This document shows, one piece after another, positions 1-64,000 of a stretch of 64,000 bases of DNA. Each line of letters starts with the position of its first letter. Positions within the stretch are counted from its first letter, which is position 1. Under the pieces are notes generated by a model. That model was given only the letters and a program-made list of their open reading frames with translations, was not told the DNA's origin and did not search any database. This stretch comes from Halorhabdus rudnickae (lineage in GTDB: Archaea > Halobacteriota > Halobacteria > Halobacteriales > Haloarculaceae), in contig NZ_CAAHFB010000002.1 in assembly GCF_900880625.1 (NCBI RefSeq), positions 1 through 64,000 on the forward strand, read 5' to 3'. Position numbers and translations under genes: made by a program.

Positions 1-1086
1 GGTATGGAAGAGGCCTACCGCGAGAAGGACGATCTCACGCTATACAATGACGAGGCTGTCTTCGTGGACGAGCGAACCGTCACGGTCGACGGCGAGCGCG
101 TCAGCGGTGACAAGGTCGTCGTCGCCGCCGGGAGTCGTCCACTCGTGCCGCCGATCGACGGCCTCGATTCGGTCGAGTATCTCACCAGTCGTGAAGCGCT
201 GTATCTCGACGAACAACCCGAGAGCCTCGTCATCATCGGTGGCGGATATATCGCTGTCGAGTTGGGCTACTTCTTCGAAACGCTGGGGACAGACGTGCGC
301 ATCATCGAATCCGGTGAGACCCTTCTTGGCCGGGAAGATCCCGACGTGAGCGAGACGTTCACCGATATCGCACGCGATCGTCACGGGGTTCACACCGGGT
401 ATCGCGCGACTGCCGTCGAATCGGTAAACGGTTCCGTCCGGGTCACCGCTGAGAGCGAAGACGACGACGCGATCACCGTCGAGGGCGAAGAGGTGCTGGT
501 CGCGGCGGGCCGACGACCGAACACGGACACACTCGACGTTGCGGCAGCCGGGATTGAGACGGACGACCGCGGGTTCATTCTGACGGATGAACGATTGCAG
601 ACCAGTGCGGAGAACGTCTGGGCCCAGGGCGACATCGCGGGTAACGCGATGTTCAAACACTCAGGCGATTACGAGACGCGCGTCGCGATCGACAATGTCG
701 TCCACGATGCTAACCGGCCGATTGACCTTTCTGCGATGCCCCACGCTGTCTTCACAGAACCACAGGTCGCCGGCGTCGGCAAGACGGAGGCCGAGCTCGC
801 TGCCGCGGGCCAGGAATACGTCGTCGGCCGGCAGTCACTCCCCGACACGCCGATGGGGCGGGCAAAGAAGCTGGAACACGGCTTCGTGAAGGTTCTTGCC
901 ACGCCGGACGGCGAGATCCTGGGCTGTCACATGCTTGGTGAAGAGGCCTCGACGATGATCCACGAGGTGCTGGTCGCAATGCGGGCGGGATCTGGACAGG
1001 TCAGCGATATTACGGATACTATCCACGCCCACCCGACGCTGAACAAGGCCGTCGAGTACGCGTTCCGAGACGCGCTGAGCGAGTAG
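1..1086 (+). CDS. FAD-dependent pyridine nucleotide-disulfide reductase (dihydrolipoyl dehydrogenase/mycothione reductase-like), 5' end cut
   Basis: The reading frame is open from the first base, so the N-terminal FAD-binding part and the redox CxxxxC motif lie outside the window. Visible are the NAD(P)-binding motif VIIGGGYIAVELG (about residue 77), the second FAD contact WAQGDIAG, and a dimerisation domain with the HAHPTLNKA motif, where His supports the active-site thiol of the partner subunit. About 361 of the usual 460 to 480 residues are present. The family reduces lipoyl, mycothiol, glutathione-like or metal substrates with NAD(P)H. The HAHPTL type of tail fits dihydrolipoyl dehydrogenase or mycothione-reductase-like enzymes. 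The C-terminal CC pair of mercuric reductase is absent. The substrate cannot be fixed. Confidence 0.85.
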   Translation, partial: GMEEAYREKDDLTLYNDEAVFVDERTVTVDGERVSGDKVVVAAGSRPLVPPIDGLDSVEYLTSREALYLDEQPESLVIIGGGYIAVELGYFFETLGTDVRIIESGETLLGREDPDVSETFTDIARDRHGVHTGYRATAVESVNGSVRVTAESEDDDAITVEGEEVLVAAGRRPNTDTLDVAAAGIETDDRGFILTDERLQTSAENVWAQGDIAGNAMFKHSGDYETRVAIDNVVHDANRPIDLSAMPHAVFTEPQVAGVGKTEAELAAAGQEYVVGRQSLPDTPMGRAKKLEHGFVKVLATPDGEILGCHMLGEEASTMIHEVLVAMRAGSGQVSDITDTIHAHPTLNKAVEYAFRDALSE

Positions 1087-1108
1087 TGGCGGCGCGGCGA
1101 GATCGTTT

Positions 1109-1654
1109 TCAGCACTCCACCAGCGAACAGTCGAAGACGAACGACTCCTGAACGTCTTCGACGGTCCCAATCAGGTCCTCGGCGGCCGGTCGATCGTCGA
1201 TCGAGTCCCCACGATGGGTGAACATCACTTCGGCAGCATCGCCGCGCGTATCGAGGACGACGCTTTGGGGAAGTCGCCCCAGTAAGTCGTGCAGTTGGCC
1301 GACCGGCCCATACCGCGTCGGCTGGTCGTACTGGTCGGCGACGCGTTTCTCGCCGTCGGCCAGGAGCGGAAACGGGAACTCCTCGACGACGTTGTCCCGC
1401 CAGTCGGCCGCGCGCTCGCGCGGTTCAGGTAATATCGGCAGCACGGCCGTCTTCAGTTCGTTGAACGTGCGAGCGTGCTCGCTGATCTCGCTGACCTGTG
1501 CCTTGCACTTCGGGCAGTGGTAATCCCGCAGGAAGAGCAATACGGCGAAGTCGGAGGCGTCGATCACCTCCGCGAGCGAGAGGGGGTCAGGACCGATCCC
1601 AACGTTCGGTAATTCGAAGTCCAGGGCGTCAGTGGTGAAGGTTTGTTCTGACAT
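1109..1654 (-). CDS. Peroxiredoxin-like (AhpC/TSA, redoxin-fold) protein
   Basis: A thioredoxin-fold protein of about 181 residues with a CPKC motif after the LFLRDYHCPKC strand, followed by a segment like the AhpC/TSA family (DWRDNVVEEFPFPLLADGEKRVADQY). It probably reduces peroxides or serves as a thiol-disulfide partner in the cytoplasm; no signal peptide is seen. The start at 1654 (MSEQTF) is preferred over an in-frame ATG nine codons upstream because the family similarity begins soon after it. It converges with the flavin reductase upstream and is divergent from the thioredoxin-reductase-like gene at 1778, which suggests a thiol-redox cluster. The exact electron donor is unknown. Confidence 0.8.
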   Translation of the reverse strand: MSEQTFTTDALDFELPNVGIGPDPLSLAEVIDASDFAVLLFLRDYHCPKCKAQVSEISEHARTFNELKTAVLPILPEPRERAADWRDNVVEEFPFPLLADGEKRVADQYDQPTRYGPVGQLHDLLGRLPQSVVLDTRGDAAEVMFTHRGDSIDDRPAAEDLIGTVEDVQESFVFDCSLVEC

Positions 1655-1777
1655 GTTCGTTCTGTCTCCCTCAAGGGCCATGAACGACCGGTAGCGTTTG
1701 CGTGAGCGGGTGAGGTACGCGTAACTGGGGTTCCGTCAGGCGTAGCTATTTGTGCCTCATGACCGTTCCCCACAGAT

Positions 1778-2797
1778 ATGCCCGAAACGAACGATCAAAA
1801 CGAGTACGACGTTATCGTGGTCGGTGGCGGTCCTGCTGGCCAATCTGCTGCACTGTACACGACCCGGCTCGGCCATCGAACCGCCATTGTCGATGTCGGC
1901 GGCGGCCGGGCAGCTATGATCCAGGAGGTCCACAACCTGATCGGCGTTCCCGAGGACGAAAGTGGGATGGACCTGCTCGGGGTCGGTCGCGAACAACTAG
2001 AAGAATATGGGTGTGACTTCTATCGCGACCGCGTCACCTCATGTTCGCGCGACGGTGACGCCATCACTCTCGTGGGAAATGACAACGAGTACACCGCTCA
2101 GGCGGTCGTTCTCGCAACGGGATTCAACGACGTCCGCCCCGACCCGCCGCTGCCCCGCACAGGCCGGGGACTGCACTACTGTCTGCACTGCGACGCCCAC
2201 ATGTTCGTCGACGAGCCGGTGTACGTCATGGGCCATGGCGAGAGCGCAGTCCACGTTGCAGGGATCATGCTCAACTTCACCGACGAGGTGGATCTGCTGA
2301 CCCGGGGGAACGAACCCGAGTGGAGTGACGAAACGGCCGAGACGCTTGAGGCCCATCCGATCAACGTGATTCACGACGACATCGCCGGCGTCCAGAACGG
2401 CGAGGACGGCTGGCTGAAGGCGTTAGAATTCGAGGGCGGTGATGTCAGGGAGTACAAGGGCGGGTTTGCCATGTACGGCGCGGAGTACAACAATGGCCTT
2501 GCGCGGGAACTCGGTTGTGAAATCAACGCTGACGGGACTGTCGAGGTTGACGATCACGGCCGGACGAGTGTCGAGAAGGTCTACGCGGTCGGCGACCTGA
2601 CCCCGGGCCACAACCAGCTCCCGATCGCGCTCGGTGCAGGCGCGAAAGCTGGCATCGACATTCACTTCTCGTTGCGTGATTTCCCCCGCGACCCCGACGT
2701 GTTGGATTCACAGGGACCAGTTCGCGACGAGGAAGTCCCGGGAATTCCCGACCAACTGCTCGAACAGGCCGTTGATTTCCACACCTACGGGGAGTGA
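1778..2797 (+). CDS. Thioredoxin-reductase-like FAD/NAD(P) oxidoreductase
   Basis: A 339-residue flavoprotein with an N-terminal FAD motif (VVGGGPAGQSAALYTTRLG), a central NAD(P) domain and a C-terminal FAD-binding motif (VYAVGDLTPG). A CLHCD motif lies where thioredoxin reductases carry CATCD, so a redox-active disulfide is likely. The length fits low-molecular-weight TrxR-type proteins, though the C-terminal tail (ending EQAVDFHTYGE) is longer. It is divergent from the peroxiredoxin-like gene with about 120 bases between them, and may supply electrons to it or to a thioredoxin. That pairing is inferred from position only. Confidence 0.85.
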   Translation: MPETNDQNEYDVIVVGGGPAGQSAALYTTRLGHRTAIVDVGGGRAAMIQEVHNLIGVPEDESGMDLLGVGREQLEEYGCDFYRDRVTSCSRDGDAITLVGNDNEYTAQAVVLATGFNDVRPDPPLPRTGRGLHYCLHCDAHMFVDEPVYVMGHGESAVHVAGIMLNFTDEVDLLTRGNEPEWSDETAETLEAHPINVIHDDIAGVQNGEDGWLKALEFEGGDVREYKGGFAMYGAEYNNGLARELGCEINADGTVEVDDHGRTSVEKVYAVGDLTPGHNQLPIALGAGAKAGIDIHFSLRDFPRDPDVLDSQGPVRDEEVPGIPDQLLEQAVDFHTYGE

Positions 2798-2920
2798 CCG
2801 CTTGACACTGGACTGAAAATCTCACGTGCGGGTGATCTAACGGCGTTTCCATTGTCCGCGACGTTTTCAAACGACTTGTTTGCTCTGGCCAGCAACCCCA
2901 CTTCGCAAGCGTTCAGTCAG

Positions 2921-3796
2921 TCACCGGTTGGGCTTGCGCGTCTGTTTGGGATGTTCAGCGATGAACACGCTCGTGTTCTCGGGCACGTCTTCAGTCACCC
3001 ACGAGTTCGCACCGATACTCACGTGATCGCCGATTTCGACCGTCCCGAGTACGTTACTTCCGGCGCCGATAACGACGTTGTCGCCGATGTCGGGATGACG
3101 CTTGTAGTCTTTGGCGAGCATATGCCCCTCGCCTTCCTCCTCTTCCTCGAAGTGGAGCGTGCCCAGCGTGACGTTCTGATAAATACGGACCCAGTTACCG
3201 ACGGTCGCGGTCTCGCCGATGACGACGCCAGACCCGTGATCGACGAAAAAGTACTCACCGATCTCGGCCCCGGGGTGGATATCGATACCTGTCTCGGTTC
3301 TGGCGTACTCGGCGAGTTCCCGGGCGTAGGCGAAGATATCCGCCTCATAGAGCACATGCGCGACACGATGGGTCAGGGTCGCGTGAAACCCGGGATACGA
3401 CCGGATGATCTCACAATAGCTTTTCGCTGCCGGGTCACCCTTGTACGCCGCCTCGACGTCCTTTTTGAGGGCACGTCGGATCGCCGGTAACTGGTCGAGC
3501 GTCCCGTCGATCACCTCCGTCACGGTCTCTTCGTCCTGATCGGAATAGGCGGTGATGCCTGTCTCCATGCAGCGACCGAGCTCAGTCAGCCGACGGTGCG
3601 TTTCATCGGGATCGTCCAACAACTCCGTCGCATTCCAGCATCTGGGAAACAAGAGTTGTTTGAGAAGCGGCGGTTCCTCGCGCAGGAACTCGCGACGAGG
3701 ATACGTCCGTGAGGAATCCGTTGGAAACGGCGACTCGTCTGTTCGATACGACTCGACAAGTTCTCTATGAGTGTCGCCTGCGTACTCGTAGTTCAT
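2921..3796 (-). CDS. cysE: Serine O-acetyltransferase (CysE/EpsC type)
   Basis: About 291 residues. The N-terminal helical domain is followed by a left-handed beta helix of hexapeptide repeats containing DHGSGVVIGETATVGN and VVIGAGSNVLGTVEIGDHVSIGANSWV. The catalytic-type Asp-His of serine acetyltransferases is in the DHGSG motif. The enzyme makes O-acetylserine from serine and acetyl-CoA, the first step of cysteine synthesis. An upstream in-frame ATG at 3886 would overlap the patatin gene; the start at 3796 (MNYEYAGD) leaves a 61-base gap and matches the usual length. It follows the patatin gene on the same strand. No cysteine synthase is in view. Confidence 0.88.
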   Translation of the reverse strand: MNYEYAGDTHRELVESYRTDESPFPTDSSRTYPRREFLREEPPLLKQLLFPRCWNATELLDDPDETHRRLTELGRCMETGITAYSDQDEETVTEVIDGTLDQLPAIRRALKKDVEAAYKGDPAAKSYCEIIRSYPGFHATLTHRVAHVLYEADIFAYARELAEYARTETGIDIHPGAEIGEYFFVDHGSGVVIGETATVGNWVRIYQNVTLGTLHFEEEEEGEGHMLAKDYKRHPDIGDNVVIGAGSNVLGTVEIGDHVSIGANSWVTEDVPENTSVFIAEHPKQTRKPNR

Positions 3797-3857
3797 TCGT
3801 CTTGTCTCGACGTTGTCCCCCACGATTCGTTGCTCTGTCGGATCGTGGACTGCGGTC

Positions 3858-4826
3858 TCATCGCCGTTCGTCGAGGAACGTTTCACACCGCTGGTTCCCG
3901 AGGTCCATCAGTTCGGTGATGAAGGTCGGATCGCGATCGATTTTCGTCGAACAGTGGAATCGCTCACCCATGTCGATACGGTGGATGTCGGTCTTCGAGA
4001 ACTCCTCGGCAGGAAGTTTTCCGTCTTCGACCCACTCATTGATCTGCTCGATGAACCCCAGTTCCTGGTTCAGCGAGATGTTCCCCGACAGCTCGTTTCG
4101 TCGGTCGGCGATCTCCTCCAGACTCGTGGGTTCACCCTCGAACTCCTGGGGATTGATCTGGATAATCCAGAGTTCGTCCGGCTTGCGCTCGGGCGGCTGA
4201 TGCATCATGTCACCGACGGGCGGATTCTGTGAGAAGAGGCCGTCCCAGTGATAGTGACCGTTGATCTCGACGGCCTCGAAGACGTTGGGGACGGCCGCCG
4301 ATGCGAGGACGGCATCGACGGTCACATCCTCGTCGACGAACGTTTCGAAGACTCCAGCGTTGACGTTGACCGTCCCGACGACGAGTTCTGGGTTACTCAT
4401 TCGGCAGTAATCCGGAATCGCTTCGAAGTCAATGTGGGCCTCTAGGACGTCTCGGATGCGTTCCTTGCCGATCTCTTTTCCCGGTACCTGGTACGGAGTT
4501 ATTTGCGGGAGTGGCATTCCGCTCGACTGTAGTTTATTGACTCCCTTCAGCCAGGAGTTGAGCATCCGATCATCGAAACCGTTGGCCGCGAGGTCGTCCC
4601 AGATCGCGTTCACGAGATCGGCCGCCCTGTCCGGCCCCTCGGTTACGAGGCCGTACCACGCGGCGAGGGCGTTGAACGCACCGCCGGAGGTACCGCTGAT
4701 CCCGACAAGTTCGAACTCGTCATCCCAGTCGCACTCGCGTAGCATTTCTTCGAGGACACCTGCGGTAAATGCCGTGTGGCTCCCGCCGCCTTGACACGCG
4801 ATAGCCACGTTCGTCGTCTCACTCAT
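3858..4826 (-). CDS. Patatin-like phospholipase family protein, possible PHA-granule depolymerase
   Basis: About 322 residues with the patatin signature: oxyanion loop ACQGGGSHT near the N-terminus, nucleophile elbow GISGTSGGA (GxSxG, Ser the likely nucleophile) and a DG motif (HWDGLFSQNP) carrying the partner Asp. The start at 4826 (MSETTNVAI) places the GGG loop at the normal distance, and the gene then overlaps the end of the upstream 3-hydroxybutyrate dehydrogenase by 8 bases, implying coupling. In Haloferax mediterranei a patatin-like protein, PhaZh1, degrades native PHA granules and its gene lies beside bdhA, so the same job is likely here. A plain lipid hydrolase is the alternative. 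Confidence 0.85.
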   Translation of the reverse strand: MSETTNVAIACQGGGSHTAFTAGVLEEMLRECDWDDEFELVGISGTSGGAFNALAAWYGLVTEGPDRAADLVNAIWDDLAANGFDDRMLNSWLKGVNKLQSSGMPLPQITPYQVPGKEIGKERIRDVLEAHIDFEAIPDYCRMSNPELVVGTVNVNAGVFETFVDEDVTVDAVLASAAVPNVFEAVEINGHYHWDGLFSQNPPVGDMMHQPPERKPDELWIIQINPQEFEGEPTSLEEIADRRNELSGNISLNQELGFIEQINEWVEDGKLPAEEFSKTDIHRIDMGERFHCSTKIDRDPTFITELMDLGNQRCETFLDERR

Positions 4827-5679
4827 AGGTAGTGGTATATCCGCCGTCGAATAAGAGATCGCCGCCGTTGAGGTGGCTGGCATGCGACGAGAAGCCAAAG
4901 ACGAAGAGATTCGCGACTTCTGCTGGCGTCATCATTTCCTTCGTGCGGGCCTGGCCGAGCATGACGTCCTCGACGACTTCCTGCTCGGAGATACCGCGCT
5001 TCTCGGCGGTGTCCCGGATCTGGTTGACCATCAGCGGCGTCAGGACGTACCCGACCGAGACCGAAAAGCCCCGGAGTGAGCCCTCGCCCTCGGCGGCGAT
5101 GGCCCTGGTCAGCCCGGTGATGCCGTGTTTGGCCGTGATGTAGGCCGGCTTGGCCTGTGTGGCGTAGTGACCGTGTACGGAGGACATGTTCGCGATCGCG
5201 CCCACGCCGTCGTCGGTCTCACGGATGTGTGGCATCGCCCGCTTGGCGGTGTAAAACGGTGCTCGCAGCATGATGTCCGTCAGGAGGTCGTACTTGTCCA
5301 TCGGGAACTCCGCGATCGGGTCGATGTGCTGCATCCCGGCGATGTTGGCAACGTACCGAAGGTCGCCCTGCTCGGCGGCGGCTTCGACCACGGCGTCCAC
5401 CTCATCGTCGTCGGTCAGATCAGTCTCGACGGGGTGATACGGACCGGGCAGGTCGAATTCGGCGATTAGATCACCCGTTTCGGCGAGGCCATCCTCGTCG
5501 ACGTCAGCCCCGACGACCGTCAGACCGTTGGCGGCCAGCGCGACAGCCGTCGCCTGTCCGATCCCGCTCGCCGCGCCCGTCACGAGCGCGACGCTTTCAG
5601 CGGTAAAGCGGGGATCATCGATGACGAGCAAGTCATCGGCTGTCAGTTCCGGTTCGGTCAATTCGAAATCGTCACTCAT
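4819..5679 (-). CDS. bdhA: Short-chain dehydrogenase, probable (R)-3-hydroxybutyrate dehydrogenase
   Basis: About 286 residues of the classical SDR fold: NAD-binding TGAASGIG, the NIAGMQHIDPI strand-helix typical of 3-hydroxybutyrate dehydrogenases, catalytic Ser in NMSSVHG and YxxxK in PAYITAKHG. It would oxidise 3-hydroxybutyrate to acetoacetate using NAD. The start at 5679 (MSDDFEL) is chosen over an ATG five codons earlier. It overlaps the patatin gene by 8 bases, giving a two-gene unit in which the depolymerase releases monomer and this enzyme oxidises it. The N-terminal 35 residues before the Rossmann strand are longer than in most SDRs. Confidence 0.85.
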   Translation of the reverse strand: MSDDFELTEPELTADDLLVIDDPRFTAESVALVTGAASGIGQATAVALAANGLTVVGADVDEDGLAETGDLIAEFDLPGPYHPVETDLTDDDEVDAVVEAAAEQGDLRYVANIAGMQHIDPIAEFPMDKYDLLTDIMLRAPFYTAKRAMPHIRETDDGVGAIANMSSVHGHYATQAKPAYITAKHGITGLTRAIAAEGEGSLRGFSVSVGYVLTPLMVNQIRDTAEKRGISEQEVVEDVMLGQARTKEMMTPAEVANLFVFGFSSHASHLNGGDLLFDGGYTTTYE

Positions 5680-5755
5680 ACGCACTATCTTCACAGCCCC
5701 TACAGATAATGCTAGCTCACGGCGAAGTAAGTGGGATCTCGTGCAGAGCGAGGGA

Positions 5756-6709
5756 TCACGCTAGCAACTCCACGCCGAGCACCAGCGCGCCCACGAGCCC
5801 GAAGACGATGCCGAGGCCAACTTCCATCAGGTCGCTGGGGACGTACTTGCCGACGCGGGTGCCGATGGTCCCGCCGACGAGCACACCGGGGATCGACCAG
5901 GCGACGACGTACCAGACCGGCGACGCCGAGAGGGCGTGGACGATCGCGCCAGCGCCGGCGGCGATCCCGAGCGTGAAAACACTAGTGGCGACCGCGACGC
6001 GCGGCGGGAGGCGACACCGGACGATCAACTGCGTCGTGACGATCTCCGGCAGTCCAGCACTGATCAGTCCCGTAATAAACCCGCCGAGCATCGAGAGACT
6101 CAATCCGGGCGGTCGCCAGCACGTCTCGTAGGTGAACGTCTCGCCGTCGGCGGCCTTGATCGTCGTCGTGCCGCGGCCGGTGTTCTTTGCTTCGAGGAAC
6201 TCGTTTTCGCACTCGCCAGGCTCGCAGTCCTCCGGTGGATCGTAGTAGACGAGAAAGGCACCGAGAAGAACCAGCCCGGCCCCGAACAGAAGTTTGAGCA
6301 GCGTCGGATCGACAGCGTGGGCGAGCAGCGCCCCGACGACGGTCGCCGGGACTGCACCAACCAACAGCCACTTTGCGGTGTCATAGTCCACGACGCCCTG
6401 CTTGACGTACGATCGGAGGCCGTTGCCCATCCCGAAAACCTCCGTCAGGAGGCCGGCACCGATCGCCTGTGCCGGTGTCAACCCAACGCCAAGCATGAAG
6501 AAGGGACTGAAGAACAGCGCGCCTGAGACGCCGGCAGCAAGCGCGATCGTCGAGAAGACGATCGAGGCAGGGAACACCCACCAGTGCGCGAGGAACTGGC
6601 CGGTCGGGAACGCCGCGATCGAGGGCAGCTGACCCGAGACGGCGACCATGCTCAGCGAAGCCACAACGCCGAAGGCGACGAACCGGTTGGCCCGCACTGG
6701 CACGTCCAT
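5756..6709 (-). CDS. TauE/SafE-family membrane permease
   Basis: About 317 residues with some eight hydrophobic segments arranged as two repeats, the family pattern (for example IALAAGVSGALFFSPFFMLGVGLTPAQAIGAG and the second-half counterpart GGFITGLISAGLPEIVT). A hydrophilic loop in the middle contains two Cys (CEPGECE). Members export sulfite, sulfoacetate or other organic anions; the substrate here is not known. The start at 6709 (MDVPVRANRF) is two bases past the stop of the upstream CMD-family gene, so the two are co-transcribed. An upstream ATG at 6754 would overlap that gene and adds only Arg-rich residues. Confidence 0.85.
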   Translation of the reverse strand: MDVPVRANRFVAFGVVASLSMVAVSGQLPSIAAFPTGQFLAHWWVFPASIVFSTIALAAGVSGALFFSPFFMLGVGLTPAQAIGAGLLTEVFGMGNGLRSYVKQGVVDYDTAKWLLVGAVPATVVGALLAHAVDPTLLKLLFGAGLVLLGAFLVYYDPPEDCEPGECENEFLEAKNTGRGTTTIKAADGETFTYETCWRPPGLSLSMLGGFITGLISAGLPEIVTTQLIVRCRLPPRVAVATSVFTLGIAAGAGAIVHALSASPVWYVVAWSIPGVLVGGTIGTRVGKYVPSDLMEVGLGIVFGLVGALVLGVELLA

Positions 6710-6711
6710 CC

Positions 6712-7269
6712 TTACGCGAAGAACTCGGCGATCCGTTCGTCGCTCGGCGTCCAACCGACGAACTCACTGCCCTCGAAGGGGAGATCGACCGATGCGACGT
6801 AGTTACACAGCCCCACGTAGAAATCGACGATCAACCCGATCGCGACGATCTCGCCGGGCTCGTAGACGGTCGCGAGCGCATCGTGAATCTGGTCGGTCAC
6901 CTCGCCCTCGGCGACTGCACGGGCGTACTGGAGCAGGACGAACTCCTCGTCAGAGAACACCGAGAAATCGTCACCGCCGATGGCCCGCATTTCACTGGTC
7001 TCGACGCCTTTCGGCCGGGCGATATCGACGTGCTGATGCCACTCATAGCGTGCGCGATGCGTTCGGGCGACCGTGAGGATGACCAGTTCTTTCGTCCGCG
7101 GAGTGAGCTGGTCGTACAACGTGTTCAGGTACTCCAGGGTGGCTTCGAGGACTTCGGGATTGTGGGCCCACACGCGAAAGATGTGGCGATCGCCCAGGTA
7201 GTCGTCGGTGAACAGGTGATGGTACTCCTCCGGGATGTCGTCGATGTCGAGTAGGTCTAGTCGGGTCAC
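6712..7269 (-). CDS. Carboxymuconolactone decarboxylase (AhpD-like) family protein lacking the CxxC
   Basis: An all-helical protein of 185 residues with the family core (LTPRTKELVILTVARTHRARYEWHQHVDIA and EFVLLQYARAVAEGEV). The CxxC of true AhpD peroxidase partners is replaced by YEWHQH, so peroxidase activity is unlikely. Many haloarchaeal CMD proteins of this kind have unknown roles. It is the first gene of a probable unit with the TauE/SafE permease. A GTTAC-G-GTAAC palindrome lies 40 bases upstream of its start. Confidence 0.8.
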   Translation of the reverse strand: MTRLDLLDIDDIPEEYHHLFTDDYLGDRHIFRVWAHNPEVLEATLEYLNTLYDQLTPRTKELVILTVARTHRARYEWHQHVDIARPKGVETSEMRAIGGDDFSVFSDEEFVLLQYARAVAEGEVTDQIHDALATVYEPGEIVAIGLIVDFYVGLCNYVASVDLPFEGSEFVGWTPSDERIAEFFA

Positions 7270-7308
7270 AGCTGAAACTCACGTAGAGGGGTTAAATCTC
7301 CACCTCAC

Positions 7309-7319
7309 GTTACGGTAAC
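7309..7319. promoter_or_regulatory. GTTAC-G-GTAAC palindrome between the CMD-family gene and nnrE
   Basis: A perfect 11-base palindrome in the 129-base gap between two divergent genes. The same GTTAC/GTAAC half-sites recur at 35567-35589 and 37223-37255, next to redox genes, so this may be an operator for one winged-helix regulator. That is inference; no protein is shown to bind. Confidence 0.3.
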
Positions 7320-7398
7320 CTTCTTCCGTTGACACCAGTCAAGTTCAGGTCGGTTCGACCACAAGATGCCGTATGATCGGACACCGTGGTGACTGCGC

Positions 7399-8118
7399 GT
7401 GAATCGTGCCGCATTCCAGACGGGCAACGGCCATCCAGTAACTGCCGTCACGGCCGCAGAGATGCGCGGCGTCGATCGCATCGCCGTCGAAGATGTCGGT
7501 CTCCCACTCTTCTCGATGATGGAGAACGCCGGCCGGAACCTGGCTCGGGTCGTGCGGGAGCGAACCGACGAAGACGAGCCCGTGACGATCCTCGCCGGTG
7601 ACGGTGGCAACGGCGGCGGTGGACTCGCGTGTGCTCGTCACCTCGCCAACCACGGTCGCGACGTCGCGGTTACCCTTGATCGACCCGCTCAAGAACTTAG
7701 TGGCGTGACAGCGACCCAGTACGGCGTTTTGGATGCGATGGACGTCCCTGTCACCATCGCCCCGGACGAACTCCAATCGGACGGGATTATCGTCGATGCG
7801 CTGGTGGGGTACGGACTCGACGGCCCGCTTGGCGGCACCGCGGGGGATCTCGTCGGACGGATTTCCGCCGAAAGCACCGTCATCTCGCTCGACGTGCCGA
7901 CGGGAAGGAACGCGACGACTGGCGAGCAACCAGGAGTCGCCGTTGATACTGACCTCGTGGTCACGCTCGCACTGCCGAAGACGGGGCTGCAGGGACTTGA
8001 TTGCTCCCTGCTGTTGGCAGACATCGGTATTCCTGCCGTGGTGTACGATCGGCTCGACCTCATATACGACGGCCCGTTTGACAGTGAATACGTCCGAGAG
8101 CTGATCGATACGGAATGA
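7399..8118 (+). CDS. nnrE: NAD(P)H-hydrate epimerase (YjeF N-terminal domain only)
   Basis: A 239-residue YjeF_N domain: VTAVTAAEMRGVDRIAVEDVGLP, the MMENAGR motif, and the Gly-rich nucleotide loop GDGGNGGGG, followed by DALVGYGLDGP and SLDVPTGRN. It epimerises damaged NAD(P)HX so that a dehydratase can repair it. Most archaeal versions are fused to the ADP/ATP-dependent dehydratase domain; here only the epimerase half is present and no dehydratase is in view. The start is GTG. A decayed second copy lies at 40107-40350. Confidence 0.88.
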   Translation: MNRAAFQTGNGHPVTAVTAAEMRGVDRIAVEDVGLPLFSMMENAGRNLARVVRERTDEDEPVTILAGDGGNGGGGLACARHLANHGRDVAVTLDRPAQELSGVTATQYGVLDAMDVPVTIAPDELQSDGIIVDALVGYGLDGPLGGTAGDLVGRISAESTVISLDVPTGRNATTGEQPGVAVDTDLVVTLALPKTGLQGLDCSLLLADIGIPAVVYDRLDLIYDGPFDSEYVRELIDTE

Positions 8119-8155
8119 CTGGTCAACGATATTCCTGAACAGATGGCGGCGTGAG

Positions 8156-8170
8156 TCCTCTCTTTTTTCT
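8156..8170 (+). terminator. Pyrimidine-rich tract after nnrE
   Basis: A C/T-rich run containing six consecutive T residues lies about 40 bases after the nnrE stop and 25 bases before the cupin start. Archaeal RNA polymerase often terminates at such T tracts without a hairpin. It could equally be leader sequence of the next gene. Confidence 0.35.
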
Positions 8171-8193
8171 CATTCCGAATCGCAAAGGCGGAC

Positions 8194-8688
8194 ATGAACA
8201 AATTGCGTATCGACGATGTCGAGAACGCTGTTCAGCCGGCGGCAGTGATGCGTCAGCTTACCGACCCCCTCGGGACGACGGATCTTGCAATCAACTACTA
8301 CGAACTCGAACCGGGGGACAGCTTCGCGTTCGCGTATCACAATCACGAAGTCCAAGAAGAAGTGTTCTATATTCAGGAAGGGACAGCCACGTTCGAGACT
8401 GAAGACGGTCCAATAGTGGTTGAGGAAGGCGAACTCATCCGTTTTGACCGCGGGGAATTCCAGCGCGGCTGGAACCGAGGAGACGATCGCGTCCGTGCGC
8501 TCGCGCTTGGTGCGCCATTGGCGTACGGGGAGCAACGCAAACTCCGATACTGTTCGAACTGCGACGAACAGACACACAATCGTCTAGCGAGCGAAAATGG
8601 CGATACGACTATCGTCGCCTACTGTACCAATTGTGGTGGTCAGACCGGGGAGTGGTACGAGGGGTCAATGCAAGGAGAGGTTCCATAA
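8194..8688 (+). CDS. Cupin-domain protein with C-terminal zinc ribbon
   Basis: 164 residues. The single cupin barrel covers about residues 20 to 110, with motif 1 around YHNHEVQEEVFYIQEGTA (metal-type His, His, Glu) and motif 2 around GELIRFDRGEFQRGWN. The C-terminus has two CxxC pairs (YCSNCDEQT and YCTNCGGQT) that form a probable zinc ribbon. The ligand is unknown. The protein is likely cytoplasmic. It stands alone between nnrE and the insertion sequence. Confidence 0.8.
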   Translation: MNKLRIDDVENAVQPAAVMRQLTDPLGTTDLAINYYELEPGDSFAFAYHNHEVQEEVFYIQEGTATFETEDGPIVVEEGELIRFDRGEFQRGWNRGDDRVRALALGAPLAYGEQRKLRYCSNCDEQTHNRLASENGDTTIVAYCTNCGGQTGEWYEGSMQGEVP

Positions 8689-8815
8689 CCCCGTCAGGAA
8701 AGTACATCGCCCATACCGGTCGGATGGCCGGCACTTGCTGTGAGTGTCTCTTTTGAAGTCGTGGATTGTGCTGGATTCGTGCGATGGATACCCTATCTTC
8801 ATTCAGCGAGCGAAT

Positions 8816-8833
8816 CCCGGCCTTCAGGCCGGG
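8816..8833 (+). repeat. Left-end hairpin of the insertion sequence
   Basis: CCCGGCC, loop TTCA, GGCCGGG. It lies 105 bases before tnpA and is the probable left-end structure bound by TnpA as single-stranded DNA. Confidence 0.75.
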
Positions 8834-8938
8834 CGTGAATCGCGTACGCCCGGTACCACACTCCCCGGGTCTGCCTGACTGAATACCCACTAGCACAAGA
8901 GTTATCCAACTTGGGTGTACCATATTTGGTAAGGCCAA

Positions 8939-9331
8939 ATGGAGTACAACCTGCAATCCGGGTCGCACACGGTCTACGCGCTCCAATATCATTTTGTGAC
9001 CGTCACGAAGTACCGCGCTGACATTCTCACCGATGAGCGACTGGAGCGCGTGGCTGAAGTCGCCCACGAGATTGCAGAGGACTTCGAGGCCGACATTCAG
9101 AGCGTGGACGGTGGTACCGACCACGTTCACATCCTGTTTCGGACCAAACCAACCACCACCCTCACGAAGTTCATCAACTCCCTGAAAGGCGTCACTTCGC
9201 GCCGGATTCGGACGGAATACCCCGAGGTGAAAGACCGCCTCGAAGATGCTTTCTGGCAACCGGGGTATTTCCTCGCCACGACCGGGCAGGTCAGCATTGA
9301 CGTGTTGATGGATTACGTGGAAAAGCAGTAG
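8939..9331 (+). CDS. tnpA: IS200/IS605 transposase TnpA (HUH/Y1)
   Basis: 130 residues, the normal size. The metal-binding HUH motif is DHVHILF and the catalytic Tyr is in the C-terminal helix (MDYVEKQ). The enzyme moves single-stranded DNA by cutting and joining next to the end hairpins. One base separates its stop from the tnpB start. No frameshift or stop is seen, so the element may be active. Confidence 0.93.
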   Translation: MEYNLQSGSHTVYALQYHFVTVTKYRADILTDERLERVAEVAHEIAEDFEADIQSVDGGTDHVHILFRTKPTTTLTKFINSLKGVTSRRIRTEYPEVKDRLEDAFWQPGYFLATTGQVSIDVLMDYVEKQ

Positions 9332-9332
9332 C

Positions 9333-10595
9333 ATGACCACAACAACTACGAAAACGCTGGAGGCCACGCTCGCCCCACCGACAGCCCACAAAGAGCGCAA
9401 ACTGTGTGACTTGCTCGACACCTACCGGGCAGGACTCCACGAAGCGTTCGAGGCTGGGTGCGAGACCATGACCGCCACCAGCGAGGTGGTGACGCCCTAC
9501 GACTTGCCGTATCAGGCGAAAGCGGCGCTGTGCAACTACGTTCCCCAACTACACGGCACCTACGACGCACAGGAGTTGGACGACGACCATCCGGTTCGAC
9601 TTACCAACCAAGCCGCCGAGTTCGACCACTCGCCCGAACGCGACTATGAGTTTACGTGGTGGGTGCCACAGCCCGGTCGGGGAACGAACTTCTGGGTACC
9701 ACTCCGTATCAACCCTGCCCAAGAGGAGTTGTGGCACGCCCTCGTTGGCGAGGAGAGTGAGGCGTCGGCGGGACAACTCCGCCTGCAACGCCACCGCACG
9801 TCGTGGAGACTCCACGTCACCGTCGAGTATCCGGTCGAAGAACCAGACTACGAATCCGCCGACGACGATGTAACACCAGTCGGCTTCGACATTGGCGAAG
9901 CACACCTGTTGGCGGGCTGTGCCTGCGAGCAGGGTACTCCGACCGACCCGCTGCTCATCACCGGTGGGCGCGCTCGTCACCTTCGCAAGGAAATGTTCAT
10001 GACGCTCAAGCGACTCCAAGAGCGTGATGCCGCCGAGTGGCGGATTGACGAGCGATTCGACCACTACCAGAACGCACTCACTGACATCATCGAGAAGGCG
10101 TCTCGGCGGGCCGTCGAGTACGCCTGCCGGTTCGAGAAGCCAGTCCTCGTGCTGGAAGACCTCTCGGACATCCGCGACGAGATCGATTACGGCGAGTGGA
10201 TGAACCGACGCCTCCACGCATGGGCGTTCGCTCGGCTTCAACAACGCATCGAGGACAAAGCGCGAGAGGCTGGACTTCCGGTCAGATACGTCGAACCATC
10301 CTACACGAGCCAGACGTGTCACGAGTGCGGCCACGTCGGATATCGGAACGGCGACGAGTTCCGGTGTACGAACGAGGAGTGCTGGGTATCGGAGTATCAC
10401 GCAGACATCAACGCCGCGGTCAACATCGCTGACCGCCAGGACCCGTGGGGTGAGAGCCTGCCGCTGAAACCGGCGGGCGATGACATCTCACGGGATGGGA
10501 GTGCCTGTGACAGCACCGCGACCCCCACCGAGCAGAGCCACCCACGGCAGATGACGCTCGGAGAGGCCGGGTCGGAACCCTCTGCCGGTAGTTAG
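9333..10595 (+). CDS. tnpB: TnpB, RNA-guided RuvC nuclease of the insertion sequence
   Basis: 420 residues with an N-terminal recognition region and a split RuvC domain: Asp in GFDIGEAH, Glu in LVLEDLSDI and Asp in HADINAAVN. A zinc finger (CHECGHVGYRNGDEFRCTNEEC region) lies between the last two motifs. All three catalytic acids are present, so the protein looks active. In this family TnpB cuts DNA at sites matched by a guide RNA from the element's right end, which favours element retention. Confidence 0.93.
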   Translation: MTTTTTKTLEATLAPPTAHKERKLCDLLDTYRAGLHEAFEAGCETMTATSEVVTPYDLPYQAKAALCNYVPQLHGTYDAQELDDDHPVRLTNQAAEFDHSPERDYEFTWWVPQPGRGTNFWVPLRINPAQEELWHALVGEESEASAGQLRLQRHRTSWRLHVTVEYPVEEPDYESADDDVTPVGFDIGEAHLLAGCACEQGTPTDPLLITGGRARHLRKEMFMTLKRLQERDAAEWRIDERFDHYQNALTDIIEKASRRAVEYACRFEKPVLVLEDLSDIRDEIDYGEWMNRRLHAWAFARLQQRIEDKAREAGLPVRYVEPSYTSQTCHECGHVGYRNGDEFRCTNEECWVSEYHADINAAVNIADRQDPWGESLPLKPAGDDISRDGSACDSTATPTEQSHPRQMTLGEAGSEPSAGS

Positions 10596-10640
10596 CCGGT
10601 ATTCCCATGCAGGGAAGCCGCGCCCTTTAGGGCGCGGAGG
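10480..10640 (+). ncRNA. Probable right-end guide RNA (omega/reRNA) overlapping the tnpB 3' end
   Basis: In this transposon class the guide RNA is read in the sense direction from the 3' end of tnpB through the right end, and sense overlapping transcripts of tnpB genes have been described in Halobacterium. Here the stretch contains the 3' end of tnpB and the perfect hairpin at 10618-10637. Boundaries are approximate and the RNA itself is inferred. Confidence 0.4.
10618..10637 (+). repeat. Right-end hairpin of the insertion sequence
   Basis: CCGCGCCC, loop TTTA, GGGCGCGG: a perfect 8-base stem 23 bases after tnpB. It is the likely right-end structure for TnpA. Confidence 0.75.
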
Positions 10641-10643
10641 ATG

Positions 10644-11066
10644 TCACGCTGGACCGGTACGAAGGTCGTGGCGAACAGCTGGATACGCGGCGACTCCCAC
10701 AATGGCGAGTGCAGTCCCGAGATTCAAGAAGACGGTCGGTCGAGTGAACCCGATACCCACCTCAAGTCCGATCCAGATGAACAGCGCAAGAGCCACGAGG
10801 AGTGCCCCGCTCCAGGCCCACCCTCTGTTCGCATAGATGCCATAGCAGACGATCGCGGGCACCACTCCGAACGCCAGCAGGAGCGCCAAGCCTGGCAGGA
10901 AAAAGTCACCAAGCGGGGTGTTCTGAAGCGGAGCAGTCGAGAGTCCAACGAGTGATCCGGACGGGGCCGCCAGTAACGCGATGCCGCCGATACAGGCGCG
11001 AACTGAAAGTTGACCGAGCAGTAGTCCCAGAAGCCAGATCGAACGAGGTCGGTCACGAATCGGCAT
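10644..11066 (-). CDS. Hypothetical four-helix membrane protein, C-terminus at the insertion-sequence edge
   Basis: 140 residues with about four membrane segments (WLLGLLLGQLSVRACIGGIALLA, FFLPGLALLLAFGVVPAIVCYGIYA, ALLVALALFIWIGLEVG and a last one near VFLNLGTALAIVGVAAYPAV). The family is not recognised. Its stop codon lies seven bases outside the right-end hairpin, so the last residues may be encoded by insertion-sequence DNA and the original tail may have been lost. Confidence 0.55.
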   Translation of the reverse strand: MPIRDRPRSIWLLGLLLGQLSVRACIGGIALLAAPSGSLVGLSTAPLQNTPLGDFFLPGLALLLAFGVVPAIVCYGIYANRGWAWSGALLVALALFIWIGLEVGIGFTRPTVFLNLGTALAIVGVAAYPAVRHDLRTGPA

Positions 11067-11274
11067 CGGTCGCGATTACTGGTCATCACACTCGAAAGTT
11101 CGGGAGATCGGTTGTGGTGAGTTCGGTATGCATCTGTCCAGTCGCTATATTACAGCGCTCGGCGGGTTACTCGACGGTGATCGTGTTTCTCATCCCTCAG
11201 CAAGACGTTATGGGGAGGATCCCGTTGGTATTGCTAACGTGACCTGGGAGACCGGGCACACAGGAGATACACAA

Positions 11275-11706
11275 ATGGTCGAAATCACGCTGCTCGGCGG
11301 GCTCGTCGGTGGATTGATCGCGACGGTCGTCATGACCGTCTTCATGATGACGCTTGGGGACGACTCCCCGCCGCCCACGGCGCTATTCTGGTCGAAATAC
11401 GTGGGCAACGAGGGTCCTGAATCGTACATGATGCAGGGGATGGTCCTGCACATGCTGTACGGCGTCGGGGCCGGTGTCGTCCTGGCTGCGCTGTTGCCGG
11501 TCGCTGGGTTCGGGGACGTGGCGCTCGTGACCGCCCTCGGTGCCGGCCTCGGCTATGGCGTCGTGCTGTTCATTGGGGCCGCGGGCTTCTGGATGAACGT
11601 CGTCCTCGCGCTGGATCCCGAACCGAAAGATGTCGGCCTTTTCCTCTTTTTCCACCTGGTCTACGGGGCCGTCCTGGGTGGCGTCCTCGGCGCGGGTGTG
11701 GTCTGA
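11275..11706 (+). CDS. Conserved haloarchaeal membrane protein (DUF6789-like, tentative)
   Basis: About 143 residues with four membrane segments and short polar loops; GLVGGLIATVVMTVFMMTLGDD opens the protein and LGGVLGAGVV closes it. The start at 11275 (MVEITLLGG) is used because the 49 residues upstream in frame are not hydrophobic or conserved-looking. No enzymatic motif is seen. It precedes a small winged-helix gene and the first desulforedoxin-like regulator on the same strand. Confidence 0.6.
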   Translation: MVEITLLGGLVGGLIATVVMTVFMMTLGDDSPPPTALFWSKYVGNEGPESYMMQGMVLHMLYGVGAGVVLAALLPVAGFGDVALVTALGAGLGYGVVLFIGAAGFWMNVVLALDPEPKDVGLFLFFHLVYGAVLGGVLGAGVV

Positions 11707-11763
11707 TCAGTTGACTGTCGCGCGTGTACCGCCCAATCCAATCGACAACAACCGACTTCTCAC

Positions 11764-12024
11764 ATGGAACACGAAAACTGCCCGGTGCTCGCTGCGGCCG
11801 TCGAACACTACGACACCACCGGCGGGCCCGTCACTCCGGCGGCGATAAGGGGCCTCCTCGAACGTGACGAGGCGGCGATCGAGACGAGATTTCGCCAGCT
11901 GGTCGACTGCGAGTTGCTTGCACCCGTCGAGAACGGGTATCGACCGACGGTGACTGGGCGGGAGTTCCTCGACTTAGATGTCGAGTGTGGACCGATCATC
12001 GTCGATACCGAGGATTCCTGCTGA
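11764..12024 (+). CDS. Small winged-helix-like protein
   Basis: 86 residues with the pattern of a winged-helix domain: PVTPAAIRGLLERDEAAIETRFRQLVDCELLAPVENGYRPTVTGREFL gives helix-turn-helix then a wing. Three Cys (positions about 6, 49 and 75) plus a C-terminal Cys could bind metal or form disulfides. It lies 61 bases upstream of the desulforedoxin-like regulator and may be co-transcribed with it. The function is unknown. Confidence 0.6.
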   Translation: MEHENCPVLAAAVEHYDTTGGPVTPAAIRGLLERDEAAIETRFRQLVDCELLAPVENGYRPTVTGREFLDLDVECGPIIVDTEDSC

Positions 12025-12085
12025 CTGGACGCGCGAAAACCCTTTAGCCAACCCCGCCGACAGTCCACTCACGCAACAACAATCA

Positions 12086-12703
12086 ATGAGCGACGAGCAA
12101 TCCGCGGACGGTCCCGCATTCCGGTCCGAGAACGGCGGGGGTGGTGACATCTCCGATCGGCCGTATGCAATATATCGCTGCACCGACTGTCGGAACATCG
12201 TCCTCTCGATGCAGGACTGTGAGGGCGGCATGACCTGTCACAACGAACCGATGGAGCGCGTCACCGAGGCAACGATGGACATCGAACCGCCGGACATCAG
12301 GGAGGTGCTTCTTGACGCCTTCGGCCTCCCGAAGGCGGGTCTGGATATCTGCCTGTGCGTGATTGGTGAGGGACCCCTCTCACCGGCCGAGGTGGCTGCC
12401 GAACTCGACTACGACGAGAGCACGATCCGGTCGTATTTGAACGAACTCGTCGATCTTGGACTGCTTGAGAAGTCACAACTCAATCGCGAGGGCGGCGGGT
12501 TCGTCTCCGTGTTCCACTCGGTCGATTTAGAGGAAATGCGCAAGGAAACGTTGACAGGATTTTACGCCTGGGCAGGTGAAGCCGCTGCGCTGATCGAGGA
12601 AGCGAACCTGACGAAGGCGGAGTATCTGGATGAGGATCACGAGGAGTCACTTGATACGATCTTCTGGGAGGAGTTCGACGGCGCTCGGGCCAACGATCCG
12701 TAA
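12086..12703 (+). CDS. Regulator with desulforedoxin-like Cys knuckle and winged helix (copy 1)
   Basis: About 205 residues. Residues 27 to 60 (YAIYRCTDCRNIVL ... TCHNEPMERV) follow the pattern of the desulforedoxin/desulfoferrodoxin N-terminal iron site, YKCxxCGxxV ... CCGEPM, with the fourth Cys replaced by His (Cys32, Cys35, Cys51, His52). A winged helix follows (about 75 to 150; AEVAAELDYDESTIRSYLNELVDLGLLEKS). A conserved CLC pair sits in its first helix. The start at 12086 (MSDEQSA) is preferred over one 36 codons upstream that overlaps the previous gene. It probably senses metal or redox state and binds DNA. Copies occur at 21988 and 37287. Confidence 0.75.
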   Translation: MSDEQSADGPAFRSENGGGGDISDRPYAIYRCTDCRNIVLSMQDCEGGMTCHNEPMERVTEATMDIEPPDIREVLLDAFGLPKAGLDICLCVIGEGPLSPAEVAAELDYDESTIRSYLNELVDLGLLEKSQLNREGGGFVSVFHSVDLEEMRKETLTGFYAWAGEAAALIEEANLTKAEYLDEDHEESLDTIFWEEFDGARANDP

Positions 12704-12882
12704 TCACTTATATAGTTACCGGAGACCTGGCGGTGAGTTACCCGTCGGAGCCATCTTTACGGAGTCCCCCGCCTTCATTCCGGTAATTCATGCGTTGTAA
12801 CCGTCACAAAACGAGGTGGCTGTGATGCGAACCGGTCGATGGCTGGGGCGGGCGGAATTCCCCGGAGTTGGCTGTTCGGAAC

Positions 12883-12996
12883 CTACTCGAACTTCTCCTC
12901 GTAGAGATCAGGATGGTTCTCCTCGGCATGTGCCTTCAATTCATCGAGGGTATCGAACGTCTCACCGCACTTGCAGGCGTGTTCGTCGTCGGACAT
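12883..12996 (-). CDS. 37-residue C2H2-type zinc-finger microprotein
   Basis: Reading the minus strand gives MSDDEHACKCGETFDTL and then a helix ending HAEENHPDLYEEKFE. The CxC plus Hx4H arrangement is a compact zinc finger; haloarchaea encode many such proteins of under 60 residues, one of which was shown to matter for biofilm and swarming in Haloferax. It lies alone between the first desulforedoxin-like regulator and a chemoreceptor gene on the other strand. Confidence 0.65.
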   Translation of the reverse strand: MSDDEHACKCGETFDTLDELKAHAEENHPDLYEEKFE

Positions 12997-13099
12997 TGCT
13001 GTTAGACGTTCTCACACGAGGTGCAAAAGTGGGACTGAGGTTCGGGTTACCCGATCCGAGTTTCATATCACTCGGCAAGATCAGGGAGCGTGATCGTCA

Positions 13100-13873
13100 A
13101 TGAGTGATCCGAAGACCTCTCCCGGATCAACCGACAACGAACCTCACGCGGGCAGCGTCGACGGTCGTCTCCCGGAACTGGCGGTCGAGCACTCTCGACT
13201 CCTGTCGGTCATCGGTTCGGAACTCAGTGAGTCCAGCGATGCCATCGAATCCCTGTCACGTGACGCCGCGGCGGCCAACGAGTCCAGCTCCGAAACGGCC
13301 GACCTGGCCGAACATGCCCAATCGTCGGCCCACGAGGCACACGCCGAGGTACGCGAGGCCCAACAAGCGGCTGCGACGGCCTGTGCGGAACTCGAGGAAC
13401 TCCGGGAGACGATGACCGAGATCGACGAGATCGTCGCGCTCATCGACGAGATCGCCGATCAGACGAACATGCTGGCGCTGAACGCCTCGATCGAGGCTGC
13501 CCGGGTGGGAGAAGCCGGCGAGGGATTCGCCGTCGTCGCCGACGAGGTCAAGAACCTTGCCGAGGAGGCACAGGAGCACGCGGCGAGCATCGACGACATC
13601 GTCACGGACGTCCGTGCGGAGACTGCCGACACCATCGAACACATCGACACCGTCGACGAGAAGACGACGAGCGCAACCGACTCGATCTCCGAGACCGTCG
13701 GCGATCTGGACGCGATCGCCAACAGTGCGGTCGAGACCTCCGAGAGCGTCGATTCGATGGCCGAAACCACCCAGACCTACGCCGACGACATCGAGGCTCT
13801 CGCGAGCAAGGTCATCGACGCCATCAGCCAGGCGAACGAACTCGCGGACGGACTCGACACTTCCACGGAGTGA
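13100..13873 (+). CDS. Soluble methyl-accepting chemotaxis-type signalling protein
   Basis: 257 residues, almost all coiled coil, with the MCP hairpin tip ([42 protein letters not shown]) that contacts CheA/CheW. No membrane segment, HAMP, PAS or other sensor domain is present; the first 40 residues are polar and disordered-looking. It is therefore a minimal cytoplasmic transducer, much shorter than the usual 450 to 800 residues. It may couple to receptor arrays through a partner, or be a shortened copy. No che gene is in view. Confidence 0.85.
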
Positions 13874-13895
13874 GGTTGCAGTCCGCGTGGTGTCT

Positions 13896-14681
13896 TCACG
13901 CGACGCCGAGCCCACCGAGGACGAGCCGCGTGCCGATTACAGTTAGGAGTGTCAGGACCACGACTCGTCGCCCGCGTTCGTTAACGACCGTCCGCAGTCG
14001 CTTCCCGACGGCGACGCCAGCGACAGCCGGGAGGACGGCAACGAACGAGGCCACTGCGAGCCCGAGGCTGGGGTAGAGGCCGAGCGCGCCGGCCGCGCCG
14101 ATCCGAATGCCATTGAGTCCCAGAAAGACCATCGCGACGACGCCGACGAACAGGCCATGGGAGAGATTACAGCTCCGGAGATACGCCACCAACTGGACGC
14201 CGACGTTCGTCCCACCGAAGAGCAGCCCCGAAACGGCACCGACACCGAGCATGCCGGCTGTCGATTCGACGAAGCAACCCTCTTTTGCGCGGTCGAGGCC
14301 CGGGATCGGGATGATTTCCTGGGTGCTGATAACGAAGCCCAGTGAGACCATGCCGAGGCCGATCTTTAGTGGGCCTTGTGGCACGCGATCGAGGACGACG
14401 AGGCCGGCGAGCGTCCCGACCAGTGCTGCGAGCATGAGCGGCCAGAATCGGCGACCGCAGGTTCGGAGATCTTCGACCGAGAGGTCCCCGAGGAGCGAGA
14501 GATTCACGCCCAGTATCGGCGCGATCATGAACACAACGGCCGTCGTCGGATCGATGGCCGTCGCCAGCGCCATCGTCCCGACGAGGGCGAACCCGAAGCC
14601 GGCCAGGCCGTTGACGGCGCCGGCGACGACGATCACGACCGCCATGACCGCGATCAGTTCGGGCGTGAACGCCGAAAGCAC
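13896..14681 (-). CDS. TauE/SafE-family membrane permease (second copy)
   Basis: 261 residues with about eight membrane segments and the family repeat motifs (VVAGAVNGLAGFGFALVG near the N-terminus and GAVSGLLFGGTNVGVQLV in the second half). It is about 55 residues shorter than the gene at 5756 and lacks its Cys-bearing loop. It likely exports an anion such as sulfite or an organosulfonate; the substrate is unknown. It converges with the chemotaxis-type gene. Confidence 0.85.
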   Translation of the reverse strand: MLSAFTPELIAVMAVVIVVAGAVNGLAGFGFALVGTMALATAIDPTTAVVFMIAPILGVNLSLLGDLSVEDLRTCGRRFWPLMLAALVGTLAGLVVLDRVPQGPLKIGLGMVSLGFVISTQEIIPIPGLDRAKEGCFVESTAGMLGVGAVSGLLFGGTNVGVQLVAYLRSCNLSHGLFVGVVAMVFLGLNGIRIGAAGALGLYPSLGLAVASFVAVLPAVAGVAVGKRLRTVVNERGRRVVVLTLLTVIGTRLVLGGLGVA

Positions 14682-14923
14682 ACGCTCGCTACGGGGAGCT
14701 TTATCTAAACAGTGTGGTTACTCCCGTGTAATCCGGGCGTGGAGGGCGACCGTCTGCTTATCGAGAGTATCATTCGTTCATTTGTGACAGCGCCTCGCCC
14801 GGAATCTCGTCGATCGTCTCGAACCCGACGGAACGAGCAAGGCGACTTCCGTCTAACCGCGTCGTAACCCGATTTCCTGTGCCTCAAGAGGGTTGAAATA
14901 GCGGGTCACCCCACGTTGGACGT

Positions 14924-15298
14924 ATGTCCGAGACCGAGCGAGGCGACAGATGGACAGCGGAGTTCGACGATGGCGTCATCGTCTTCGAGTTCCTGCCAGG
15001 GATGGAACTGGAGACGTTCGGCGAGGAAGCCTACGAGACATACGAACGGCTACTCACAGAACACGACGCCGACGGGTTAGTGACTGTCGTCGAACTCGAC
15101 GATCCGTTTACCCCTGAAACGTTCGAAGTCTGGGAGCGGACGGCCCAACGGGCAGTCACTGGAGGGATCAGTCGCTGGGCAACTGTCGCAGACGGGATCA
15201 AAGCGCTGTCACTCCGGGGTAAGATGGACACGAGTGGCCTGGAGATCACCGTCACTGATGACCGGGCAGAAGCTATCGAATGGGCACACGAGGGTTAA
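14924..15298 (+). CDS. SpoIIAA/STAS-like small protein
   Basis: 124 residues; the layout (WTAEFDDGVIVFEFLPGMELETFGEEAYETYERLLTEHDADGLVTVVELDDPFTPETFEVWERT) resembles SpoIIAA-like STAS domains, with alternating beta strands and helices. The role is not known. Its last four bases overlap the end of the converging DUF3179 gene. The 242 bases upstream contain no gene I can support. Confidence 0.55.
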   Translation: MSETERGDRWTAEFDDGVIVFEFLPGMELETFGEEAYETYERLLTEHDADGLVTVVELDDPFTPETFEVWERTAQRAVTGGISRWATVADGIKALSLRGKMDTSGLEITVTDDRAEAIEWAHEG

Positions 15299-16236
15299 TA
15301 GAACGCGTCAGGACCGTGGTCGTCTTGCCAGGCGAACGCGAACAGTCGTCTCGTCGGGAGTCGTTGTAGTCGCCGCCCGTCAGCCGATCGGCCGGTTGCG
15401 GGATCCCACGTCGTGCCGTCGCCGGCGAGGTGATCGTCCTCCCATTCGAAGGCATGGCCCGGATCGAGGAACCCGTGGATTCCAGTCGTTTCGTCCGCGA
15501 AGACGACGATGTCCCGCCCACCGACAGTCGTCCGGACGACGCCGTCGGCCTCCTGGACGCGCGGGAGAGGAAACCCGCGTGCGTCGCTCCCAATTTCGAC
15601 ACCGAGGACGATCGTTTTCGGCGCGATGTCGTTGGTCCGATCCCACTTGCGAGACCCGTCGCCACGGTGTGCGTCCAGGCCGAACCCGTCCATCTCGAAG
15701 TACGACTCGTAGGGAGACTGATCGTACTCGATCGACGCGGGCGAATCGTCCTCACTTGCGGCTTCGCTTCGCCCACCAGGTTTCTGGAGAACGATGCCGT
15801 CTGGATAGGACACCTGGAATTGTTCCCCCGTCACCATCGGGCCCGGGCGTACCGAGAGTGACTCCCCCTCAAATCGACCGGCAATACACTCGCCGGTGGA
15901 CTGTTTCCACTCGCTGCCGGTTTCGCGGTCGTACATGACGAGATCGTCGTCGGCGAGCTTTCCGGACACGCCGAACTCCAGCGTCCGTCCCGCGTGTTCT
16001 CGGTCAAAGACGACGGCGCTCCCACAGAGCGGACACCAGGTCACGGCGATCGGCTCACCGTCAACGACGTCGTTGACAATCTCGTGGTAGTTGAGGTACC
16101 GAATGGGGTAGGCCCGGGGTGGATCGACGTCAACAACGAGGATTCGATCGTCACTCGCGCCCACGTAGTGATCGCCGAACGTCGGCTCATCGACGCTCGG
16201 AATCGCGTCTCTCGGGACGACCTGTCGAACGTTCAT
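15295..16236 (-). CDS. DUF3179 domain protein
   Basis: 313 residues with the DUF3179 pattern: YPIRYLNYHEIVNDVVDGEPIAVTWCPLCGSAVVFDR, FGVSGKLADDDLVMYDRETGS and a C-terminal block DGTTWDPATGRSADGRRLQRLPTRRLFAFAW. The WCPLCG Cys pair is invariant in the family and may bind metal or form a disulfide. No signal peptide is seen, so this copy is probably cytoplasmic, unlike the lipoprotein copy at 34062. The family function is unknown. A relic of a third copy lies at 33176-33394. Confidence 0.85.
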   Translation of the reverse strand: MNVRQVVPRDAIPSVDEPTFGDHYVGASDDRILVVDVDPPRAYPIRYLNYHEIVNDVVDGEPIAVTWCPLCGSAVVFDREHAGRTLEFGVSGKLADDDLVMYDRETGSEWKQSTGECIAGRFEGESLSVRPGPMVTGEQFQVSYPDGIVLQKPGGRSEAASEDDSPASIEYDQSPYESYFEMDGFGLDAHRGDGSRKWDRTNDIAPKTIVLGVEIGSDARGFPLPRVQEADGVVRTTVGGRDIVVFADETTGIHGFLDPGHAFEWEDDHLAGDGTTWDPATGRSADGRRLQRLPTRRLFAFAWQDDHGPDAFY

Positions 16237-16389
16237 AACTGTCGTTACTCGCTACGAGAGGAAATTCCCGTCGCTGGATGACGAGTGACTCCTGTAGACC
16301 GAGGTTTTCGACAGACGCTTGTGGTATAGCTGAGGCGTTATTTTCTCGAATAGACAGCCGTGACCGATCCAGACGGAAGAAGCGCGGAA

Positions 16390-18288
16390 CTACCGGCCGG
16401 CGAACGTAACACCAGAGATCTCGAACTGTGCGCCCCCCTCGGTCCCCTCTGTCAACCAAATGTCCCAGTGATGAGATTCGACGATCTGCTCGACGATCCG
16501 CAATCCGAAGCCCGTCCCTTCCTCGTTCGTCGAGTACCCGGTGTCGAAGACGTCCTCACGCGCCTCGACCGGAATCCCCGGGCCGTCGTCTTCGACGTAG
16601 AAGCCGTCGTCCAGGCCGCCGACCGTCACGGTCACGTCCTCGCCGCCGTGCTCGATCGCGTTTCGGTAGAGATTCTCGAAGAGGTGTTGTAACCGCTCCG
16701 GGTCGGCGTCGATCACCGGGGCGTTGTCCGTTCGCATCGTCGCCTCGGCCGTGTCGACATTTCGCCAGCACTGTTCGGAGAGAGTGGAGAGATCTACCGA
16801 CTCGGTCTCGCCGACGACCTGTCCACTCCGTGCCAGCGTCAGCGTCTGGTCGATCAGTTCGTCCATCCGATCGAGCGCCCGGTCGACGACGTCAAGGTGT
16901 TCGGAATCGCAGTCCTTCTGGGCTATGTCGACGCGCCCAACGGCCACGTTCAGGGGGTTTCGCAAGTCGTGGGCAACGACCCCGGCGAACTCCTCTAAGC
17001 GCTCGTTCTGCCGTTCGAGTTCCTGCTCGTGGACACGGAGCGCTTCTCGTCGATGCACTGCCTCCAGCGCGGCTTCCATCTGGGTGATCAGGATCGAAGC
17101 GAGTTCCCGATCGAACGGATCGAATTCAGCCGGCTCCGGGGACGCACTCCCGAAGACGCCGACGTCGCCCACCGGCGCGATGATTGCCCCCCTGATCGGC
17201 AGGTTGCTCGCCAGGTCGTCCTCCGCCTGCACGTCATCGTACCGTTGGATCGTGCCCGCCTCGAGTGCCTTCCAGAGTAACCCGTCACCCCGGTCGAACG
17301 CCGGGAGGTCGCCAAACCGGTCGTCCATCTCTTCGGTCGCTGCGATCGGCGTCAGTCGCCGCCCGTCATCGGTCAATCTGTAGAAGTGCGTGTAGGGCTG
17401 TTTGAGGATGTCACGCCCCGCTTCGACGGCCAGAGCGGCGACCTCCTCGGCCGAGGACGCCCGGATGAACTTCCGGGTCACGTCGTGGAGTTCTCCGAGC
17501 ACCCGTTCGCGCTCCTTTCGCTCGGTGATGTCGGTGTACCAGGCGTACGCGCCATTGGAAACGTCGCCGATGTCGATGGGGATGACCCGAAGGTGGAATT
17601 CCCGAACCCCACGGGTCGTTTCTCGGCGGACGTCCGTCTCCACAGAATCTCGTTCGAATACCTGCCGTTTCAGCCGCTCGTGTTCGCCACGTTCCTCGTC
17701 CGGAACGACGACGTCGTGGACTGGCTGGCCGACGGTATCGCTTGCCTCGAATCCGAACGTTTCCTCGAATGGGGTGTTGACAGCCGTGATGATCGGCGTC
17801 TCGCCGTCGAATTCGATCTCCATGATCGGATCCGGCGAGTTGTCGAACAGTGCCGCCCGGTGGTCTCGCTCGTGTGCGCGTTGCGAGCGGCTTACGGTCC
17901 GGCCTCCCCGCTCGATGGCATCCGTGATCCGGGTGGTGAGCGACCCAGACGTGTCGATGAGCGCTTCTTTCCGGAGGTAATCCGTCGCGCCCGCGAGGAA
18001 CGCATCCCGGACAATCGTCTCGGATTCTTGCCCGCTAACGAGAATACACGGAAGCTCGGGGTACTCACCTCGAATCGTTTTGAGGAACTCGATCCCATCC
18101 ATTTCGGATAGCTCGTATGCTGAGACGACACAGTCGATAGCTTCCGTCTCGATGTATTCGATCCCATCGTGCGGGTTCGCTGTCTCCAATACTTCGAATC
18201 GGTCGTCTATCTCCTGTAAACCATCCACGACTAAATCCGCAAAATCCGGATCATCACCAACCGAGAGAATCCGGAAGGAAATGTCCAT
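16390..18288 (-). CDS. Sensor histidine kinase with pseudo-receiver, PAS and GAF domains
   Basis: 632 residues. Domains in order: receiver-like (1 to about 120), PAS (about 140 to 260, HDRAALFDNSPDPIMEIEF onward), GAF (about 275 to 420), HisKA with VVAHDLRNPLN (phospho-accepting His), and HATPase with RNAIEHGG, EDDGPGIP and GTGFGLRIVEQI. In the receiver the phospho-acceptor Asp of the usual VVSDY strand is Ala (CVVSAYELSEMDG), while Lys in DYLRKEA remains, so it cannot be phosphorylated normally. No membrane segment is seen. The output partner is not nearby. Confidence 0.88.
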   Translation of the reverse strand: MDISFRILSVGDDPDFADLVVDGLQEIDDRFEVLETANPHDGIEYIETEAIDCVVSAYELSEMDGIEFLKTIRGEYPELPCILVSGQESETIVRDAFLAGATDYLRKEALIDTSGSLTTRITDAIERGGRTVSRSQRAHERDHRAALFDNSPDPIMEIEFDGETPIITAVNTPFEETFGFEASDTVGQPVHDVVVPDEERGEHERLKRQVFERDSVETDVRRETTRGVREFHLRVIPIDIGDVSNGAYAWYTDITERKERERVLGELHDVTRKFIRASSAEEVAALAVEAGRDILKQPYTHFYRLTDDGRRLTPIAATEEMDDRFGDLPAFDRGDGLLWKALEAGTIQRYDDVQAEDDLASNLPIRGAIIAPVGDVGVFGSASPEPAEFDPFDRELASILITQMEAALEAVHRREALRVHEQELERQNERLEEFAGVVAHDLRNPLNVAVGRVDIAQKDCDSEHLDVVDRALDRMDELIDQTLTLARSGQVVGETESVDLSTLSEQCWRNVDTAEATMRTDNAPVIDADPERLQHLFENLYRNAIEHGGEDVTVTVGGLDDGFYVEDDGPGIPVEAREDVFDTGYSTNEEGTGFGLRIVEQIVESHHWDIWLTEGTEGGAQFEISGVTFAGR

Positions 18289-18403
18289 ACCGATAGTTGA
18301 ATCTCGACTATTATATGTATATCTATGGTCGTGTCTGGAATTCTGGGCACTAACCGATCCGTAACCAGGGATTTAGTTGGTTTGCCGGCACACATCGTGC
18401 TAT

Positions 18404-20398
18404 ATGTCCGCAAACGACATTGGCGACGATCCCACGGAAATCCACTGGCACAAGGCGCTCGATCCAGGCGAGCTCCCGGAAGGGCGGGTCGAACCGGTAA
18501 CCTGTGACGGAACGACGGTCGCGATCACCCACTACGACGGTACGTATCACGCACTCGACAACGAGTGTCCTCACCAGGGCGGGCCGCTCGGCGAGGGATC
18601 GATCGAGAACGGGCTCTTACGGTGCCCCTGGCACGGCTGGGATTTCTACCCCGACTCTGGCGAGACGCCGGGGGAGTTCGACGACTGTGTGACGACCTAC
18701 CCCGTCGAGGAACGTGAGGACGGCGTCTACGTTGGCTTTCCGGTCGAGTCACCCCGGGAACGAACGGTCTCGGACGTCATCGTCGAGACACTCAACAACT
18801 GGGGTGTCCGGCAGGTCTGGGGGATCGTCGGCCACTCGAACCTCAGGCTCGCCGAGGCGCTTCGAACCGCCGCCGAGCGTGGTGATCTCACGTACTACGG
18901 CGTCCGCCACGAGGGTGCCGGAGCCTTCGCAGCATCGGCCTACGGCAAACTGACCGGCCGGCCCGCCGCCTGCTTCTCGATCGCGGGACCCGGCGCGACG
19001 AACATGCTCACGGGGTTGTGGGACGCCACTGTCGACCGCTCGCCGACGATCGCCCTGACTGGCCAGGTCGAGTCTCAGGTCCTCGGGACCGGCAACTTCC
19101 AGGAGGTCGATCTAGAGGCAGCCTACGGCGACGTCGCCGAGTTCGAAGCGACGATCCTCCCGGACAGCCAGCACGCCGAACTCGCAACGCGGGCGGCCAA
19201 GACCGCGATCCTCGACCGCGGCGTCTCACACCTGATCTTCCCCGACGAGATACAGACGATGGATGCCCAAGGAGTCGAACCCGGGACTCCCGAGGGGCGT
19301 CTCACCGACCGCGACATCACGCCACCGGACGACGACATCGCGAGCGCGGTCGAACTGCTCGAAGCCGCCGAGCGGCCGGTGATCGTCGTGGGCCACGGGG
19401 CTCGCTTCGAGATGGACGGGATCGTCGCTCTCGCCGAACGGCTGGACTGTCCCGTCCTGACGACGTTCAAGGCCAAGGGCCAGATATCCGACTCGCATCC
19501 GCTCGCCGGCGGCGTCCTCGGTCGTAGCGGGACGCCGATCGCGAGTCACTTTATGAACGAGTCCGACCTGCTCGCGGTGTTCGGTGCCAGCTTCTCGAAT
19601 CACACGGGGATCGCCGAGTACAAGGACATTATCCAGGTCGACTTCGATCAGATGGCACTTGGGAAATTCCACAGTGTCGACGTTCCCGTCTGGGGTGAGA
19701 TCGGCGTGACTGTCGGCGAGATCCGCGATCGGCTCCCTGAGAACGACGGGGATCTCGCCGCGGAGAGCCAGCGCGAGGAACTCGCCGATCGGTGGGCACT
19801 GTGGCGTGAAGAGAAGGCCACGCGACGCGAGCAGCCGGCCGAACGTGGGGTCAATTACGCGACGATCTTCGATGTGATGACCCGAGTCGTTCCCGACGAT
19901 GCGATCATCCCGGTCGATGTCGGGAACAACACCTACGCGTTCGGTCGCTACTTCGAGCCCGAACGCCAGACAGTCCTCATGTCCGGGTATCTCGGATCGA
20001 TCGGCTTTGCATTCCCGGCGGCGATGGGTGCCTGGGCCGCGACGCAGGAAGCCGACACTCCGTTCACCGGACGGCCCGTGGTTTCGGTGTCGAGCGACGG
20101 CGGGTTCGGGCAGTACCTGAGCGAGTTTACAACCGCCGTTAAGTACGACATGGATCTTACGCACGTCCTGCTCAACGACGACGAACTCGGCAAGATCAGC
20201 AAGGAGCAACGCACTGGTGGCTGGGACGTCTGGCAGACCGATCTGGTCAATCCCGACTTTGCGGCCTACGCCGATAACTGCGGGGGATACGGAGTGTCCG
20301 TCGATGCCGGAAGAGACCTTGATGACGCGCTTGAGGAGGCGATCGCCTACGACGGCCCCGCACTCGTCGAGATCCCGACGGATTCTGACCCAGTCTAA
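18404..20398 (+). CDS. Rieske [2Fe-2S] domain fused to a ThDP-dependent enzyme
   Basis: About 664 residues. Residues 1 to 115 are a Rieske domain with CPHQGGPLG and CPWHGWDF (CxH and CxxH ligands). The rest is a three-domain ThDP enzyme of the acetolactate synthase/pyruvate oxidase superfamily: PYR domain with the activating Glu in YYGVRHEGAGAFAASAYGK, a central domain, and a PP domain with SSDGGFGQ and LLNDDELGK as the Mg-ThDP motif. The start at 18404 (MSANDIGDD) is used; the ATG nine codons earlier adds a Cys/His-rich stub. The fusion suggests electrons from the ThDP-bound intermediate pass to an iron-sulfur centre. The substrate is unknown. Confidence 0.85.
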   Translation: MSANDIGDDPTEIHWHKALDPGELPEGRVEPVTCDGTTVAITHYDGTYHALDNECPHQGGPLGEGSIENGLLRCPWHGWDFYPDSGETPGEFDDCVTTYPVEEREDGVYVGFPVESPRERTVSDVIVETLNNWGVRQVWGIVGHSNLRLAEALRTAAERGDLTYYGVRHEGAGAFAASAYGKLTGRPAACFSIAGPGATNMLTGLWDATVDRSPTIALTGQVESQVLGTGNFQEVDLEAAYGDVAEFEATILPDSQHAELATRAAKTAILDRGVSHLIFPDEIQTMDAQGVEPGTPEGRLTDRDITPPDDDIASAVELLEAAERPVIVVGHGARFEMDGIVALAERLDCPVLTTFKAKGQISDSHPLAGGVLGRSGTPIASHFMNESDLLAVFGASFSNHTGIAEYKDIIQVDFDQMALGKFHSVDVPVWGEIGVTVGEIRDRLPENDGDLAAESQREELADRWALWREEKATRREQPAERGVNYATIFDVMTRVVPDDAIIPVDVGNNTYAFGRYFEPERQTVLMSGYLGSIGFAFPAAMGAWAATQEADTPFTGRPVVSVSSDGGFGQYLSEFTTAVKYDMDLTHVLLNDDELGKISKEQRTGGWDVWQTDLVNPDFAAYADNCGGYGVSVDAGRDLDDALEEAIAYDGPALVEIPTDSDPV

Positions 20399-20479
20399 GA
20401 AGAGAGAGGCTACTTGTCCGTGTTCCCATTACGCACGGGTAAGCTACGTTCAAGCCAATCTATCACGATTCCTCAGACG

Positions 20480-20593
20480 ATGGGCACCGAGACAGTTCCC
20501 GCACCGCGATGGACCGAGACGCCGCGAGATCACGATGAATGTCCGGAAACGAACGTCCACGTCTGGGGCTCACCGCCGGAGGCACTTCGATGA
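20480..20593 (+). CDS. Possible 37-residue protein coupled to the next gene
   Basis: An ATG at 20480 opens a 37-codon frame ending DHDECPETNVHVWGSPPEALR. Its TGA overlaps the ATG of the next gene (ATGA), a common coupling arrangement here. The segment NVHVWG is echoed by EHVHVWQ in the downstream protein. No family is recognised and it may be chance. Confidence 0.3.
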   Translation: MGTETVPAPRWTETPRDHDECPETNVHVWGSPPEALR

Positions 20594-20862
20594 GTTCCGA
20601 CACCAGCGGACCCGATATCACGCCGGACCGAGAGGACGTCATGCCGGAAACGTACGCCGTGTACGTGACCGACGAACACGTCCATGTCTGGCAGTATCGC
20701 ATCACGCTCTCTGAGCGCACTGAGGAGTGGCACTTCGTCGAGACACTCGACCGGAAGGACGGCCCCAGGCTGTCTCTGACATATACGACACCGATGGAAC
20801 CGGCTGCCGAGGGGTACTGGCTCTACAGCAAAAGCTACGACTGCTCACTGACCTGTGCGTGA
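20590..20862 (+). CDS. Hypothetical small protein
   Basis: 90 residues, acidic, with a plausible beta-rich core (ETYAVYVTDEHVHVWQYRITLSERTEEWHFVETLDRK) and two Cys near the C-terminus (SYDCSLTCA). An internal start at 20641 (MPETYAV) is possible. It is not recognised. It sits between the Rieske-ThDP gene and a merA relic. Confidence 0.45.
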   Translation: MSSDTSGPDITPDREDVMPETYAVYVTDEHVHVWQYRITLSERTEEWHFVETLDRKDGPRLSLTYTTPMEPAAEGYWLYSKSYDCSLTCA

Positions 20863-20965
20863 GAACTGACTACAGACGAAGACATGTCGGGCGGAACGCC
20901 CTCCCTGTTCGGATCGACGACGGAGAAGCAGCCCGGCTGAGGCTCCCGACTGACCCCCTATCGTT

Positions 20966-21077
20966 CACTCGACACAGCAACTCATCGTCGAGGCGTCCCG
21001 ACGGAACGCCTGGCAAGCCGGCTTGAACGCCTCGGAAAACGTCGGGAGCGGGTAGACTGTATCGATGATGTGATTCC
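20966..21077 (-). pseudogene. Relic of a merA 3' end
   Basis: The minus strand reads HIIDTVYPLPTFSEAFKPACQAF followed by RRDASTMSCCVE and a stop. This matches the last 34 or so residues of the intact mercuric reductase at 27140-28663, including its C-terminal Cys pair. Nothing upstream in frame continues the match. It shows that a second merA copy was once here, directly downstream of the DsbA/FrnE gene. Confidence 0.8.
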
Positions 21078-21147
21078 CGGTTGTCGACTTCATCCCTCGG
21101 CGAAACCACAGGGGAGCGTGCAAGAACGGAACACACGCAACGGAGAA

Positions 21148-21783
21148 TCACGTCCCCTCGACGAGTCGCTCCAGTTGTTCAGGCGGAACTGCGCCCCGAG
21201 CGCCTGCCCCATCGTATACGAAGGTCGGGACGCCTGTCACACCGTCTTGCCGTGCTTCAGTAAATTGCTCTCGGAGGCAGTCACGAAGTTGCTCGTCCGC
21301 GACCGCAGTTCGAATCTCGTTACCGTCCAGTCCAGTCTCGTCCGCGATGTCCGATAAGACATCGACATCGCCGATGTCTCGCCCATCAATCCACAGCGCC
21401 TCGAAGATCGCTTCGTCGAAGGCAAGCCATTGCTCGGGATACTCTTCGTCCACATAGAACGAAGCAACCTGTGCACCGAACGAATCCAGGTTCTCCGGAA
21501 GGTCATCGAGCTCGAGCATCTCGTCGGCGTCGTACTTCTCTTTCAATCGGGAGACATTCTGTTGTACCTGCTCGAAGTACGCGTCGTCTTTGCCATCGTC
21601 AATCGAGTGGTCAATCTCCCCATCCGGTCCGCGTTTTTGACTCCGAAGATCGAACGGTTGCCAGTCGATCTCGAGGTCACGGGCGCGTGTCTCCTGATAC
21701 TCCTCCAGTGACCGCCGACCAAGGTAACAAAACGGACACACGTAATCGGAATACACCGTAATACGACCGGCGTTTTCAACCAT
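21148..21783 (-). CDS. DsbA-family oxidoreductase, FrnE-like
   Basis: 211 residues with a thioredoxin fold: CPFC active site in YSDYVCPFCYLGRRSLE, a long helical insertion, and the cis-Pro loop GVTGVPTFV. The length fits cytoplasmic FrnE-type proteins, which act in thiol-disulfide exchange; there is no signal peptide. It is divergent from the second desulforedoxin-like regulator (about 200 bases apart) and just upstream of the merA relic, so a role in oxidative or heavy-metal stress is plausible. Confidence 0.87.
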   Translation of the reverse strand: MVENAGRITVYSDYVCPFCYLGRRSLEEYQETRARDLEIDWQPFDLRSQKRGPDGEIDHSIDDGKDDAYFEQVQQNVSRLKEKYDADEMLELDDLPENLDSFGAQVASFYVDEEYPEQWLAFDEAIFEALWIDGRDIGDVDVLSDIADETGLDGNEIRTAVADEQLRDCLREQFTEARQDGVTGVPTFVYDGAGARGAVPPEQLERLVEGT

Positions 21784-21987
21784 CGTGTGACAGTATGGTC
21801 GGCGGCCGGATAAGCATTCCAGTGAGCAAGAGGTTATCCCACGTTGGATTTCGATAAGTTACTGGCTCTCGATACCGATGAGTTGGTGATCATCGATTCG
21901 AAATGCGGATTCGCAGCGGATTGCGCAACTAGTATTTATCGGCTCGGGGCCTAACAGACGAGATATAAATGGAGGATTCGACGAGCG

Positions 21988-22590
21988 ATGTCTGATCAAA
22001 GTACAGTCCAATCCGATGAACAACGTGACGAGGTCCAATACGATCCGAATTCCGGCCGGTACGACATCTATGAATGTACCGTCTCCGAGTGTGATAACGT
22101 CGTTCTCGTCGTCGGAAGCGACGATCCGCCGATGTCCTGTCACGAACAACCGATGGAACAGGTGACGGATCTAGAGATGAGTGTCAAACCACCGGATGTG
22201 AAACAGGTACTTCTCCAAGCGTTTGGGCTCCCGAAAGCCGGACTGGATATCTGCCTGTGCGTTATTGGTGAAGGTCCACTTTCGGCAAACGAGATCGCCG
22301 AGGAACTCGGCTACGACCGGAGCACTGTCACGCGGTATCTCAACAAACTCGTCGAGTTGGGATTGCTCCGACGGTCTGAACTCAATCGAGAGGGTGGCGG
22401 CGTCGTCAACGTGTATCACCCGGTCGACCTGGAACGGATGCGTCGGGAGACACTCATCGGGTTCTACGTCTGGGCCGGCGAGGCCGCCTCACTCATCGAA
22501 GAGGCAAATCTGACAAAAAAGGAGTACCTCGAAGCGAATCCTGGCCGCGAACTTCCCGACATATTTTGGGAGTCTTTCTCGGATGAATAG
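21988..22590 (+). CDS. Regulator with desulforedoxin-like Cys knuckle and winged helix (copy 2)
   Basis: 200 residues, closely similar to copy 1 throughout. The knuckle reads YDIYECTVSEC ... MSCHEQPMEQV (Cys30, Cys35, Cys51, His52), with the first pair spaced Cx4C and His in the fourth place. The shared block FGLPKAGLDICLCVIGEGPL is identical to copy 1, followed by the winged helix and a C-terminal helix (GFYVWAGEAASLIEEANLTKKEYLE). TATA-like AT-rich runs precede it at 21931-21968. It probably controls the divergent DsbA/FrnE gene or itself; that is inferred from position. Confidence 0.75.
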   Translation: MSDQSTVQSDEQRDEVQYDPNSGRYDIYECTVSECDNVVLVVGSDDPPMSCHEQPMEQVTDLEMSVKPPDVKQVLLQAFGLPKAGLDICLCVIGEGPLSANEIAEELGYDRSTVTRYLNKLVELGLLRRSELNREGGGVVNVYHPVDLERMRRETLIGFYVWAGEAASLIEEANLTKKEYLEANPGRELPDIFWESFSDE

Positions 22591-22830
22591 CTGTTGGAGC
22601 CAACATCGTGACCCGTATACGTCGAACTACAGAGAACACAACGAACAGCGTCATCGGAGACCACATGCTGACGTCTGTGGCCAGCGACTCGAAGAATCAG
22701 TTCGAGTTTCGAGTCGCATGTATTTCCCGATTCTCAACACGCTTGACGAGCACTCAAGCGTCAGGCACCCGTCACCTGAAACTGACTGCAAAGTGAATAC
22801 CCTCCCCCTAATGCTGAAAACTTCGGACCA

Positions 22831-24129
22831 ATGATCCGACGTCGAACGGTGCTGAAAGCCGGTACTGGGGCTCTGTTGTTGCTCGGAGGCTGTGGAGCTC
22901 GCGAATTTGAGCCGACCCCCACGTCCACGTCGAACCCAGCGCCAGCTACTGACATCCCCTCTGGCCCATACTGGTACACTCATCCTCTGCCGACTGGTAA
23001 TCGACTCCTCTCCGGGGCCGCGGATCTCCGGAACACCGAACCCGTCCGGTTCGCTGTCGATGGTCGGCCAGTGTGGTTGGTCGCCCATCCTGCACCGCGA
23101 GGGAGTTACTGGACCGTCGTCACAGCTGCGGGTACCGCTACCCGATGGCAGGTCTACGACGGGACGATATCCGACGAGACGCGCCTGCAACCACAAGCGT
23201 CCGGACGTCCGCCGGTAGTCGCAAGTGGTGGATCCGAGCCGGAGCTTCTCGATCACCCGTCGAGTATGGGGCAGAAAGCAGGTCAGATGGGAGCGTCTGT
23301 GGAAGGGATTTCTCGTCGGCTATTCGTGGCAGCGAACGGTGATTTCGTCGTCGACGGTGACAACCGCTCTCGACTCTCTATCGACGCACCGCCCGATGTC
23401 CGACCGGTGTCACTCGGCGACGGTACGTATGTCGTCTACGGTGACGTGACGGACCGTTACCGTCACGGCGCACTCGGTGACACATTGGAACCGTCGTCCC
23501 TCGTCGTGGTCGATCCGATCGGTCCGGAGGTGGTCACTCGAACGGTACTCGATGCCCCCCTCGTTTTTGAGGGGGTGCAACCGCTGGTCGCGGATCTCGA
23601 CAGCGATGGCGACCCGGAGATCGTTACCACGATTGCCGACGCCGAAAACGGGGCACGCATCGCTATCTACTCGCCGACTGGTGAACGCATCGCGACCGGC
23701 CCCGTATACGGCCCCGGCTGGCGCCACCAGCTTGCGGTCGCACCGTTCGCTCCCGATAGCTCCACGGAACTCGCCGCCATTCTGAAACCACACGTCACCC
23801 ATACGCTGGAGTATTACCGGCTCGAAGACGGTGATTTGAGCGTTTCTGCCACCGTTGACGGAGTTTCGTCCCACACGTATGGGTCACGCAATCTGGACGG
23901 AGCCGTCGCAGCTGATCTCGATGACGACGGGGCTGTTGAACTCTTCGTCCCGACGACCGACCGTCGCCGACTCGTGGCTGTCACCCGCAGATCTAGCGAA
24001 GCCCAGATTCAGTGGGAATGGGAGTTAGGTGGCCAGTTGACGAGTAATCTCACTGGCGTGGGTCTCGATGATGGGGGTGTTGCAGTGGGCGCCGCCACTG
24101 CCAACGATGTCTTCGTCTGGACCGGGTAA
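22831..24129 (+). CDS. Secreted lipoprotein with FG-GAP/VCBS-type repeats
   Basis: 432 residues. The N-terminus is a Tat-like lipoprotein signal (RRRTVLKAGTGALLLLGGCG, lipobox Cys at about 23) followed by a Thr/Pro/Ser-rich linker. Calcium-binding-type repeats are visible: VADLDSDGDPEIVTT and VAADLDDDGAVELFVPT, as in beta-propeller FG-GAP proteins. It is probably anchored on the outer face of the membrane. The ligand is unknown. It stands alone; the 240 bases upstream hold no gene I can support. Confidence 0.75.
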   Translation: MIRRRTVLKAGTGALLLLGGCGAREFEPTPTSTSNPAPATDIPSGPYWYTHPLPTGNRLLSGAADLRNTEPVRFAVDGRPVWLVAHPAPRGSYWTVVTAAGTATRWQVYDGTISDETRLQPQASGRPPVVASGGSEPELLDHPSSMGQKAGQMGASVEGISRRLFVAANGDFVVDGDNRSRLSIDAPPDVRPVSLGDGTYVVYGDVTDRYRHGALGDTLEPSSLVVVDPIGPEVVTRTVLDAPLVFEGVQPLVADLDSDGDPEIVTTIADAENGARIAIYSPTGERIATGPVYGPGWRHQLAVAPFAPDSSTELAAILKPHVTHTLEYYRLEDGDLSVSATVDGVSSHTYGSRNLDGAVAADLDDDGAVELFVPTTDRRRLVAVTRRSSEAQIQWEWELGGQLTSNLTGVGLDDGGVAVGAATANDVFVWTG

Positions 24130-24236
24130 TTCACAAGGGATCCTTCACTGCGAGCATCGCCGCTGTGATTGTGCCGGTATACGAGAAGTCCTGAATGGAT
24201 GCCGACAATCCCTTTGGGTTTGGTTTCCTCGGGGAG

Positions 24237-25052
24237 TCACTCGTTCTCGTCTTCGAAATACGAGAGCACGTTCGCTTTGATCTCGGTGAACGCGTCACCG
24301 GTCCGGTCCCGGGGGCGGGACAACTGTACCGGGATGGTGTCAAGAACGGTACCGGGAGCGTTCGAGAACACGACGATTCGGTCGGAGAGATAGACTGCTT
24401 CTTCGATGTCGTGTGTCACGAAGCAGATCGTCTTTTTCGTCTCTGCCCAGATGTCCAGAAGCTCCTGGTGGAGCGACGCTTTCGTTCGGGCATCGACACT
24501 CCCGAACGGTTCGTCCATGAGGAGTATCGGCGGGTCGACGGCAAGTGCGCGTGCGATGCCGACCCGCTGGCGCTGACCGCCTGACAGTTCTTTTGGGTAT
24601 GCGTCGGCCTTGTCGGCTAATCCGACAAGGTCGAGGCAGTAATCGATCCGTTCGTCGGTCGTGAAGCCATCGGGTGGACCGACCTCTTCGAGGCCGTAGG
24701 AAATGTTCCCCGCGACGGTCCGCCACGGGAAGAGCGCGTCGTCCTGGAAAACCATACCGCGATCGGGACCAGGTTCCTTGACTGGGGCCCCATCAACGAG
24801 GACGGCTCCGTCTGTCGGGGCCTCGAGTCCGGCGATAATCCGAAAAATCGTCGACTTGCCCGATCCTGACGGGCCGACTATCGAGACGAACTCGCCGTGG
24901 TCGACATCGAAGTTGACGTCGCTGAGTGCTTCAACAGGCCCACTCTTGCTCCCGTAGGTTTTCGAAACACCATCGGTGCGGATCTGTGGGTGGTCACCGG
25001 TTCGTGGTTCCTCTTTCGACTTAGAGCGGGTGGTTGCGGTTCGTGAGTCCAT
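24237..25052 (-). CDS. ABC transporter ATP-binding protein (sulfonate/nitrate/taurine type)
   Basis: About 271 residues: Walker A GPSGSGKST, Q-loop VFQDDALFPW, signature LSGGQRQRVGIARAL, Walker B ILLMDEPFGSVD and switch His in FVTHDIEEA. It belongs to the SsuB/TauB/NrtD class. The start at 25052 lies five bases past the permease stop; the in-frame codons upstream overlap the permease. It is the last gene of a binding protein-permease-ATPase operon. Confidence 0.9.
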   Translation of the reverse strand: MDSRTATTRSKSKEEPRTGDHPQIRTDGVSKTYGSKSGPVEALSDVNFDVDHGEFVSIVGPSGSGKSTIFRIIAGLEAPTDGAVLVDGAPVKEPGPDRGMVFQDDALFPWRTVAGNISYGLEEVGPPDGFTTDERIDYCLDLVGLADKADAYPKELSGGQRQRVGIARALAVDPPILLMDEPFGSVDARTKASLHQELLDIWAETKKTICFVTHDIEEAVYLSDRIVVFSNAPGTVLDTIPVQLSRPRDRTGDAFTEIKANVLSYFEDENE

Positions 25053-25057
25053 GTGAA

Positions 25058-25855
25058 TCACCGCCAGGCTAGTGTCCGGGCTTCGACGAGTTTGATCAGG
25101 CGATCCGAGAGTAGAAACAGGATTCCGATGACGAGCATATATGCGACGACAACCTGCATCTGGAGGAAGTTCGCGGCGTCCCAGAGGTGTTTCCCGATGC
25201 CGGGAACGCCCAGCAGTTCGGCCGCGACCATCACCATCCACGCCTGGCCGGCGGCCGTCCGGAACCCGGTGAACAGCTCCGGCATCGCCGATGGCAAGAC
25301 GATACGTTTGATGAGTCCGAAGTCCGACTTCGTCCCCAGAGACTGACCGACTTCAAGTAATTGGTCATCGACCCCTCTAACTCCACTTTCCGCGTTGTAG
25401 TAGTTGATCCAGAAGGCGACGATCGCGATAATGAACGCAGCGCCACTGTCGGTCAAACCGAACCAGATGATCGCAAATGGGATCCACGCCAGCGGTGGGA
25501 CCGGGCGAAGGATTCCGGCGACCGTTCCGATCGAGAGTTCCGCGGTTCGCGACCAGCCGACCAGCATACCGACGGCCATCCCGAACGCCGACCCAACGAG
25601 CAAGCCGGGGACGTAGTGACGGAGACTCTGCCAGATCAGCTCGAACATCTGGCCGGACGCCGCGTCGGCGACGAGCACTTCGAGAACAACTGGAGGCTGT
25701 GGAAGGAGGTTCTGTGGCGTCACGAGTGCGCCCGCCCACCAGACAAGGACGAACAGGGCGAGCGCACCGACCTGAATGCCGAGTGTGCGGCCCTGTGCCC
25801 GGCGGAGGCTTCCAGTCGGGTAGCCCGCCGTGTCTGGTTCGGTACTACCCGCCAC
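25058..25855 (-). CDS. ABC transporter permease (sulfonate/nitrate/taurine type)
   Basis: About 266 residues with six membrane segments and the EAA-type loop (GVDDQLLEVGQSLGTKSDFGLIKRIVLPSAMPELFTG). A GTG at 25855 overlaps the end of the binding-protein gene by 11 bases and gives a normal-length SsuC/TauC-type protein; an ATG at 25891 is an alternative. The substrate is unknown. Confidence 0.88.
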   Translation of the reverse strand: MAGSTEPDTAGYPTGSLRRAQGRTLGIQVGALALFVLVWWAGALVTPQNLLPQPPVVLEVLVADAASGQMFELIWQSLRHYVPGLLVGSAFGMAVGMLVGWSRTAELSIGTVAGILRPVPPLAWIPFAIIWFGLTDSGAAFIIAIVAFWINYYNAESGVRGVDDQLLEVGQSLGTKSDFGLIKRIVLPSAMPELFTGFRTAAGQAWMVMVAAELLGVPGIGKHLWDAANFLQMQVVVAYMLVIGILFLLSDRLIKLVEARTLAWR

Positions 25856-26894
25856 TGCTCGCCTCCTCGTAGAAACTGTGGTCGAACACATCGGACTCCG
25901 ATAGATCGGTATCAACCGACCCGATTTCTTGGTGGAAGTCGTTGTAGACGAGCGACTTATCCACGATTCGTCGCGGATTGGAGATGAAGTTCGACGCCGG
26001 TGAGTTGATCGCTCGCGTTGCAACCGCTGGCGTGAGAATGTCGGATCCGATTACCTCGCTGGCCATTTCCGCGGCCCGGGTCCGGTTCTCGTGGATGAAG
26101 CCCGTCGCACGGATGTGAATGTCGACCAGTTCCTGGACAAGGTCCGGGTTGTCGTCGACTAGCGACTGGGAGGGTTGGAGGACTGCACCCGGCTGTCCTG
26201 GCATAATCTCGCCAGCGTATTTGAACGGCTCCATGTCAGTGTCCGGATTCTCCTCCAGTATCGTCGGGACCGGTTCGATAGCGCTCCCGGCATCAGCATT
26301 ACCGGTCGATAGGGTCGACTGGAGCGCGCTCGGACTCTGTCCGACTATATTGATGACGTCCAAGTCGAGCCCGAGTACCTCCGTGATCCAGTATCGCAGG
26401 AACACGTCCGGCGTGGACCCGGCCGGGAGCGTTGCGAATCGGGGTTTCCGTCCTTTGTCAGACCGGAACTGCTCGAAAGCGTCTGCGCCGTACTCAACCC
26501 AGTACGAGCGGAATTCGGAACTCCCGACCATCACGTTCGGTTCGAGCACGTTTGCCGCCACGACCTTCGACGAAACACCGTTGGCGATAGCGACGAGACC
26601 AGGACTGATACCGACATACGCGAGGTCGATGTTTCCGGAGGCGTACGCTTGCACGAGTGGAGGGCCGCCACCGAAGGTTTGTACTTCGATATTTGGACCG
26701 AGCTCGTCGTACCATCCCTGCTGGTCGATAACGAAGTACTGCATCATTGGAAAGACGTTGAGCGTCCCGAGCGTCAGTGAGTCGGGGTTCGATCCTCCGA
26801 ATCCGAGACAGCCAGCCAGTCCGGTTGTTGCGCCAGCCGCGAGGCCGCCTGCGGCACGCAACGCGTCCCGACGAGAAATCCCACGCTGTGTCAT
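25845..26894 (-). CDS. ABC transporter substrate-binding lipoprotein (NMT1/SsuA-like)
   Basis: 349 residues. A Tat signal (RRDALRAAGGLAAGATTGLAGC) ends in a lipobox Cys, so the protein is anchored outside the cell. The body has the two-lobed periplasmic-binding pattern of NMT1/SsuA proteins (YASGNIDLAYVGISPGLVAIANG; STGNADAGSAIEP). Family members bind nitrate, sulfonates, taurine, thiamine precursors or aromatic acids. Two TauE/SafE genes in the window make a sulfonate ligand possible but unproven. First gene of its operon. Confidence 0.88.
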   Translation of the reverse strand: MTQRGISRRDALRAAGGLAAGATTGLAGCLGFGGSNPDSLTLGTLNVFPMMQYFVIDQQGWYDELGPNIEVQTFGGGPPLVQAYASGNIDLAYVGISPGLVAIANGVSSKVVAANVLEPNVMVGSSEFRSYWVEYGADAFEQFRSDKGRKPRFATLPAGSTPDVFLRYWITEVLGLDLDVINIVGQSPSALQSTLSTGNADAGSAIEPVPTILEENPDTDMEPFKYAGEIMPGQPGAVLQPSQSLVDDNPDLVQELVDIHIRATGFIHENRTRAAEMASEVIGSDILTPAVATRAINSPASNFISNPRRIVDKSLVYNDFHQEIGSVDTDLSESDVFDHSFYEEASSGG

Positions 26895-27139
26895 GTAATC
26901 TCTACGTTACCAATCGGTGTTAAGGGTTGCAGCGGTCAACAGATTTACCGGTGACTATGACGCTCGGAGTGTGGTGGGTAGACTGGTCGTTGGACTTTCA
27001 AACCTATTGGGGAGTTCTCCCCCGTCGTTCGATCCGATCCGGTTCCGGGATGTATCGGTGTCGAACCTCCGGTCTCGCGGCGTAGAACTCCCTGTACTCG
27101 AATCCGGCAGTTGGCGCCAGGACTCTGAGAGAGCGGTGC

Positions 27140-28663
27140 CTACTCGACGCAACAGCTCATCGTCGACGTGTCCCGCCGGAACGCCTGACAGGCCTGCTTG
27201 AACGCCTCGGAGAACGTCGGGAACGGATGAACTGTATCGATGATGTCGTCGACGGTGAGGCCGAACTTCACGGCCAGCGTCGCTTCCATGATCATGTCGG
27301 CGGCGCGGGGGCCGACCATGTGGACACCAACGATCTCGTCGGTCTCGTGGTGTTTGACCACCTGGACGAGGCCGTCCGTGTTCTTGACGGCTTTCGCCCG
27401 TGGCACGTCTTCCATCTGGACGGTCCGGCACAAACAGGTGCCGTGCTCGTCCATATACTCCAGTTCGGTCGTCCCGACCGCAGCGACTTCCGGGCTGGTG
27501 AACACAACTGCTGGGACCGCGTCATAGTCGATACTGGCTTCCTCTTCACCGAACGCATTCTTCACAGCGTGATTGCCCTCCTTGGCAGCTACCGTTTCGA
27601 GTTCCGGATCGCCAATCACGTCGCCGGCCGCGTAGATGTCTGGATTGGTCGTCTGGAAGTGCTCGTCGACCTGGATAGTGCCGTCGTCGTTCGTTTCGAC
27701 TCCCACGCTTTCCAGCCCGATTTCCTCGCTGTTCGGCTGGACGCCGGTCGCGACGAAGAGTGCGTCCCCGGTGACGGTCTGCTCGCCACCGTCGACGGCT
27801 GTGTCGACCGCGACGCCTGTCTGTATTGCCTCGGTTTTGCCCTCGGTTGCTGGTGTGCGAATTCGTTGGAAGTCGTTCCCGGTAATAACCTCGATGCCCT
27901 CCTCCTGGAAGGCACGCTGGATCTCGCGGCTGAGTTGCCCTTCCATCCCCGAGAGTACGCGGTCTGAACGCTGAAGGATGGTTACGGTGACGCCGACACG
28001 GTGGAGGATCTGTCCCCATTCGAGTGCGATGTAACCACCGCCGATAATCACGATGCTCTCGGGGAGGTCGCTCTCTTGGAGGATACTCTCGCTCGTGTAG
28101 TAGTCGATGTCGTCGAGACCGTCGATAGGCGGCGCCCACGGTGAACTTCCAGTTGCGACGAGTGCCTTCTCCCCGGTGATGCGTACTCCTTCGTCAGCGC
28201 CGTCGACGACCTCGATGGTCGTGTCGTCACCGGACTGTGTCCGGTTGTCGTCGGCCTCCTGCCGACTGCCCAAGGAGCGCTGCTCCTCGCTGTCTACCAG
28301 TTCGCCGTAGCCCTCGTAGATGTCGGTCTCGAAGTGTTCGGCGACGTCGACGTAGTTCTCCTGCCGGAATCCCTCGACCAGTTCGTCGGTGCCGTCCAGT
28401 GCGGCTGCCCAGTCGACGGTCGGTTCGCCATCACTGTACTGGACCGCCTCGAACGGATTCTCCTGCGGTGTGGCTGCCTGGTCCCCCAACGCGAGCAGAT
28501 GCTTGCTGGGCACACAGCCCACGTTCACGCAGGTCCCGCCAATCGGTAGGCCCGTGTTCACCATCGCCGTCGAGAGATCTCGACGGCTTGCTTCTGTGAT
28601 TGCGGCGAACGCAGCAGCCCCGCCGCCGAGAATCACGAGATCATAGTCAAACGTGCTGGTCAT
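27140..28663 (-). CDS. merA: Mercury(II) reductase
   Basis: About 507 residues. FAD motif LVILGGGAAAFAAITEA, redox pair GGTCVNVGCVPSK, NAD(P) motif VIIGGGYIALEWG, and the C-terminal substrate-binding Cys pair SCCVE that marks mercuric reductases. It reduces Hg(II) to volatile Hg(0) in the cytoplasm with NADPH. There is no N-terminal NmerA domain. A hydrophilic insertion (about residues 135 to 165) with Gln/Asp/Asn-rich sequence is unusual. The start at 28663 follows the family. It is divergent from an HxlR-type regulator with 78 bases between them. Confidence 0.9.
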   Translation of the reverse strand: MTSTFDYDLVILGGGAAAFAAITEASRRDLSTAMVNTGLPIGGTCVNVGCVPSKHLLALGDQAATPQENPFEAVQYSDGEPTVDWAAALDGTDELVEGFRQENYVDVAEHFETDIYEGYGELVDSEEQRSLGSRQEADDNRTQSGDDTTIEVVDGADEGVRITGEKALVATGSSPWAPPIDGLDDIDYYTSESILQESDLPESIVIIGGGYIALEWGQILHRVGVTVTILQRSDRVLSGMEGQLSREIQRAFQEEGIEVITGNDFQRIRTPATEGKTEAIQTGVAVDTAVDGGEQTVTGDALFVATGVQPNSEEIGLESVGVETNDDGTIQVDEHFQTTNPDIYAAGDVIGDPELETVAAKEGNHAVKNAFGEEEASIDYDAVPAVVFTSPEVAAVGTTELEYMDEHGTCLCRTVQMEDVPRAKAVKNTDGLVQVVKHHETDEIVGVHMVGPRAADMIMEATLAVKFGLTVDDIIDTVHPFPTFSEAFKQACQAFRRDTSTMSCCVE

Positions 28664-28697
28664 TCGTATCAATACTTTATGACGGGAAGTTCTTATA

Positions 28698-28712
28698 CTT
28701 CGGAGTCCAAAG
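28698..28712. promoter_or_regulatory. Candidate operator between merA and its divergent regulator
   Basis: CTTCGGAGTCCAAAG is a 15-base palindrome with one mismatched pair, in the middle of the 78-base divergent promoter region. TATA-like runs flank it on both sides (CTTATACT before it; a reverse-strand TATA-like run nearer merA). A dimeric winged-helix protein bound here could control both genes. Confidence 0.45.
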
Positions 28713-28741
28713 CTATTGAGTAAGTTCGAGGTCGTAAAGTT

Positions 28742-29086
28742 ATGGCAGATACCACCTCAGACGCGCCCGTCTGCAATGTCGACGGAACCTGTTACTGTCC
28801 GCTTACAGGCGTTATTGATTTGCTGAGTCGGAAATACGCGATGCAACTTGTCAGCATTATCGGAGCGCACGACTCGCTTCGATTCGCGGAAATTGAGGCG
28901 CACCTTCCGACCGCGAGCACCTCGACCATCTCGAAACGGCTCGATGAATTCGAGGAAGCAAGTCTGATCTCTCGAACCCAGTATAACGAGATCCCGCCCC
29001 GAGTCGAGTACTCGCTGACCGATGATGGAGGTGAGGTGCGAACCCGGCTCGAACCATTGTTGGAGTGGGCTTCAGCGGCCGAGTGA
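28742..29086 (+). CDS. HxlR-family winged-helix regulator, probable mercury-responsive
   Basis: 114 residues with the HxlR core (IDLLSRKYAMQLVSIIGAHDSLRFAEIEAHLPTASTSTISKRLDEFEEASLI). The N-terminus carries three Cys (CNVDGTCYC, residues about 11 to 19), a likely metal or redox sensor and unlike the HxlR gene at 36798. Divergent from merA, so it probably controls mercury resistance in place of a MerR or ArsR protein. A decayed second copy is at 42225-42495. Confidence 0.8.
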   Translation: MADTTSDAPVCNVDGTCYCPLTGVIDLLSRKYAMQLVSIIGAHDSLRFAEIEAHLPTASTSTISKRLDEFEEASLISRTQYNEIPPRVEYSLTDDGGEVRTRLEPLLEWASAAE

Positions 29087-29166
29087 CTCTTGAAGAGTGG
29101 CCGGTTGTGTAACGTATCCGCACGTTCGATAGACAATTAAATTGATTCCGCTCCCAACTGATATTC

Positions 29167-29448
29167 ATGCCTGAACAGCCATCTCTGTCGACTCAGGAAA
29201 CGTCTGCTGACCTTGAGAATCTCTCGCCGAGCGCCAAACTCGTCGCGAAAACACTCGAGTACGAGGGAGACAGTACCCAGTCGAAACTCGCTGAGTCGAC
29301 GCTGCTCCCGCAACGTACCGTCCGCTATGCTCTCTCCCAGCTCGAGGAGAACGATATCGTCACCTCCCGTATCTCGTTCGTGGACGCTAGACAACAGGTC
29401 TATTCACTGGAACTGGGTGACGGCGAACGTATTGGTACCGAGGCCTAA
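29167..29448 (+). CDS. Small MarR/TrmB-like winged-helix protein
   Basis: 93 residues: LSPSAKLVAKTLEYEGDSTQSKLAESTLLPQRTVRYALSQLEENDIVTSRISFVDARQQVYSLE fits a single winged helix with the DNA-reading helix at PQRTVRYALSQL. Small haloarchaeal regulators of this kind are common. It follows the HxlR gene on the same strand by 80 bases. The target is unknown. Confidence 0.7.
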   Translation: MPEQPSLSTQETSADLENLSPSAKLVAKTLEYEGDSTQSKLAESTLLPQRTVRYALSQLEENDIVTSRISFVDARQQVYSLELGDGERIGTEA

Positions 29449-29491
29449 ATTTGTCCAAATCCACTACTGATCAGAGGCAATCCGACGACAG

Positions 29492-29656
29492 TCAAGAGAC
29501 CGAAGACGACGAGTCTGTGAGAGTGTTCGTTGGCGGTTTTTCGGAGAAGCTACCCGAGAGCGAACTGAAGCCAGTGAGCCCGTTTGTCGTCCCGGCGACC
29601 AGTATACCGAGCGTCAACAGCACGACTACCGGCCCCCTATAGATGCAATCATTCAT
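29492..29656 (-). pseudogene. Relic of a TauE/SafE gene start
   Basis: The minus strand encodes about 54 residues beginning MNDCIYRGPVVVLLTLGILVAGTTNGLTGF, which matches the first membrane segment of the family (compare VVIVVAGAVNGLAGFG in the gene at 13896), then becomes Ser/Thr-rich junk. It overlaps the end of the M20 peptidase gene by 8 bases. Everything after the first helix is gone. Confidence 0.5.
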
Positions 29657-30917
29657 CAGCAGTCGCGTGTTGCTCGTAGAGGACTGGGAGCGTGCCGTAG
29701 CTGATGGCGTTTCGAACCAAGGCCTCGGTCGTCGTGTACTCGTCAGTTCCGTGTGCTGACTGGGTGCCAAAGCCAAACTCGACTGTTGGAATCCCTTCGT
29801 GTCGAAGCACCTTGGCGTCGCCACCCCCAGTTGCGCTCCGTCGATAAACCTGCTCGTCGACGACGTGTTCGGCTGCCCGGGCACTCGCTTCGACGATCGG
29901 ACTTCCGAGGGGCTCGTAGGACCCACGAGTCCACGAGATATCGGTAATCTCGATGCCGTCCATCCCGGCCAGGCAGTTCCGTATTCCACTGAGCGCCTCC
30001 CTCGTGTCAACGCCAGCAGTGAGACGGATGTCAACTCTCGCGCATGCAGAAGCTGGTACCGTGTTGATCGCTGTTCCCCCCTCGATGATCCCGAGATTGA
30101 TCGTCGGGTACCGATAGAGGCTGCGAGTGGCCTCAGCTCCGGCCTCCGGTTTGTAGAAGTCGACGGACTCTTCGATGATCTCGTCCATCGATGAATCGAC
30201 CGAGAATTCCTGTTGTCCGAAGTCGTGTCGCAGTTGTTCAATCGCCTCAGTCAGTCGGTCGATCGCATTCTCCCCGATCATCGGCCGCGATCCGTGGGCA
30301 GCAGTTCCCGACGCTTCGAGTGTGAGCCAGATGTTCCCGCGATCGGCGACGGAGACAGAGTATCGACCGTTTCGGGCGGTGGTCTCGCCTACAACGCAGG
30401 CGTCGGGGTCGAACTCTGTCGTCTCTAATACGGTCGTCAGGCCGGCATCACCCCCTGTCTCCTCGTCGCTGACGAACGCGAACTGGAGTGTTACTGGTGG
30501 CTTTGTTTCGGTGCGAGCGTAGGCGATCGCGACCTGCAACATCGCGGCGACAGCGCCTTTCATATCCGTCGTTCCGCGTCCGTAGATGCGTTCGCCGTCT
30601 CGCTCCCCTAGTGGGTTGTATGACCAATCGCTCTCATCGAACGGAACGGTATCGACATGGCCATTAAAACACAGCGTACGATCGCCCCGACCGGGTAGCG
30701 TCGCGACGAGGTTCGGCTTTTCAGGATCCACATCGAAGCGCTCGACGGACAATGCCGGCTCCTCAAGCGTGGTTTCAAGCCACTCGACGATATTGACTGT
30801 TCGGCCCGGTGGGTTCTGTGTGTTGAAGCCGATGAGTGTCTTCGTGAATTCGAACAGCTCACTACGATTGTCTGTGAGGTACTCGGCAACGGCTGCGGGC
30901 AAATTGGACGTATCCAT
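29649..30917 (-). CDS. M20-family metallopeptidase (ArgE/DapE-like)
   Basis: About 422 residues with the di-zinc M20 pattern: FNGHVDTVPF (His and Asp), GRGTTDMKGAVAAM (bridging Asp), SDEETGG (Glu-Glu), a dimerisation domain containing AAHGSRP, and the final ligand region FGTQSAHGTDEY. Such enzymes deacylate amino acids or cleave dipeptides. The start at 30917 (MDTSNLPAAV) is used because the 96 upstream in-frame codons overlap the dihydrofolate reductase gene. It is 19 bases downstream of folA, on the same strand. Confidence 0.88.
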   Translation of the reverse strand: MDTSNLPAAVAEYLTDNRSELFEFTKTLIGFNTQNPPGRTVNIVEWLETTLEEPALSVERFDVDPEKPNLVATLPGRGDRTLCFNGHVDTVPFDESDWSYNPLGERDGERIYGRGTTDMKGAVAAMLQVAIAYARTETKPPVTLQFAFVSDEETGGDAGLTTVLETTEFDPDACVVGETTARNGRYSVSVADRGNIWLTLEASGTAAHGSRPMIGENAIDRLTEAIEQLRHDFGQQEFSVDSSMDEIIEESVDFYKPEAGAEATRSLYRYPTINLGIIEGGTAINTVPASACARVDIRLTAGVDTREALSGIRNCLAGMDGIEITDISWTRGSYEPLGSPIVEASARAAEHVVDEQVYRRSATGGGDAKVLRHEGIPTVEFGFGTQSAHGTDEYTTTEALVRNAISYGTLPVLYEQHATADE

Positions 30918-30936
30918 AGTTGCTGAGAGATGTTCA

Positions 30937-31419
30937 CTAGTTCTGTTCTCGCACCCACTCCTCGAGGGTGAAGTCGTCATATGGCGTGCGGTCGACGACG
31001 GTCCACTCGTTCGCATTCCACTCCGGGAAGTAGGTGTCACCGTCGTATTCACCGGGAATCCGGCTGAGTACCATTCGGTCGACGACGGGCTGGAACAGAT
31101 CGTAGATACCTGCCCCGCCGATAACGTACGCCCGGTCGTACCCGAGCGATTCGATAGTTGCGACCGCATCATCGATTCCCGCCGCGTAGTGTGCTGATTC
31201 GACATCGTACTCGGACGCTGACCGACTCAAGACGACCTGTGCCGTTCCGGGAAGATCCTCCCGCATCGAATCGAACGTCCGCCGGCCGAGTATCACGGGC
31301 CAGTCTGCGATCCGATTTCGGTACTGTCGTTTGTCGGCCGGAATGCTCGGCCACGGGAGCTCGCCGTCCCGGCCAATGACGCCGTTCGCAGCCACCGCAG
31401 CCACTGTAATGAGTTCCAT
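30937..31419 (-). CDS. folA: Dihydrofolate reductase
   Basis: 160 residues with the full family pattern: [31 protein letters not shown] (catalytic acid region), [11 protein letters not shown] (NADPH contact) and [11 protein letters not shown]. It reduces dihydrofolate to tetrahydrofolate. Length and motifs are normal. It is upstream of the M20 peptidase on the same strand and downstream of a glutamate-synthase relic. Confidence 0.93.
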
Positions 31420-31433
31420 ATTGCTGTTTGTGC

Positions 31434-31622
31434 TTACCGCTGACGGCCGACGCCGGCGTATTCGACACCAGCCAAGTCGGCGATTTCTTTCTTCCAGGTC
31501 GTCAGGTCGCGACGCTCGAACCCGGAGAGGCTATCGTGTCCACAGGCGCGTGCCATTACTTTCATCAGTTCGACTGTCGCCTCGAAGAAGTTCTGCAAGC
31601 CGTCGGCGGCCGAGTCGATCAC
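31434..31622 (-). pseudogene. Relic of an FMN-binding glutamate-synthase-like gene (C-terminal end)
   Basis: 62 codons ending [40 protein letters not shown]; the ARACGHxxL...RxDLTTW pattern is the C-terminal tail of archaeal FMN-binding GltB-like proteins. The catalytic barrel is missing. It may be read as a small open frame but is most likely a remnant. Confidence 0.5.
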
Positions 31623-31752
31623 GAGCCGGGTCCTCGGTCATGTTTCCAGTGCGAGTGCAGATGTCCGCAGCATATATAGTATGCACTCCAGTTTGCAATA
31701 CTCCCGAACATCCACGTGAGTCTTTATTGACTGTCGTTTGAAAACCAGCGTG

Positions 31753-33018
31753 ATGGATACGGAGTCACTAACAACCCCGCAGAACACAGTGCCAGAGCCG
31801 GAGCAGGAAGGGAACACGCTGAGTCGCTATCGTGTCCTCCTCGTTCTTGCTGTGGCCGAACTGTTGGCGATGACGCTGTGGTTCAGTGCCTCGGCGGTCG
31901 GGCCAGAACTCGCGACAGCATGGAATCTTTCGAGCGCCGAGACAGCATGGTTGACGAACGCCGTACAACTGGGATTCGTCGTCGGCGCCGTCCTGTCCGC
32001 CACACTTACCCTCGCAGATACGATTCCGCCTCGGTACCTCTTTGCTGTCTCGGCTGGCATCGGTGCAGGAGCAACGACACTGATTGCTCTCACCGTGTCC
32101 TCGTTCCTGCCGGCCGTTCTGTTGCGCTTTCTCACCGGTGTCGCACTGGCCGGTGTGTACCCAACCGGGATGAAGATCATGGCTGGCTGGTTTCGGGAGG
32201 GACGCGGTTTCGCTATCGGCGCGCTTGTCGGTGCACTCACGATCGGCTCGGCCATGCCGCATCTGCTTCGGGCGATCGGTGGCGTCGGCCGTCCTCGTCT
32301 CGTCTTACTGGGTGCGGCTGGCCTTGCGGCTGTCAGTGGTGTGACCGTTCTCTTTGTGCGTCCAGGGCCCTATCAATCTCCGGCAGCACCGTTCGACCCT
32401 GGTGCCGTTCGCCGGATGCTTGGTGACCGCGGGACGATGCTCGCAAACCTCGGATACTTCGGTCACATGTGGGAATTATACGCTGTCTGGGCGTGGATTC
32501 CGGTGTATCTGACGGGGAGTTTCGCGGCCCGTGGCGACCCGGCACCGACACTCGCTGCCCTGCTCGCGTTCGCAACCATCGCGGTGGGAGGTATCGGCGC
32601 GCTCGTCGCCGGTGTGTTCGCCGACCGGATCGGACGGACCACTGTCACGAGCGGTAGTATGATCATCAGCGGTGCTGCCTGCCTCGGTGCCGGCTTCGTG
32701 TTTGGTGGGTCCCTCCTCATTCTCGTCCCGTTCCTGTTGATCTGGGGTTTCGCCATCGTCGCCGACTCCGCACAGTTCTCGGCGGCCGTTTCCGAACTTG
32801 CCGAGGACAGTTACGTCGGTTCAGCCCTGACACTGCAGACTGCCATCGGTTTTCTCCTCACTGTTGGGTCGATCCAAGTCACCCCGATCATTGCCAGTGC
32901 CGTCGGCTGGCAGTGGGCGTTCGCGCCACTGGTCATCGGCCCGTTTGTTGGGACTGTCGCAATGTTGTGGCTTCGACGGCTTCCCGAGGCAAATGCACTG
33001 GCTGGCGGTAAGAGATAA
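31753..33018 (+). CDS. Major facilitator superfamily transporter
   Basis: About 421 residues with twelve membrane segments, MFS motif-like loops (FADRIGRTTVTSGS after helix 8) and an N-terminal cytoplasmic tail of some 25 polar residues. The LWFSASAVGPELATAWNLSSAETAWLTNAVQLGF start is typical of the CynX/nitrate-like MFS group. The substrate is unknown. An AT-rich TATA-like stretch lies about 80 bases upstream. Confidence 0.88.
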   Translation: MDTESLTTPQNTVPEPEQEGNTLSRYRVLLVLAVAELLAMTLWFSASAVGPELATAWNLSSAETAWLTNAVQLGFVVGAVLSATLTLADTIPPRYLFAVSAGIGAGATTLIALTVSSFLPAVLLRFLTGVALAGVYPTGMKIMAGWFREGRGFAIGALVGALTIGSAMPHLLRAIGGVGRPRLVLLGAAGLAAVSGVTVLFVRPGPYQSPAAPFDPGAVRRMLGDRGTMLANLGYFGHMWELYAVWAWIPVYLTGSFAARGDPAPTLAALLAFATIAVGGIGALVAGVFADRIGRTTVTSGSMIISGAACLGAGFVFGGSLLILVPFLLIWGFAIVADSAQFSAAVSELAEDSYVGSALTLQTAIGFLLTVGSIQVTPIIASAVGWQWAFAPLVIGPFVGTVAMLWLRRLPEANALAGGKR

Positions 33019-33027
33019 CCCCATCCG

Positions 33028-33050
33028 CTATCACGCTGAGGGGGTGATAG
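33028..33050 (+). terminator. Hairpin after the MFS gene
   Basis: CTATCAC, nine-base loop, GTGATAG, located ten bases past the MFS stop. It is not followed by a long T run, so its role as terminator is uncertain. Confidence 0.35.
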
Positions 33051-33175
33051 AGCAACCAGCGCATACCCCTGTCTTCCCGTGAGTGAGAAGTGTTCCGACA
33101 GCCGCCGGGGAAAGAACGAAGCTGCGAGCGTAGACGATTCGCCGGTAGCGAAAGAATACGACTCCTCACCGTCCG

Positions 33176-33394
33176 ATGCGTATTTTCCTAGGACGGGTTC
33201 AGCCTCTTGTCGGTATCCCTGGGCTTGAGGATCCTGGAATATCGTTCGCTTTCACCGACAATGGCATTGTCGCCGATGGAACGATCTGGGATCGCGCAAC
33301 CGGTCACGCGGCGGATGGTCGCCATCTCGAGCTACTGCCGAGCCGGCGGCTGTTCGCGTTCGCCTGGCAAATGTTTCCGCCCCGAGTCGTTCTA
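33176..33394 (+). pseudogene. Relic of a DUF3179 gene 3' end, frameshifted
   Basis: The frame reads DPGISFAFTDNGIVADGTIWD and then RATGHAADGRHLELLPSRRLFAFAWQ, matching the last 60 residues of the intact DUF3179 gene at 15295. The final residues FRPESFY are in another frame, showing a frameshift, and no stop follows. The rest of the gene is absent. The relic ends where a 22-base inverted repeat begins. Confidence 0.75.
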
Positions 33395-33412
33395 CAGGCG
33401 GAGCAGGCCGAG
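33391..33412 (+). repeat. 22-base inverted repeat, left copy
   Basis: An exact reverse complement of 36594-36615. Together they bracket 3.2 kb holding the MerT-like membrane protein, the DUF3179 lipoprotein, the broken glutaredoxin and the DUF547 gene. Confidence 0.7.
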
Positions 33413-33463
33413 GCAGTTCACCGACTCGATTGATGCCCACGCCCCTACTGGCTGATAGCGTGC

Positions 33464-34069
33464 TCACAGAAGGGTCGGATCGACCCGCCGACCGACTAAC
33501 AGGAGGGCCCCGAGAAGCATCGCCACCGCCACGGGAATCAGGAATTGGAATCCCGTGATAATCGTTGCGCTGGCCTGAACGCCGATCACGAGCAGAATTG
33601 TCGGTCCGCAACAGGCTGCGCCGGACAATAGCGCCGGGATACCGGCGACGATCCCGACCGACGACTCCAGCCCACAGGCGCGTGGTTGCACTAGACCGAG
33701 ATACGTGAGTGCGGCGTTCGCGCCGACGAGGCTCGACAGTACGAGCGCGACCAGCAGATTGAGCGGTGAAAACAGGTATGTCAGTGGCCCGAGTGAGATG
33801 ACAGCGATCGAACCGTACCGAAAGAACCCGAGGCTGGCGAACGCACGTGAGAGGTCGTCAACCGTTCGAATCGCGAACGGGCCCGTTCCGCTGCCAACGA
33901 ACGAGAGGTCGCCTACTGTGAAGAGATACAGAACGAGATAACCCACCACGGCCACAAGAAACACGCCTCGCGAATCCCAGCGCTCTGTAACAACTCTGAG
34001 GGCGGCGCCTGTCCGACCGAGTGTCCCTGCGTCGTTACTGGTCGTGTCGGAATGGGTGGTTTCAGACAT
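33464..34069 (-). CDS. Membrane protein with CC motif (MerT-like signature)
   Basis: About 201 residues with five or six membrane segments. The segment GIPALLSGAACCGPTILLVIGVQ carries a Cys pair followed by Gly-Pro inside a helix, resembling the Hg-binding CC of MerT-type transporters, but the overall size and helix count differ from MerT (about 116 residues, three helices). The start at 34069 (MSETTHSD) overlaps the end of the upstream DUF3179 lipoprotein gene by 8 bases, so they are one unit. Function unproven. Confidence 0.65.
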   Translation of the reverse strand: MSETTHSDTTSNDAGTLGRTGAALRVVTERWDSRGVFLVAVVGYLVLYLFTVGDLSFVGSGTGPFAIRTVDDLSRAFASLGFFRYGSIAVISLGPLTYLFSPLNLLVALVLSSLVGANAALTYLGLVQPRACGLESSVGIVAGIPALLSGAACCGPTILLVIGVQASATIITGFQFLIPVAVAMLLGALLLVGRRVDPTLL

Positions 34070-35186
34070 ATAAGGTGGTATCGGGATAGAATCCACTCCA
34101 GGCGAACCACATCGCGTCAAAGGCGTGGATCCGTTCCAGGGGGAGTGTCGCCGGTTCGTGGGTCTCTCCAGTCTCGTCTACAACCCGCCCATTCTGATAC
34201 TGGAACTGTTTGCGATCGGGATTCCGGTAGACGTAGCCCGTGTCGAGATCCGTGTCGTAGGTCCCAATCACTGGTGAGCTGCCTATTTTACCCTCGACGA
34301 GTTTCATCTCCCTGAGCGTTTGTTTCTCGAACGCAACAGCGCCACTCGTCGTTCGGGCTCCGATGACGACAGCCTTGGGCTGGAGGCGGTCGTCCTCAGA
34401 GAGTGGGGAAAACATCGGGGCTGCGTCTGGTGAATAGTACCCACCTCGCGGATTGTACGATCCGTAGGGGTCTCGCTGGTAGTTTTTCGCGTACCCCGTG
34501 TTGCGTGAGAGGACCCGTGTCTCCGGGTGTTTGTCCACCCACTGTTCCCACGTCGTCCAAATGACGCGAAACTCTTGGAGAGATCGAGTTTGCGGATCAT
34601 CGTTCCACGGTCCCGGAATCGAGGTTGCGAGCATTTGTGGCCACCACGTCTCTGTCGCTCGATCGTACATGATGAGGTTGTTGTTCACGAGGCGTCCGGA
34701 GACGCCGAATGTCGTCTCACCACGTTCGAATCCCAGTACGGTCCCAGTTAATGGACAGTATGTGACACTCACGGGCGTGCCATCGACGATATCGTTACAG
34801 ATCTCGTGTAAGACAAGGATCGATTGCGGGTACGCTTTCACCGTACTCCCTGTCGCGAGGCCGAAGACAGGATCGCCAGGGTTGATCTGTCCCGAAGCCT
34901 CTTCTACGGAGACAAATTGTGGGTCGTCGATCGAGGGGATCCCGTCTTTTGGTGGGCCACCGGAAACTGCCCGTTCCCGGAGCGTTGACGGCTCCATCGG
35001 AAGCGGAAGGTGTTCTTCTTTCGTTGAAGACATGTTTCCGTCAGTACGTGGTTGCCTGCCCTCTTCCGGCGATCCACTCATCGACGTGTCCACAGGACTT
35101 CTGGATGGTCTCCTCCCGATACACCCGGAGAGGGAAGCGACTCCGATACCAGCAAGAACGGCTCTCCGGGTCATGCGTCGCTGCAT
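34062..35186 (-). CDS. DUF3179 lipoprotein
   Basis: 374 residues. A Tat-type lipoprotein signal (RRAVLAGIGVASLSGC) is followed by a Ser/Arg-rich linker and a complete DUF3179 domain: YCPLTGTVLGFERG, FGVSGRLVNNNLIMYDRATETWWPQ and RNTGYAKNYQRDPYG. The first Cys motif reads YCPLTG rather than WCPLCG, so the second Cys is lost in comparison with the copy at 15295. The protein is outside the cell, tethered to the membrane. It is coupled to the CC-motif membrane protein downstream. Confidence 0.85.
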   Translation of the reverse strand: MQRRMTRRAVLAGIGVASLSGCIGRRPSRSPVDTSMSGSPEEGRQPRTDGNMSSTKEEHLPLPMEPSTLRERAVSGGPPKDGIPSIDDPQFVSVEEASGQINPGDPVFGLATGSTVKAYPQSILVLHEICNDIVDGTPVSVTYCPLTGTVLGFERGETTFGVSGRLVNNNLIMYDRATETWWPQMLATSIPGPWNDDPQTRSLQEFRVIWTTWEQWVDKHPETRVLSRNTGYAKNYQRDPYGSYNPRGGYYSPDAAPMFSPLSEDDRLQPKAVVIGARTTSGAVAFEKQTLREMKLVEGKIGSSPVIGTYDTDLDTGYVYRNPDRKQFQYQNGRVVDETGETHEPATLPLERIHAFDAMWFAWSGFYPDTTLYV

Positions 35187-35299
35187 GAATACTCATTTTA
35201 TTCTGGACAACCAAAACTCCGCCCTAACCACGACGTAACCCCTTTTTCACGGTGATACGGCCCATCAGAATTTTCCGCAGACGGTCTGCTAGACGAATT

Positions 35300-35598
35300 C
35301 GGTACTAGATCGCAGGTGGAACCGATTCACAAGGAGTTCACGTACTGGGAAGAATCAGGGAACGTACCGCTCATCACGGGACAACTCTCGATGAGTGGTT
35401 CACAGGCCATCTTTCCCAGAAGATGCACTGAACTCACCGATCGATGGATGGTTACTGGCCGTTCGTGTCGAGTCAGAACGCGATCTGGCGTTCCCTCGTG
35501 AGTACTGCTGTCACGGTGCCTACCATTTCGTAACCCCGTTACTCCGTCTTCAGGGTATGGTTAAGAGTTACCAGACAATATGTGGTAACCGACGGTAA
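35300..35598 (+). pseudogene. Possible relic of a molybdopterin oxidoreductase domain
   Basis: In two frames the DNA reads a short stretch and then PIDGWLLAVRVESERDLAFPRE, then HGAYHFVTPLLRLQGMVKSY, which loosely follows the sulfite-oxidase-type pattern (LLAxxxxGExLPxEHGxPxRLVxPxxYGxKSVK). Similarity is weak, frames shift, and there is no start. The rest of this 420-base gap shows no gene. Confidence 0.3.
35567..35589. promoter_or_regulatory. GTTACC-N11-GGTAAC inverted repeat upstream of the glutaredoxin fragment
   Basis: Two perfect 6-base half-sites separated by 11 bases, 18 bases before the glutaredoxin-like start. The same half-sites occur between the HxlR gene and copy 3 of the desulforedoxin-like regulator, with the spacing longer by one helical turn (10 bases). 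Likely a winged-helix operator. Confidence 0.4.
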
Positions 35599-35606
35599 TT
35601 CGTATC

Positions 35607-35798
35607 ATGTTCGAACCATATCTGGCCGAAGGATGTCCGTCTTGTAAATTCGTTAGAGAGAAGATGACCGAGATTGGACAATCGCCCGTCCTTCACACCC
35701 CCTGTACTGCCAGCGGTGCGGTACGGAACGAGCAAACATACGCGGAGTTGACAGTCGTCGGTGGAGCGGATCAGATCCCATTCCTCGTCGCCATGTGA
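35607..35798 (+). pseudogene. Glutaredoxin-like gene, truncated
   Basis: The frame starts MFEPYLAEGCPSCKFVREKMTEIGQ and reaches DQIPFLVAM, then stops at 63 codons. Haloarchaeal glutaredoxin-like proteins of this type continue about 20 to 30 residues past the DQIPFLVD cis-Pro strand. The CPSC active site is intact, but the C-terminal strand and helix are missing. A related copy at 43488 is also broken, near the same strand. Confidence 0.65.
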
Positions 35799-35811
35799 GT
35801 GTGTTCAAGCG

Positions 35812-36510
35812 ATGAGTGCCAACTACGACCTCGCGGAACTTTCGCATGAGTTTCTCGCTGCGGTGAAACGTGATGCCAAGACAGATAATTACCGATCGAC
35901 GCTGGCAGCGTTGAACGAATCTGACCTCGCCGACTTTGAGGAGGACGTTGCCACGGCATTCTGGGTTAACCTCTACAACGCGTTTGTCCAGATAGATCTC
36001 GAGCAGGACCCATCACTGTACGAACGAAAGCGCCAATTCTTTGGGGAGACTCGCATCGATATCGCCGGCACAGAACTCAGTCTCGACGATATCGAGCACG
36101 GCATTCTCCGGTCGTCGAAGTGGAAGTATGGGCTCGGATACATCCCTCGCTTGTTTCCGAGCGACTTCGAGCGCAGACACCGGCTCTCCCGAGTCGATCC
36201 TCGAATACATTTTGCACTGAACTGTGGTGCAGAGAGTTGTCCACCGATTGTCGCATACACGGCAACTGACATTGGCAGTGAATTGGAGACAAGTACCCGG
36301 TCGTTTCTCCAGCAGTCGTCGACGTACGATACCGAAGACGACGAACTGAGGGTGACCCGACTGTTTCTATATTATCGCGGTGACTTTGGCGGCCGATCCG
36401 GTATCTACGAGCTTCTCGAACGATACGATGTCATTGAAGAGGGTGCCCGTCCCCGCATCCGATACGAACCCTATGACTGGACGGTCCACAAAGGAATGTA
36501 TCGTGAGTGA
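35812..36510 (+). CDS. DUF547 domain protein
   Basis: About 232 residues with the DUF547 core: FWVNLYNAFVQIDL, ILRSSKWKYGLG, DPRIHFALNCGAESCPPIVAYTA and RLFLYYRGDFGG. The conserved HFALNCGxxSCPP motif is intact; the family resembles transglutaminase-like or Cys-dependent folds but its reaction is unknown. The start at 35812 lies 13 bases past the glutaredoxin fragment. No signal peptide is seen. A branched DNA structure begins four bases after its stop. Confidence 0.82.
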   Translation: MSANYDLAELSHEFLAAVKRDAKTDNYRSTLAALNESDLADFEEDVATAFWVNLYNAFVQIDLEQDPSLYERKRQFFGETRIDIAGTELSLDDIEHGILRSSKWKYGLGYIPRLFPSDFERRHRLSRVDPRIHFALNCGAESCPPIVAYTATDIGSELETSTRSFLQQSSTYDTEDDELRVTRLFLYYRGDFGGRSGIYELLERYDVIEEGARPRIRYEPYDWTVHKGMYRE

Positions 36511-36513
36511 ACC

Positions 36514-36592
36514 GCCTCGGGGTCAAGTGGTTCGAGACGCCGTAGGCGTCTCGTCATCACGGAAATCGGAGATTTCCGGACGACCCCGAGGC
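36514..36592 (+). repeat. Cloverleaf-like nested inverted repeats
   Basis: An outer 11-base stem (36514-36524 with 36582-36592) encloses two perfect hairpins: a 9-base stem at 36533-36553 and a 7-base stem at 36561-36577. All three stems pair without mismatch. It is not a tRNA: there is no T-loop or acceptor end. It could be an old insertion-sequence end, a terminator of the DUF547 gene, or an RNA element. Confidence 0.7.
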
Positions 36593-36593
36593 A

Positions 36594-36615
36594 CTCGGCC
36601 TGCTCCGCCTGTAGA
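36594..36615 (-). repeat. 22-base inverted repeat, right copy
   Basis: An exact reverse complement of 33391-33412. It starts two bases after the cloverleaf and runs to the first base of a further 6-base-stem hairpin (36615-36630). Confidence 0.7.
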
Positions 36616-36630
36616 CCGGCTAGGGCCGGT
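36615..36630 (+). repeat. Hairpin next to the 22-base repeat
   Basis: ACCGGC, loop TAGG, GCCGGT. It belongs to the same structured 120-base block as the cloverleaf. The remaining bases to 36797 show no gene. Confidence 0.5.
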
Positions 36631-36797
36631 CAGCGACCGCCACTTGCTCGGCTCGGCTGTCGATCTTGTCGACTACGGAATGTGACACTCCCCGCTCTCT
36701 GTCGTCGGCTTCGTTGTGCTGGTTAACCGTTCCAGGCAGCGTGAAGTTCGCTGCAGTGGTTCCAGCTGAGAGCATTCGGAAGCGCTTCGGTCTTCGA

Positions 36798-37190
36798 TCA
36801 GACAATTGACGCGCTCTTGTCTGCCGGTTCCGTGATGTGTTCGAGGCCCCAGTCACGCATGGCGTAAATCACGGGTTCCAGCGATTCGCCGTGCTCGGTG
36901 AGGGAGTACTGGACGCGAACGGGTTTTTCGCTGATAATCTCGCGATCGACCAGTTGTTTCCCCTCGAGATCATCCAAACTATCGGAGAGGACCTTACTCG
37001 AGATGCCATCGACATTGTCTTTGAGTTCGTTGAATCCGCTTGGCCCGTGTTCGAGGAGTCGATGTACGATCACCGGATGCCATTTTTTGCCAATAAGTGT
37101 CGCAGTCGTTGTGACAGGACACCACTCCTCGCCAGCACACCAGACCTCTAATGTATCGCCGGTCTCCCAATCGGTGGTTCTGTCACCCAT
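36798..37190 (-). CDS. HxlR-family winged-helix regulator
   Basis: 130 residues with a standard HxlR domain (CPVTTTATLIGKKWHPVIVHRLLEHGPSGFNELKDNVDGISSKVLSDSLDDLEGKQLV). Two Cys (CAGEEWCP, residues about 18 and 24) precede the domain, as in redox- or aldehyde-sensing members. It is divergent from copy 3 of the desulforedoxin-like regulator, and the 96-base gap contains an 11-base inverted repeat suited to a dimer. It probably regulates itself and its neighbour. Confidence 0.85.
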   Translation of the reverse strand: MGDRTTDWETGDTLEVWCAGEEWCPVTTTATLIGKKWHPVIVHRLLEHGPSGFNELKDNVDGISSKVLSDSLDDLEGKQLVDREIISEKPVRVQYSLTEHGESLEPVIYAMRDWGLEHITEPADKSASIV

Positions 37191-37222
37191 ACCGTCTGTT
37201 ACGAACTCGCGTTTTAATAAGA

Positions 37223-37255
37223 GTTACCTATAGAAACCAAATAACTATACGTAAC
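37223..37255. promoter_or_regulatory. Inverted repeat in the HxlR / desulforedoxin-like regulator divergent promoter
   Basis: GTTACCTATAG at 37223-37233 and CTATACGTAAC at 37245-37255 are inverted repeats with one mismatch and an 11-base spacer. The AT-rich middle also supplies TATA-like promoter sequence. A bound dimer would block both promoters. Confidence 0.5.
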
Positions 37256-37286
37256 TATTATCGGTTCATCCCCCGAACACAGGACT

Positions 37287-37808
37287 ATGAGCGACCAGCG
37301 AACAAGCCTCGCTGTCAGTAGTTGCGCTTCGTGTGGCGCGGTCACGTTCGGTCGTACTGATGCGACCTGCTGTGGAGAGCAAATGGATCCAATCGATGTC
37401 GATCACGACGGAGTCGAACGCCCGGAACTTGAGGAACTCCTCCGATTGGTCTTCGGGATGTCCCCCTCAGAACTTGACGTTTGTCTCTGCGTGATGGAAG
37501 TTGGTGAAACCACCACTGAGGAGGTCGCAGAACAACTCGGAGTAGATCGAAGTTTGGTTTCTCGGCATCTCAATCATCTCGTAGCTATCGGCGTCTTGGA
37601 AAAGCGTCGACGGATCCGAAAAACCGGTGGCCAGGTCTACGTGTTCACACCAAATTCAGTCGAAGAGGTCCGACAGGGGTTCAAACTCGGCCTCTATGCA
37701 TGGGTGGACGAAGCTCTCCAGCAGATCGATGCATTGAGCCGAGAAAAAGTCGAATCCATTGTTGAACGGGCAGACGACGAAACCTGGCGGATTTACGCTG
37801 ATGAGTAA
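37287..37808 (+). CDS. Regulator with full four-Cys desulforedoxin-like knuckle and winged helix (copy 3)
   Basis: 173 residues. The knuckle is CASCGAVTFGRTDATCCGEQM (Cys13, Cys16, Cys28, Cys29), the complete Cys4 pattern of desulforedoxin, with the GEQM end matching CCGEPM. The winged helix follows (TTEEVAEQLGVDRSLVSRHLNHLVAIGVLEKRRR) with the shared CLC pair in its first helix (LDVCLCVM). It is more distant from copies 1 and 2 than these are from each other. Divergent from an HxlR regulator and 104 bases upstream of the blue-copper lipoprotein gene, which it may control. Confidence 0.78.
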   Translation: MSDQRTSLAVSSCASCGAVTFGRTDATCCGEQMDPIDVDHDGVERPELEELLRLVFGMSPSELDVCLCVMEVGETTTEEVAEQLGVDRSLVSRHLNHLVAIGVLEKRRRIRKTGGQVYVFTPNSVEEVRQGFKLGLYAWVDEALQQIDALSREKVESIVERADDETWRIYADE

Positions 37809-37912
37809 AAACCAAGCAGGAGATTGAGCCCCCTATATATGTGTTTCCCGGGTGAGAGCAAACTTATCATACTCGCCAGCGGGTCTTAATGATAGCCTGC
37901 GTCGGTATTCGT

Positions 37913-40021
37913 ATGGAGCCAAATCGACGACGATTTCTGAAACTGAGTGGGATAGCAGCGTTGAGTTCGATCGCAGGATGTAGTACCCCACAACAGTCAA
38001 ATTCACCGACATCGACCGAAACGTCGACGAGAACTGCCACCTCGACCCCGGAAAGTGGAAGCGTCCAGGGTCCACCTGGAGGGGATGTCCTCGGCGGTCC
38101 GAACGCCCTCCAATCGTCAGCCACAGTCGAGGCGACGATCTTGAGCGAGGACGAGGGAGCGGGGAAGTACGTTAATACCCCGGCAGTCGTCTGGCTCGAG
38201 ACCGGTGGAACCATCACCTGGGAGATTGACGGCGGATCACACTCGGTGACGGCGTACCATCCCGACAATGATCGACCACGTCGCATTCCTGAGAATGCAA
38301 CCACCTGGGATTCCGGTGTGCTGTCGGACGGGAAGACGTTCGAGCACACCTTCGAAACTGCAGGCGTCTACAATTACTACTGTCTCCCACACGAGTCACT
38401 CGGGATGGTTGGACTGGTAATCGTCGGCCAGCCCGGCGGTGGTCCGGGAACGACCACGCCGTCTAGCGAAAAGATTGCAGGCACGGCCCAGCAGAAACTC
38501 TCACAGCTGCTGGATGCTGCCGGCATCTCGGGACAGAACGACGATGCGGCAACGTACGGGTGGCAGGATTCAACGTGGGATTCGTACTGGTACTCGCTGT
38601 ACAACATGAGCACGAACATCGCGATGAGCGGAAACGGCGTCTTGTTCCCCCATAACGAGGAACAGAAGAAAGCGTTCCAAGAACGTTTCCCAGCGATGTT
38701 AGAGGCAGCCGATCAGAAGCAACCGCCGGTGAAAAACCCCAATCTCAACATGGCCCCGTTCACCAAGGGGGATCCACACTTCACCCAAAAGCCAGTCTTC
38801 GACGCCGGCAACGGGCGACCTGACGCCTCGACGCTCGAGTGGGATCTCTCGAAATCGTCGAAGGTCGTCAGTCCGAAGTCGCTCGCCTGGACCCATCTCA
38901 AAGGCGTCACGTGGGCGAAGAACTTCCAGAGCCACTTCGATGTACTCCCCGAATCGATCGCCCCACGCTTCCGTTCAGAGGTGCTGTCAACCCTCGCCCA
39001 GCTCGGTATCAAGTTCAGTCTTGCAGACGGCAACCTCAGGGCGAACGACGAGAACATGCTGCTCGTCGGTGGCTGGAATCCCGAGAAAGGTGTCGTCAAC
39101 GAGGGACCCCGTCCGCTCGATCACTCGGCGATGTTGTGGTTCATGGGCGACATGGTCAGCCTCGCGAAGGGTGGCTGGTTCGGCTACGAGAACCCGAAGC
39201 CGTTGATCCCGCCCAAGAAGATCCAGCAGATGGCCGACGGCGTCGGGAAAACGGTCATGAACGCCTTCCCCCCAGGGAAAATCGTCGAAGCCGGGTCGAC
39301 GCGCGACCTGGGTGAGTTTCTGGCAGCGATCGGCTGGTACGGCACCCACGCCGGAAACGACGACCTTCGCAGCAAGGCCGCTGACTATGCGAACGGCCTG
39401 GCGAACGCGATCACAGATGCCACGGATGGAAACGGCAAAGTCGGCAATGGGGCGGCCAATCAGGCGGCTACGCAGGGCATCGTCGGCCAGGGCCTCGTCT
39501 GGGCTTCGCAGATCGACGGTGTGGATCACACCGACCAGGCCGAGACCGTCCTCGGCTACCTCGTTGACTCACTCTGGGACGCCGACGCGGGGACGTTCGC
39601 CTCCAGTGACGGTGCCTCAACATACACGATCACGGCGCGCGACGCTGGTGATATCACGGGCGGGCTCAACGCTGCCGATGCCGAACTCGGCATGGGCGTG
39701 AAGGACATCTACGCCCAGTATTTCAACGAGACGTTCAATCACGGCCGACTCCAGCGTGCCGAGCGACCGCCGTCTCGCGACCCCGAAGCCGAACATCCGT
39801 TGCCACTCCCGCCCAAAGCGGGAGGCCAGCACGGCCAAGCTGCCGTGTACAACGCGGAAGTACAGTACGATACTGGCAGCGGTGAATGGAGCGTCACCGA
39901 CTCGACGTTCGATACCGAACAGGCGCTGTACCTGGCCAACCAGGACATCTGGGTCGGTCAGTGGGGTGGCGAGTTCTTCCACGGGCGCGGAGTCCCGGGG
40001 AAGAGTGACTCGCCCGAGTGA
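37913..40021 (+). CDS. Blue-copper (halocyanin-like) lipoprotein with large C-terminal domain of unknown function
   Basis: About 702 residues. A Tat lipoprotein signal (RRRFLKLSGIAALSSIAGC) is followed by a Ser/Thr-rich linker and a cupredoxin domain (about 60 to 175) with copper ligands His in GGSHSVTAYH and Cys-His-Met in YNYYCLPHESLGMVG. The remaining 520 residues are rich in Gly, Asn and Trp with helical repeats (LGEFLAAIGWYGTHAGNDDLRSKAADYANGLANAI) and match no family I recognise; an alpha-alpha barrel is possible. The protein is outside the cell and could pass electrons to or from this domain. Starts at 37889 are less likely. Confidence 0.75.
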   Translation: MEPNRRRFLKLSGIAALSSIAGCSTPQQSNSPTSTETSTRTATSTPESGSVQGPPGGDVLGGPNALQSSATVEATILSEDEGAGKYVNTPAVVWLETGGTITWEIDGGSHSVTAYHPDNDRPRRIPENATTWDSGVLSDGKTFEHTFETAGVYNYYCLPHESLGMVGLVIVGQPGGGPGTTTPSSEKIAGTAQQKLSQLLDAAGISGQNDDAATYGWQDSTWDSYWYSLYNMSTNIAMSGNGVLFPHNEEQKKAFQERFPAMLEAADQKQPPVKNPNLNMAPFTKGDPHFTQKPVFDAGNGRPDASTLEWDLSKSSKVVSPKSLAWTHLKGVTWAKNFQSHFDVLPESIAPRFRSEVLSTLAQLGIKFSLADGNLRANDENMLLVGGWNPEKGVVNEGPRPLDHSAMLWFMGDMVSLAKGGWFGYENPKPLIPPKKIQQMADGVGKTVMNAFPPGKIVEAGSTRDLGEFLAAIGWYGTHAGNDDLRSKAADYANGLANAITDATDGNGKVGNGAANQAATQGIVGQGLVWASQIDGVDHTDQAETVLGYLVDSLWDADAGTFASSDGASTYTITARDAGDITGGLNAADAELGMGVKDIYAQYFNETFNHGRLQRAERPPSRDPEAEHPLPLPPKAGGQHGQAAVYNAEVQYDTGSGEWSVTDSTFDTEQALYLANQDIWVGQWGGEFFHGRGVPGKSDSPE

Positions 40022-40106
40022 CCGGTCTTCGGTGGACTGCCCACCAATCACGGACTCCTCGGGTATCACTACGGGATATTAGACTCAGCCCCGAGTTGTG
40101 TGAGAT

Positions 40107-40350
40107 ATGGTTCTGGACTCGTTTCGCACGTCGACGGGGCAGTCCGTTACTGCGGTGACCGCCGACGAGATCGAAACGTCGACCGCGTTGCCGTCGAGGA
40201 TGTTGGACTACAGGTGCTTCAGATGATGGAGAACACGGGTCGCATACTCGCCTAACACGTACGCGAGATTCGAAATGGAGACGTGGTGGTCGTCGCTGGA
40301 AACGGTAGGAACGGCGGTGGCGGCCTACCTGTGCACGACACTTCGCTGTC
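40107..40350 (+). pseudogene. Decayed nnrE copy
   Basis: The first 21 codons read GQSVTAVTADEIET; then a frameshift, then VDRVAVEDVGLQVLQMMENTGRILA, a stop codon, and HVREIRNGDVVVVAGNGRNGGGGLPVHD in the same frame. These match the intact epimerase at 7399 in order (VTAVTAAEMR, VDRIAVEDVGLP, MMENAGRNLA, GDGGNGGGG). The rest of the gene is lost. The remaining bases to the histidine kinase end at 40447 show no gene. Confidence 0.85.
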
Positions 40351-40446
40351 GAGCGCAAACCCCCCGACGAAGTTCACACGATATCGACCGACGGCCGTGC
40401 GGAAATAGTGGAGTGGGGTCGGAGTAGCGTTGGGCGTGATCGACTC

Positions 40447-42186
40447 TCACGTCCGGTCCGGTTCTCGCGCGGCCGGCAGCGAAATAGTCACGAGGTTGCC
40501 GTCATCGGACCGATCGAACGAGAGGTCGCCACCGGAGCGGTCGACGATCCAGTTGACCAGCCAGAGGCCGAGCCCCTGGCCATGATTGAGCGCGTCGATT
40601 TCCGACCGTTTGAACGCATCGACCTCCTCGTCGGGGATCGGCGGTCCCTCATCGGCGACGCGGATCCTGACAGTCGATTCAGACCGGGTGACAGTAACGG
40701 CGACGGTCGCGGCGTCCGCGTCGGCGTAAACAAGCGCATTGTCGACGAGTTCGGAGATTGCGCGGTCTATCGACGGAAGCGCTCGGACCCAGGCCTGCGC
40801 CAAGAGGTCACAGGAGACTCGATCGCCACTGTCGGTCACGTCGGTGAGAGCGTTCTCCACAGCAGTGACGAGATCGATCGTCTCGCGCTCCGGCGGTTCG
40901 GAAAGCACCTCGACGATCTCGCGCTCTTTCTCGACGGTGTCGAGCAGTCCGGTGACCGTCTCACGGATCTGCGCGGCGGCCTCGGCAACTTCAGCATCAC
41001 CCTGTGACTCGGCGTGGTCGGCCATCCCCAGGACGACGGTCATGTCGTTGCGCATATTGTGCCTGAGGAGACGGTCCATCACCCGGAGGTGTTTGCCGCG
41101 GTCGGCGCGTTCGGTGATGTCGCGGGCGTTGATGATGATTCCCTCGACTGCGGGATTGTCCAGTTGGCTGTTCACGACTGATTCGAAGACGCGCCAGGAG
41201 CCGTCAGCGTGACGAAAGCGTGCGCGACCCCGGGCCACTTCCTCGGGATTCTCGGCGACACGCCTGAGTCGGTTCGCCAGCGCCTCCCGATCTTCAGGGT
41301 GAACGATCTCGGTGACGTCTTGGCCTTCTAATTCGGACGGCGCATAGCCCAGATACTGCTCGATCGACGGGCTGACGTACGTGACTGTCCCGTCGGGCTG
41401 AAAGACAGCAATGATTGCCATCGCGTGTTCTAGCATTGCGCGGATCCGATCGGCCTGGCGTTCGCGCTCGGTAACGTCAGTCTGGATCGCAACGTACCCC
41501 TGGACATCGCCGGCATCATCCTCGATGGGGGCGATGGTCTGTTCGGCGTGATACTGCTGGCCCGACGCCCGTTCGTTTATGATCTCTTCCTCCCAGACCT
41601 CGCCCGCCCGGAGCGTGCTCCACAGCGCCTCGAAGTATTGGCCGTCATGGACACCAGAGTCGAGGATCTCAGGCGTCTCGCCGATCGCCGTCGCCCGGTC
41701 GTATCCCGTGACAGTTTCGAAGGCCGGATTGACATACGTGATCGTACCGTCGGTGTCGGTGATGTAGACGGCGTGACCGGTCGCCTCAATCGCCCGGCGG
41801 AACTGCTGGAGTTGGGTCTCGGACTCTCGTAGTTCGGTGATGTCCCGGACGGTCGCGAGGACGCGTTCTTCGCCGTCGATCTCGATAAGACTGATGTGGA
41901 CACGCGCTGGAAATGTGGTGCCATCGGCAGTGAGCAACTTCCACTCGTCAAACTGCGTTCCTTCAGCACGAAGGCGATCGAGGATGTCCTCGGCGACACC
42001 CATTGCGAATGGTGGCTTCTCGGCCATGAGCAGATCGACGCTCTCGCCGATGATGGCATCGCGCTCGAACCCTGTCATCGCGCAGAACCTCTCGTTGACG
42101 TCGACGATCTCACCCGAGTCGGGGCAGTGGATCAACAAGCCGTCGGCCACACTGTCGAAAATGTCCCGATTACCGGGCAATGCCAT
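40447..42186 (-). CDS. Sensor histidine kinase with three PAS domains
   Basis: About 579 residues: PAS1 (1 to about 115), PAS2 with PAC (to about 240; HAVYITDTDGTITYVNPAFETVTGY), PAS3 (to about 365; EQYLGYAPSELEGQDVTEIVHPEDRE), then a haloarchaeal H-box MDRLLRHNMRNDMTV (phospho-accepting His) and an HATPase domain with LVDNALVYA, DEGPPIP and GQGLGLWLVNWIV. No membrane segment, so it senses an internal signal. The start at 42186 (MALPGNRD) is used. No response regulator is adjacent. Confidence 0.88.
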   Translation of the reverse strand: MALPGNRDIFDSVADGLLIHCPDSGEIVDVNERFCAMTGFERDAIIGESVDLLMAEKPPFAMGVAEDILDRLRAEGTQFDEWKLLTADGTTFPARVHISLIEIDGEERVLATVRDITELRESETQLQQFRRAIEATGHAVYITDTDGTITYVNPAFETVTGYDRATAIGETPEILDSGVHDGQYFEALWSTLRAGEVWEEEIINERASGQQYHAEQTIAPIEDDAGDVQGYVAIQTDVTERERQADRIRAMLEHAMAIIAVFQPDGTVTYVSPSIEQYLGYAPSELEGQDVTEIVHPEDREALANRLRRVAENPEEVARGRARFRHADGSWRVFESVVNSQLDNPAVEGIIINARDITERADRGKHLRVMDRLLRHNMRNDMTVVLGMADHAESQGDAEVAEAAAQIRETVTGLLDTVEKEREIVEVLSEPPERETIDLVTAVENALTDVTDSGDRVSCDLLAQAWVRALPSIDRAISELVDNALVYADADAATVAVTVTRSESTVRIRVADEGPPIPDEEVDAFKRSEIDALNHGQGLGLWLVNWIVDRSGGDLSFDRSDDGNLVTISLPAAREPDRT

Positions 42187-42224
42187 GGGGATCAATATGG
42201 AATCGGCCGCAATAAACACGGGCG

Positions 42225-42495
42225 GTGAGCCGGAAGTACGCGATGCAACTGGTCAGGGTCGTGGGTTCCCATGAGTCGCCTCGCTTCGGTGGGATCGAGG
42301 CCCACCTGCCGACGGCGAGCAACTCGACGGTCTCGAAGCGACTTGCGGAGTTCGAGGAGAGGGCTTGTCACGCGCACCTAGTACAACGAGGTCCCGCTGC
42401 GGGTCGAGTACGTACTCACTGACGAGGGTGAAGAGCATCATGAGCGACTCGAACCCCTGCTCGCGTGGGTATCAGCCCGATCGGATGGATCCTGA
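42225..42495 (+). pseudogene. Decayed copy of the mercury-type HxlR regulator
   Basis: The frame LSRKYAMQLVRVVGSHESPRF, then GIEAHLPTASNSTVSKRLAEFEE, matches the regulator at 28742; a frameshift follows, and YNEVPLRVEYVLTDEGEE then HHERLEPLLAWVSA completes the match in another frame up to a stop. The N-terminal Cys cluster is missing. With the merA relic at 20966 it indicates a second mercury locus that has been lost. Confidence 0.82.
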
Positions 42496-42600
42496 CGACA
42501 CTGCTACCTCAGTTTGATCGTTCCAAGGCCCAGGTTACCCTTGAGTTACCGTGTTGGCGCTTCACGTACCTCTTTACGTGCTCCGACGTTGCTCTCGAGC

Positions 42601-43023
42601 ATGATCTCGAATACGAGACTGTACGGCGCGTCGATCGCCTTCGCCTCCGGCCTGTACTCGCTGTGGAGTGCCAGCTCGGCCACCGAGATGGTGACCAGTG
42701 GTTGGCTCATGCTCGGTCTCGGCGCCGTCGTGCTGGTTCATGGGACAGTCTTGCTCACGGAGTACGCGGACCAGCTCGGGAGGGCCAGCGGGCCGCTGAT
42801 GATCGGCTATGCGGCGCTCATGCTCCTCAACCAGGCGCTGTTAGCGAACGGGATGCTCGACGACGGCAGCGGGATGGGAATGGACAGCGGCATGGGTGGG
42901 AGCGCGATGATCGCCGGGATGGGCTGGGACGCGGGCATGGTGGCTCTCGCCGGACTCATGCTCGTCAGCGGCCTCATCATGACCCGAAATAGCTCCGAAA
43001 TGGCAGGGACTGGCCGGATGTGA
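42601..43023 (+). CDS. Membrane protein with Met-rich loop
   Basis: 140 residues with about four membrane segments. Between the third and fourth lies a Met/Gly/Ser/Asp-rich loop (DDGSGMGMDSGMGGSAM), a composition used by copper or silver carriers. No family is recognised. The start at 42601 (MISNTRLYG) follows a plausible leader; the 29 codons upstream in frame are Arg/Pro-rich and unlikely. It stands alone after the HxlR relic. Confidence 0.65.
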   Translation: MISNTRLYGASIAFASGLYSLWSASSATEMVTSGWLMLGLGAVVLVHGTVLLTEYADQLGRASGPLMIGYAALMLLNQALLANGMLDDGSGMGMDSGMGGSAMIAGMGWDAGMVALAGLMLVSGLIMTRNSSEMAGTGRM

Positions 43024-43047
43024 CGACAGCCGATCTCAACGAGCACC

Positions 43048-43422
43048 TCACTCGTCGTAAATGTCGCTACGGATGTCCGCGACGAATTCGGTAAGGTTAC
43101 GAGCAGCGGTGGTATCTAGAATGAGAATTGTGCCAGTCTCTCCATCGCGCGGGAGGTGCAAAATCACCCGTTCGTCGAAGACATGGGCACTCGCGCGGTG
43201 TTCACCCTCGTGCTTGCTGGCCTCCGCGCTTTCACGTTGCCTACGATCCGCACGCACGTCTTCGAGCACCTCCTTTTCTAAGTCCGAATCGTGGAGTGCG
43301 TCGATATCCTCACGTCGGTAGATATCACGATGACGCGTCTCGTCGTAAACGACAATGGCTTCCAACGCCTCTCCGGCATGGGCCTTCACGTGTTCGACAA
43401 CATCCTCGAATTCTTCGGGCAT
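43048..43422 (-). CDS. Conserved haloarchaeal protein of unknown function
   Basis: 124 residues. An N-terminal segment (HAGEALEAIVVYDETRHRDIYRREDIDAL) and a C-terminal segment (RVILHLPRDGETGTILILDTTAARNLTEFVADI) flank a charged central helix. It looks like a small cytoplasmic alpha/beta protein that recurs in haloarchaea; function unknown. It converges with the Met-rich membrane protein gene. Confidence 0.55.
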   Translation of the reverse strand: MPEEFEDVVEHVKAHAGEALEAIVVYDETRHRDIYRREDIDALHDSDLEKEVLEDVRADRRQRESAEASKHEGEHRASAHVFDERVILHLPRDGETGTILILDTTAARNLTEFVADIRSDIYDE

Positions 43423-43487
43423 ATCGTAAGGTTCGCTAGTCTAAGTCATTTGTATTGGGGTCTATAGAAACAATCAATTCCAATCAG

Positions 43488-43780
43488 TCACCTTTTCCAA
43501 CCAGTAATCGCAGCAGCAATGAGTTCTAATGGTGCCACACTTCCGTCTGCTTCACCTTTCTCGAAGTCACTCTCGTACAGCGTGGTACCGCGGTCTGTAT
43601 CGACGAGGTACGGGATCTGGTCTTACCCAGCCGCTGTGAGTTCCTCGTAGGTGACCTCGTTTGTCACGTCGCCACCTTCGTCACCCGGGAGATGCGGATT
43701 GTGGGCGACGTAGGAGACGCCGAGTTCCGACAGTTTTTCCCGAACCTTCGCGCAGCACGGGCAGCCTTCGGACTGATGAG
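43488..43780 (-). pseudogene. Glutaredoxin-like gene with in-frame stop and missing start
   Basis: The minus strand reads QSEGCPCCAKVREKLSELG, later VTYEELTAAG, a TAA stop, then DQIPYLVDTDRGTTLYESD and a C-terminal helix ending at 43488. Upstream of QSEGC the frame closes within four codons without a start. The CPCC site is intact. The stop falls just before the DQIPYLV strand; the related gene at 35607 is cut shortly after the same strand. Confidence 0.75.
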
Positions 43781-43802
43781 AGGGTTACAGCATTCGTGCT
43801 TA

Positions 43803-44267
43803 CTATCGCTGCGGTTCGTCTGGTGAGTACTGATAGGTCGGACGGACGTCGTCAAGGAGTCCTTCGACGATCTCCCAGAGAATCAACGATGGAGTCTCAT
43901 GGTCGAACGTGATACCCCATCGGTCTTCCTCATCCCCGACAGAGTACTGGAAATGTACTCGTCCGAGATCGGGGTGGTCCTCATCTTGGTGCCAACCGGC
44001 GTGAAAGCCCGTGTTTGGATCGGTGTAGTTGATACGGAACCAATCGTGTGGATCTTGTCGATACCACTTGACCGTTAGTTTCGGCGAATCGGGGCCTGTT
44101 GGAGGATCCAGGCGCGTCGGCTCGAAAATCGCTCGCAGCTGCTTGGCCTCGATATCATCCGGAACGAACTCGACCGCAGCAATCTGTGGGACACGGTCAA
44201 GGACATCCCGCTTCAGCTGAGCATAGAGGTTCGCGTTCGGATCACCACCTGGATGCGGCACAGACAT
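43803..44267 (-). CDS. Putative toxin of a two-gene module (TumE/DUF6516-like, tentative)
   Basis: 154 residues beginning MSVPHPGGDPNANLYAQLKRDVLDRVPQ, with a central block WFRINYTDPNTGFHAGWHQDEDHPDLGRVHFQYSVGDE rich in His, Trp and acidic residues. The size, the His-rich core and the partner gene three bases upstream resemble TumE-TumA-type toxin-antitoxin pairs in haloarchaea. Catalytic residues are not established. It is the second gene of the pair, behind the winged-helix protein. Confidence 0.5.
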   Translation of the reverse strand: MSVPHPGGDPNANLYAQLKRDVLDRVPQIAAVEFVPDDIEAKQLRAIFEPTRLDPPTGPDSPKLTVKWYRQDPHDWFRINYTDPNTGFHAGWHQDEDHPDLGRVHFQYSVGDEEDRWGITFDHETPSLILWEIVEGLLDDVRPTYQYSPDEPQR

Positions 44268-44270
44268 CGG

Positions 44271-44804
44271 TTAGGCCTCGGTGGGCTCTGTCGTTGGAGC
44301 GAGAAAGTCCCATTCGCGGATAGCGAAGCCAACAATCTGAATACGACGCTGCAGGTGCTCCCACTCACGGGCAATCTTACGGCGGCGATCTTCCTCGTCA
44401 GCGTCCAGAGACTCGTCAGCGAGCGTCCCGCGAAGTCGATTCGGCGACTCAACGTCAAATTCGTCTTCCCAGTCTCGGATTTGCGTCTTTATATCAGCAA
44501 GACGGTCCGTGAGTTCTTCGACTGTGTGTCCACTATCTCGAAGACGCATCGCCTCTTGCATCGCCTGGCGGCGATAATCAGGGTAGTACGTCGTGTGAGT
44601 ACCGCTTTCGTCACGGTGGAGAATGCCATCGTCGACGAGCCGTTCGAGGACCCGTTTGGTCGGTTCGTGTGACCAGCCCGCTTCGGAGGCGATCCAGTTT
44701 GCCGTCTGTGGTTCCGACAACTGCCTGGCGACCATCCGCACACGGTCTTCTCCCGTGGTCTGGCGGTTCATCAAGCGCTCGGAGCCCGATTCGTCTTCTG
44801 TCAT
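44271..44804 (-). CDS. Winged-helix regulator/antitoxin (DUF7342-like)
   Basis: 177 residues. An N-terminal winged helix (RMVARQLSEPQTANWIASEAGWSHEPTKRVLERLVDDGILHRDESGTHTTYYPDY) is followed by a coiled-coil region (LTDRLADIKTQIRDWEDEF) that probably dimerises or binds the partner. It resembles a haloarchaeal regulator family often paired with the gene type found downstream. Two near-perfect palindromes lie directly upstream, as expected for autoregulation. Confidence 0.7.
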   Translation of the reverse strand: MTEDESGSERLMNRQTTGEDRVRMVARQLSEPQTANWIASEAGWSHEPTKRVLERLVDDGILHRDESGTHTTYYPDYRRQAMQEAMRLRDSGHTVEELTDRLADIKTQIRDWEDEFDVESPNRLRGTLADESLDADEEDRRRKIAREWEHLQRRIQIVGFAIREWDFLAPTTEPTEA

Positions 44805-44820
44805 GCGTGACTCTTCACGC

Positions 44821-44840
44821 CCAATCTACATATAGATTGG
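44821..44840. promoter_or_regulatory. 20-base operator-like palindrome upstream of the winged-helix gene
   Basis: CCAATCTA and ATAGATTGG arms form a 20-base palindrome with one mismatched pair, 17 bases before the start codon. It overlaps the place expected for the transcription start. Confidence 0.5.
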
Positions 44841-44845
44841 GGCGA

Positions 44846-44861
44846 TTCGATCTATATCGAA
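44846..44861. promoter_or_regulatory. Second palindrome, TTCGATCTATATCGAA
   Basis: A 16-base palindrome with one mismatched pair, 5 bases from the first and containing a TATA-like centre. Two adjacent sites suggest cooperative binding by the regulator. The 560 bases from here to 45419 hold no gene I can support; the DNA is AT-richer than its surroundings. Confidence 0.45.
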
Positions 44862-45419
44862 ACTATGTGTCCCACCAGTTCCTCGATCGTGTCCGGATGA
44901 GACCAGCGCAACCTCGAACACTGGTCTCGGCGGCTCAACCCCGGGAAAGCACCGTTCTGAGCCGTTTCCAGTTTTCGTGCTTCACCAAGGGCGGGAAGGT
45001 ACTTCAAAGTGGTCGTGATTATTGGAGTAATCAGGACCAATTGGTATATTCAGCCTATCGGGAGAATTCGGGAAGCTGGAGTCTCCTAGAACCGGAATCC
45101 TGCACTAAAAGAGTTTGTATATCATATGTCGCTATACAATATCTCGTCTCTTGCAACCAGCAGACCTTCGCGGTACAGATTTCTACAAATCAGACGCTGA
45201 AGGACAGGTTGTCCGGAGTACCGGTTAGTCAATACCGGCAACGCAAAATGTCACACCAAGCGAGCCAACACATCAGGTAGTTATAAACCTCAGTTGGAGG
45301 CTTTTGTTTGGAGTCAGGGCCACCTCGGACTGGAGTATTGTGAGTCATACATGGTGGTGATAGAAGGTGATCGTCCCACGCCTGTTCGCGGAGGAGGACT
45401 TTGGCATCTACAACTGCAC

Positions 45420-46184
45420 TCATTCATCGACTGGCCACGAGGGATCGGCGAACTCGTCTTTGATGTAGACGACTTGGATTCCTAACTCAGCACTGATCCG
45501 TTCGTGGTGCCCGTACATGTCTGATTTGTCTGCGGTTACCACCGTATTGACGAGATTTCGGTCGCTCTGATGCGCAGCGTCGGATAGGATTACCTTGTCC
45601 ATGTACCCGTCCACGAATCCAAGACGCTGCCTGCGCTCCGACTTACTGAGGGATCCGGACGGTCCCTGTGTAACCCGGTTCTGAAGTTCTTGCCTCGTCT
45701 CATGGGCTTTGTTTATCACCGTGTCACACAGGCTGTCCAAAGCACGTCTGCCCGACGCGGGAGTGACCTCTTCGTCAGCGAGTGTATCCTCCAACTCGTT
45801 TCGGATGTTGGGTTCGATGTGTTCTTCGATCAACCTTTCTGGCTTGATGCTACCCATCACATCCGTCTCCTCGAGGAATGCCTCAACAAGCGTTTCAATA
45901 TCCAGCTCGTCCTCATCGTAGCCATCCATCCGGAAGTTGAGATTCATCTGGGCGGCGCGAACCTTCGCTAGGGTCGCGCCGAAGAGACCGGCATCCGTGT
46001 CCCAGTCCACGACCGTGTCCTCAAGTCTGCTTGAGTTGCTGTTGTTGCAGTACTCGTAAACGACTGCTCGGCTCGTGTAGAGGCCGTTATCGGTATCGTA
46101 GAGTCGTTCGGCGTCGTCGTGCCACAGGTCGTGTAGGAACGTCAGGCCAACGAGAACGCCGGTGTCAAGAAAGTACCGAGCCAT
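45420..46184 (-). CDS. PIN-domain ribonuclease-like protein
   Basis: 254 residues. The N-terminus MARYFLDTGVLVGLTFLHD gives the first PIN Asp; further acids lie in SRAVVYEYCN, in DGYMDKVILSDA and in TVVTADKSDMYGHHERI near the C-terminus, completing an acidic metal site. A long helical insertion (about 80 to 180) makes it larger than VapC toxins (about 130 residues). It begins at the last base of the upstream gene, so the two are coupled. It probably cleaves RNA. Confidence 0.75.
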   Translation of the reverse strand: MARYFLDTGVLVGLTFLHDLWHDDAERLYDTDNGLYTSRAVVYEYCNNSNSSRLEDTVVDWDTDAGLFGATLAKVRAAQMNLNFRMDGYDEDELDIETLVEAFLEETDVMGSIKPERLIEEHIEPNIRNELEDTLADEEVTPASGRRALDSLCDTVINKAHETRQELQNRVTQGPSGSLSKSERRQRLGFVDGYMDKVILSDAAHQSDRNLVNTVVTADKSDMYGHHERISAELGIQVVYIKDEFADPSWPVDE

Positions 46185-47047
46185 TAGTGCTGGAGTAGGT
46201 CGTTGTCGATGAATGGCGCGACGAAGGCGTCGGCTGCCTCCTTGGCGACCCGAGTATCCTTCGAGTTCCGTCTCGCCTTCTCGCGCTCCTTCCGGCGGAG
46301 TCGCTCTCGAATTTCTTCCTTCGCGCTCTCGACACTGTCGACACCTCGTTCTTCGGCGATCTCCGACCGCGAGAGGTTGTCCTCTCTACACGCGAGTTCA
46401 AGACAGTACAGTCGCCAAAATGACTTCGCAAGCGTCTCTGCGGTCTGAGGGTCATAGTCCTTCGAGTCCAACTCAGCACTCATCAACCGGTACCAGATGT
46501 GAAGATCGTCTTCGTACTGCGGAAAGTCGTCAATCGGGAAGCTCTGGATAAATTTGTGGAGCGTTTCCCGGGTACGCTTTTCGTTTCGGTCGAGGGTGAG
46601 CGTCATCTGTTTGGAGTCGCCAGCCGCGTCGAGCTGCTTGTCCAGTACCCGGAAGTGGCGTTGAACATCGTACGGCGCCTCGTCGTACATCTCGTCGGTT
46701 AATCCCTCGATGCCGCAGTCATAGTAGCGATCTAGTGTGTTGGAGATCGCTCGTCGGGCGCGCTGAATAGTGGTACGAGAGGCATCAATGTCGGAAACCT
46801 CCGTCTCACAGACCACCCGTTGCCCGCCAGTCCCCTCTGTGATTTCGAGAGACGAATCAGACGTCGCAACCACCGCACCCCACATATACCAGTACGTGTT
46901 GATGGTTTCATCAACACGTTCTCTTTCTAACTCTTGCTTTGCAAAGTAGAGGATCTTGTGAAAGGCCTTAGGCCGGATGTCGCTGTTGTAACGCCGCTCG
47001 TCGAACAACAGTGCGGCCACATCGTCCAGATTGAGAGAGTCGGGCAT
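46184..47047 (-). CDS. Helical partner of the PIN protein (possible Panacea/SocA-like N-terminus)
   Basis: 287 residues, mostly helical. The N-terminal stretch FHKILYFAKQELERERVDETINTYWYMWGAVV loosely follows the Panacea/SocA antitoxin pattern (KLLYFA ... WGPVV). The C-terminal third is a charged coiled coil with an HTH-like segment (LSRSEIAEERGVDSVESAKEEI). It shares one base with the PIN gene (stop and start overlap) and is divergent from the Argonaute operon, 107 bases away. A control or antitoxin role is likely but not shown. Confidence 0.5.
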   Translation of the reverse strand: MPDSLNLDDVAALLFDERRYNSDIRPKAFHKILYFAKQELERERVDETINTYWYMWGAVVATSDSSLEITEGTGGQRVVCETEVSDIDASRTTIQRARRAISNTLDRYYDCGIEGLTDEMYDEAPYDVQRHFRVLDKQLDAAGDSKQMTLTLDRNEKRTRETLHKFIQSFPIDDFPQYEDDLHIWYRLMSAELDSKDYDPQTAETLAKSFWRLYCLELACREDNLSRSEIAEERGVDSVESAKEEIRERLRRKEREKARRNSKDTRVAKEAADAFVAPFIDNDLLQH

Positions 47048-47154
47048 CGCGGGACTTCTGATTGCTCGTTAACACGCCTCCGTCTTATCCGCTACGGGAG
47101 CGATTGTTCGCTGCACCCGACATTTTTTGCACTGGGCCGCGGTAAGCAGCGTTA

Positions 47155-48633
47155 GTGACGTTCGAGAACCTTGAGGGGGAACAAGAGTCCAGTCACCACA
47201 AAGCGGAGATGTATCGGCGCCGGGTTCGGGACTACCTCGAAGCTGGCGAATATTTGGAGGTTGGTGACAGCTATGCGGGCACATCTGATATTGTCTTGTC
47301 CCGACCGGCTCACGCAGAGGACAAGAAGTTCCGCGTCGAGACCAAGAACACCAAACTCTCTCTGTTCGACGACGGTTTCATCGACGAACTAGCCCGTCAG
47401 TTCATTGACTTTGCGCGCTCTGAGAGGCCAGAGTTCGAATTCATGGTATTCGCCGACGACTACGCCAGTCAGTCGCGGTGGAAAGACATCTTCCACGACC
47501 GAATCAGGAAAGAAGAAGAGGTGCGGACATACTACGAGGAGTTGGATGATAGACACGATCTAAACGAAGCGGAAGCAGACCAATTCGAGTCACTCGAATT
47601 TCGAGACTTCTGGCGGTTTCTGGAGCAGGTAAGCATCAAAAAAGCGGGATATGAGCGACTCGGCGAACTCATTGAAGATCGCGAGTCACAGAATCGTGGA
47701 GACAAGAAGTGGGACTTCTACACTCGTGAGAACGAACCTGTAAAGGAGCGCGGGAATCCCACTCCGAACTTCGTCCGAATCGTCGGTCTACCCAACGAGA
47801 TCTGGACACTGCGGAGTCTGGCCCCCGAGTACCATGACGTGTATGATCAAAACCCGCGTTATCTTCCAATCTGGTTCCAGAGTGGTCAAATGTACAGCCT
47901 GATACCACCTGGAGAAATGCCCGATTCACTCGTGAAGTTCGTGAACACGGACACGGCGGAGCGTCACGACTTTACGGAGTGGATGAGTCAGACCGGCGAC
48001 CAACACAACCGCCGAGTTATCGCCCTGTTGAATCGGCAAGTGCTGTGGCGCGGTGTTCGCCGCCACGACCGCTGCGTCGGCATTCGCCACCGTGGCCAAC
48101 ACAAGCTCATCATTCAGAGGGATAGAGAAATCGACCAAAATTCCGATGAGACCAGGCAACAGGAGTTGTCAGGAACTCTAATACCCTCAGAGGAGGACGA
48201 ATCGGGGGCTAATCAGGAGTTCAAGGGATACGTCGCCCTGAAGGACTGGGGTACTGCCTACGCACACCGGTACGGGACGCCCGTGGTGAAGCAGTATGGC
48301 GACCAATACTATGTCTTCGTTGAGACAGGGTGGTTGTTCACCGAGCGTGGGCGTGGCGACTCGTTCATCAGTGGCGACCGTGCCGACGAGCTTCACAATC
48401 AACTGAACAAGAACTCACTGTCTCGGAACCCCAATCAAAAAAGCCAGTTCAGACAGTGGCGAGACTATCTCGGTCTCGACGAAGGACGGGGTGGTCACGC
48501 GAGCATCCCAGGAACGGAAGGGCAGCGGATGACCTTCGAGGACGCAGTTGACATTCACCTCCGAGAGCGGCCACCGAAGAACACCGAGGAACGGGACGCA
48601 CTGATGGCTGGAGAAGCCGTGGTGGAACGATGA
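47155..48633 (+). CDS. Nuclease-APAZ protein, partner of the short Argonaute (SPARDA-like)
   Basis: 492 residues. The N-terminal 130 residues form a PD-(D/E)xK-type nuclease: Asp in YAGTSDIVLS and ExK in FRVETKNTKLS. The rest has the place and size of an APAZ domain (for example FVRIVGLPNEIWTLRSLAPEYHDVY and WLFTERGRGDSFISGDRADELHNQLNKNSLSRNPNQ), which stands in for the N-PAZ half of Argonaute. The start is GTG. Its stop overlaps the Argonaute start (ATGA). In SPARDA systems such a subunit degrades DNA when the complex senses an invader. Assignment of the subtype rests on motif reading only. Confidence 0.75.
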   Translation: MTFENLEGEQESSHHKAEMYRRRVRDYLEAGEYLEVGDSYAGTSDIVLSRPAHAEDKKFRVETKNTKLSLFDDGFIDELARQFIDFARSERPEFEFMVFADDYASQSRWKDIFHDRIRKEEEVRTYYEELDDRHDLNEAEADQFESLEFRDFWRFLEQVSIKKAGYERLGELIEDRESQNRGDKKWDFYTRENEPVKERGNPTPNFVRIVGLPNEIWTLRSLAPEYHDVYDQNPRYLPIWFQSGQMYSLIPPGEMPDSLVKFVNTDTAERHDFTEWMSQTGDQHNRRVIALLNRQVLWRGVRRHDRCVGIRHRGQHKLIIQRDREIDQNSDETRQQELSGTLIPSEEDESGANQEFKGYVALKDWGTAYAHRYGTPVVKQYGDQYYVFVETGWLFTERGRGDSFISGDRADELHNQLNKNSLSRNPNQKSQFRQWRDYLGLDEGRGGHASIPGTEGQRMTFEDAVDIHLRERPPKNTEERDALMAGEAVVER

Positions 48634-50042
48634 GCGACTTTGACCTCCGCCGGATAAGGGAAACCGAATTGCTGTTCGCCGATGGTGAAACGGCGAAGGA
48701 TCCCCGCGGAGGGCTTCTGAAGTACGGCCCCCGCCCTCGGGCGAATACAGAGGAGGAGGTCGTGAACGTCGGGATTGTCGGGGACAGTCGGTCGATCTCG
48801 ATGATGGAGGAACTGCTCCGGAAGATGCGAACCGGCATTCCGAACAATTCTAATCGGAAGCGATGGCGACAACCATTCCCGGGACTCGGAGTCGACTCGC
48901 GCCTCCAGTTCGACTACCAGACGCACGAAAAGTGGAAGGGGCGGATCCGTCAGAAGGATATGGACACGATTGCCGAGATACCCGACCGAGAAGAACGCGT
49001 CCAACCCGCCATAAGACACCTGAAACACCAAATCGCCGGGCTTGGGTCACAAACGCCCCCTCCCGACATCACGTTCGTTGCCATACCCGAGCGTTTCGTG
49101 GAACTCTGTGCCGACCCGAATACGGATACCGACCGGATTCAAACCAAGAACAGCGATTTCCGGAGTCAGATCAAGCTCGCGGGGATGGAAGTTGGTACAC
49201 CCACGCAGTTGATGTCGCCGAAGGCGCTGCGCGGGGGTTCTGACGTACAGCACCGCTCTGAGTTCGCGTGGAACATCGCCGTCGGGATGCTCTACAAAGC
49301 CCGCGAGGGCAGGCCTTGGAAGACGGCGAGTTTCGACAGCCAGCAGTGTTACGCCGGCATCTCGTTCTACAGAGAGCGGGGCACCGACCCAGACGTCAGG
49401 GCATCGATCGCACAGGTCTTCATAGAGGGCGGAGAGAACTTCGTCATTCGCGGCGACCCCGTGCAAGACATCGCTAGCGACGAAGCGCAGACTCACCTCT
49501 CGTACGCAGACGCCAAGCGGTTGGTTGAAAGCATCCTTGAGAAGTACGGCGACTATCGCGACTCACAACCGAATCGGCTCGTCCTTCACAAGTCGTCCAA
49601 CTTCTGGCCGGAGGAGAGTGAGGGGTTCAATGACGGTGCCGCCGATGTGAACGTGAAGGAATTCGTCACCATCAGAAACCATCACCCACTCCGTCTCTTT
49701 CCGGAAGGTGACAATCCGCCGTTGCGGGGGACGCTCGCCCTCCCTCCTGACCGGAGCGAGGGGTACCTCTACACCACCGGATACGTACCAGAGCAGTCCG
49801 TGTACAACGGGCCGGGCGTGCCCACCCCCATCGTCGTCAGACCTCACGAGGAGTACTTCAGCGGCGATTACCGGCGAATCTGCCGTGAGATACTTACGTT
49901 CACCAAACTGGACTGGAACAGTTCGGATTTCTGCAAGCGACTCCCCGTCACTATCGGAATCGCGAATTCCGTGAGCGAGATTCTCGCCGAACCGAACGCG
50001 GACGACATCAACCTAGAGACCCACTATTACTATTATATGTGA
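48630..50042 (+). CDS. Short prokaryotic Argonaute (MID-PIWI)
   Basis: 470 residues. The opening ETELLFADGETAKDPRGGLLKYGP matches the entry signature of short pAgos. PIWI landmarks follow: CYAGISFYRERG, LVLHKSSNFWPEESEGF, FVTIRNHHPLRLFPEGDNPPLRGT, and the C-terminal LPVTIGIANSVSEILAEPNADD ending in HYYYYM, whose carboxylate contacts the guide 5' phosphate and metal in this family. The catalytic DEDx tetrad is not evident, so the protein is probably a guide-directed sensor and the partner supplies nuclease activity. Coupled by ATGA overlap to the partner gene. Confidence 0.88.
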   Translation: MSDFDLRRIRETELLFADGETAKDPRGGLLKYGPRPRANTEEEVVNVGIVGDSRSISMMEELLRKMRTGIPNNSNRKRWRQPFPGLGVDSRLQFDYQTHEKWKGRIRQKDMDTIAEIPDREERVQPAIRHLKHQIAGLGSQTPPPDITFVAIPERFVELCADPNTDTDRIQTKNSDFRSQIKLAGMEVGTPTQLMSPKALRGGSDVQHRSEFAWNIAVGMLYKAREGRPWKTASFDSQQCYAGISFYRERGTDPDVRASIAQVFIEGGENFVIRGDPVQDIASDEAQTHLSYADAKRLVESILEKYGDYRDSQPNRLVLHKSSNFWPEESEGFNDGAADVNVKEFVTIRNHHPLRLFPEGDNPPLRGTLALPPDRSEGYLYTTGYVPEQSVYNGPGVPTPIVVRPHEEYFSGDYRRICREILTFTKLDWNSSDFCKRLPVTIGIANSVSEILAEPNADDINLETHYYYYM

Positions 50043-50092
50043 CCTGAACGGCGACTTGCGATTTTAGGTACTGTCTTGATTAGTATGTGGAG

Positions 50093-50745
50093 TTAGAGTT
50101 TCTTCTCGATGACGTCTTTCGAGGTGACGAATTGGCGGACGAGTTCGCCCAGCTCCCACGTCCGGTGGACGTCCGCGAGGTTGCGCTCCAAGACGGGGAA
50201 GAGATCGCCCTCGCAGTAGCGGGCCGCCGCACTGCCGGAGTCCTCGAAGGGGTCGTACGGCCGGTCGCGATACCAAGCAATCCCTCCACATCCATTAAGA
50301 GCCCCGACAGTCCGTCTTGCGGTTGAACAGGAGGGCGTACGCGCCCGTCAGCGAGTTGGCGTCGTCCGAGGCGCCGTACGCGGTGTGCGTTGTGTTGAGC
50401 CGCTTCTTCACGGACTCTCACAGGTCGGCGAACAGCACGCCGTCGAACACCCAGTCGACGCCTCGCCTGATGCACCGCGTGCGGACGAAGGCAGGTCGAA
50501 CCCGCCCTTCCACGACTCCGCGTGGTACGCGACGAGCCGATCGTAGTCTCGGTTGAGTCGCTCGAACACCACCTGTCGCAACTCTTCGAGAAGTTCTCGC
50601 TCGTCGCCGGCGAACCCGATCGAGACGGGGGCGCTACAGGTGTCGGACAGCCGTTCCTCGAAGACGTCGCCGGTAGCCGCGTCGGCGAGCCACCAGAGAT
50701 AGTCTTCGGCGACGGCGTCCTCGTAGACGCCTCATTCTGCGCGGC
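50093..50745 (-). pseudogene. Broken RNase H-fold exonuclease-like gene
   Basis: Three frames of the minus strand must be joined: DRLVAYHAESWKGGFDLP, then VDWVFDGVLFADL (stop) ESVKKRLNTTHTAYGASDDANSLTGAYA, then YRDRPYDPFEDSGSAAARY, and finally LERNLADVHRTWELGELVRQF. The order suggests a haloarchaeal YprB/RNase H-like exonuclease, with at least two frameshifts and two stops. It lies just downstream of the ParB-like gene on the same strand and converges with the Argonaute gene. Confidence 0.65.
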
Positions 50746-50746
50746 A

Positions 50747-51154
50747 TCACTCCCCGCCGAGTTCCGAAAGCCGAGCCTGAATTTCCTCAGCATCCGCCTC
50801 AGAGAGGGCCTCGATACCGAACTGCACGAGTAGGGGGTAGAAGTGGCGGTTCTTCTTAAATTCGTCCTGACCCGCCTTGCGGAGCTTCAGCTGGGACTCG
50901 AGATAGATATCCTCCATCTCGTCGAGGACATCGTCGGGAATGTAGATCGTCCGCCCGTTCCACTCGTCCTTGATATTCGTCTTCGTTTTGCTCGTTTCGT
51001 TCGTTTCACTCGTTGAAGTCGATTCGGTCGTTTCGGTCGATGAACTAGTTTCCACCGTTTCACTCACCTCACTCGTTTCGCCGGAATCGACCTCATCGTC
51101 CTCCTCTTCGTAGTTGCCCTCGATGCCGGAAGCATCACCCCAGCCGTCGCTCAT
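50747..51154 (-). CDS. ParB-like partition partner protein
   Basis: 135 residues. The first 60 are a low-complexity acidic Ser/Thr/Glu region written as three-residue (S/T)E(S/T) repeats; the C-terminal half (GRTIYIPDDVLDEMEDIYLESQLKLRKAGQDEFKKNRHFYPLLVQFGIEAL) fits a small DNA-binding or ribbon-helix-helix type domain. It overlaps the ParA gene by four bases, the usual place of a ParB or CopG-like partner. The repeat region is made of the same 9-base DNA units found upstream of parA. Confidence 0.65.
   Translation of the reverse strand: MSDGWGDASGIEGNYEEEDDEVDSGETSEVSETVETSSSTETTESTSTSETNETSKTKTNIKDEWNGRTIYIPDDVLDEMEDIYLESQLKLRKAGQDEFKKNRHFYPLLVQFGIEALSEADAEEIQARLSELGGE
50985..51085. repeat. 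9-base-phased TTCGTT-type repeats inside the ParB-like gene
   Basis: About eleven units of 9 bases with a CGTTT or TCGTT core at the same phase, coding the Ser/Thr/Glu linker. The same unit and phase occur in the non-coding arrays at 51971-52281, so the coding stretch may double as DNA binding sites. Confidence 0.55.
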
Positions 51155-51969
51155 GCTTCCACCTCCTCAGGTGCGGTCTTTTCGAACGTCTCGTCGAACA
51201 GGTCGGCGATCTCGTTGAAGAGCTCACGAGCGTCCTCGACGCGCTTGTTCTCCTTCCCGAAGCCAAAGACGGACACACCTTCGCCAATCGACTGAGAGAG
51301 ATCAGTTCGCTTCGGGATCTCGAAGAGGGGGAGCGAGTATGCCGATTTGATCTCCTTGATGGTGTCATTGTGCTCTGCATTCTGCTCCACACGGTTGCAG
51401 ACAATCGCGAGACGGTTGATGCCACCATATGCCGGCTCCAGAGAGCTTAGCTGCTTCGCGAAAATCTGGAGGCTGTTGGCGTTGAGCTTCTCGGGAATGA
51501 CGGGGATGACAACGTTGCCGGTCGCGACCAGGGCGTTGTCGGTTAGGACGTTCAGGGATGGCGGTGTGTCGATGATAATGTAGTCGTAGTCCCTATCGAG
51601 TTCGTCGAGAGTCATCCCCAGTCGTTCTCGACTCTTCGGCGCCTCAAGCAACGTCTGGATGTTCTTGTTGTTCGCGAGCTTTTCGCTCGCAGGGAGGATG
51701 TCAAATTCCTCGTGCTCGACGATGATATCGTTAACCGATTCCATCTGGTCGAAGTCGAGGACGTCGAACAGCGTTGTGCGGTCGGTATCGTAGTACAGAT
51801 CGTTGTAGCCAAGCGAGCAGGTGAGCCCACCGTGATAGTCGATATCGACCAGGAGGACATCGTGGTCTCGGGCAGAGAGTGCGCCGCCAGTATGAATGAC
51901 ATCGGTTGTTTTCCCCGCGCCTCCCTTCTGATTCGCCACCGTGATTCGTGCGGTGTTGGTGTCGGTCAT
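51151..51969 (-). CDS. ParA-family partition ATPase
   Basis: 272 residues with deviant Walker A KGGAGKTT, Walker A' VDIDYHGGLT, Walker B YIIIDTPPSLN and switch VIPVIPEKLNANSL. Such ATPases move plasmids or chromosome origins apart with a centromere-binding partner. The size fits plasmid type Ib/haloarchaeal Soj proteins without an N-terminal HTH. It is followed by the ParB-like gene with a four-base overlap, and preceded by phased repeats that are the probable centromere and operator. Confidence 0.88.
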   Translation of the reverse strand: MTDTNTARITVANQKGGAGKTTDVIHTGGALSARDHDVLLVDIDYHGGLTCSLGYNDLYYDTDRTTLFDVLDFDQMESVNDIIVEHEEFDILPASEKLANNKNIQTLLEAPKSRERLGMTLDELDRDYDYIIIDTPPSLNVLTDNALVATGNVVIPVIPEKLNANSLQIFAKQLSSLEPAYGGINRLAIVCNRVEQNAEHNDTIKEIKSAYSLPLFEIPKRTDLSQSIGEGVSVFGFGKENKRVEDARELFNEIADLFDETFEKTAPEEVEA

Positions 51970-51970
51970 A

Positions 51971-52052
51971 TTCTTCGTTTCTCTCGTTGTATTCGTTTCG
52001 TTCGTTTTTGTCGTTTAGTTCAGTGCGTTCGATGAGGCCGTTTCGCTCGGTG
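51971..52052. repeat. Phased TTCGTT repeats, block next to parA
   Basis: Nine 9-base units in a row with the consensus NTTCGTTNN, the first touching the parA start codon. Because they cover the promoter they could serve both as operator and as centromere. Confidence 0.6.
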
Positions 52053-52080
52053 AGAGGATTACTACGATGTTAAAACCAAC

Positions 52081-52170
52081 TGTTCGTTTTGTTCATTGAG
52101 GCAAACACACTCGTTGCTATCAACCTATTCGTTCTATTCGTTACGTTCGTTTCTTTCGTTCTCTTCATCA
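52081..52170. repeat. Phased TTCGTT repeats, middle block
   Basis: Ten 9-base units, about seven with a TTCGTT/TCGTT core and three degenerate, all in one phase. Separated from the first block by about 28 bases. Confidence 0.55.
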
Positions 52171-52200
52171 AGTATGAGCCGTCCAGCCTATCCTCAACCA

Positions 52201-52281
52201 GTTCGTTCCTCAGAATTCGTTCAATCCATTCATTTTTCTCGTTCTGTTCGTTTTGCTCGTTGAATTCATTAAACTCGTTCC
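52201..52281. repeat. Phased TTCGTT repeats, distal block
   Basis: Nine 9-base units, six close to consensus, in a fixed phase. Together the three blocks fill most of the 421-base gap between parA and the AbiE-like pair, which has no gene. No replication initiator gene is seen in the window. Confidence 0.55.
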
Positions 52282-52376
52282 GCGTATTTTCAGCGGGATC
52301 AGGGCTACCTTCGAGATAAGTGGAAAGATCGTGCTTTACGGCCAGTCTAGTAAGACTTTTAACTATTACCAGATTA

Positions 52377-52387
52377 TTGGTAACCAA
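52377..52387. promoter_or_regulatory. TTGGTAACCAA palindrome upstream of the AbiE-like pair
   Basis: A perfect 11-base palindrome ending three bases before the start codon, positioned to block translation or transcription. A likely autoregulatory site for the winged-helix antitoxin. Confidence 0.4.
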
Positions 52388-52390
52388 CAG

Positions 52391-53065
52391 ATGTATGAGG
52401 TACTCGACGATACGGCAGCACAGACTATCCTCGCCATCGATAGTGGTGACTCCATCCGCCGTGTCGCCCAACACCTCCACACGCCGTACGAGACGGTACG
52501 ACAGGCCGTCAATCGGCTGGAAGACGTAGGCTACGTCCGCTATGATGACGGCCTCTCAGTCGCCGATGACCGCGTGAGAGACGCAGCACGAGAGCTCGTC
52601 GCTGCCAGCGCCGGCGTCAGTCCACCCACCATCGAAGAAGCCTACGTCATTCCACAATTCGGCGACTGGCCGTTCGCATTCACGCGGATCGACGCCGTCT
52701 ACGTGTGGACCCAAGGGGGCTACCAAGTTGGACGGAATCCGGATGACTATCCATTGTTCCTCGCTGTTCGTGAGCAGGACGTCGACGCCTGGGAGACATT
52801 TTTCGAATCGTTCAACCTCCCCATCGCATTCGAGCGAGAGCCCCGAGACGAGTTGGACGGACCGCTGCAGATCGTTCTCGAACCACGCGCGTCACTCGAA
52901 ATCGAGCACGTCGAGGGGTACCCGGTGGTCCCGAGAGCAGAGACGATCGAGTATATGCGCGAGAACTACGCCCAGTTCCAATCGGCGCTGGCGATGATCA
53001 ACCGGATGTACGAGGACCTCGACCTCGGCGTCACATATCGAGAGACTAAACGGGCACAGCCATGA
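52391..53065 (+). CDS. Winged-helix antitoxin-like protein (AbiEi-type role)
   Basis: About 224 residues. An N-terminal winged helix (TILAIDSGDSIRRVAQHLHTPYETVRQAVNRLEDVGYVRYDDGLSVADDRV) is followed by a C-terminal domain of mixed strands and helices (AFTRIDAVYVWTQGGYQVGRNPDDYPLFLAV). The start at 52391 (MYEVLDD) fits; the 46 upstream codons run through repeat DNA. It overlaps the nucleotidyltransferase gene by four bases. Such HTH plus nucleotidyltransferase pairs act as type IV-like toxin-antitoxin and phage-defence modules. Confidence 0.65.
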   Translation: MYEVLDDTAAQTILAIDSGDSIRRVAQHLHTPYETVRQAVNRLEDVGYVRYDDGLSVADDRVRDAARELVAASAGVSPPTIEEAYVIPQFGDWPFAFTRIDAVYVWTQGGYQVGRNPDDYPLFLAVREQDVDAWETFFESFNLPIAFEREPRDELDGPLQIVLEPRASLEIEHVEGYPVVPRAETIEYMRENYAQFQSALAMINRMYEDLDLGVTYRETKRAQP

Positions 53066-53757
53066 GCTTCAATAACCGAAGTGACGCACTCATCGAACTA
53101 CTCGAAAAGCTCACCCAAGAGGGCCACGAGTACGTTCTCGTCGGTGGCTACGCAGTCTCAGCATTCAATGCTCGCTTCTCAACGGACCTCGATATTGTCG
53201 TCGCGCCGAACTCCAAGGCTAACTTCGTCGAGTTCCTCGAACAGCGGGGCTTCAAGGAAACGGACAGCCACGCAAAGGAGTGGTTCTACGACACCGAAGT
53301 GATCGAGCACGAGAAGCGGCTCACGCCGCAACAGCCGATCGGCTTCGATCTCTTGGTAAACGGACTCGGGTGCCGCCAGACCGAGGCGCAGTGGTCGTTC
53401 GACTACTTGTACAATCACAGCCACCAACAGGAGGTGAGCGGAGGCACAGTAACGACGACGGCTAGAGTCATCGATGGGGCTGTTCTCGTGGCGGCAAAGC
53501 TCCACAGCGGCCGCGAAACAGACCTTCGGGACGTCCTAGCAGTGGCAGAAGAAATCGACCTCAACGCTGTCACGCCTCACCTGCTGCGAGGGGACGACGA
53601 TGCACTACGGGAGCAACTTGAGCGGGGACTGAAGATCCTGGAAAGCGACGAACTCAAGCACGGATATCGAAGTGACTTCGGGGCCTCAGCGGTCTCAGAA
53701 GAAACAGTCAGCGATCTCCAAGAGTATCTGACAGAGAAGATAAACAGGTTGAATTGA
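53062..53757 (+). CDS. Nucleotidyltransferase toxin-like protein (AbiEii/MenT-type role)
   Basis: 231 residues with a nucleotidyltransferase core: the VLVGGYAVSAFNARFSTDLDIVV motif (GG ... DxD metal-binding acids) and a Lys-containing helix (VLVAAKLHSGRETDLRDVLAVA). Proteins of this fold paired with an HTH gene transfer nucleotides to tRNA or other targets and stop growth. Coupled by ATGA overlap with the upstream winged-helix gene. The biochemical target is unknown. Confidence 0.75.
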   Translation: MSFNNRSDALIELLEKLTQEGHEYVLVGGYAVSAFNARFSTDLDIVVAPNSKANFVEFLEQRGFKETDSHAKEWFYDTEVIEHEKRLTPQQPIGFDLLVNGLGCRQTEAQWSFDYLYNHSHQQEVSGGTVTTTARVIDGAVLVAAKLHSGRETDLRDVLAVAEEIDLNAVTPHLLRGDDDALREQLERGLKILESDELKHGYRSDFGASAVSEETVSDLQEYLTEKINRLN

Positions 53758-53815
53758 GAATCAGCCGTGGCTACAAACCATTCTGCGGACAGCTGATTGT
53801 CGAATAGCCGTATAA

Positions 53816-56800
53816 CTACTTGACAAAGTCCATCATCAGTCGAAGTTCAGATTCTATTTCCGCCATCTGATCCGGCTCCCAATGGAACCGTTCCTCTATC
53901 CCCTCGTCAGTAAACCGGAGTGAAGCTCGTACGTCACGATTCCGGTCATGTTGAAGTAGTGCGAGAGCGTATGCGAGCATCTGCGGTCGATAGTGTGCCG
54001 CGAGCTCATCCGATGTCGTAGCTGAGAGGTCGTTGGTCTTGTAGTCAATAATGTGGAAGGCATCCGGTGTAACGAGCAGCCGGTCGATATCACCGACAAT
54101 CCGCGACTCCTCAATTCGAGCTACAACTGAGTACTCGTCGTAGACCGCTTGGAGCTGGGCATCGGCCTCTACGTGATCCACGAATTTGACTGCATCAGCA
54201 GCGTGGTTGACAGCATCACGGAGGTCTGCTTCTGTCGGCTCCTCACCGGTCATCTGACTCAAACGGCGGATCAGAGTGGTCCACTCATCTCTCGGCGGTC
54301 GGAGTTCGTTGATCCGGTGGACGACCGTCCCGAACGTCGTAGGGCTCAGGCCCGCCGACTCCTCACGTTGAGAGTAGCTGTGACCGTCTGTAGACGCGTC
54401 TGCCGCCGCATTCACGAGCGTCGTGGCCGCGATCCGTTTCGCCGGCGCTAGCGACGGCGGTGACGGAATCGATATTTCCGGTGCTGGATCAACAGCCTCG
54501 TCGTCGGTATGCCAATCTACTGGACGTGGCGGCATGCGAACGGTATAACTGGCCCCATCCATCTCGCCACGGGCCTGTCCATCTCGAATCGCCTCGACGA
54601 CGAGTGCTCTATCGAGGATGGCTGGCTGTAACCAGTCGCGCCACCGGTCCGCATCGTCAAAGGCAGCAGACTCGCCGAGTTCGATTGCACCGGATTCATC
54701 GACATCGATGTCGTGTGTGCCGCAAAGAAGGAGGTGATCCCGTGTTCGTGTACACGCAACGTAGAGGAGCCGTTTCGACTCCGCCCTCTCCTGTGGACGG
54801 GACTGTCGGTCGGCGTACTCGTGGACAGCCGTCTTCTCGATCGAGAACGCATCGCCCGGATTCGGTCCACCGACCGCCGGCACCGGCGGTGCGTCATCAG
54901 TTCCGTCCACGAGTCGAACGTACCCGTGGTCATCCACGGAGCGACCGAAGTTGAGACTACTCCCGAGATCAGGGATGGTAACGATCGGGAACTCGAGTCC
55001 CTTCGCAGAATGAATCGTCATAATTCGGACCCCTTCAGCGTCACCCGGAATATCTGCCTCCCCCTCACGAGGGTCGATCTCGGCTTGGCGGTCGATCCGA
55101 TGGAGCAGTCCAGCAGCTGTGTGGACCCCACTCTCGCTCCACGTGCGGACCTGGTCGCGAAACTTCTCAACGTTCGCGACGGCCTGTCGACCGCGTTCGT
55201 CAGCACTCACACTCGCCAGATACCCGGTGTCGTCGATCACCCGAGACAACAGGCGGTTCCACGGGAGCACACCATTTTCGGACGGCGTCGCACAGCCGCT
55301 GAGGATCCGCCACGTAGTGAGGAGGTCAAAAGCGTCCGCGAGCTGTGGATCGTCTGTCTCGGCGAGCGCGTCCCATACTGAATCGGCCTCTGCGACCGCC
55401 GGCGCGAGGCGATCATCCGCGAATCCGAACAGCGGCGACCGAAGCACCCCATAGAGGGAGACATCGTCCTGTGGATCACCGAGTACTCGAAGCAGGTTCG
55501 TGAGCGCCTGGACCTCAGGCGTATCGTAGAACCCGATGCCACCGACGACAGTATAGGGGATGTCGCACTCCTCAAGCGCGCGCTGATACCGGTCCAGATG
55601 TGTTCGCCGGCGAAGGAGGATTGCCGTGTCGTCCGGCGTAGCGGACCGATGAACGCCCGTGTCGGGGTCTTGGACTTGCGGCGGATCGTCGAACAGGTGG
55701 GTCAGTCGAGCAGCGAGCGCTTGTGCCTCGGCCTCGATGGTGTGGTCGAGTGCGCCTTCGGCGACCGGGTGGTCGTCGCCAAAGAGCTCTGCCGCCGTGT
55801 CAGCGTCGTCGGGGACAGCGAGATACTCGACGCTCCCGGTCAGTCCCTCGATGTCTTCGACACGGTCGCGCTGCGTGGTCAACTCCTGCGGTGGTGCTTC
55901 GTACGGTTCGTGCGTATCCCCTTCCGGCTGGAACAGGTACTCGAAGAGCTCGTTCAGGAACGATAGCGGCTCGTCCAGTGTCCGGAAGTTCCCGGAGAGT
56001 TCGAGTGCGGTCGGACTCTCGGCCTCGCTGTCGGGGACGTCGTCGACAGCACGGGCTTCGTTGACGGTCTGGAGTTCTCTGCGTGCATCCCCAAACGTCG
56101 TCACATCGGCGCCACGGAACCCGTAGATACTCTGTTTCTCATCGCCGACCAGGAAGACGTTCGACGCCGTCCCCTCGTCGACGCCCGTGAGGAGTTTGAC
56201 TAACTCCCACTGGCGCGGGTCCGTGTCCTGGAACTCGTCGACCATCACGGCCGCGAACTGCTCTCGTAGCCGCTCTGTGACGGCATCATTAGCTCCCAAG
56301 AACTCGAGCGTCGTCTCGATCACGTCAGGAAAGTCCAGCGTATCGCGGCGGTCCTTCTCGGCAGTGTAGGCTGCGAGGACATCGTCGAAGACTCGCATCA
56401 GGGCGAGCGCGTAGTGAGCGCTATTCGCTTCCAGTTCCCCCGGCGTCGTCTCGACTGCATCCGCGTGTGGTTCGACGGCCGCGATGACCGCGTCGATGGC
56501 GTCCTTGAGATCGTCGTAGACGTCACCGTACTCACCCCAATCGTCCCGGTCACCGACGACGTACCCCGAACTGCTGTACAGGCCGCCGTTCTTCTTCTCA
56601 CAGGCCTCGTATAGCTCGAGGATTGCCCGCTGACAGTCGCGGGGATCGCTTTCCTGGGAATTGTCAGGGAGTGTCGTCGCGACCTCGGTGAGGGTCCGGT
56701 AGGCCCGAAGGCCGTCCCCGTCGTCGATAGCGCCCTCGCGGTCGACGCGGTCCGCGACCGTGCGTAGCTGTTCAAGGAGTCCCTCCGCATACAGCGTCTG

Positions 56801-57451
56801 TCGAGCGTCGGCAACGTCGAGATCGCAGACGACCTCCCAGCAGATATCGACGTAGTCGTCGACGTCGGCGTCACGCCACGCCTCGAGAACGGACTCGCTC
56901 TGGGGGCGCTCATCGAGTAATCCAGCGAGTACATCGACCAACTGGTCGCGACCCCAGAGCTGGGCAAGGAGCGCAACATCGTCATCGTCCTGATTGCGTT
57001 CGAGGAACTCCGTCACGACTTCGCGCTGGAGTGTCGCGGCGCCGTCTTCATCGAGCACGTCGAAGCCGAGCGGGACCGGAGCCTCGACGGCCCGTTCTCG
57101 CAAGAGTCGCGTACAGAACGCGTGAATTGTGTGGACGTAGCCGTCCTCCAGGTCGTCAAGGACGTTTCGCCAGCGGTTGTAGGCCTCTGGTGAGTCGACA
57201 GCCTCGAGCCGGTCGTACACCTCTTCCCGAACGCGCTCGGTCAGTTCGGCAGCCGCCTTTCGCGTGAAGGTGATCGTGACGATGTTCTCCGGCGTGAGCG
57301 ATGGGTTTTCGGCCAGGATCGTCACGTAGCGCTCGGTGAGTGTTGTCGTCTTCCCCGTCCCGGCGCCGGCAGTGATCGCGACGTTCCGGCCTTGGACGAG
57401 CGCGTCCTCCTGTTCCTCCGTGAGCTGAATCTCCTCGGGGTCCTCAGTCAT
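53816..57451 (-). CDS. AddA-like UvrD/Rep helicase with C-terminal nuclease
   Basis: 1211 residues. Superfamily 1A helicase motifs in order: AITAGAGTGKTTTLTERY (Walker A), TFTRKAAAELTERV, VMVDEFQDTDPRQWELVKLL, IMTIHSAKGLEFPIV and RLLYVACTRTRDHLL. The C-terminal 230 residues form a RecB-type nuclease with GDIDRLLV and HIIDYKTND (Asp and DxK), then the QxxxY-like LAAHYRPQMLAYALAL. Together with the overlapping gene upstream it forms an AddAB-type double-strand-end processing machine for recombination or destruction of foreign DNA. Confidence 0.9.
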   Translation of the reverse strand: MTEDPEEIQLTEEQEDALVQGRNVAITAGAGTGKTTTLTERYVTILAENPSLTPENIVTITFTRKAAAELTERVREEVYDRLEAVDSPEAYNRWRNVLDDLEDGYVHTIHAFCTRLLRERAVEAPVPLGFDVLDEDGAATLQREVVTEFLERNQDDDDVALLAQLWGRDQLVDVLAGLLDERPQSESVLEAWRDADVDDYVDICWEVVCDLDVADARQTLYAEGLLEQLRTVADRVDREGAIDDGDGLRAYRTLTEVATTLPDNSQESDPRDCQRAILELYEACEKKNGGLYSSSGYVVGDRDDWGEYGDVYDDLKDAIDAVIAAVEPHADAVETTPGELEANSAHYALALMRVFDDVLAAYTAEKDRRDTLDFPDVIETTLEFLGANDAVTERLREQFAAVMVDEFQDTDPRQWELVKLLTGVDEGTASNVFLVGDEKQSIYGFRGADVTTFGDARRELQTVNEARAVDDVPDSEAESPTALELSGNFRTLDEPLSFLNELFEYLFQPEGDTHEPYEAPPQELTTQRDRVEDIEGLTGSVEYLAVPDDADTAAELFGDDHPVAEGALDHTIEAEAQALAARLTHLFDDPPQVQDPDTGVHRSATPDDTAILLRRRTHLDRYQRALEECDIPYTVVGGIGFYDTPEVQALTNLLRVLGDPQDDVSLYGVLRSPLFGFADDRLAPAVAEADSVWDALAETDDPQLADAFDLLTTWRILSGCATPSENGVLPWNRLLSRVIDDTGYLASVSADERGRQAVANVEKFRDQVRTWSESGVHTAAGLLHRIDRQAEIDPREGEADIPGDAEGVRIMTIHSAKGLEFPIVTIPDLGSSLNFGRSVDDHGYVRLVDGTDDAPPVPAVGGPNPGDAFSIEKTAVHEYADRQSRPQERAESKRLLYVACTRTRDHLLLCGTHDIDVDESGAIELGESAAFDDADRWRDWLQPAILDRALVVEAIRDGQARGEMDGASYTVRMPPRPVDWHTDDEAVDPAPEISIPSPPSLAPAKRIAATTLVNAAADASTDGHSYSQREESAGLSPTTFGTVVHRINELRPPRDEWTTLIRRLSQMTGEEPTEADLRDAVNHAADAVKFVDHVEADAQLQAVYDEYSVVARIEESRIVGDIDRLLVTPDAFHIIDYKTNDLSATTSDELAAHYRPQMLAYALALLQHDRNRDVRASLRFTDEGIEERFHWEPDQMAEIESELRLMMDFVK

Positions 57452-60400
57452 CGCTCATCACCGCCTCGATGTCCTCGTCGTCGCGAACACGGAGCGGGAC
57501 GTACGCACCATCGTCCTCGTGAACCTCGTCGACGAACTCCCGCTTGCGGTGGTGGCGGACATCGCACGCCCGTCGGTAGTCACAGTATCGGCAGTTCGCA
57601 CCACGGGCCGACAAGAGCGTCGTATGGAACCGTCCGTTGGCGATTGCCTCGTCGATCTGTCCCAGCCACTCCGGAACGACGTCATTCAGGAAGCGACGAA
57701 GGTCGACCTCTGAATCAAACTTCGACTCGACCCCGCGTGGAACCTTGAGGTCGTTGGGGGGTCGCACCTGGTAGTACGTCGCTGAGAGCGAGCCCTGCTC
57801 GAATAGGTCACCGTCGACAATCTCGGCGGCAGCGAGTAAATAAATGGGGAGCTGGAACTTCGTGCCGCCGGTCGTCTTCGTCATATACGGTGCTCGACCA
57901 GTCTTGTAGTCGTACAGCGTGAGCGTCGGTTGCTCACCGTCACGGCTCACGTCAACGCGGTCGATGTACCCACGAATCGAGACAGTCGAGCCGTCCGGTC
58001 GCACAACCGTGAACGGCCCAGCATCCGAGTCGGGAAGTCCCTCGCCGAACGGGGCTTCGAACAGGTGTGGGCGGCCGGCGCCATCCCGTGAGAGTTCGTT
58101 GTTGAGGAAGGTAGCGAACAATCCTTGTTCCGGTGCGTCGTGGGGTTTGCTCCCGGCATCGTACGGGGCGGTCTCATCGTCAGTGAGGCCCGCGAACAAC
58201 TCCGCTTTCCACCGTTCGTAGAACAGGCCGTCGTACTCAAAGTCAGTATCCCGGAGTTCCTCGACAGCGATCTCGCGAAGGTGCGTCGCCAGGTCGTCCC
58301 GGTCGAACGCAGCGAGATCGACACCATCCTCAGTCTCGTCCTGCAGATCCGCGAAGAATCGTTCGAGGACATCGTGGACATACGACCCGGTTTCGAGGGG
58401 CGTGGGGACAACTTCGACGTCGTCGGGGTCCTCGATTCCGAGTACCTTGTCGGCGTAGAACTTGAACCCACACTCGACATATCGCTCGATTCGACTCGCG
58501 CTGTAGGGTTCCCGTTCTGACGAAGGGTATACCTCATCGACTGTCTCGGGTTCTAACACGCCATCGTGTTCGGAGAGGCTAGCCGTTCCCCTGTTGTCCG
58601 CACAGTGGAGTCCACGATCTGTACGCTTGGTCTGCTCGGGGGAGAGGTCACCTCGGTCGCCGGCGCGGCTGACTGCCCCACGCCGGTCGTCCGTCGTAGC
58701 GACGCGCCGCTGGAGATCTTCGCGGGAGCCCACGCGGTCGTCGACGCCGTCTTCGGGGTCGATGCCAGTCACGCGCTGGAGTTCGTCGAGGACCGGCGAC
58801 CGCACGACGGCTGATTCGTCGTCGCCTGTCTCCGGTGTGGTGATCGTGAGCTCGTCGACGTTCGCGAGGAGCGTCGCGAAGAGATAGCGGCCACGGAGGC
58901 GCTCGTCGCCAGTGTCGAACCGTGGGTGGGCGTCGGTCATCTCCTCGAAGAAGGCCGGGCGTTCCGGCGTCACCGGGAAGTGCTCGCTCGTCAGGCCCAC
59001 GAGGAACACCTTCTCGAACGACCGCATCCGGGCGTCGAGCAACCCCATCACTTCGACGTGGCCGCCAGCAGCACGCTGCGGAACCCGGATCGGCACGCCG
59101 TCGAACGCACGGGTGAACAGTGCCAGCGGAGAGAGATCACTATTGACCGCCGCCAGCGACTCGAACGAGGAGAGAACCTCGTCCACGATGTCGTAGGCTC
59201 GCTGTTCGACGGCTTGCTCGGCGCCGCTGGCGTAGTCCTCCGTCGCCGCCTCCAAGTCGAAGCGGTCGTCAATCAGCCGTCGGAGAATCTCGGTTGCGTC
59301 CTCGACGTCGCCCGTTCGGAGGGTCTCCAGCGTGGCCAGCAGCTCTTCCACCAGTGACGTGACCTCGCCGTCGACGTCGTCGAGCAGGGGCGACACAGAA
59401 ACGGTGTCGCGCCGACGAGCAGCTGCCGTGACGGCGTTGGCCTGGTCGGTGTCGACGATGTCGACCAGCGGATTCGCCAACAAGGATGTGAGATCCTCAG
59501 CACGCGGATCAGGTTCGGCCAGATTCAGCAGATCGTGAACGACGCTCCCGGTAAACGTCTGGTTCAGCTGTGATGCGGCTGTCGTGACGTGGGGAATGTC
59601 GAACGTATCGAACGTGTCCTCGACGTACCCCGAATAGGCCTCCGTCCCTGGGACAACGACAGCCAGGTCGTCGGGATCGCGACCATTAGCCAACTCAGTC
59701 CGTAGCTCGCGAGCGACGAAGCGAATCTCGCGCTCGGGCGTCGGGAGTTCCCGCCACCGGAGACCGTCTGGAACAGAGACGGTGGCGGGATCCGGGCGGT
59801 AGAGTGACTCGGTGATCGTACCGAAGGCCCGCCCGGACTCGTTGACGGGCTCAATATCCACTCTCTCAAAGTCAAGTGCTTCGTAGACTTCCAAGGCGTC
59901 CTCCGCAACAGTGTCGACTCCGCCCCGACCATCCTGGTGGAGTGGCAGCAGCGCAATCACCGGGAGTTCGTCGACGATGCGTTCGATGAGGCGGCGTTCG
60001 ACAGGACGGAATTCATGATACCCCGATAGGACCACGACGTCCAGTTCCGGAGAGAGGGCTGAGAGTGGCTTCTCTGTCGTCGCGACTGCAGCGAACATCT
60101 CTCCCCGGGTACAGACCCACTCATCAATGTAGTCAGCATTGAGGTCCTGGTAGTAGCGGTACGCGTCGACGGTAGCTGTCGCGATACGGTCATCGAGGGG
60201 TGAGCCCTCGAACTCCGCCGCCAGTGCGTCGGCAGTCCCGACACCGGCGTCATCGAAGAGTGAGAAACGGCTACTGAACGAATCGGCGAGAGCAGCCGAG
60301 GCGGGTTCGCCGACGAGAGCCCCATCTGTATCGGCTGTCGTTCTATCGAGCGCGTACTCCGCCAGCCGGCGATTCAACTGCCCGGAGAGTGGTTGGACCG

Positions 60401-60632
60401 GGCCCAGGAGATCCTCGTACCACTCTCGAACGACCGCATCGAGCGTTTCGGCACGAAGACGGAGCGGATCGTGCGACGCGGCCCAATTGTCCTCAACTTC
60501 ACTCCTACGAGCGTCATTCCGGGTAATATATAGAACTGAACCAAGAATGTCATCAGCCACCTGGTCCGCCCGTTCAAAAGCAGCTTGTTCCAAACGTGAA
60601 TGTTGGGGACCAGTTAGAAGCGTTTTGTGCAT
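57444..60632 (-). CDS. AddB-like helicase-nuclease subunit with Fe-S cluster
   Basis: About 1062 residues. A Walker-A-like start (MHKTLLTGPQHSRLEQ) is degenerate. The C-terminal third holds a PD-(D/E)xK nuclease (GYIDRVDVSRDG then LYDYKTGRAPYMTK) and the four Cys of an AddB-type iron-sulfur staple: one in YVECGFKFY and three in CRYCDYRRAC. The start at 60632 is preferred over 60668. It overlaps the AddA-like gene by eight bases. No recombination-hotspot gene is nearby. Confidence 0.85.
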   Translation of the reverse strand: MHKTLLTGPQHSRLEQAAFERADQVADDILGSVLYITRNDARRSEVEDNWAASHDPLRLRAETLDAVVREWYEDLLGPVQPLSGQLNRRLAEYALDRTTADTDGALVGEPASAALADSFSSRFSLFDDAGVGTADALAAEFEGSPLDDRIATATVDAYRYYQDLNADYIDEWVCTRGEMFAAVATTEKPLSALSPELDVVVLSGYHEFRPVERRLIERIVDELPVIALLPLHQDGRGGVDTVAEDALEVYEALDFERVDIEPVNESGRAFGTITESLYRPDPATVSVPDGLRWRELPTPEREIRFVARELRTELANGRDPDDLAVVVPGTEAYSGYVEDTFDTFDIPHVTTAASQLNQTFTGSVVHDLLNLAEPDPRAEDLTSLLANPLVDIVDTDQANAVTAAARRRDTVSVSPLLDDVDGEVTSLVEELLATLETLRTGDVEDATEILRRLIDDRFDLEAATEDYASGAEQAVEQRAYDIVDEVLSSFESLAAVNSDLSPLALFTRAFDGVPIRVPQRAAGGHVEVMGLLDARMRSFEKVFLVGLTSEHFPVTPERPAFFEEMTDAHPRFDTGDERLRGRYLFATLLANVDELTITTPETGDDESAVVRSPVLDELQRVTGIDPEDGVDDRVGSREDLQRRVATTDDRRGAVSRAGDRGDLSPEQTKRTDRGLHCADNRGTASLSEHDGVLEPETVDEVYPSSEREPYSASRIERYVECGFKFYADKVLGIEDPDDVEVVPTPLETGSYVHDVLERFFADLQDETEDGVDLAAFDRDDLATHLREIAVEELRDTDFEYDGLFYERWKAELFAGLTDDETAPYDAGSKPHDAPEQGLFATFLNNELSRDGAGRPHLFEAPFGEGLPDSDAGPFTVVRPDGSTVSIRGYIDRVDVSRDGEQPTLTLYDYKTGRAPYMTKTTGGTKFQLPIYLLAAAEIVDGDLFEQGSLSATYYQVRPPNDLKVPRGVESKFDSEVDLRRFLNDVVPEWLGQIDEAIANGRFHTTLLSARGANCRYCDYRRACDVRHHRKREFVDEVHEDDGAYVPLRVRDDEDIEAVMSDD

Positions 60633-60826
60633 CGAATACAATCCAACAAGAGGTTCGCCCCACTTCACTTTTAGCGAGACAATTCATGAAAGCGTGGCGG
60701 CATCCGCGGTGATACGAGAGGAGGGACAGTACTCGGAAGCAGTCATCTTTCAAGGCTGGCGGAGACAACGATCCGGCAACGGTTGTACGGACTTTTTAAG
60801 TTCGCCGGTTCCAAATCCACCGTTGA

Positions 60827-62554
60827 ATGCCGGACGGCGAGAAAATTTATTCGGTCGACAGGGTTGCCGGGGGATTCCGGAGGAGTGGGTATTCGATATT
60901 TGAGGACAACCGCGAGAAAGACATTGTGCTGTGGCAGCCCGGGACAGTCGTCGAAAACATCCGGTCGCTACCCAGACCAAAGGGGGCAAAACAGAGGGCG
61001 GAGTCGTTCCTAAGTCTGGCTGGCGACTCCGACCTCGCGGTTGCCCCCGAGTGGAGTTACAGCGTGGAGTGGGTGTGCGAGCACGACGAACTGTTCGCCG
61101 ACGAGAGCCCATTGTTCGTCCTCGGCTGTCGCCCGGTGGAGATCGAAACGATGCAAGAGACAGTTACGGACCTCCGCGAAGACTTCCGCGTGATCGGGGA
61201 AGACGTCCCAAACGACCACAACAAAGAATTCGTCACCCCGACAATCGTCCCGCTGCGAGCGGACGCACTGGCCGACATCGACAAGCCGACAGTCGTGATC
61301 CAATATAAGACCCACCCGATGAGTGAGGGGGCGAACCCGAACGAAGCCGACAACCTCGCGACGGGCGACCAGATACACCATATCGGGCCATCAAGCGGAA
61401 CCGGAATCGTCGTCTGGACTTGTTCGGACCTACTGGACGAGGACCTCCAGGATCAAGTTGTCACCTACGCCCGGAGAGGGAACGTCGTCGTTCACCCACA
61501 GTGTAACCCGAAGCCGTTTCACTCCGAGTGGACTGACTTCCGCTCACGCATCTTCAGTAATAGGAATGACGTGACGTACGTTTGTGCCAACTGGGGTGCT
61601 ATCCCTGGAGTGAGCGGAGAGGATGTACTGTGGGGGTACTCTGGCGTGTACACGAAGGCGAGAAAATGGTCATCCCTCGAGAACTACAACAGTACATACA
61701 ACAACAGTGGCCTACAGGGTGTGAGCCCGTCTTATTGCGCTGAGTACGTCTGGACACTGGTCGACGACGGGGTGAGTAGACTGCGTGTGCGACGCAAGGG
61801 GAATGGTCCCGCCCCGGCACAGGGACTTAGACCGGAACCACAGATCCTAAGTACACGTGTCTGGGGCGATTCCACGTATGACAAATCGCCGGAAGGGATA
61901 AACGAATGCGGATGTGGGGTTTGCGATGACTGCGACTGCCAAATGTGCTCAAACTGCAGGCGTGTGGAAAGGCAGAGTCGACTTCCCGACAAGCCTCGTG
62001 ACGCGGAGCTAGTCACTGCGGTCACACTTTGGCGCCTCGAAGTAGACGAGATGGACGGTCTCGATACAAGATGGGACGTGCCGCTGGCGGCACTCAAGAA
62101 TCTCCGGGGGAACAGAGATGAGGAACTGGGGCACTCGTTCGCGGTTCACGAACACCGCCGCGGCAACAGTGTGGAAAAGAACTCGAAACGACTCATTGAG
62201 ACGTTCCAAGCAGCCAGCAACGGATATGATCGTTCCATTGATCCAGCAGACCAATGTGGACCATTAGATATCCCGATTAATGCCACCGACAACGGTGAAC
62301 GTGGCGTCGATATTTCGCTCTCGCGACTTGACGATCCGACAGCTGGGGCACGCCGACAACGTCTCACTGACATCGCTAAGTTAAGAATTAGTCAAGAGAA
62401 GAGGAGTTTCAAACCGCTTGTTTTGATGGTATCGGCCACTGAAACTCAACTGAAAGGAATAGACGGACTAGAGGACGTGACAAATGGCAAAGTTGAACCA
62501 GAAGACGTCACTGCGAATGGTTCGCAGGTCGAATTTGTAGAGGTGAATCGATGA
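60827..62554 (+). CDS. Nitrilase-fold (carbon-nitrogen hydrolase-like) protein, putative defence effector
   Basis: 575 residues. Residues about 65 to 270 follow the nitrilase pattern: Glu in LAVAPEWSYSVEW, Lys in VVIQYKTHPMSEG and Cys in GIVVWTCSDLLDEDLQDQVVTYARRGNVVVHPQCNP, then VTYVCANWG, giving a possible Glu-Lys-Cys triad. A Cys-rich knot (about 363 to 381: CGCGVCDDCDCQMCSNC) probably binds zinc, followed by an unrecognised region. It is coupled by ATGA overlap to an SMC-like ATPase gene and divergent from the AddAB-like unit. Nitrilase domains occur in the DRT1 anti-phage reverse transcriptase system, but no reverse transcriptase is present. Confidence 0.6.
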   Translation: MPDGEKIYSVDRVAGGFRRSGYSIFEDNREKDIVLWQPGTVVENIRSLPRPKGAKQRAESFLSLAGDSDLAVAPEWSYSVEWVCEHDELFADESPLFVLGCRPVEIETMQETVTDLREDFRVIGEDVPNDHNKEFVTPTIVPLRADALADIDKPTVVIQYKTHPMSEGANPNEADNLATGDQIHHIGPSSGTGIVVWTCSDLLDEDLQDQVVTYARRGNVVVHPQCNPKPFHSEWTDFRSRIFSNRNDVTYVCANWGAIPGVSGEDVLWGYSGVYTKARKWSSLENYNSTYNNSGLQGVSPSYCAEYVWTLVDDGVSRLRVRRKGNGPAPAQGLRPEPQILSTRVWGDSTYDKSPEGINECGCGVCDDCDCQMCSNCRRVERQSRLPDKPRDAELVTAVTLWRLEVDEMDGLDTRWDVPLAALKNLRGNRDEELGHSFAVHEHRRGNSVEKNSKRLIETFQAASNGYDRSIDPADQCGPLDIPINATDNGERGVDISLSRLDDPTAGARRQRLTDIAKLRISQEKRSFKPLVLMVSATETQLKGIDGLEDVTNGKVEPEDVTANGSQVEFVEVNR

Positions 62555-64000
62555 CCGATGTCCCTGCGGAGCTGGGAGAGATTGGAGAAGTAACCCCAGT
62601 CCACCCAACGAAAGACAGCGATGGCGAGCCAAAACGTGCTGAGAGCACGGACTCGCTGTACCGGATAGAACGGACTCGCGAAAAGGGGTTCGATGATGAG
62701 GTGTTTTTCGTCCGGCTGCTGGGGAGTAGCGATCACGACTGGGAGGCGCTACTGGAGACCGACACCCGACAGCTCGAACTGGAGTTCTACGACGACGACA
62801 CGCCGAACCAGTGGAATATTCAGCTATTTTGGGCTTACGAAGACGAGAGTGAGCCAGACGACAAGATTCGTCGCGAACTCGAAAAAGAGACGAAGTTCGC
62901 AATCCGGCGGTGTGTTCCTCGCGAGTCGCTAGGGCAGTTCCTCCGCCCGTTGGAACGCAGCCGCAAGACGCTGTCCGAAGTAAATGCCGAGTTCGGGCGC
63001 GACACGCTTGTCGAGCGGGTAACAGGTAACGGTTTGGGATTCCTGTTCGATCAGAGTAGCAACCGCGACCAGAAGTTAAACCGACTACTGGAGATAGATG
63101 TAGATGATTCCGGTGGCGCTCGCGGCCGGTCGTCGCCGACGACCAATGACCGCCCACCAGCCGTCGAAACTGTCGAACTAGGAGACTTCCGAAAGGGCGC
63201 ATCCAGAAGGCACCTCGACACGTCACAGTTCACACTCCTGTACGGCCGTAACGGGACCGGAAAGACGAGTATCCTCGACGGGATCACGATGGGACTCGTC
63301 GGCCAGACCCGACGTGACGACGACCGTGTCTACTCCTACGACGGTCTGGGTGTCACACTGGAGGGCGATGACGAACCGCTGCCTACGGACTCGAAGTCGA
63401 TCAACGACAGAATTGCCGACTGGTTCGGATTCCGGCCGCAGGGGCGAGCGAGACGGCACGTCGAGTTCTACCGGGTCAACTACCACGAGGCCGGCGAGAC
63501 GACACGACTGCTTGAACCATCGACCGACTTGGAGATCGAGCGGGTATTCAAGAACTTTCTCTACGGCGAAGACCTCGCGTACGCCACGAAAGAGAAGGAC
63601 AAACTTCTAGACCTGCTTGATGGAAAGGTCAAAGATGCAAAAGAGAATATCGAGAAGTTCAAATCGGATCGAGAGGAGCTCATAGATCGACGAAACAAGG
63701 TGAAAGAAGCACTCTCAACGCTCGGAAGCGCCCGACGTGACCTTTCGCCGGCTGCATCTGCGCTCGTGGAGAACGACGATTCGAGAGACGGAGAAGAATG
63801 GAAAGACGAGGAGCCGCCACATGAACAGATCTCACGGTGGCGAGACTGGATGCGACGGTTCGGACGACTTGAGATGGCACTTGACGCCACGATATCAGAC
63901 TTGACCTGGGAAACTGCCCGCGACCTGCGGTCGGAGCTTCACAACGAGATTGACATCCTTGAGCAGGGCAAGAGAGACCTCAAGGATCTTCGGGAGCTGA
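62551..64000 (+). CDS. SMC/RecF-type ATPase, 3' end cut by window
   Basis: The frame is open from ATG at 62551 to the window end (483 codons visible). After an N-terminal 200-residue region of unknown fold comes an ABC-type ATPase head: LLYGRNGTGKTSILDGI (Walker A) within a RecF/SMC-like fold, then GLVGQTRRDDDRVYSYDG, and from about residue 330 a long coiled coil (KEKDKLLDLLDGKVKDAKENIEKFKSDREELIDRRNKVKEAL). The signature motif and Walker B should lie beyond the window. Coupled to the nitrilase-fold gene by an ATGA overlap. The family is not a close match to any defence SMC I can name. Confidence 0.7.
   Translation, partial: MTDVPAELGEIGEVTPVHPTKDSDGEPKRAESTDSLYRIERTREKGFDDEVFFVRLLGSSDHDWEALLETDTRQLELEFYDDDTPNQWNIQLFWAYEDESEPDDKIRRELEKETKFAIRRCVPRESLGQFLRPLERSRKTLSEVNAEFGRDTLVERVTGNGLGFLFDQSSNRDQKLNRLLEIDVDDSGGARGRSSPTTNDRPPAVETVELGDFRKGASRRHLDTSQFTLLYGRNGTGKTSILDGITMGLVGQTRRDDDRVYSYDGLGVTLEGDDEPLPTDSKSINDRIADWFGFRPQGRARRHVEFYRVNYHEAGETTRLLEPSTDLEIERVFKNFLYGEDLAYATKEKDKLLDLLDGKVKDAKENIEKFKSDREELIDRRNKVKEALSTLGSARRDLSPAASALVENDDSRDGEEWKDEEPPHEQISRWRDWMRRFGRLEMALDATISDLTWETARDLRSELHNEIDILEQGKRDLKDLREL

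Follow-up and report, generated by a model that had tools for sequence, protein, structure and literature searches.

A short Argonaute gene in the haloarchaeon Halorhabdus rudnickae is part of a unit of four genes, in which a core of a nuclease-APAZ protein and the Argonaute lies beside a divergently transcribed pair encoding a PIN-like RNase and a 287-aa protein. We read this unit, with a probability of about 0.55, as a defence system that combines an RNA-guided nuclease core with a pair acting either as a toxin-antitoxin-like guard or as a second, RNA-cutting effector. The analysis covered a stretch of 64,000 nucleotides, here called the window. The original prediction had placed a partner and an Argonaute at 47155-50042. 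Both open reading frames sit at those positions, and the partner precedes the Argonaute with an ATGA overlap. The core genes were thus correctly called, but the extent was too narrow, because the conserved unit spans 45420-50042 and two divergent genes belonging to it had been missed. The features are as follows.

45420..46184, minus strand: PIN-like RNase gene, 254 aa, acidic site D7, E44, D196 and D219, assigned also by synteny
46184..47047, minus strand: gene of the 287-aa protein, divergent from the core, N-terminal part weakly Panacea-like
47048..47154, no strand: intergenic region separating the divergent gene pairs, 107 bp
47155..48633, plus strand: nuclease-APAZ partner, 492 aa, GTG start, PADLOC PDLC02417 Aga_REase_Archaea 534 bits
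47155..47715, plus strand: N-terminal PD-(D/E)xK nuclease domain of the partner, residues 1-187, invariant D45, E62 and K64
47743..48567, plus strand: APAZ domain of the partner, residues about 197-471, from profile, fold and hhalign
48630..48633, plus strand: ATGA stop/start overlap of partner and Argonaute
48630..50042, plus strand: short Argonaute (MID-PIWI), 470 aa, PIWI predicted inactive, PADLOC pAgo_I 461 bits
49161..49298, plus strand: predicted MID pocket for the guide 5' end, Argonaute R178, K182, Q193, N215 and K223

The core

Strong PADLOC scores, and the conservation of both genes across dozens of haloarchaeal loci, indicate that partner and Argonaute are not chance reading frames. 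The GTG start of the partner is supported because the homologous proteins begin at the equivalent position (MSWENLEG or MPIYNHEG). Pfam and NCBIfam gave no useful match for either protein, and PADLOC PDLC02417 aligned with partner residues 35-490 over profile positions 10-415 of 416. When the partner alone was searched against the PDB with phmmer, only noise was returned, and a profile is therefore needed to detect its structural relatives. A profile of 18 partner homologues matched SPARDA and SPARHA (HNH-APAZ) chains within APAZ, at E about 1e-10 over model positions 194-454, and left the nuclease parts of the same chains unmatched. By hhalign, the C-terminal half of the partner scored 99.5% against bacterial DUF4365-APAZ proteins and 97.8% against SMEK-APAZ proteins. 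In an AF2 model of moderate confidence (pLDDT 73, pTM 0.53), residues 197-471 superpose on the SPARDA APAZ domain 9qbl_A (Z 17.5, rmsd 4.1, 223 residues). Profile search, hhalign and predicted fold thus bear out the APAZ domain that had been proposed for the partner.

The N-terminal part of the partner had been predicted to carry an ExK nuclease. E62 and K64, together with D45, are invariant in 18/18 homologues, and their spacing is that of a PD-(D/E)xK site, which upholds the prediction. A DUF4365 (DREN) nuclease, as the SPARDA-like label would imply, was not supported. Pfam DUF4365 (PF14280) gave no match at E 1 in the 18 partner members, and hhalign of the N-terminal halves returned 0.07% against bacterial DUF4365 and 0.05% against SMEK domains. 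The motif is ExK and not QxK; the DREN domain of NbaSPARDA has D41, Q60 and K62 (PMC12205087), and Q62 and K64 are named in the study of TmuRE (PMC10810196). The Argonaute is also not nested among the DUF4365-linked Argonautes. Since hhalign fails even between DUF4365 and SMEK, its silence concerns families and not the PD-(D/E)xK superfamily. As judged by sequence, the domain is a member of the PD-(D/E)xK superfamily outside the DUF4365 sequence family. The label SPARDA-like therefore applies to the short Argonaute, APAZ domain, PD-(D/E)xK nuclease and gene order, but not to the DREN domain.

The best single-domain fold matches of partner residues 5-186 were two chains of the Lamassu nuclease LmuA, 9hr5_C (Z 10.7) and 9nxx_B (Z 10.5). 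The superpositions give rmsd 4.0-4.4 over 162-170 residues (4.4 over 170 for 9hr5_C) from a moderate-confidence model. SPARDA chains align to the partner model over both domains jointly. We take the LmuA nuclease to be of the Cap4-like class, and on the basis of this model the partner nuclease may be Cap4-like as well. The Cap4_nuclease profile (PF14130) gave no match at E 1 in the 18 partner members, and a search with it found none in 99 haloarchaeal genomes or in the control genomes.

The Argonaute matches PADLOC pAgo_I over its full length and consists of MID and PIWI only; N and PAZ are absent from the polypeptide. Its best PDB sequence matches are 9om4_B of SPARHA (5e-57) and then 9jsb_A of NbaSPARDA (1e-51), and the Argonautes of XauSPARDA and Enhydrobacter SPARDA are further solved relatives. 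The DPRxGLLxYGP opening and the C-terminal HYYYYM, singled out in the original prediction, are both kept across the family. NbaAgo residues R183, K187, N232 and K240 are reported to bind the guide (PMC12205087), and R178, K182, N215 and K223 of the window Argonaute align with them. The haloarchaeal set keeps K182, Q193, N215 and K223 without exception and has either Arg or His at position 178; in Crt-SPARTA, His207 and Lys211 serve the same guide-binding purpose (PMC11156904). Conservation of the MID pocket implies that the guides would be RNA. In PIWI, two catalytic Asp positions are Ser (GIS and HKS, against GID and HRD in a long haloarchaeal Argonaute, L034), and the domain is predicted to be catalytically dead through loss of the tetrad.

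Placement in a prokaryotic Argonaute tree also agreed with the expectation of a short Argonaute. The tree contained 16 haloarchaeal Argonautes and bacterial Argonautes that, in plasmid records, lie next to a partner annotated as DUF4365, SMEK or TIR. The haloarchaeal proteins form one lineage (support 100/100), apart from the DUF4365-, SMEK- and TIR-linked groups. When the tree, which covers TIR-, DUF4365- and SMEK-linked Argonautes, was rooted with long and split Argonautes on long outgroup branches, the short side was supported at 99/96 and the window protein fell inside it. Whether the haloarchaeal lineage lies nearer to the DUF4365/SMEK branch or to the TIR branch changes with rooting. The closest named relative of the window Argonaute is from Halorubrum tebenquichense DSM 14210 (96%).

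One alternative is that the core is an ordinary SPARDA system (DREN-APAZ plus short Argonaute) and that the PIN and 287-aa genes ride along on the same mobile segment as passengers. APAZ and Argonaute are clearly related to SPARDA components, as this would require, but the nuclease is not DUF4365 by sequence and carries ExK instead of QxK. The passenger part of this explanation is taken up with the linkage data below.

The divergent pair and its linkage to Argonaute

Gathering loci through Argonaute or partner homology yielded 31, many of them near copies. The order PIN gene, 287-aa gene, divergent gap, nuclease-APAZ gene and Argonaute gene is found in 30 of them, some with a broken member. 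The exception (L068) has an intact Argonaute, only the APAZ C-terminus of the partner, and no pair. Identities across the loci fall as low as 20% for the partner, 36% for the Argonaute, 22% for the PIN protein and 27% for the 287-aa protein, and because they reach such low values, the linkage of the pair to the core is old. The intergenic gap is 91-179 bp across the compared loci, with its sequence kept among close relatives only. In two loci a core gene, the nuclease-APAZ gene in L056 and the Argonaute gene in L058, is split, with some 1 kb or more of additional sequence between its parts, and the PIN/287-aa pair is open.

A survey of 293 genomes of the order found the partner in 22, at 23 loci, with the PIN gene adjoining it in 23/23 cases. 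Given this adjacency, neither a chance origin nor passenger status of the pair was judged likely. The same genomes hold 24 strong PIN matches, and all 24 adjoin an Argonaute, 23 beside the partner and one in a genome (G157) where the pair adjoins a different Argonaute, split into N-terminal and MID-PIWI halves. That locus (L083, G157:C7:25000-40000, 2941-8391) carries the pair with halves of 332 aa (N-terminal) and 436 aa (MID-PIWI), and also encodes a 438-aa protein without a profile match. Two other loci (L081 and L082) have an Argonaute and neither partner nor pair; in L082 (G163:C3) the partnerless short Argonaute is followed by an 834-aa ATPase with a weak HmaC/DUF499 match and a 910-aa open reading frame. 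Outside the haloarchaea, a genome of the same phylum (G392) has the nuclease-APAZ/Argonaute core with neither pair gene adjacent and no PIN match, and the pair is therefore not required by every such core. No such pair occurred in the bacterial plasmid operons inspected, and no relative was found in viral contigs. A contig scan with one protein as the query recovered only four relatives.

The linkage bears on the passenger explanation. The module is often on plasmids, and HTH, nucleotidyltransferase and ParA genes are common to several loci, as expected of a shared mobile segment. However, the pair stays adjacent even at 20-30% protein identity and with differing other neighbours, and it is linked on small and large replicons and beside the split Argonaute. 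Together with the mismatch of the nuclease, these data make an ordinary SPARDA system with two passengers an improbable account of the unit.

The surroundings in the window were inspected as well. At 52253-53757 there are genes of an HTH protein and an AbiEii-like nucleotidyltransferase, 87-92% identical in seven other Argonaute loci and present also on pHMA155; they are probably a shared plasmid backbone module. At 50747-51969, genes of a ParA-type ATPase and then of a 135-aa protein rich in Ser, Thr and Glu fit a plasmid contig (C2, 148,899 bases). An AddAB-like pair at 53816-60668 comprises a UvrD helicase with a PD-(D/E)xK end and a second PD-(D/E)xK protein, and 44271-44804 encodes a DUF7342 protein (189 bits) of a winged-helix-like haloarchaeal family. 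PADLOC and Pfam scans, covering ten large window proteins, detected no second complete defence system beside the unit. The Haloarcula marismortui plasmid pHMA155 bears the module, with Argonaute, partner and adjoining genes all annotated as hypothetical proteins.

The start of the PIN gene and the stop of the 287-aa gene share one base. Pfam PIN profiles gave weak matches in 10 of 18 PIN-family members (best 1e-4), and the window protein scored 17.3 bits against PF01850, below the curated cut-off of 23.6. All Argonaute-linked copies have acidic residues at positions D/E7, E/D44, D196 and D219, and D219 is Asn in 4/6 stand-alone PIN relatives. Pfam yielded nothing for the 287-aa protein, and the Panacea/DUF4065 profile (PF13274) matched none of 17 family members. 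Its N-terminal part has a weak likeness to Panacea, for which hhalign gave 1.7% with close homologues and 62% once distant ones were added. An AF2 model of the protein (pLDDT 86) had no clear fold match in the PDB; the structure matches that were returned, common four-helix bundles and a DarTG complex chain (Z 8.0), were discarded as evidence.

Distant relatives of the pair occur away from any Argonaute, for example beside SecY or GmrSD genes. Five such stand-alone, Argonaute-free loci (L084, L085, L086, L089 and L093) lie in haloarchaeal genomes, and these relatives make up an undescribed two-gene family that may be of the toxin-antitoxin kind. Two loci (L047 and L069) have a disrupted 287-aa gene next to an open PIN gene that retains its active site. 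Unless the breaks are sequencing errors, this combination is hard to square with an essential antitoxin.

The main rival to a guard or effector role is guide biogenesis, in which the pair would produce the guide RNAs of the Argonaute or load them. Such a guide-biogenesis unit would fit the strict adjacency to Argonaute, including one different, split Argonaute, the active site kept in all Argonaute-linked PIN copies, and a MID pocket that implies RNA guides. However, the bacterial relatives examined and the G392 genome are without such genes, related pairs are found away from any Argonaute, and divergent transcription points to a separate promoter for the pair. On this balance a guide-making function seems unlikely. 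A more general statement can be put forward tentatively: the pair would function within an Argonaute pathway of haloarchaea, making guides or policing the core, and would have been recruited by two kinds of Argonaute.

A possible mode of action

In nuclease-linked short Argonaute systems, RNA-guided detection of invader DNA triggers an unspecific nuclease (PMC10810196, PMC12205087), and from homology the core most likely works in the same way. The MID domain would grip an RNA guide at its 5' end, and the APAZ domain would substitute for the missing N/L1/L2 lobe. Pairing of the guide with invader DNA would then gather partner proteins, and the gathered N-terminal PD-(D/E)xK domains would cut DNA unspecifically, with cell death or arrest, or plasmid clearance, as the outcome. 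Gene content, domains, fixed synteny, conserved catalytic residues and the short-clade placement are shown by the data above; for this core we infer the types of guide and target, activation by oligomerisation and DNA as the substrate, and the entire role of the pair is likewise deduced.

The PIN RNase and its 287-aa neighbour are probably a toxin-antitoxin-like pair. Its transcription would start in the intergenic region shared with the core and run in the divergent direction, and the pair would guard the Argonaute core or serve as a second, RNA-cutting effector. The toxin-antitoxin-like reading is favoured because the frames touch, the RNase comes second, the RNase site is present, and stand-alone relatives occur free of Argonaute. 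There is a haloarchaeal parallel, in which CRISPR-Cas is rendered addictive by a guarded toxin, CreTA (PMC8501985).

It is also conceivable that the PIN RNase is activated directly by the Argonaute core, in which case recognition of a target would lead to destruction of RNA as well as DNA. The conserved active site and the synteny are compatible with this, and short Argonaute systems with two effector domains are on record (PMC10810196). The PIN protein, however, has no recognised APAZ or other Argonaute-docking domain and is coupled to the 287-aa gene rather than to the Argonaute operon, and direct activation is accordingly quite doubtful.

Comparison with known systems

The window partner is a full-length member of the PADLOC system Aga_REase_Archaea (PDLC02417) with pAgo_I. 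Since this partner family was already in PADLOC in 2023, the core is known. Ryazansky et al. 2018 (PMC6299218) reported no domain besides APAZ in archaeal APAZ group III, which is probably the same partner family; the N-terminal part of the window partner, in comparison, is a conserved PD-(D/E)xK nuclease. PADLOC and the accessible parts of that paper make no mention of the PIN and 287-aa genes. A search of the openly accessible literature, with subscription papers outside its range, yielded no paper that joins a PIN domain with a short Argonaute. What is new is the PIN/287-aa pair as part of the unit; neither gene was found described in an openly searchable paper.

With SPARDA (NbaSPARDA and XauSPARDA) the unit shares the order of the core genes, the fold of APAZ, the MID pocket, an inactive PIWI and an N-terminal nuclease of the PD-(D/E)xK superfamily. 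The SPARDA nuclease has 146 aa and D-QxK, whereas the domain described here has about 187 aa and D-ExK, without DUF4365 profile similarity, and is joined with a separate Argonaute lineage and two extra conserved genes. SPARHA of Acidithiobacillus caldus (HNH-APAZ plus short Argonaute, PDB 9om4) has the Argonaute that is the best PDB sequence match and an APAZ domain matching at Z 14.9, but its nuclease is HNH and not PD-(D/E)xK. SMEK-APAZ with short Argonaute follows the same nuclease-APAZ plan, with the APAZ halves related as given above, but the SMEK nuclease domain has no profile similarity to the window nuclease. Lamassu LmuA, the best single-domain fold match of the N-terminal domain, had no sequence match that we could find. 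LmuA acts with the SMC-like LmuB and not with an Argonaute. The pair resembles VapBC-type PIN toxin-antitoxin pairs in its two genes, touching frames and PIN acidic site, but the 287-aa protein matches no known antitoxin family. Adaptation to high salt, to which the original prediction attached interest, is expected in any haloarchaeal protein.

By this comparison, DREN and SMEK are not the only PD-(D/E)xK domains in nuclease-APAZ systems; at least one more is in use. The unit bears on two general questions about short Argonautes: where their RNA guides come from, and how cells coexist safely with a suicide nuclease. Because an RNase pair is locked to the Argonaute core in this unit and its hosts include genetically tractable species, both questions are directly testable here.
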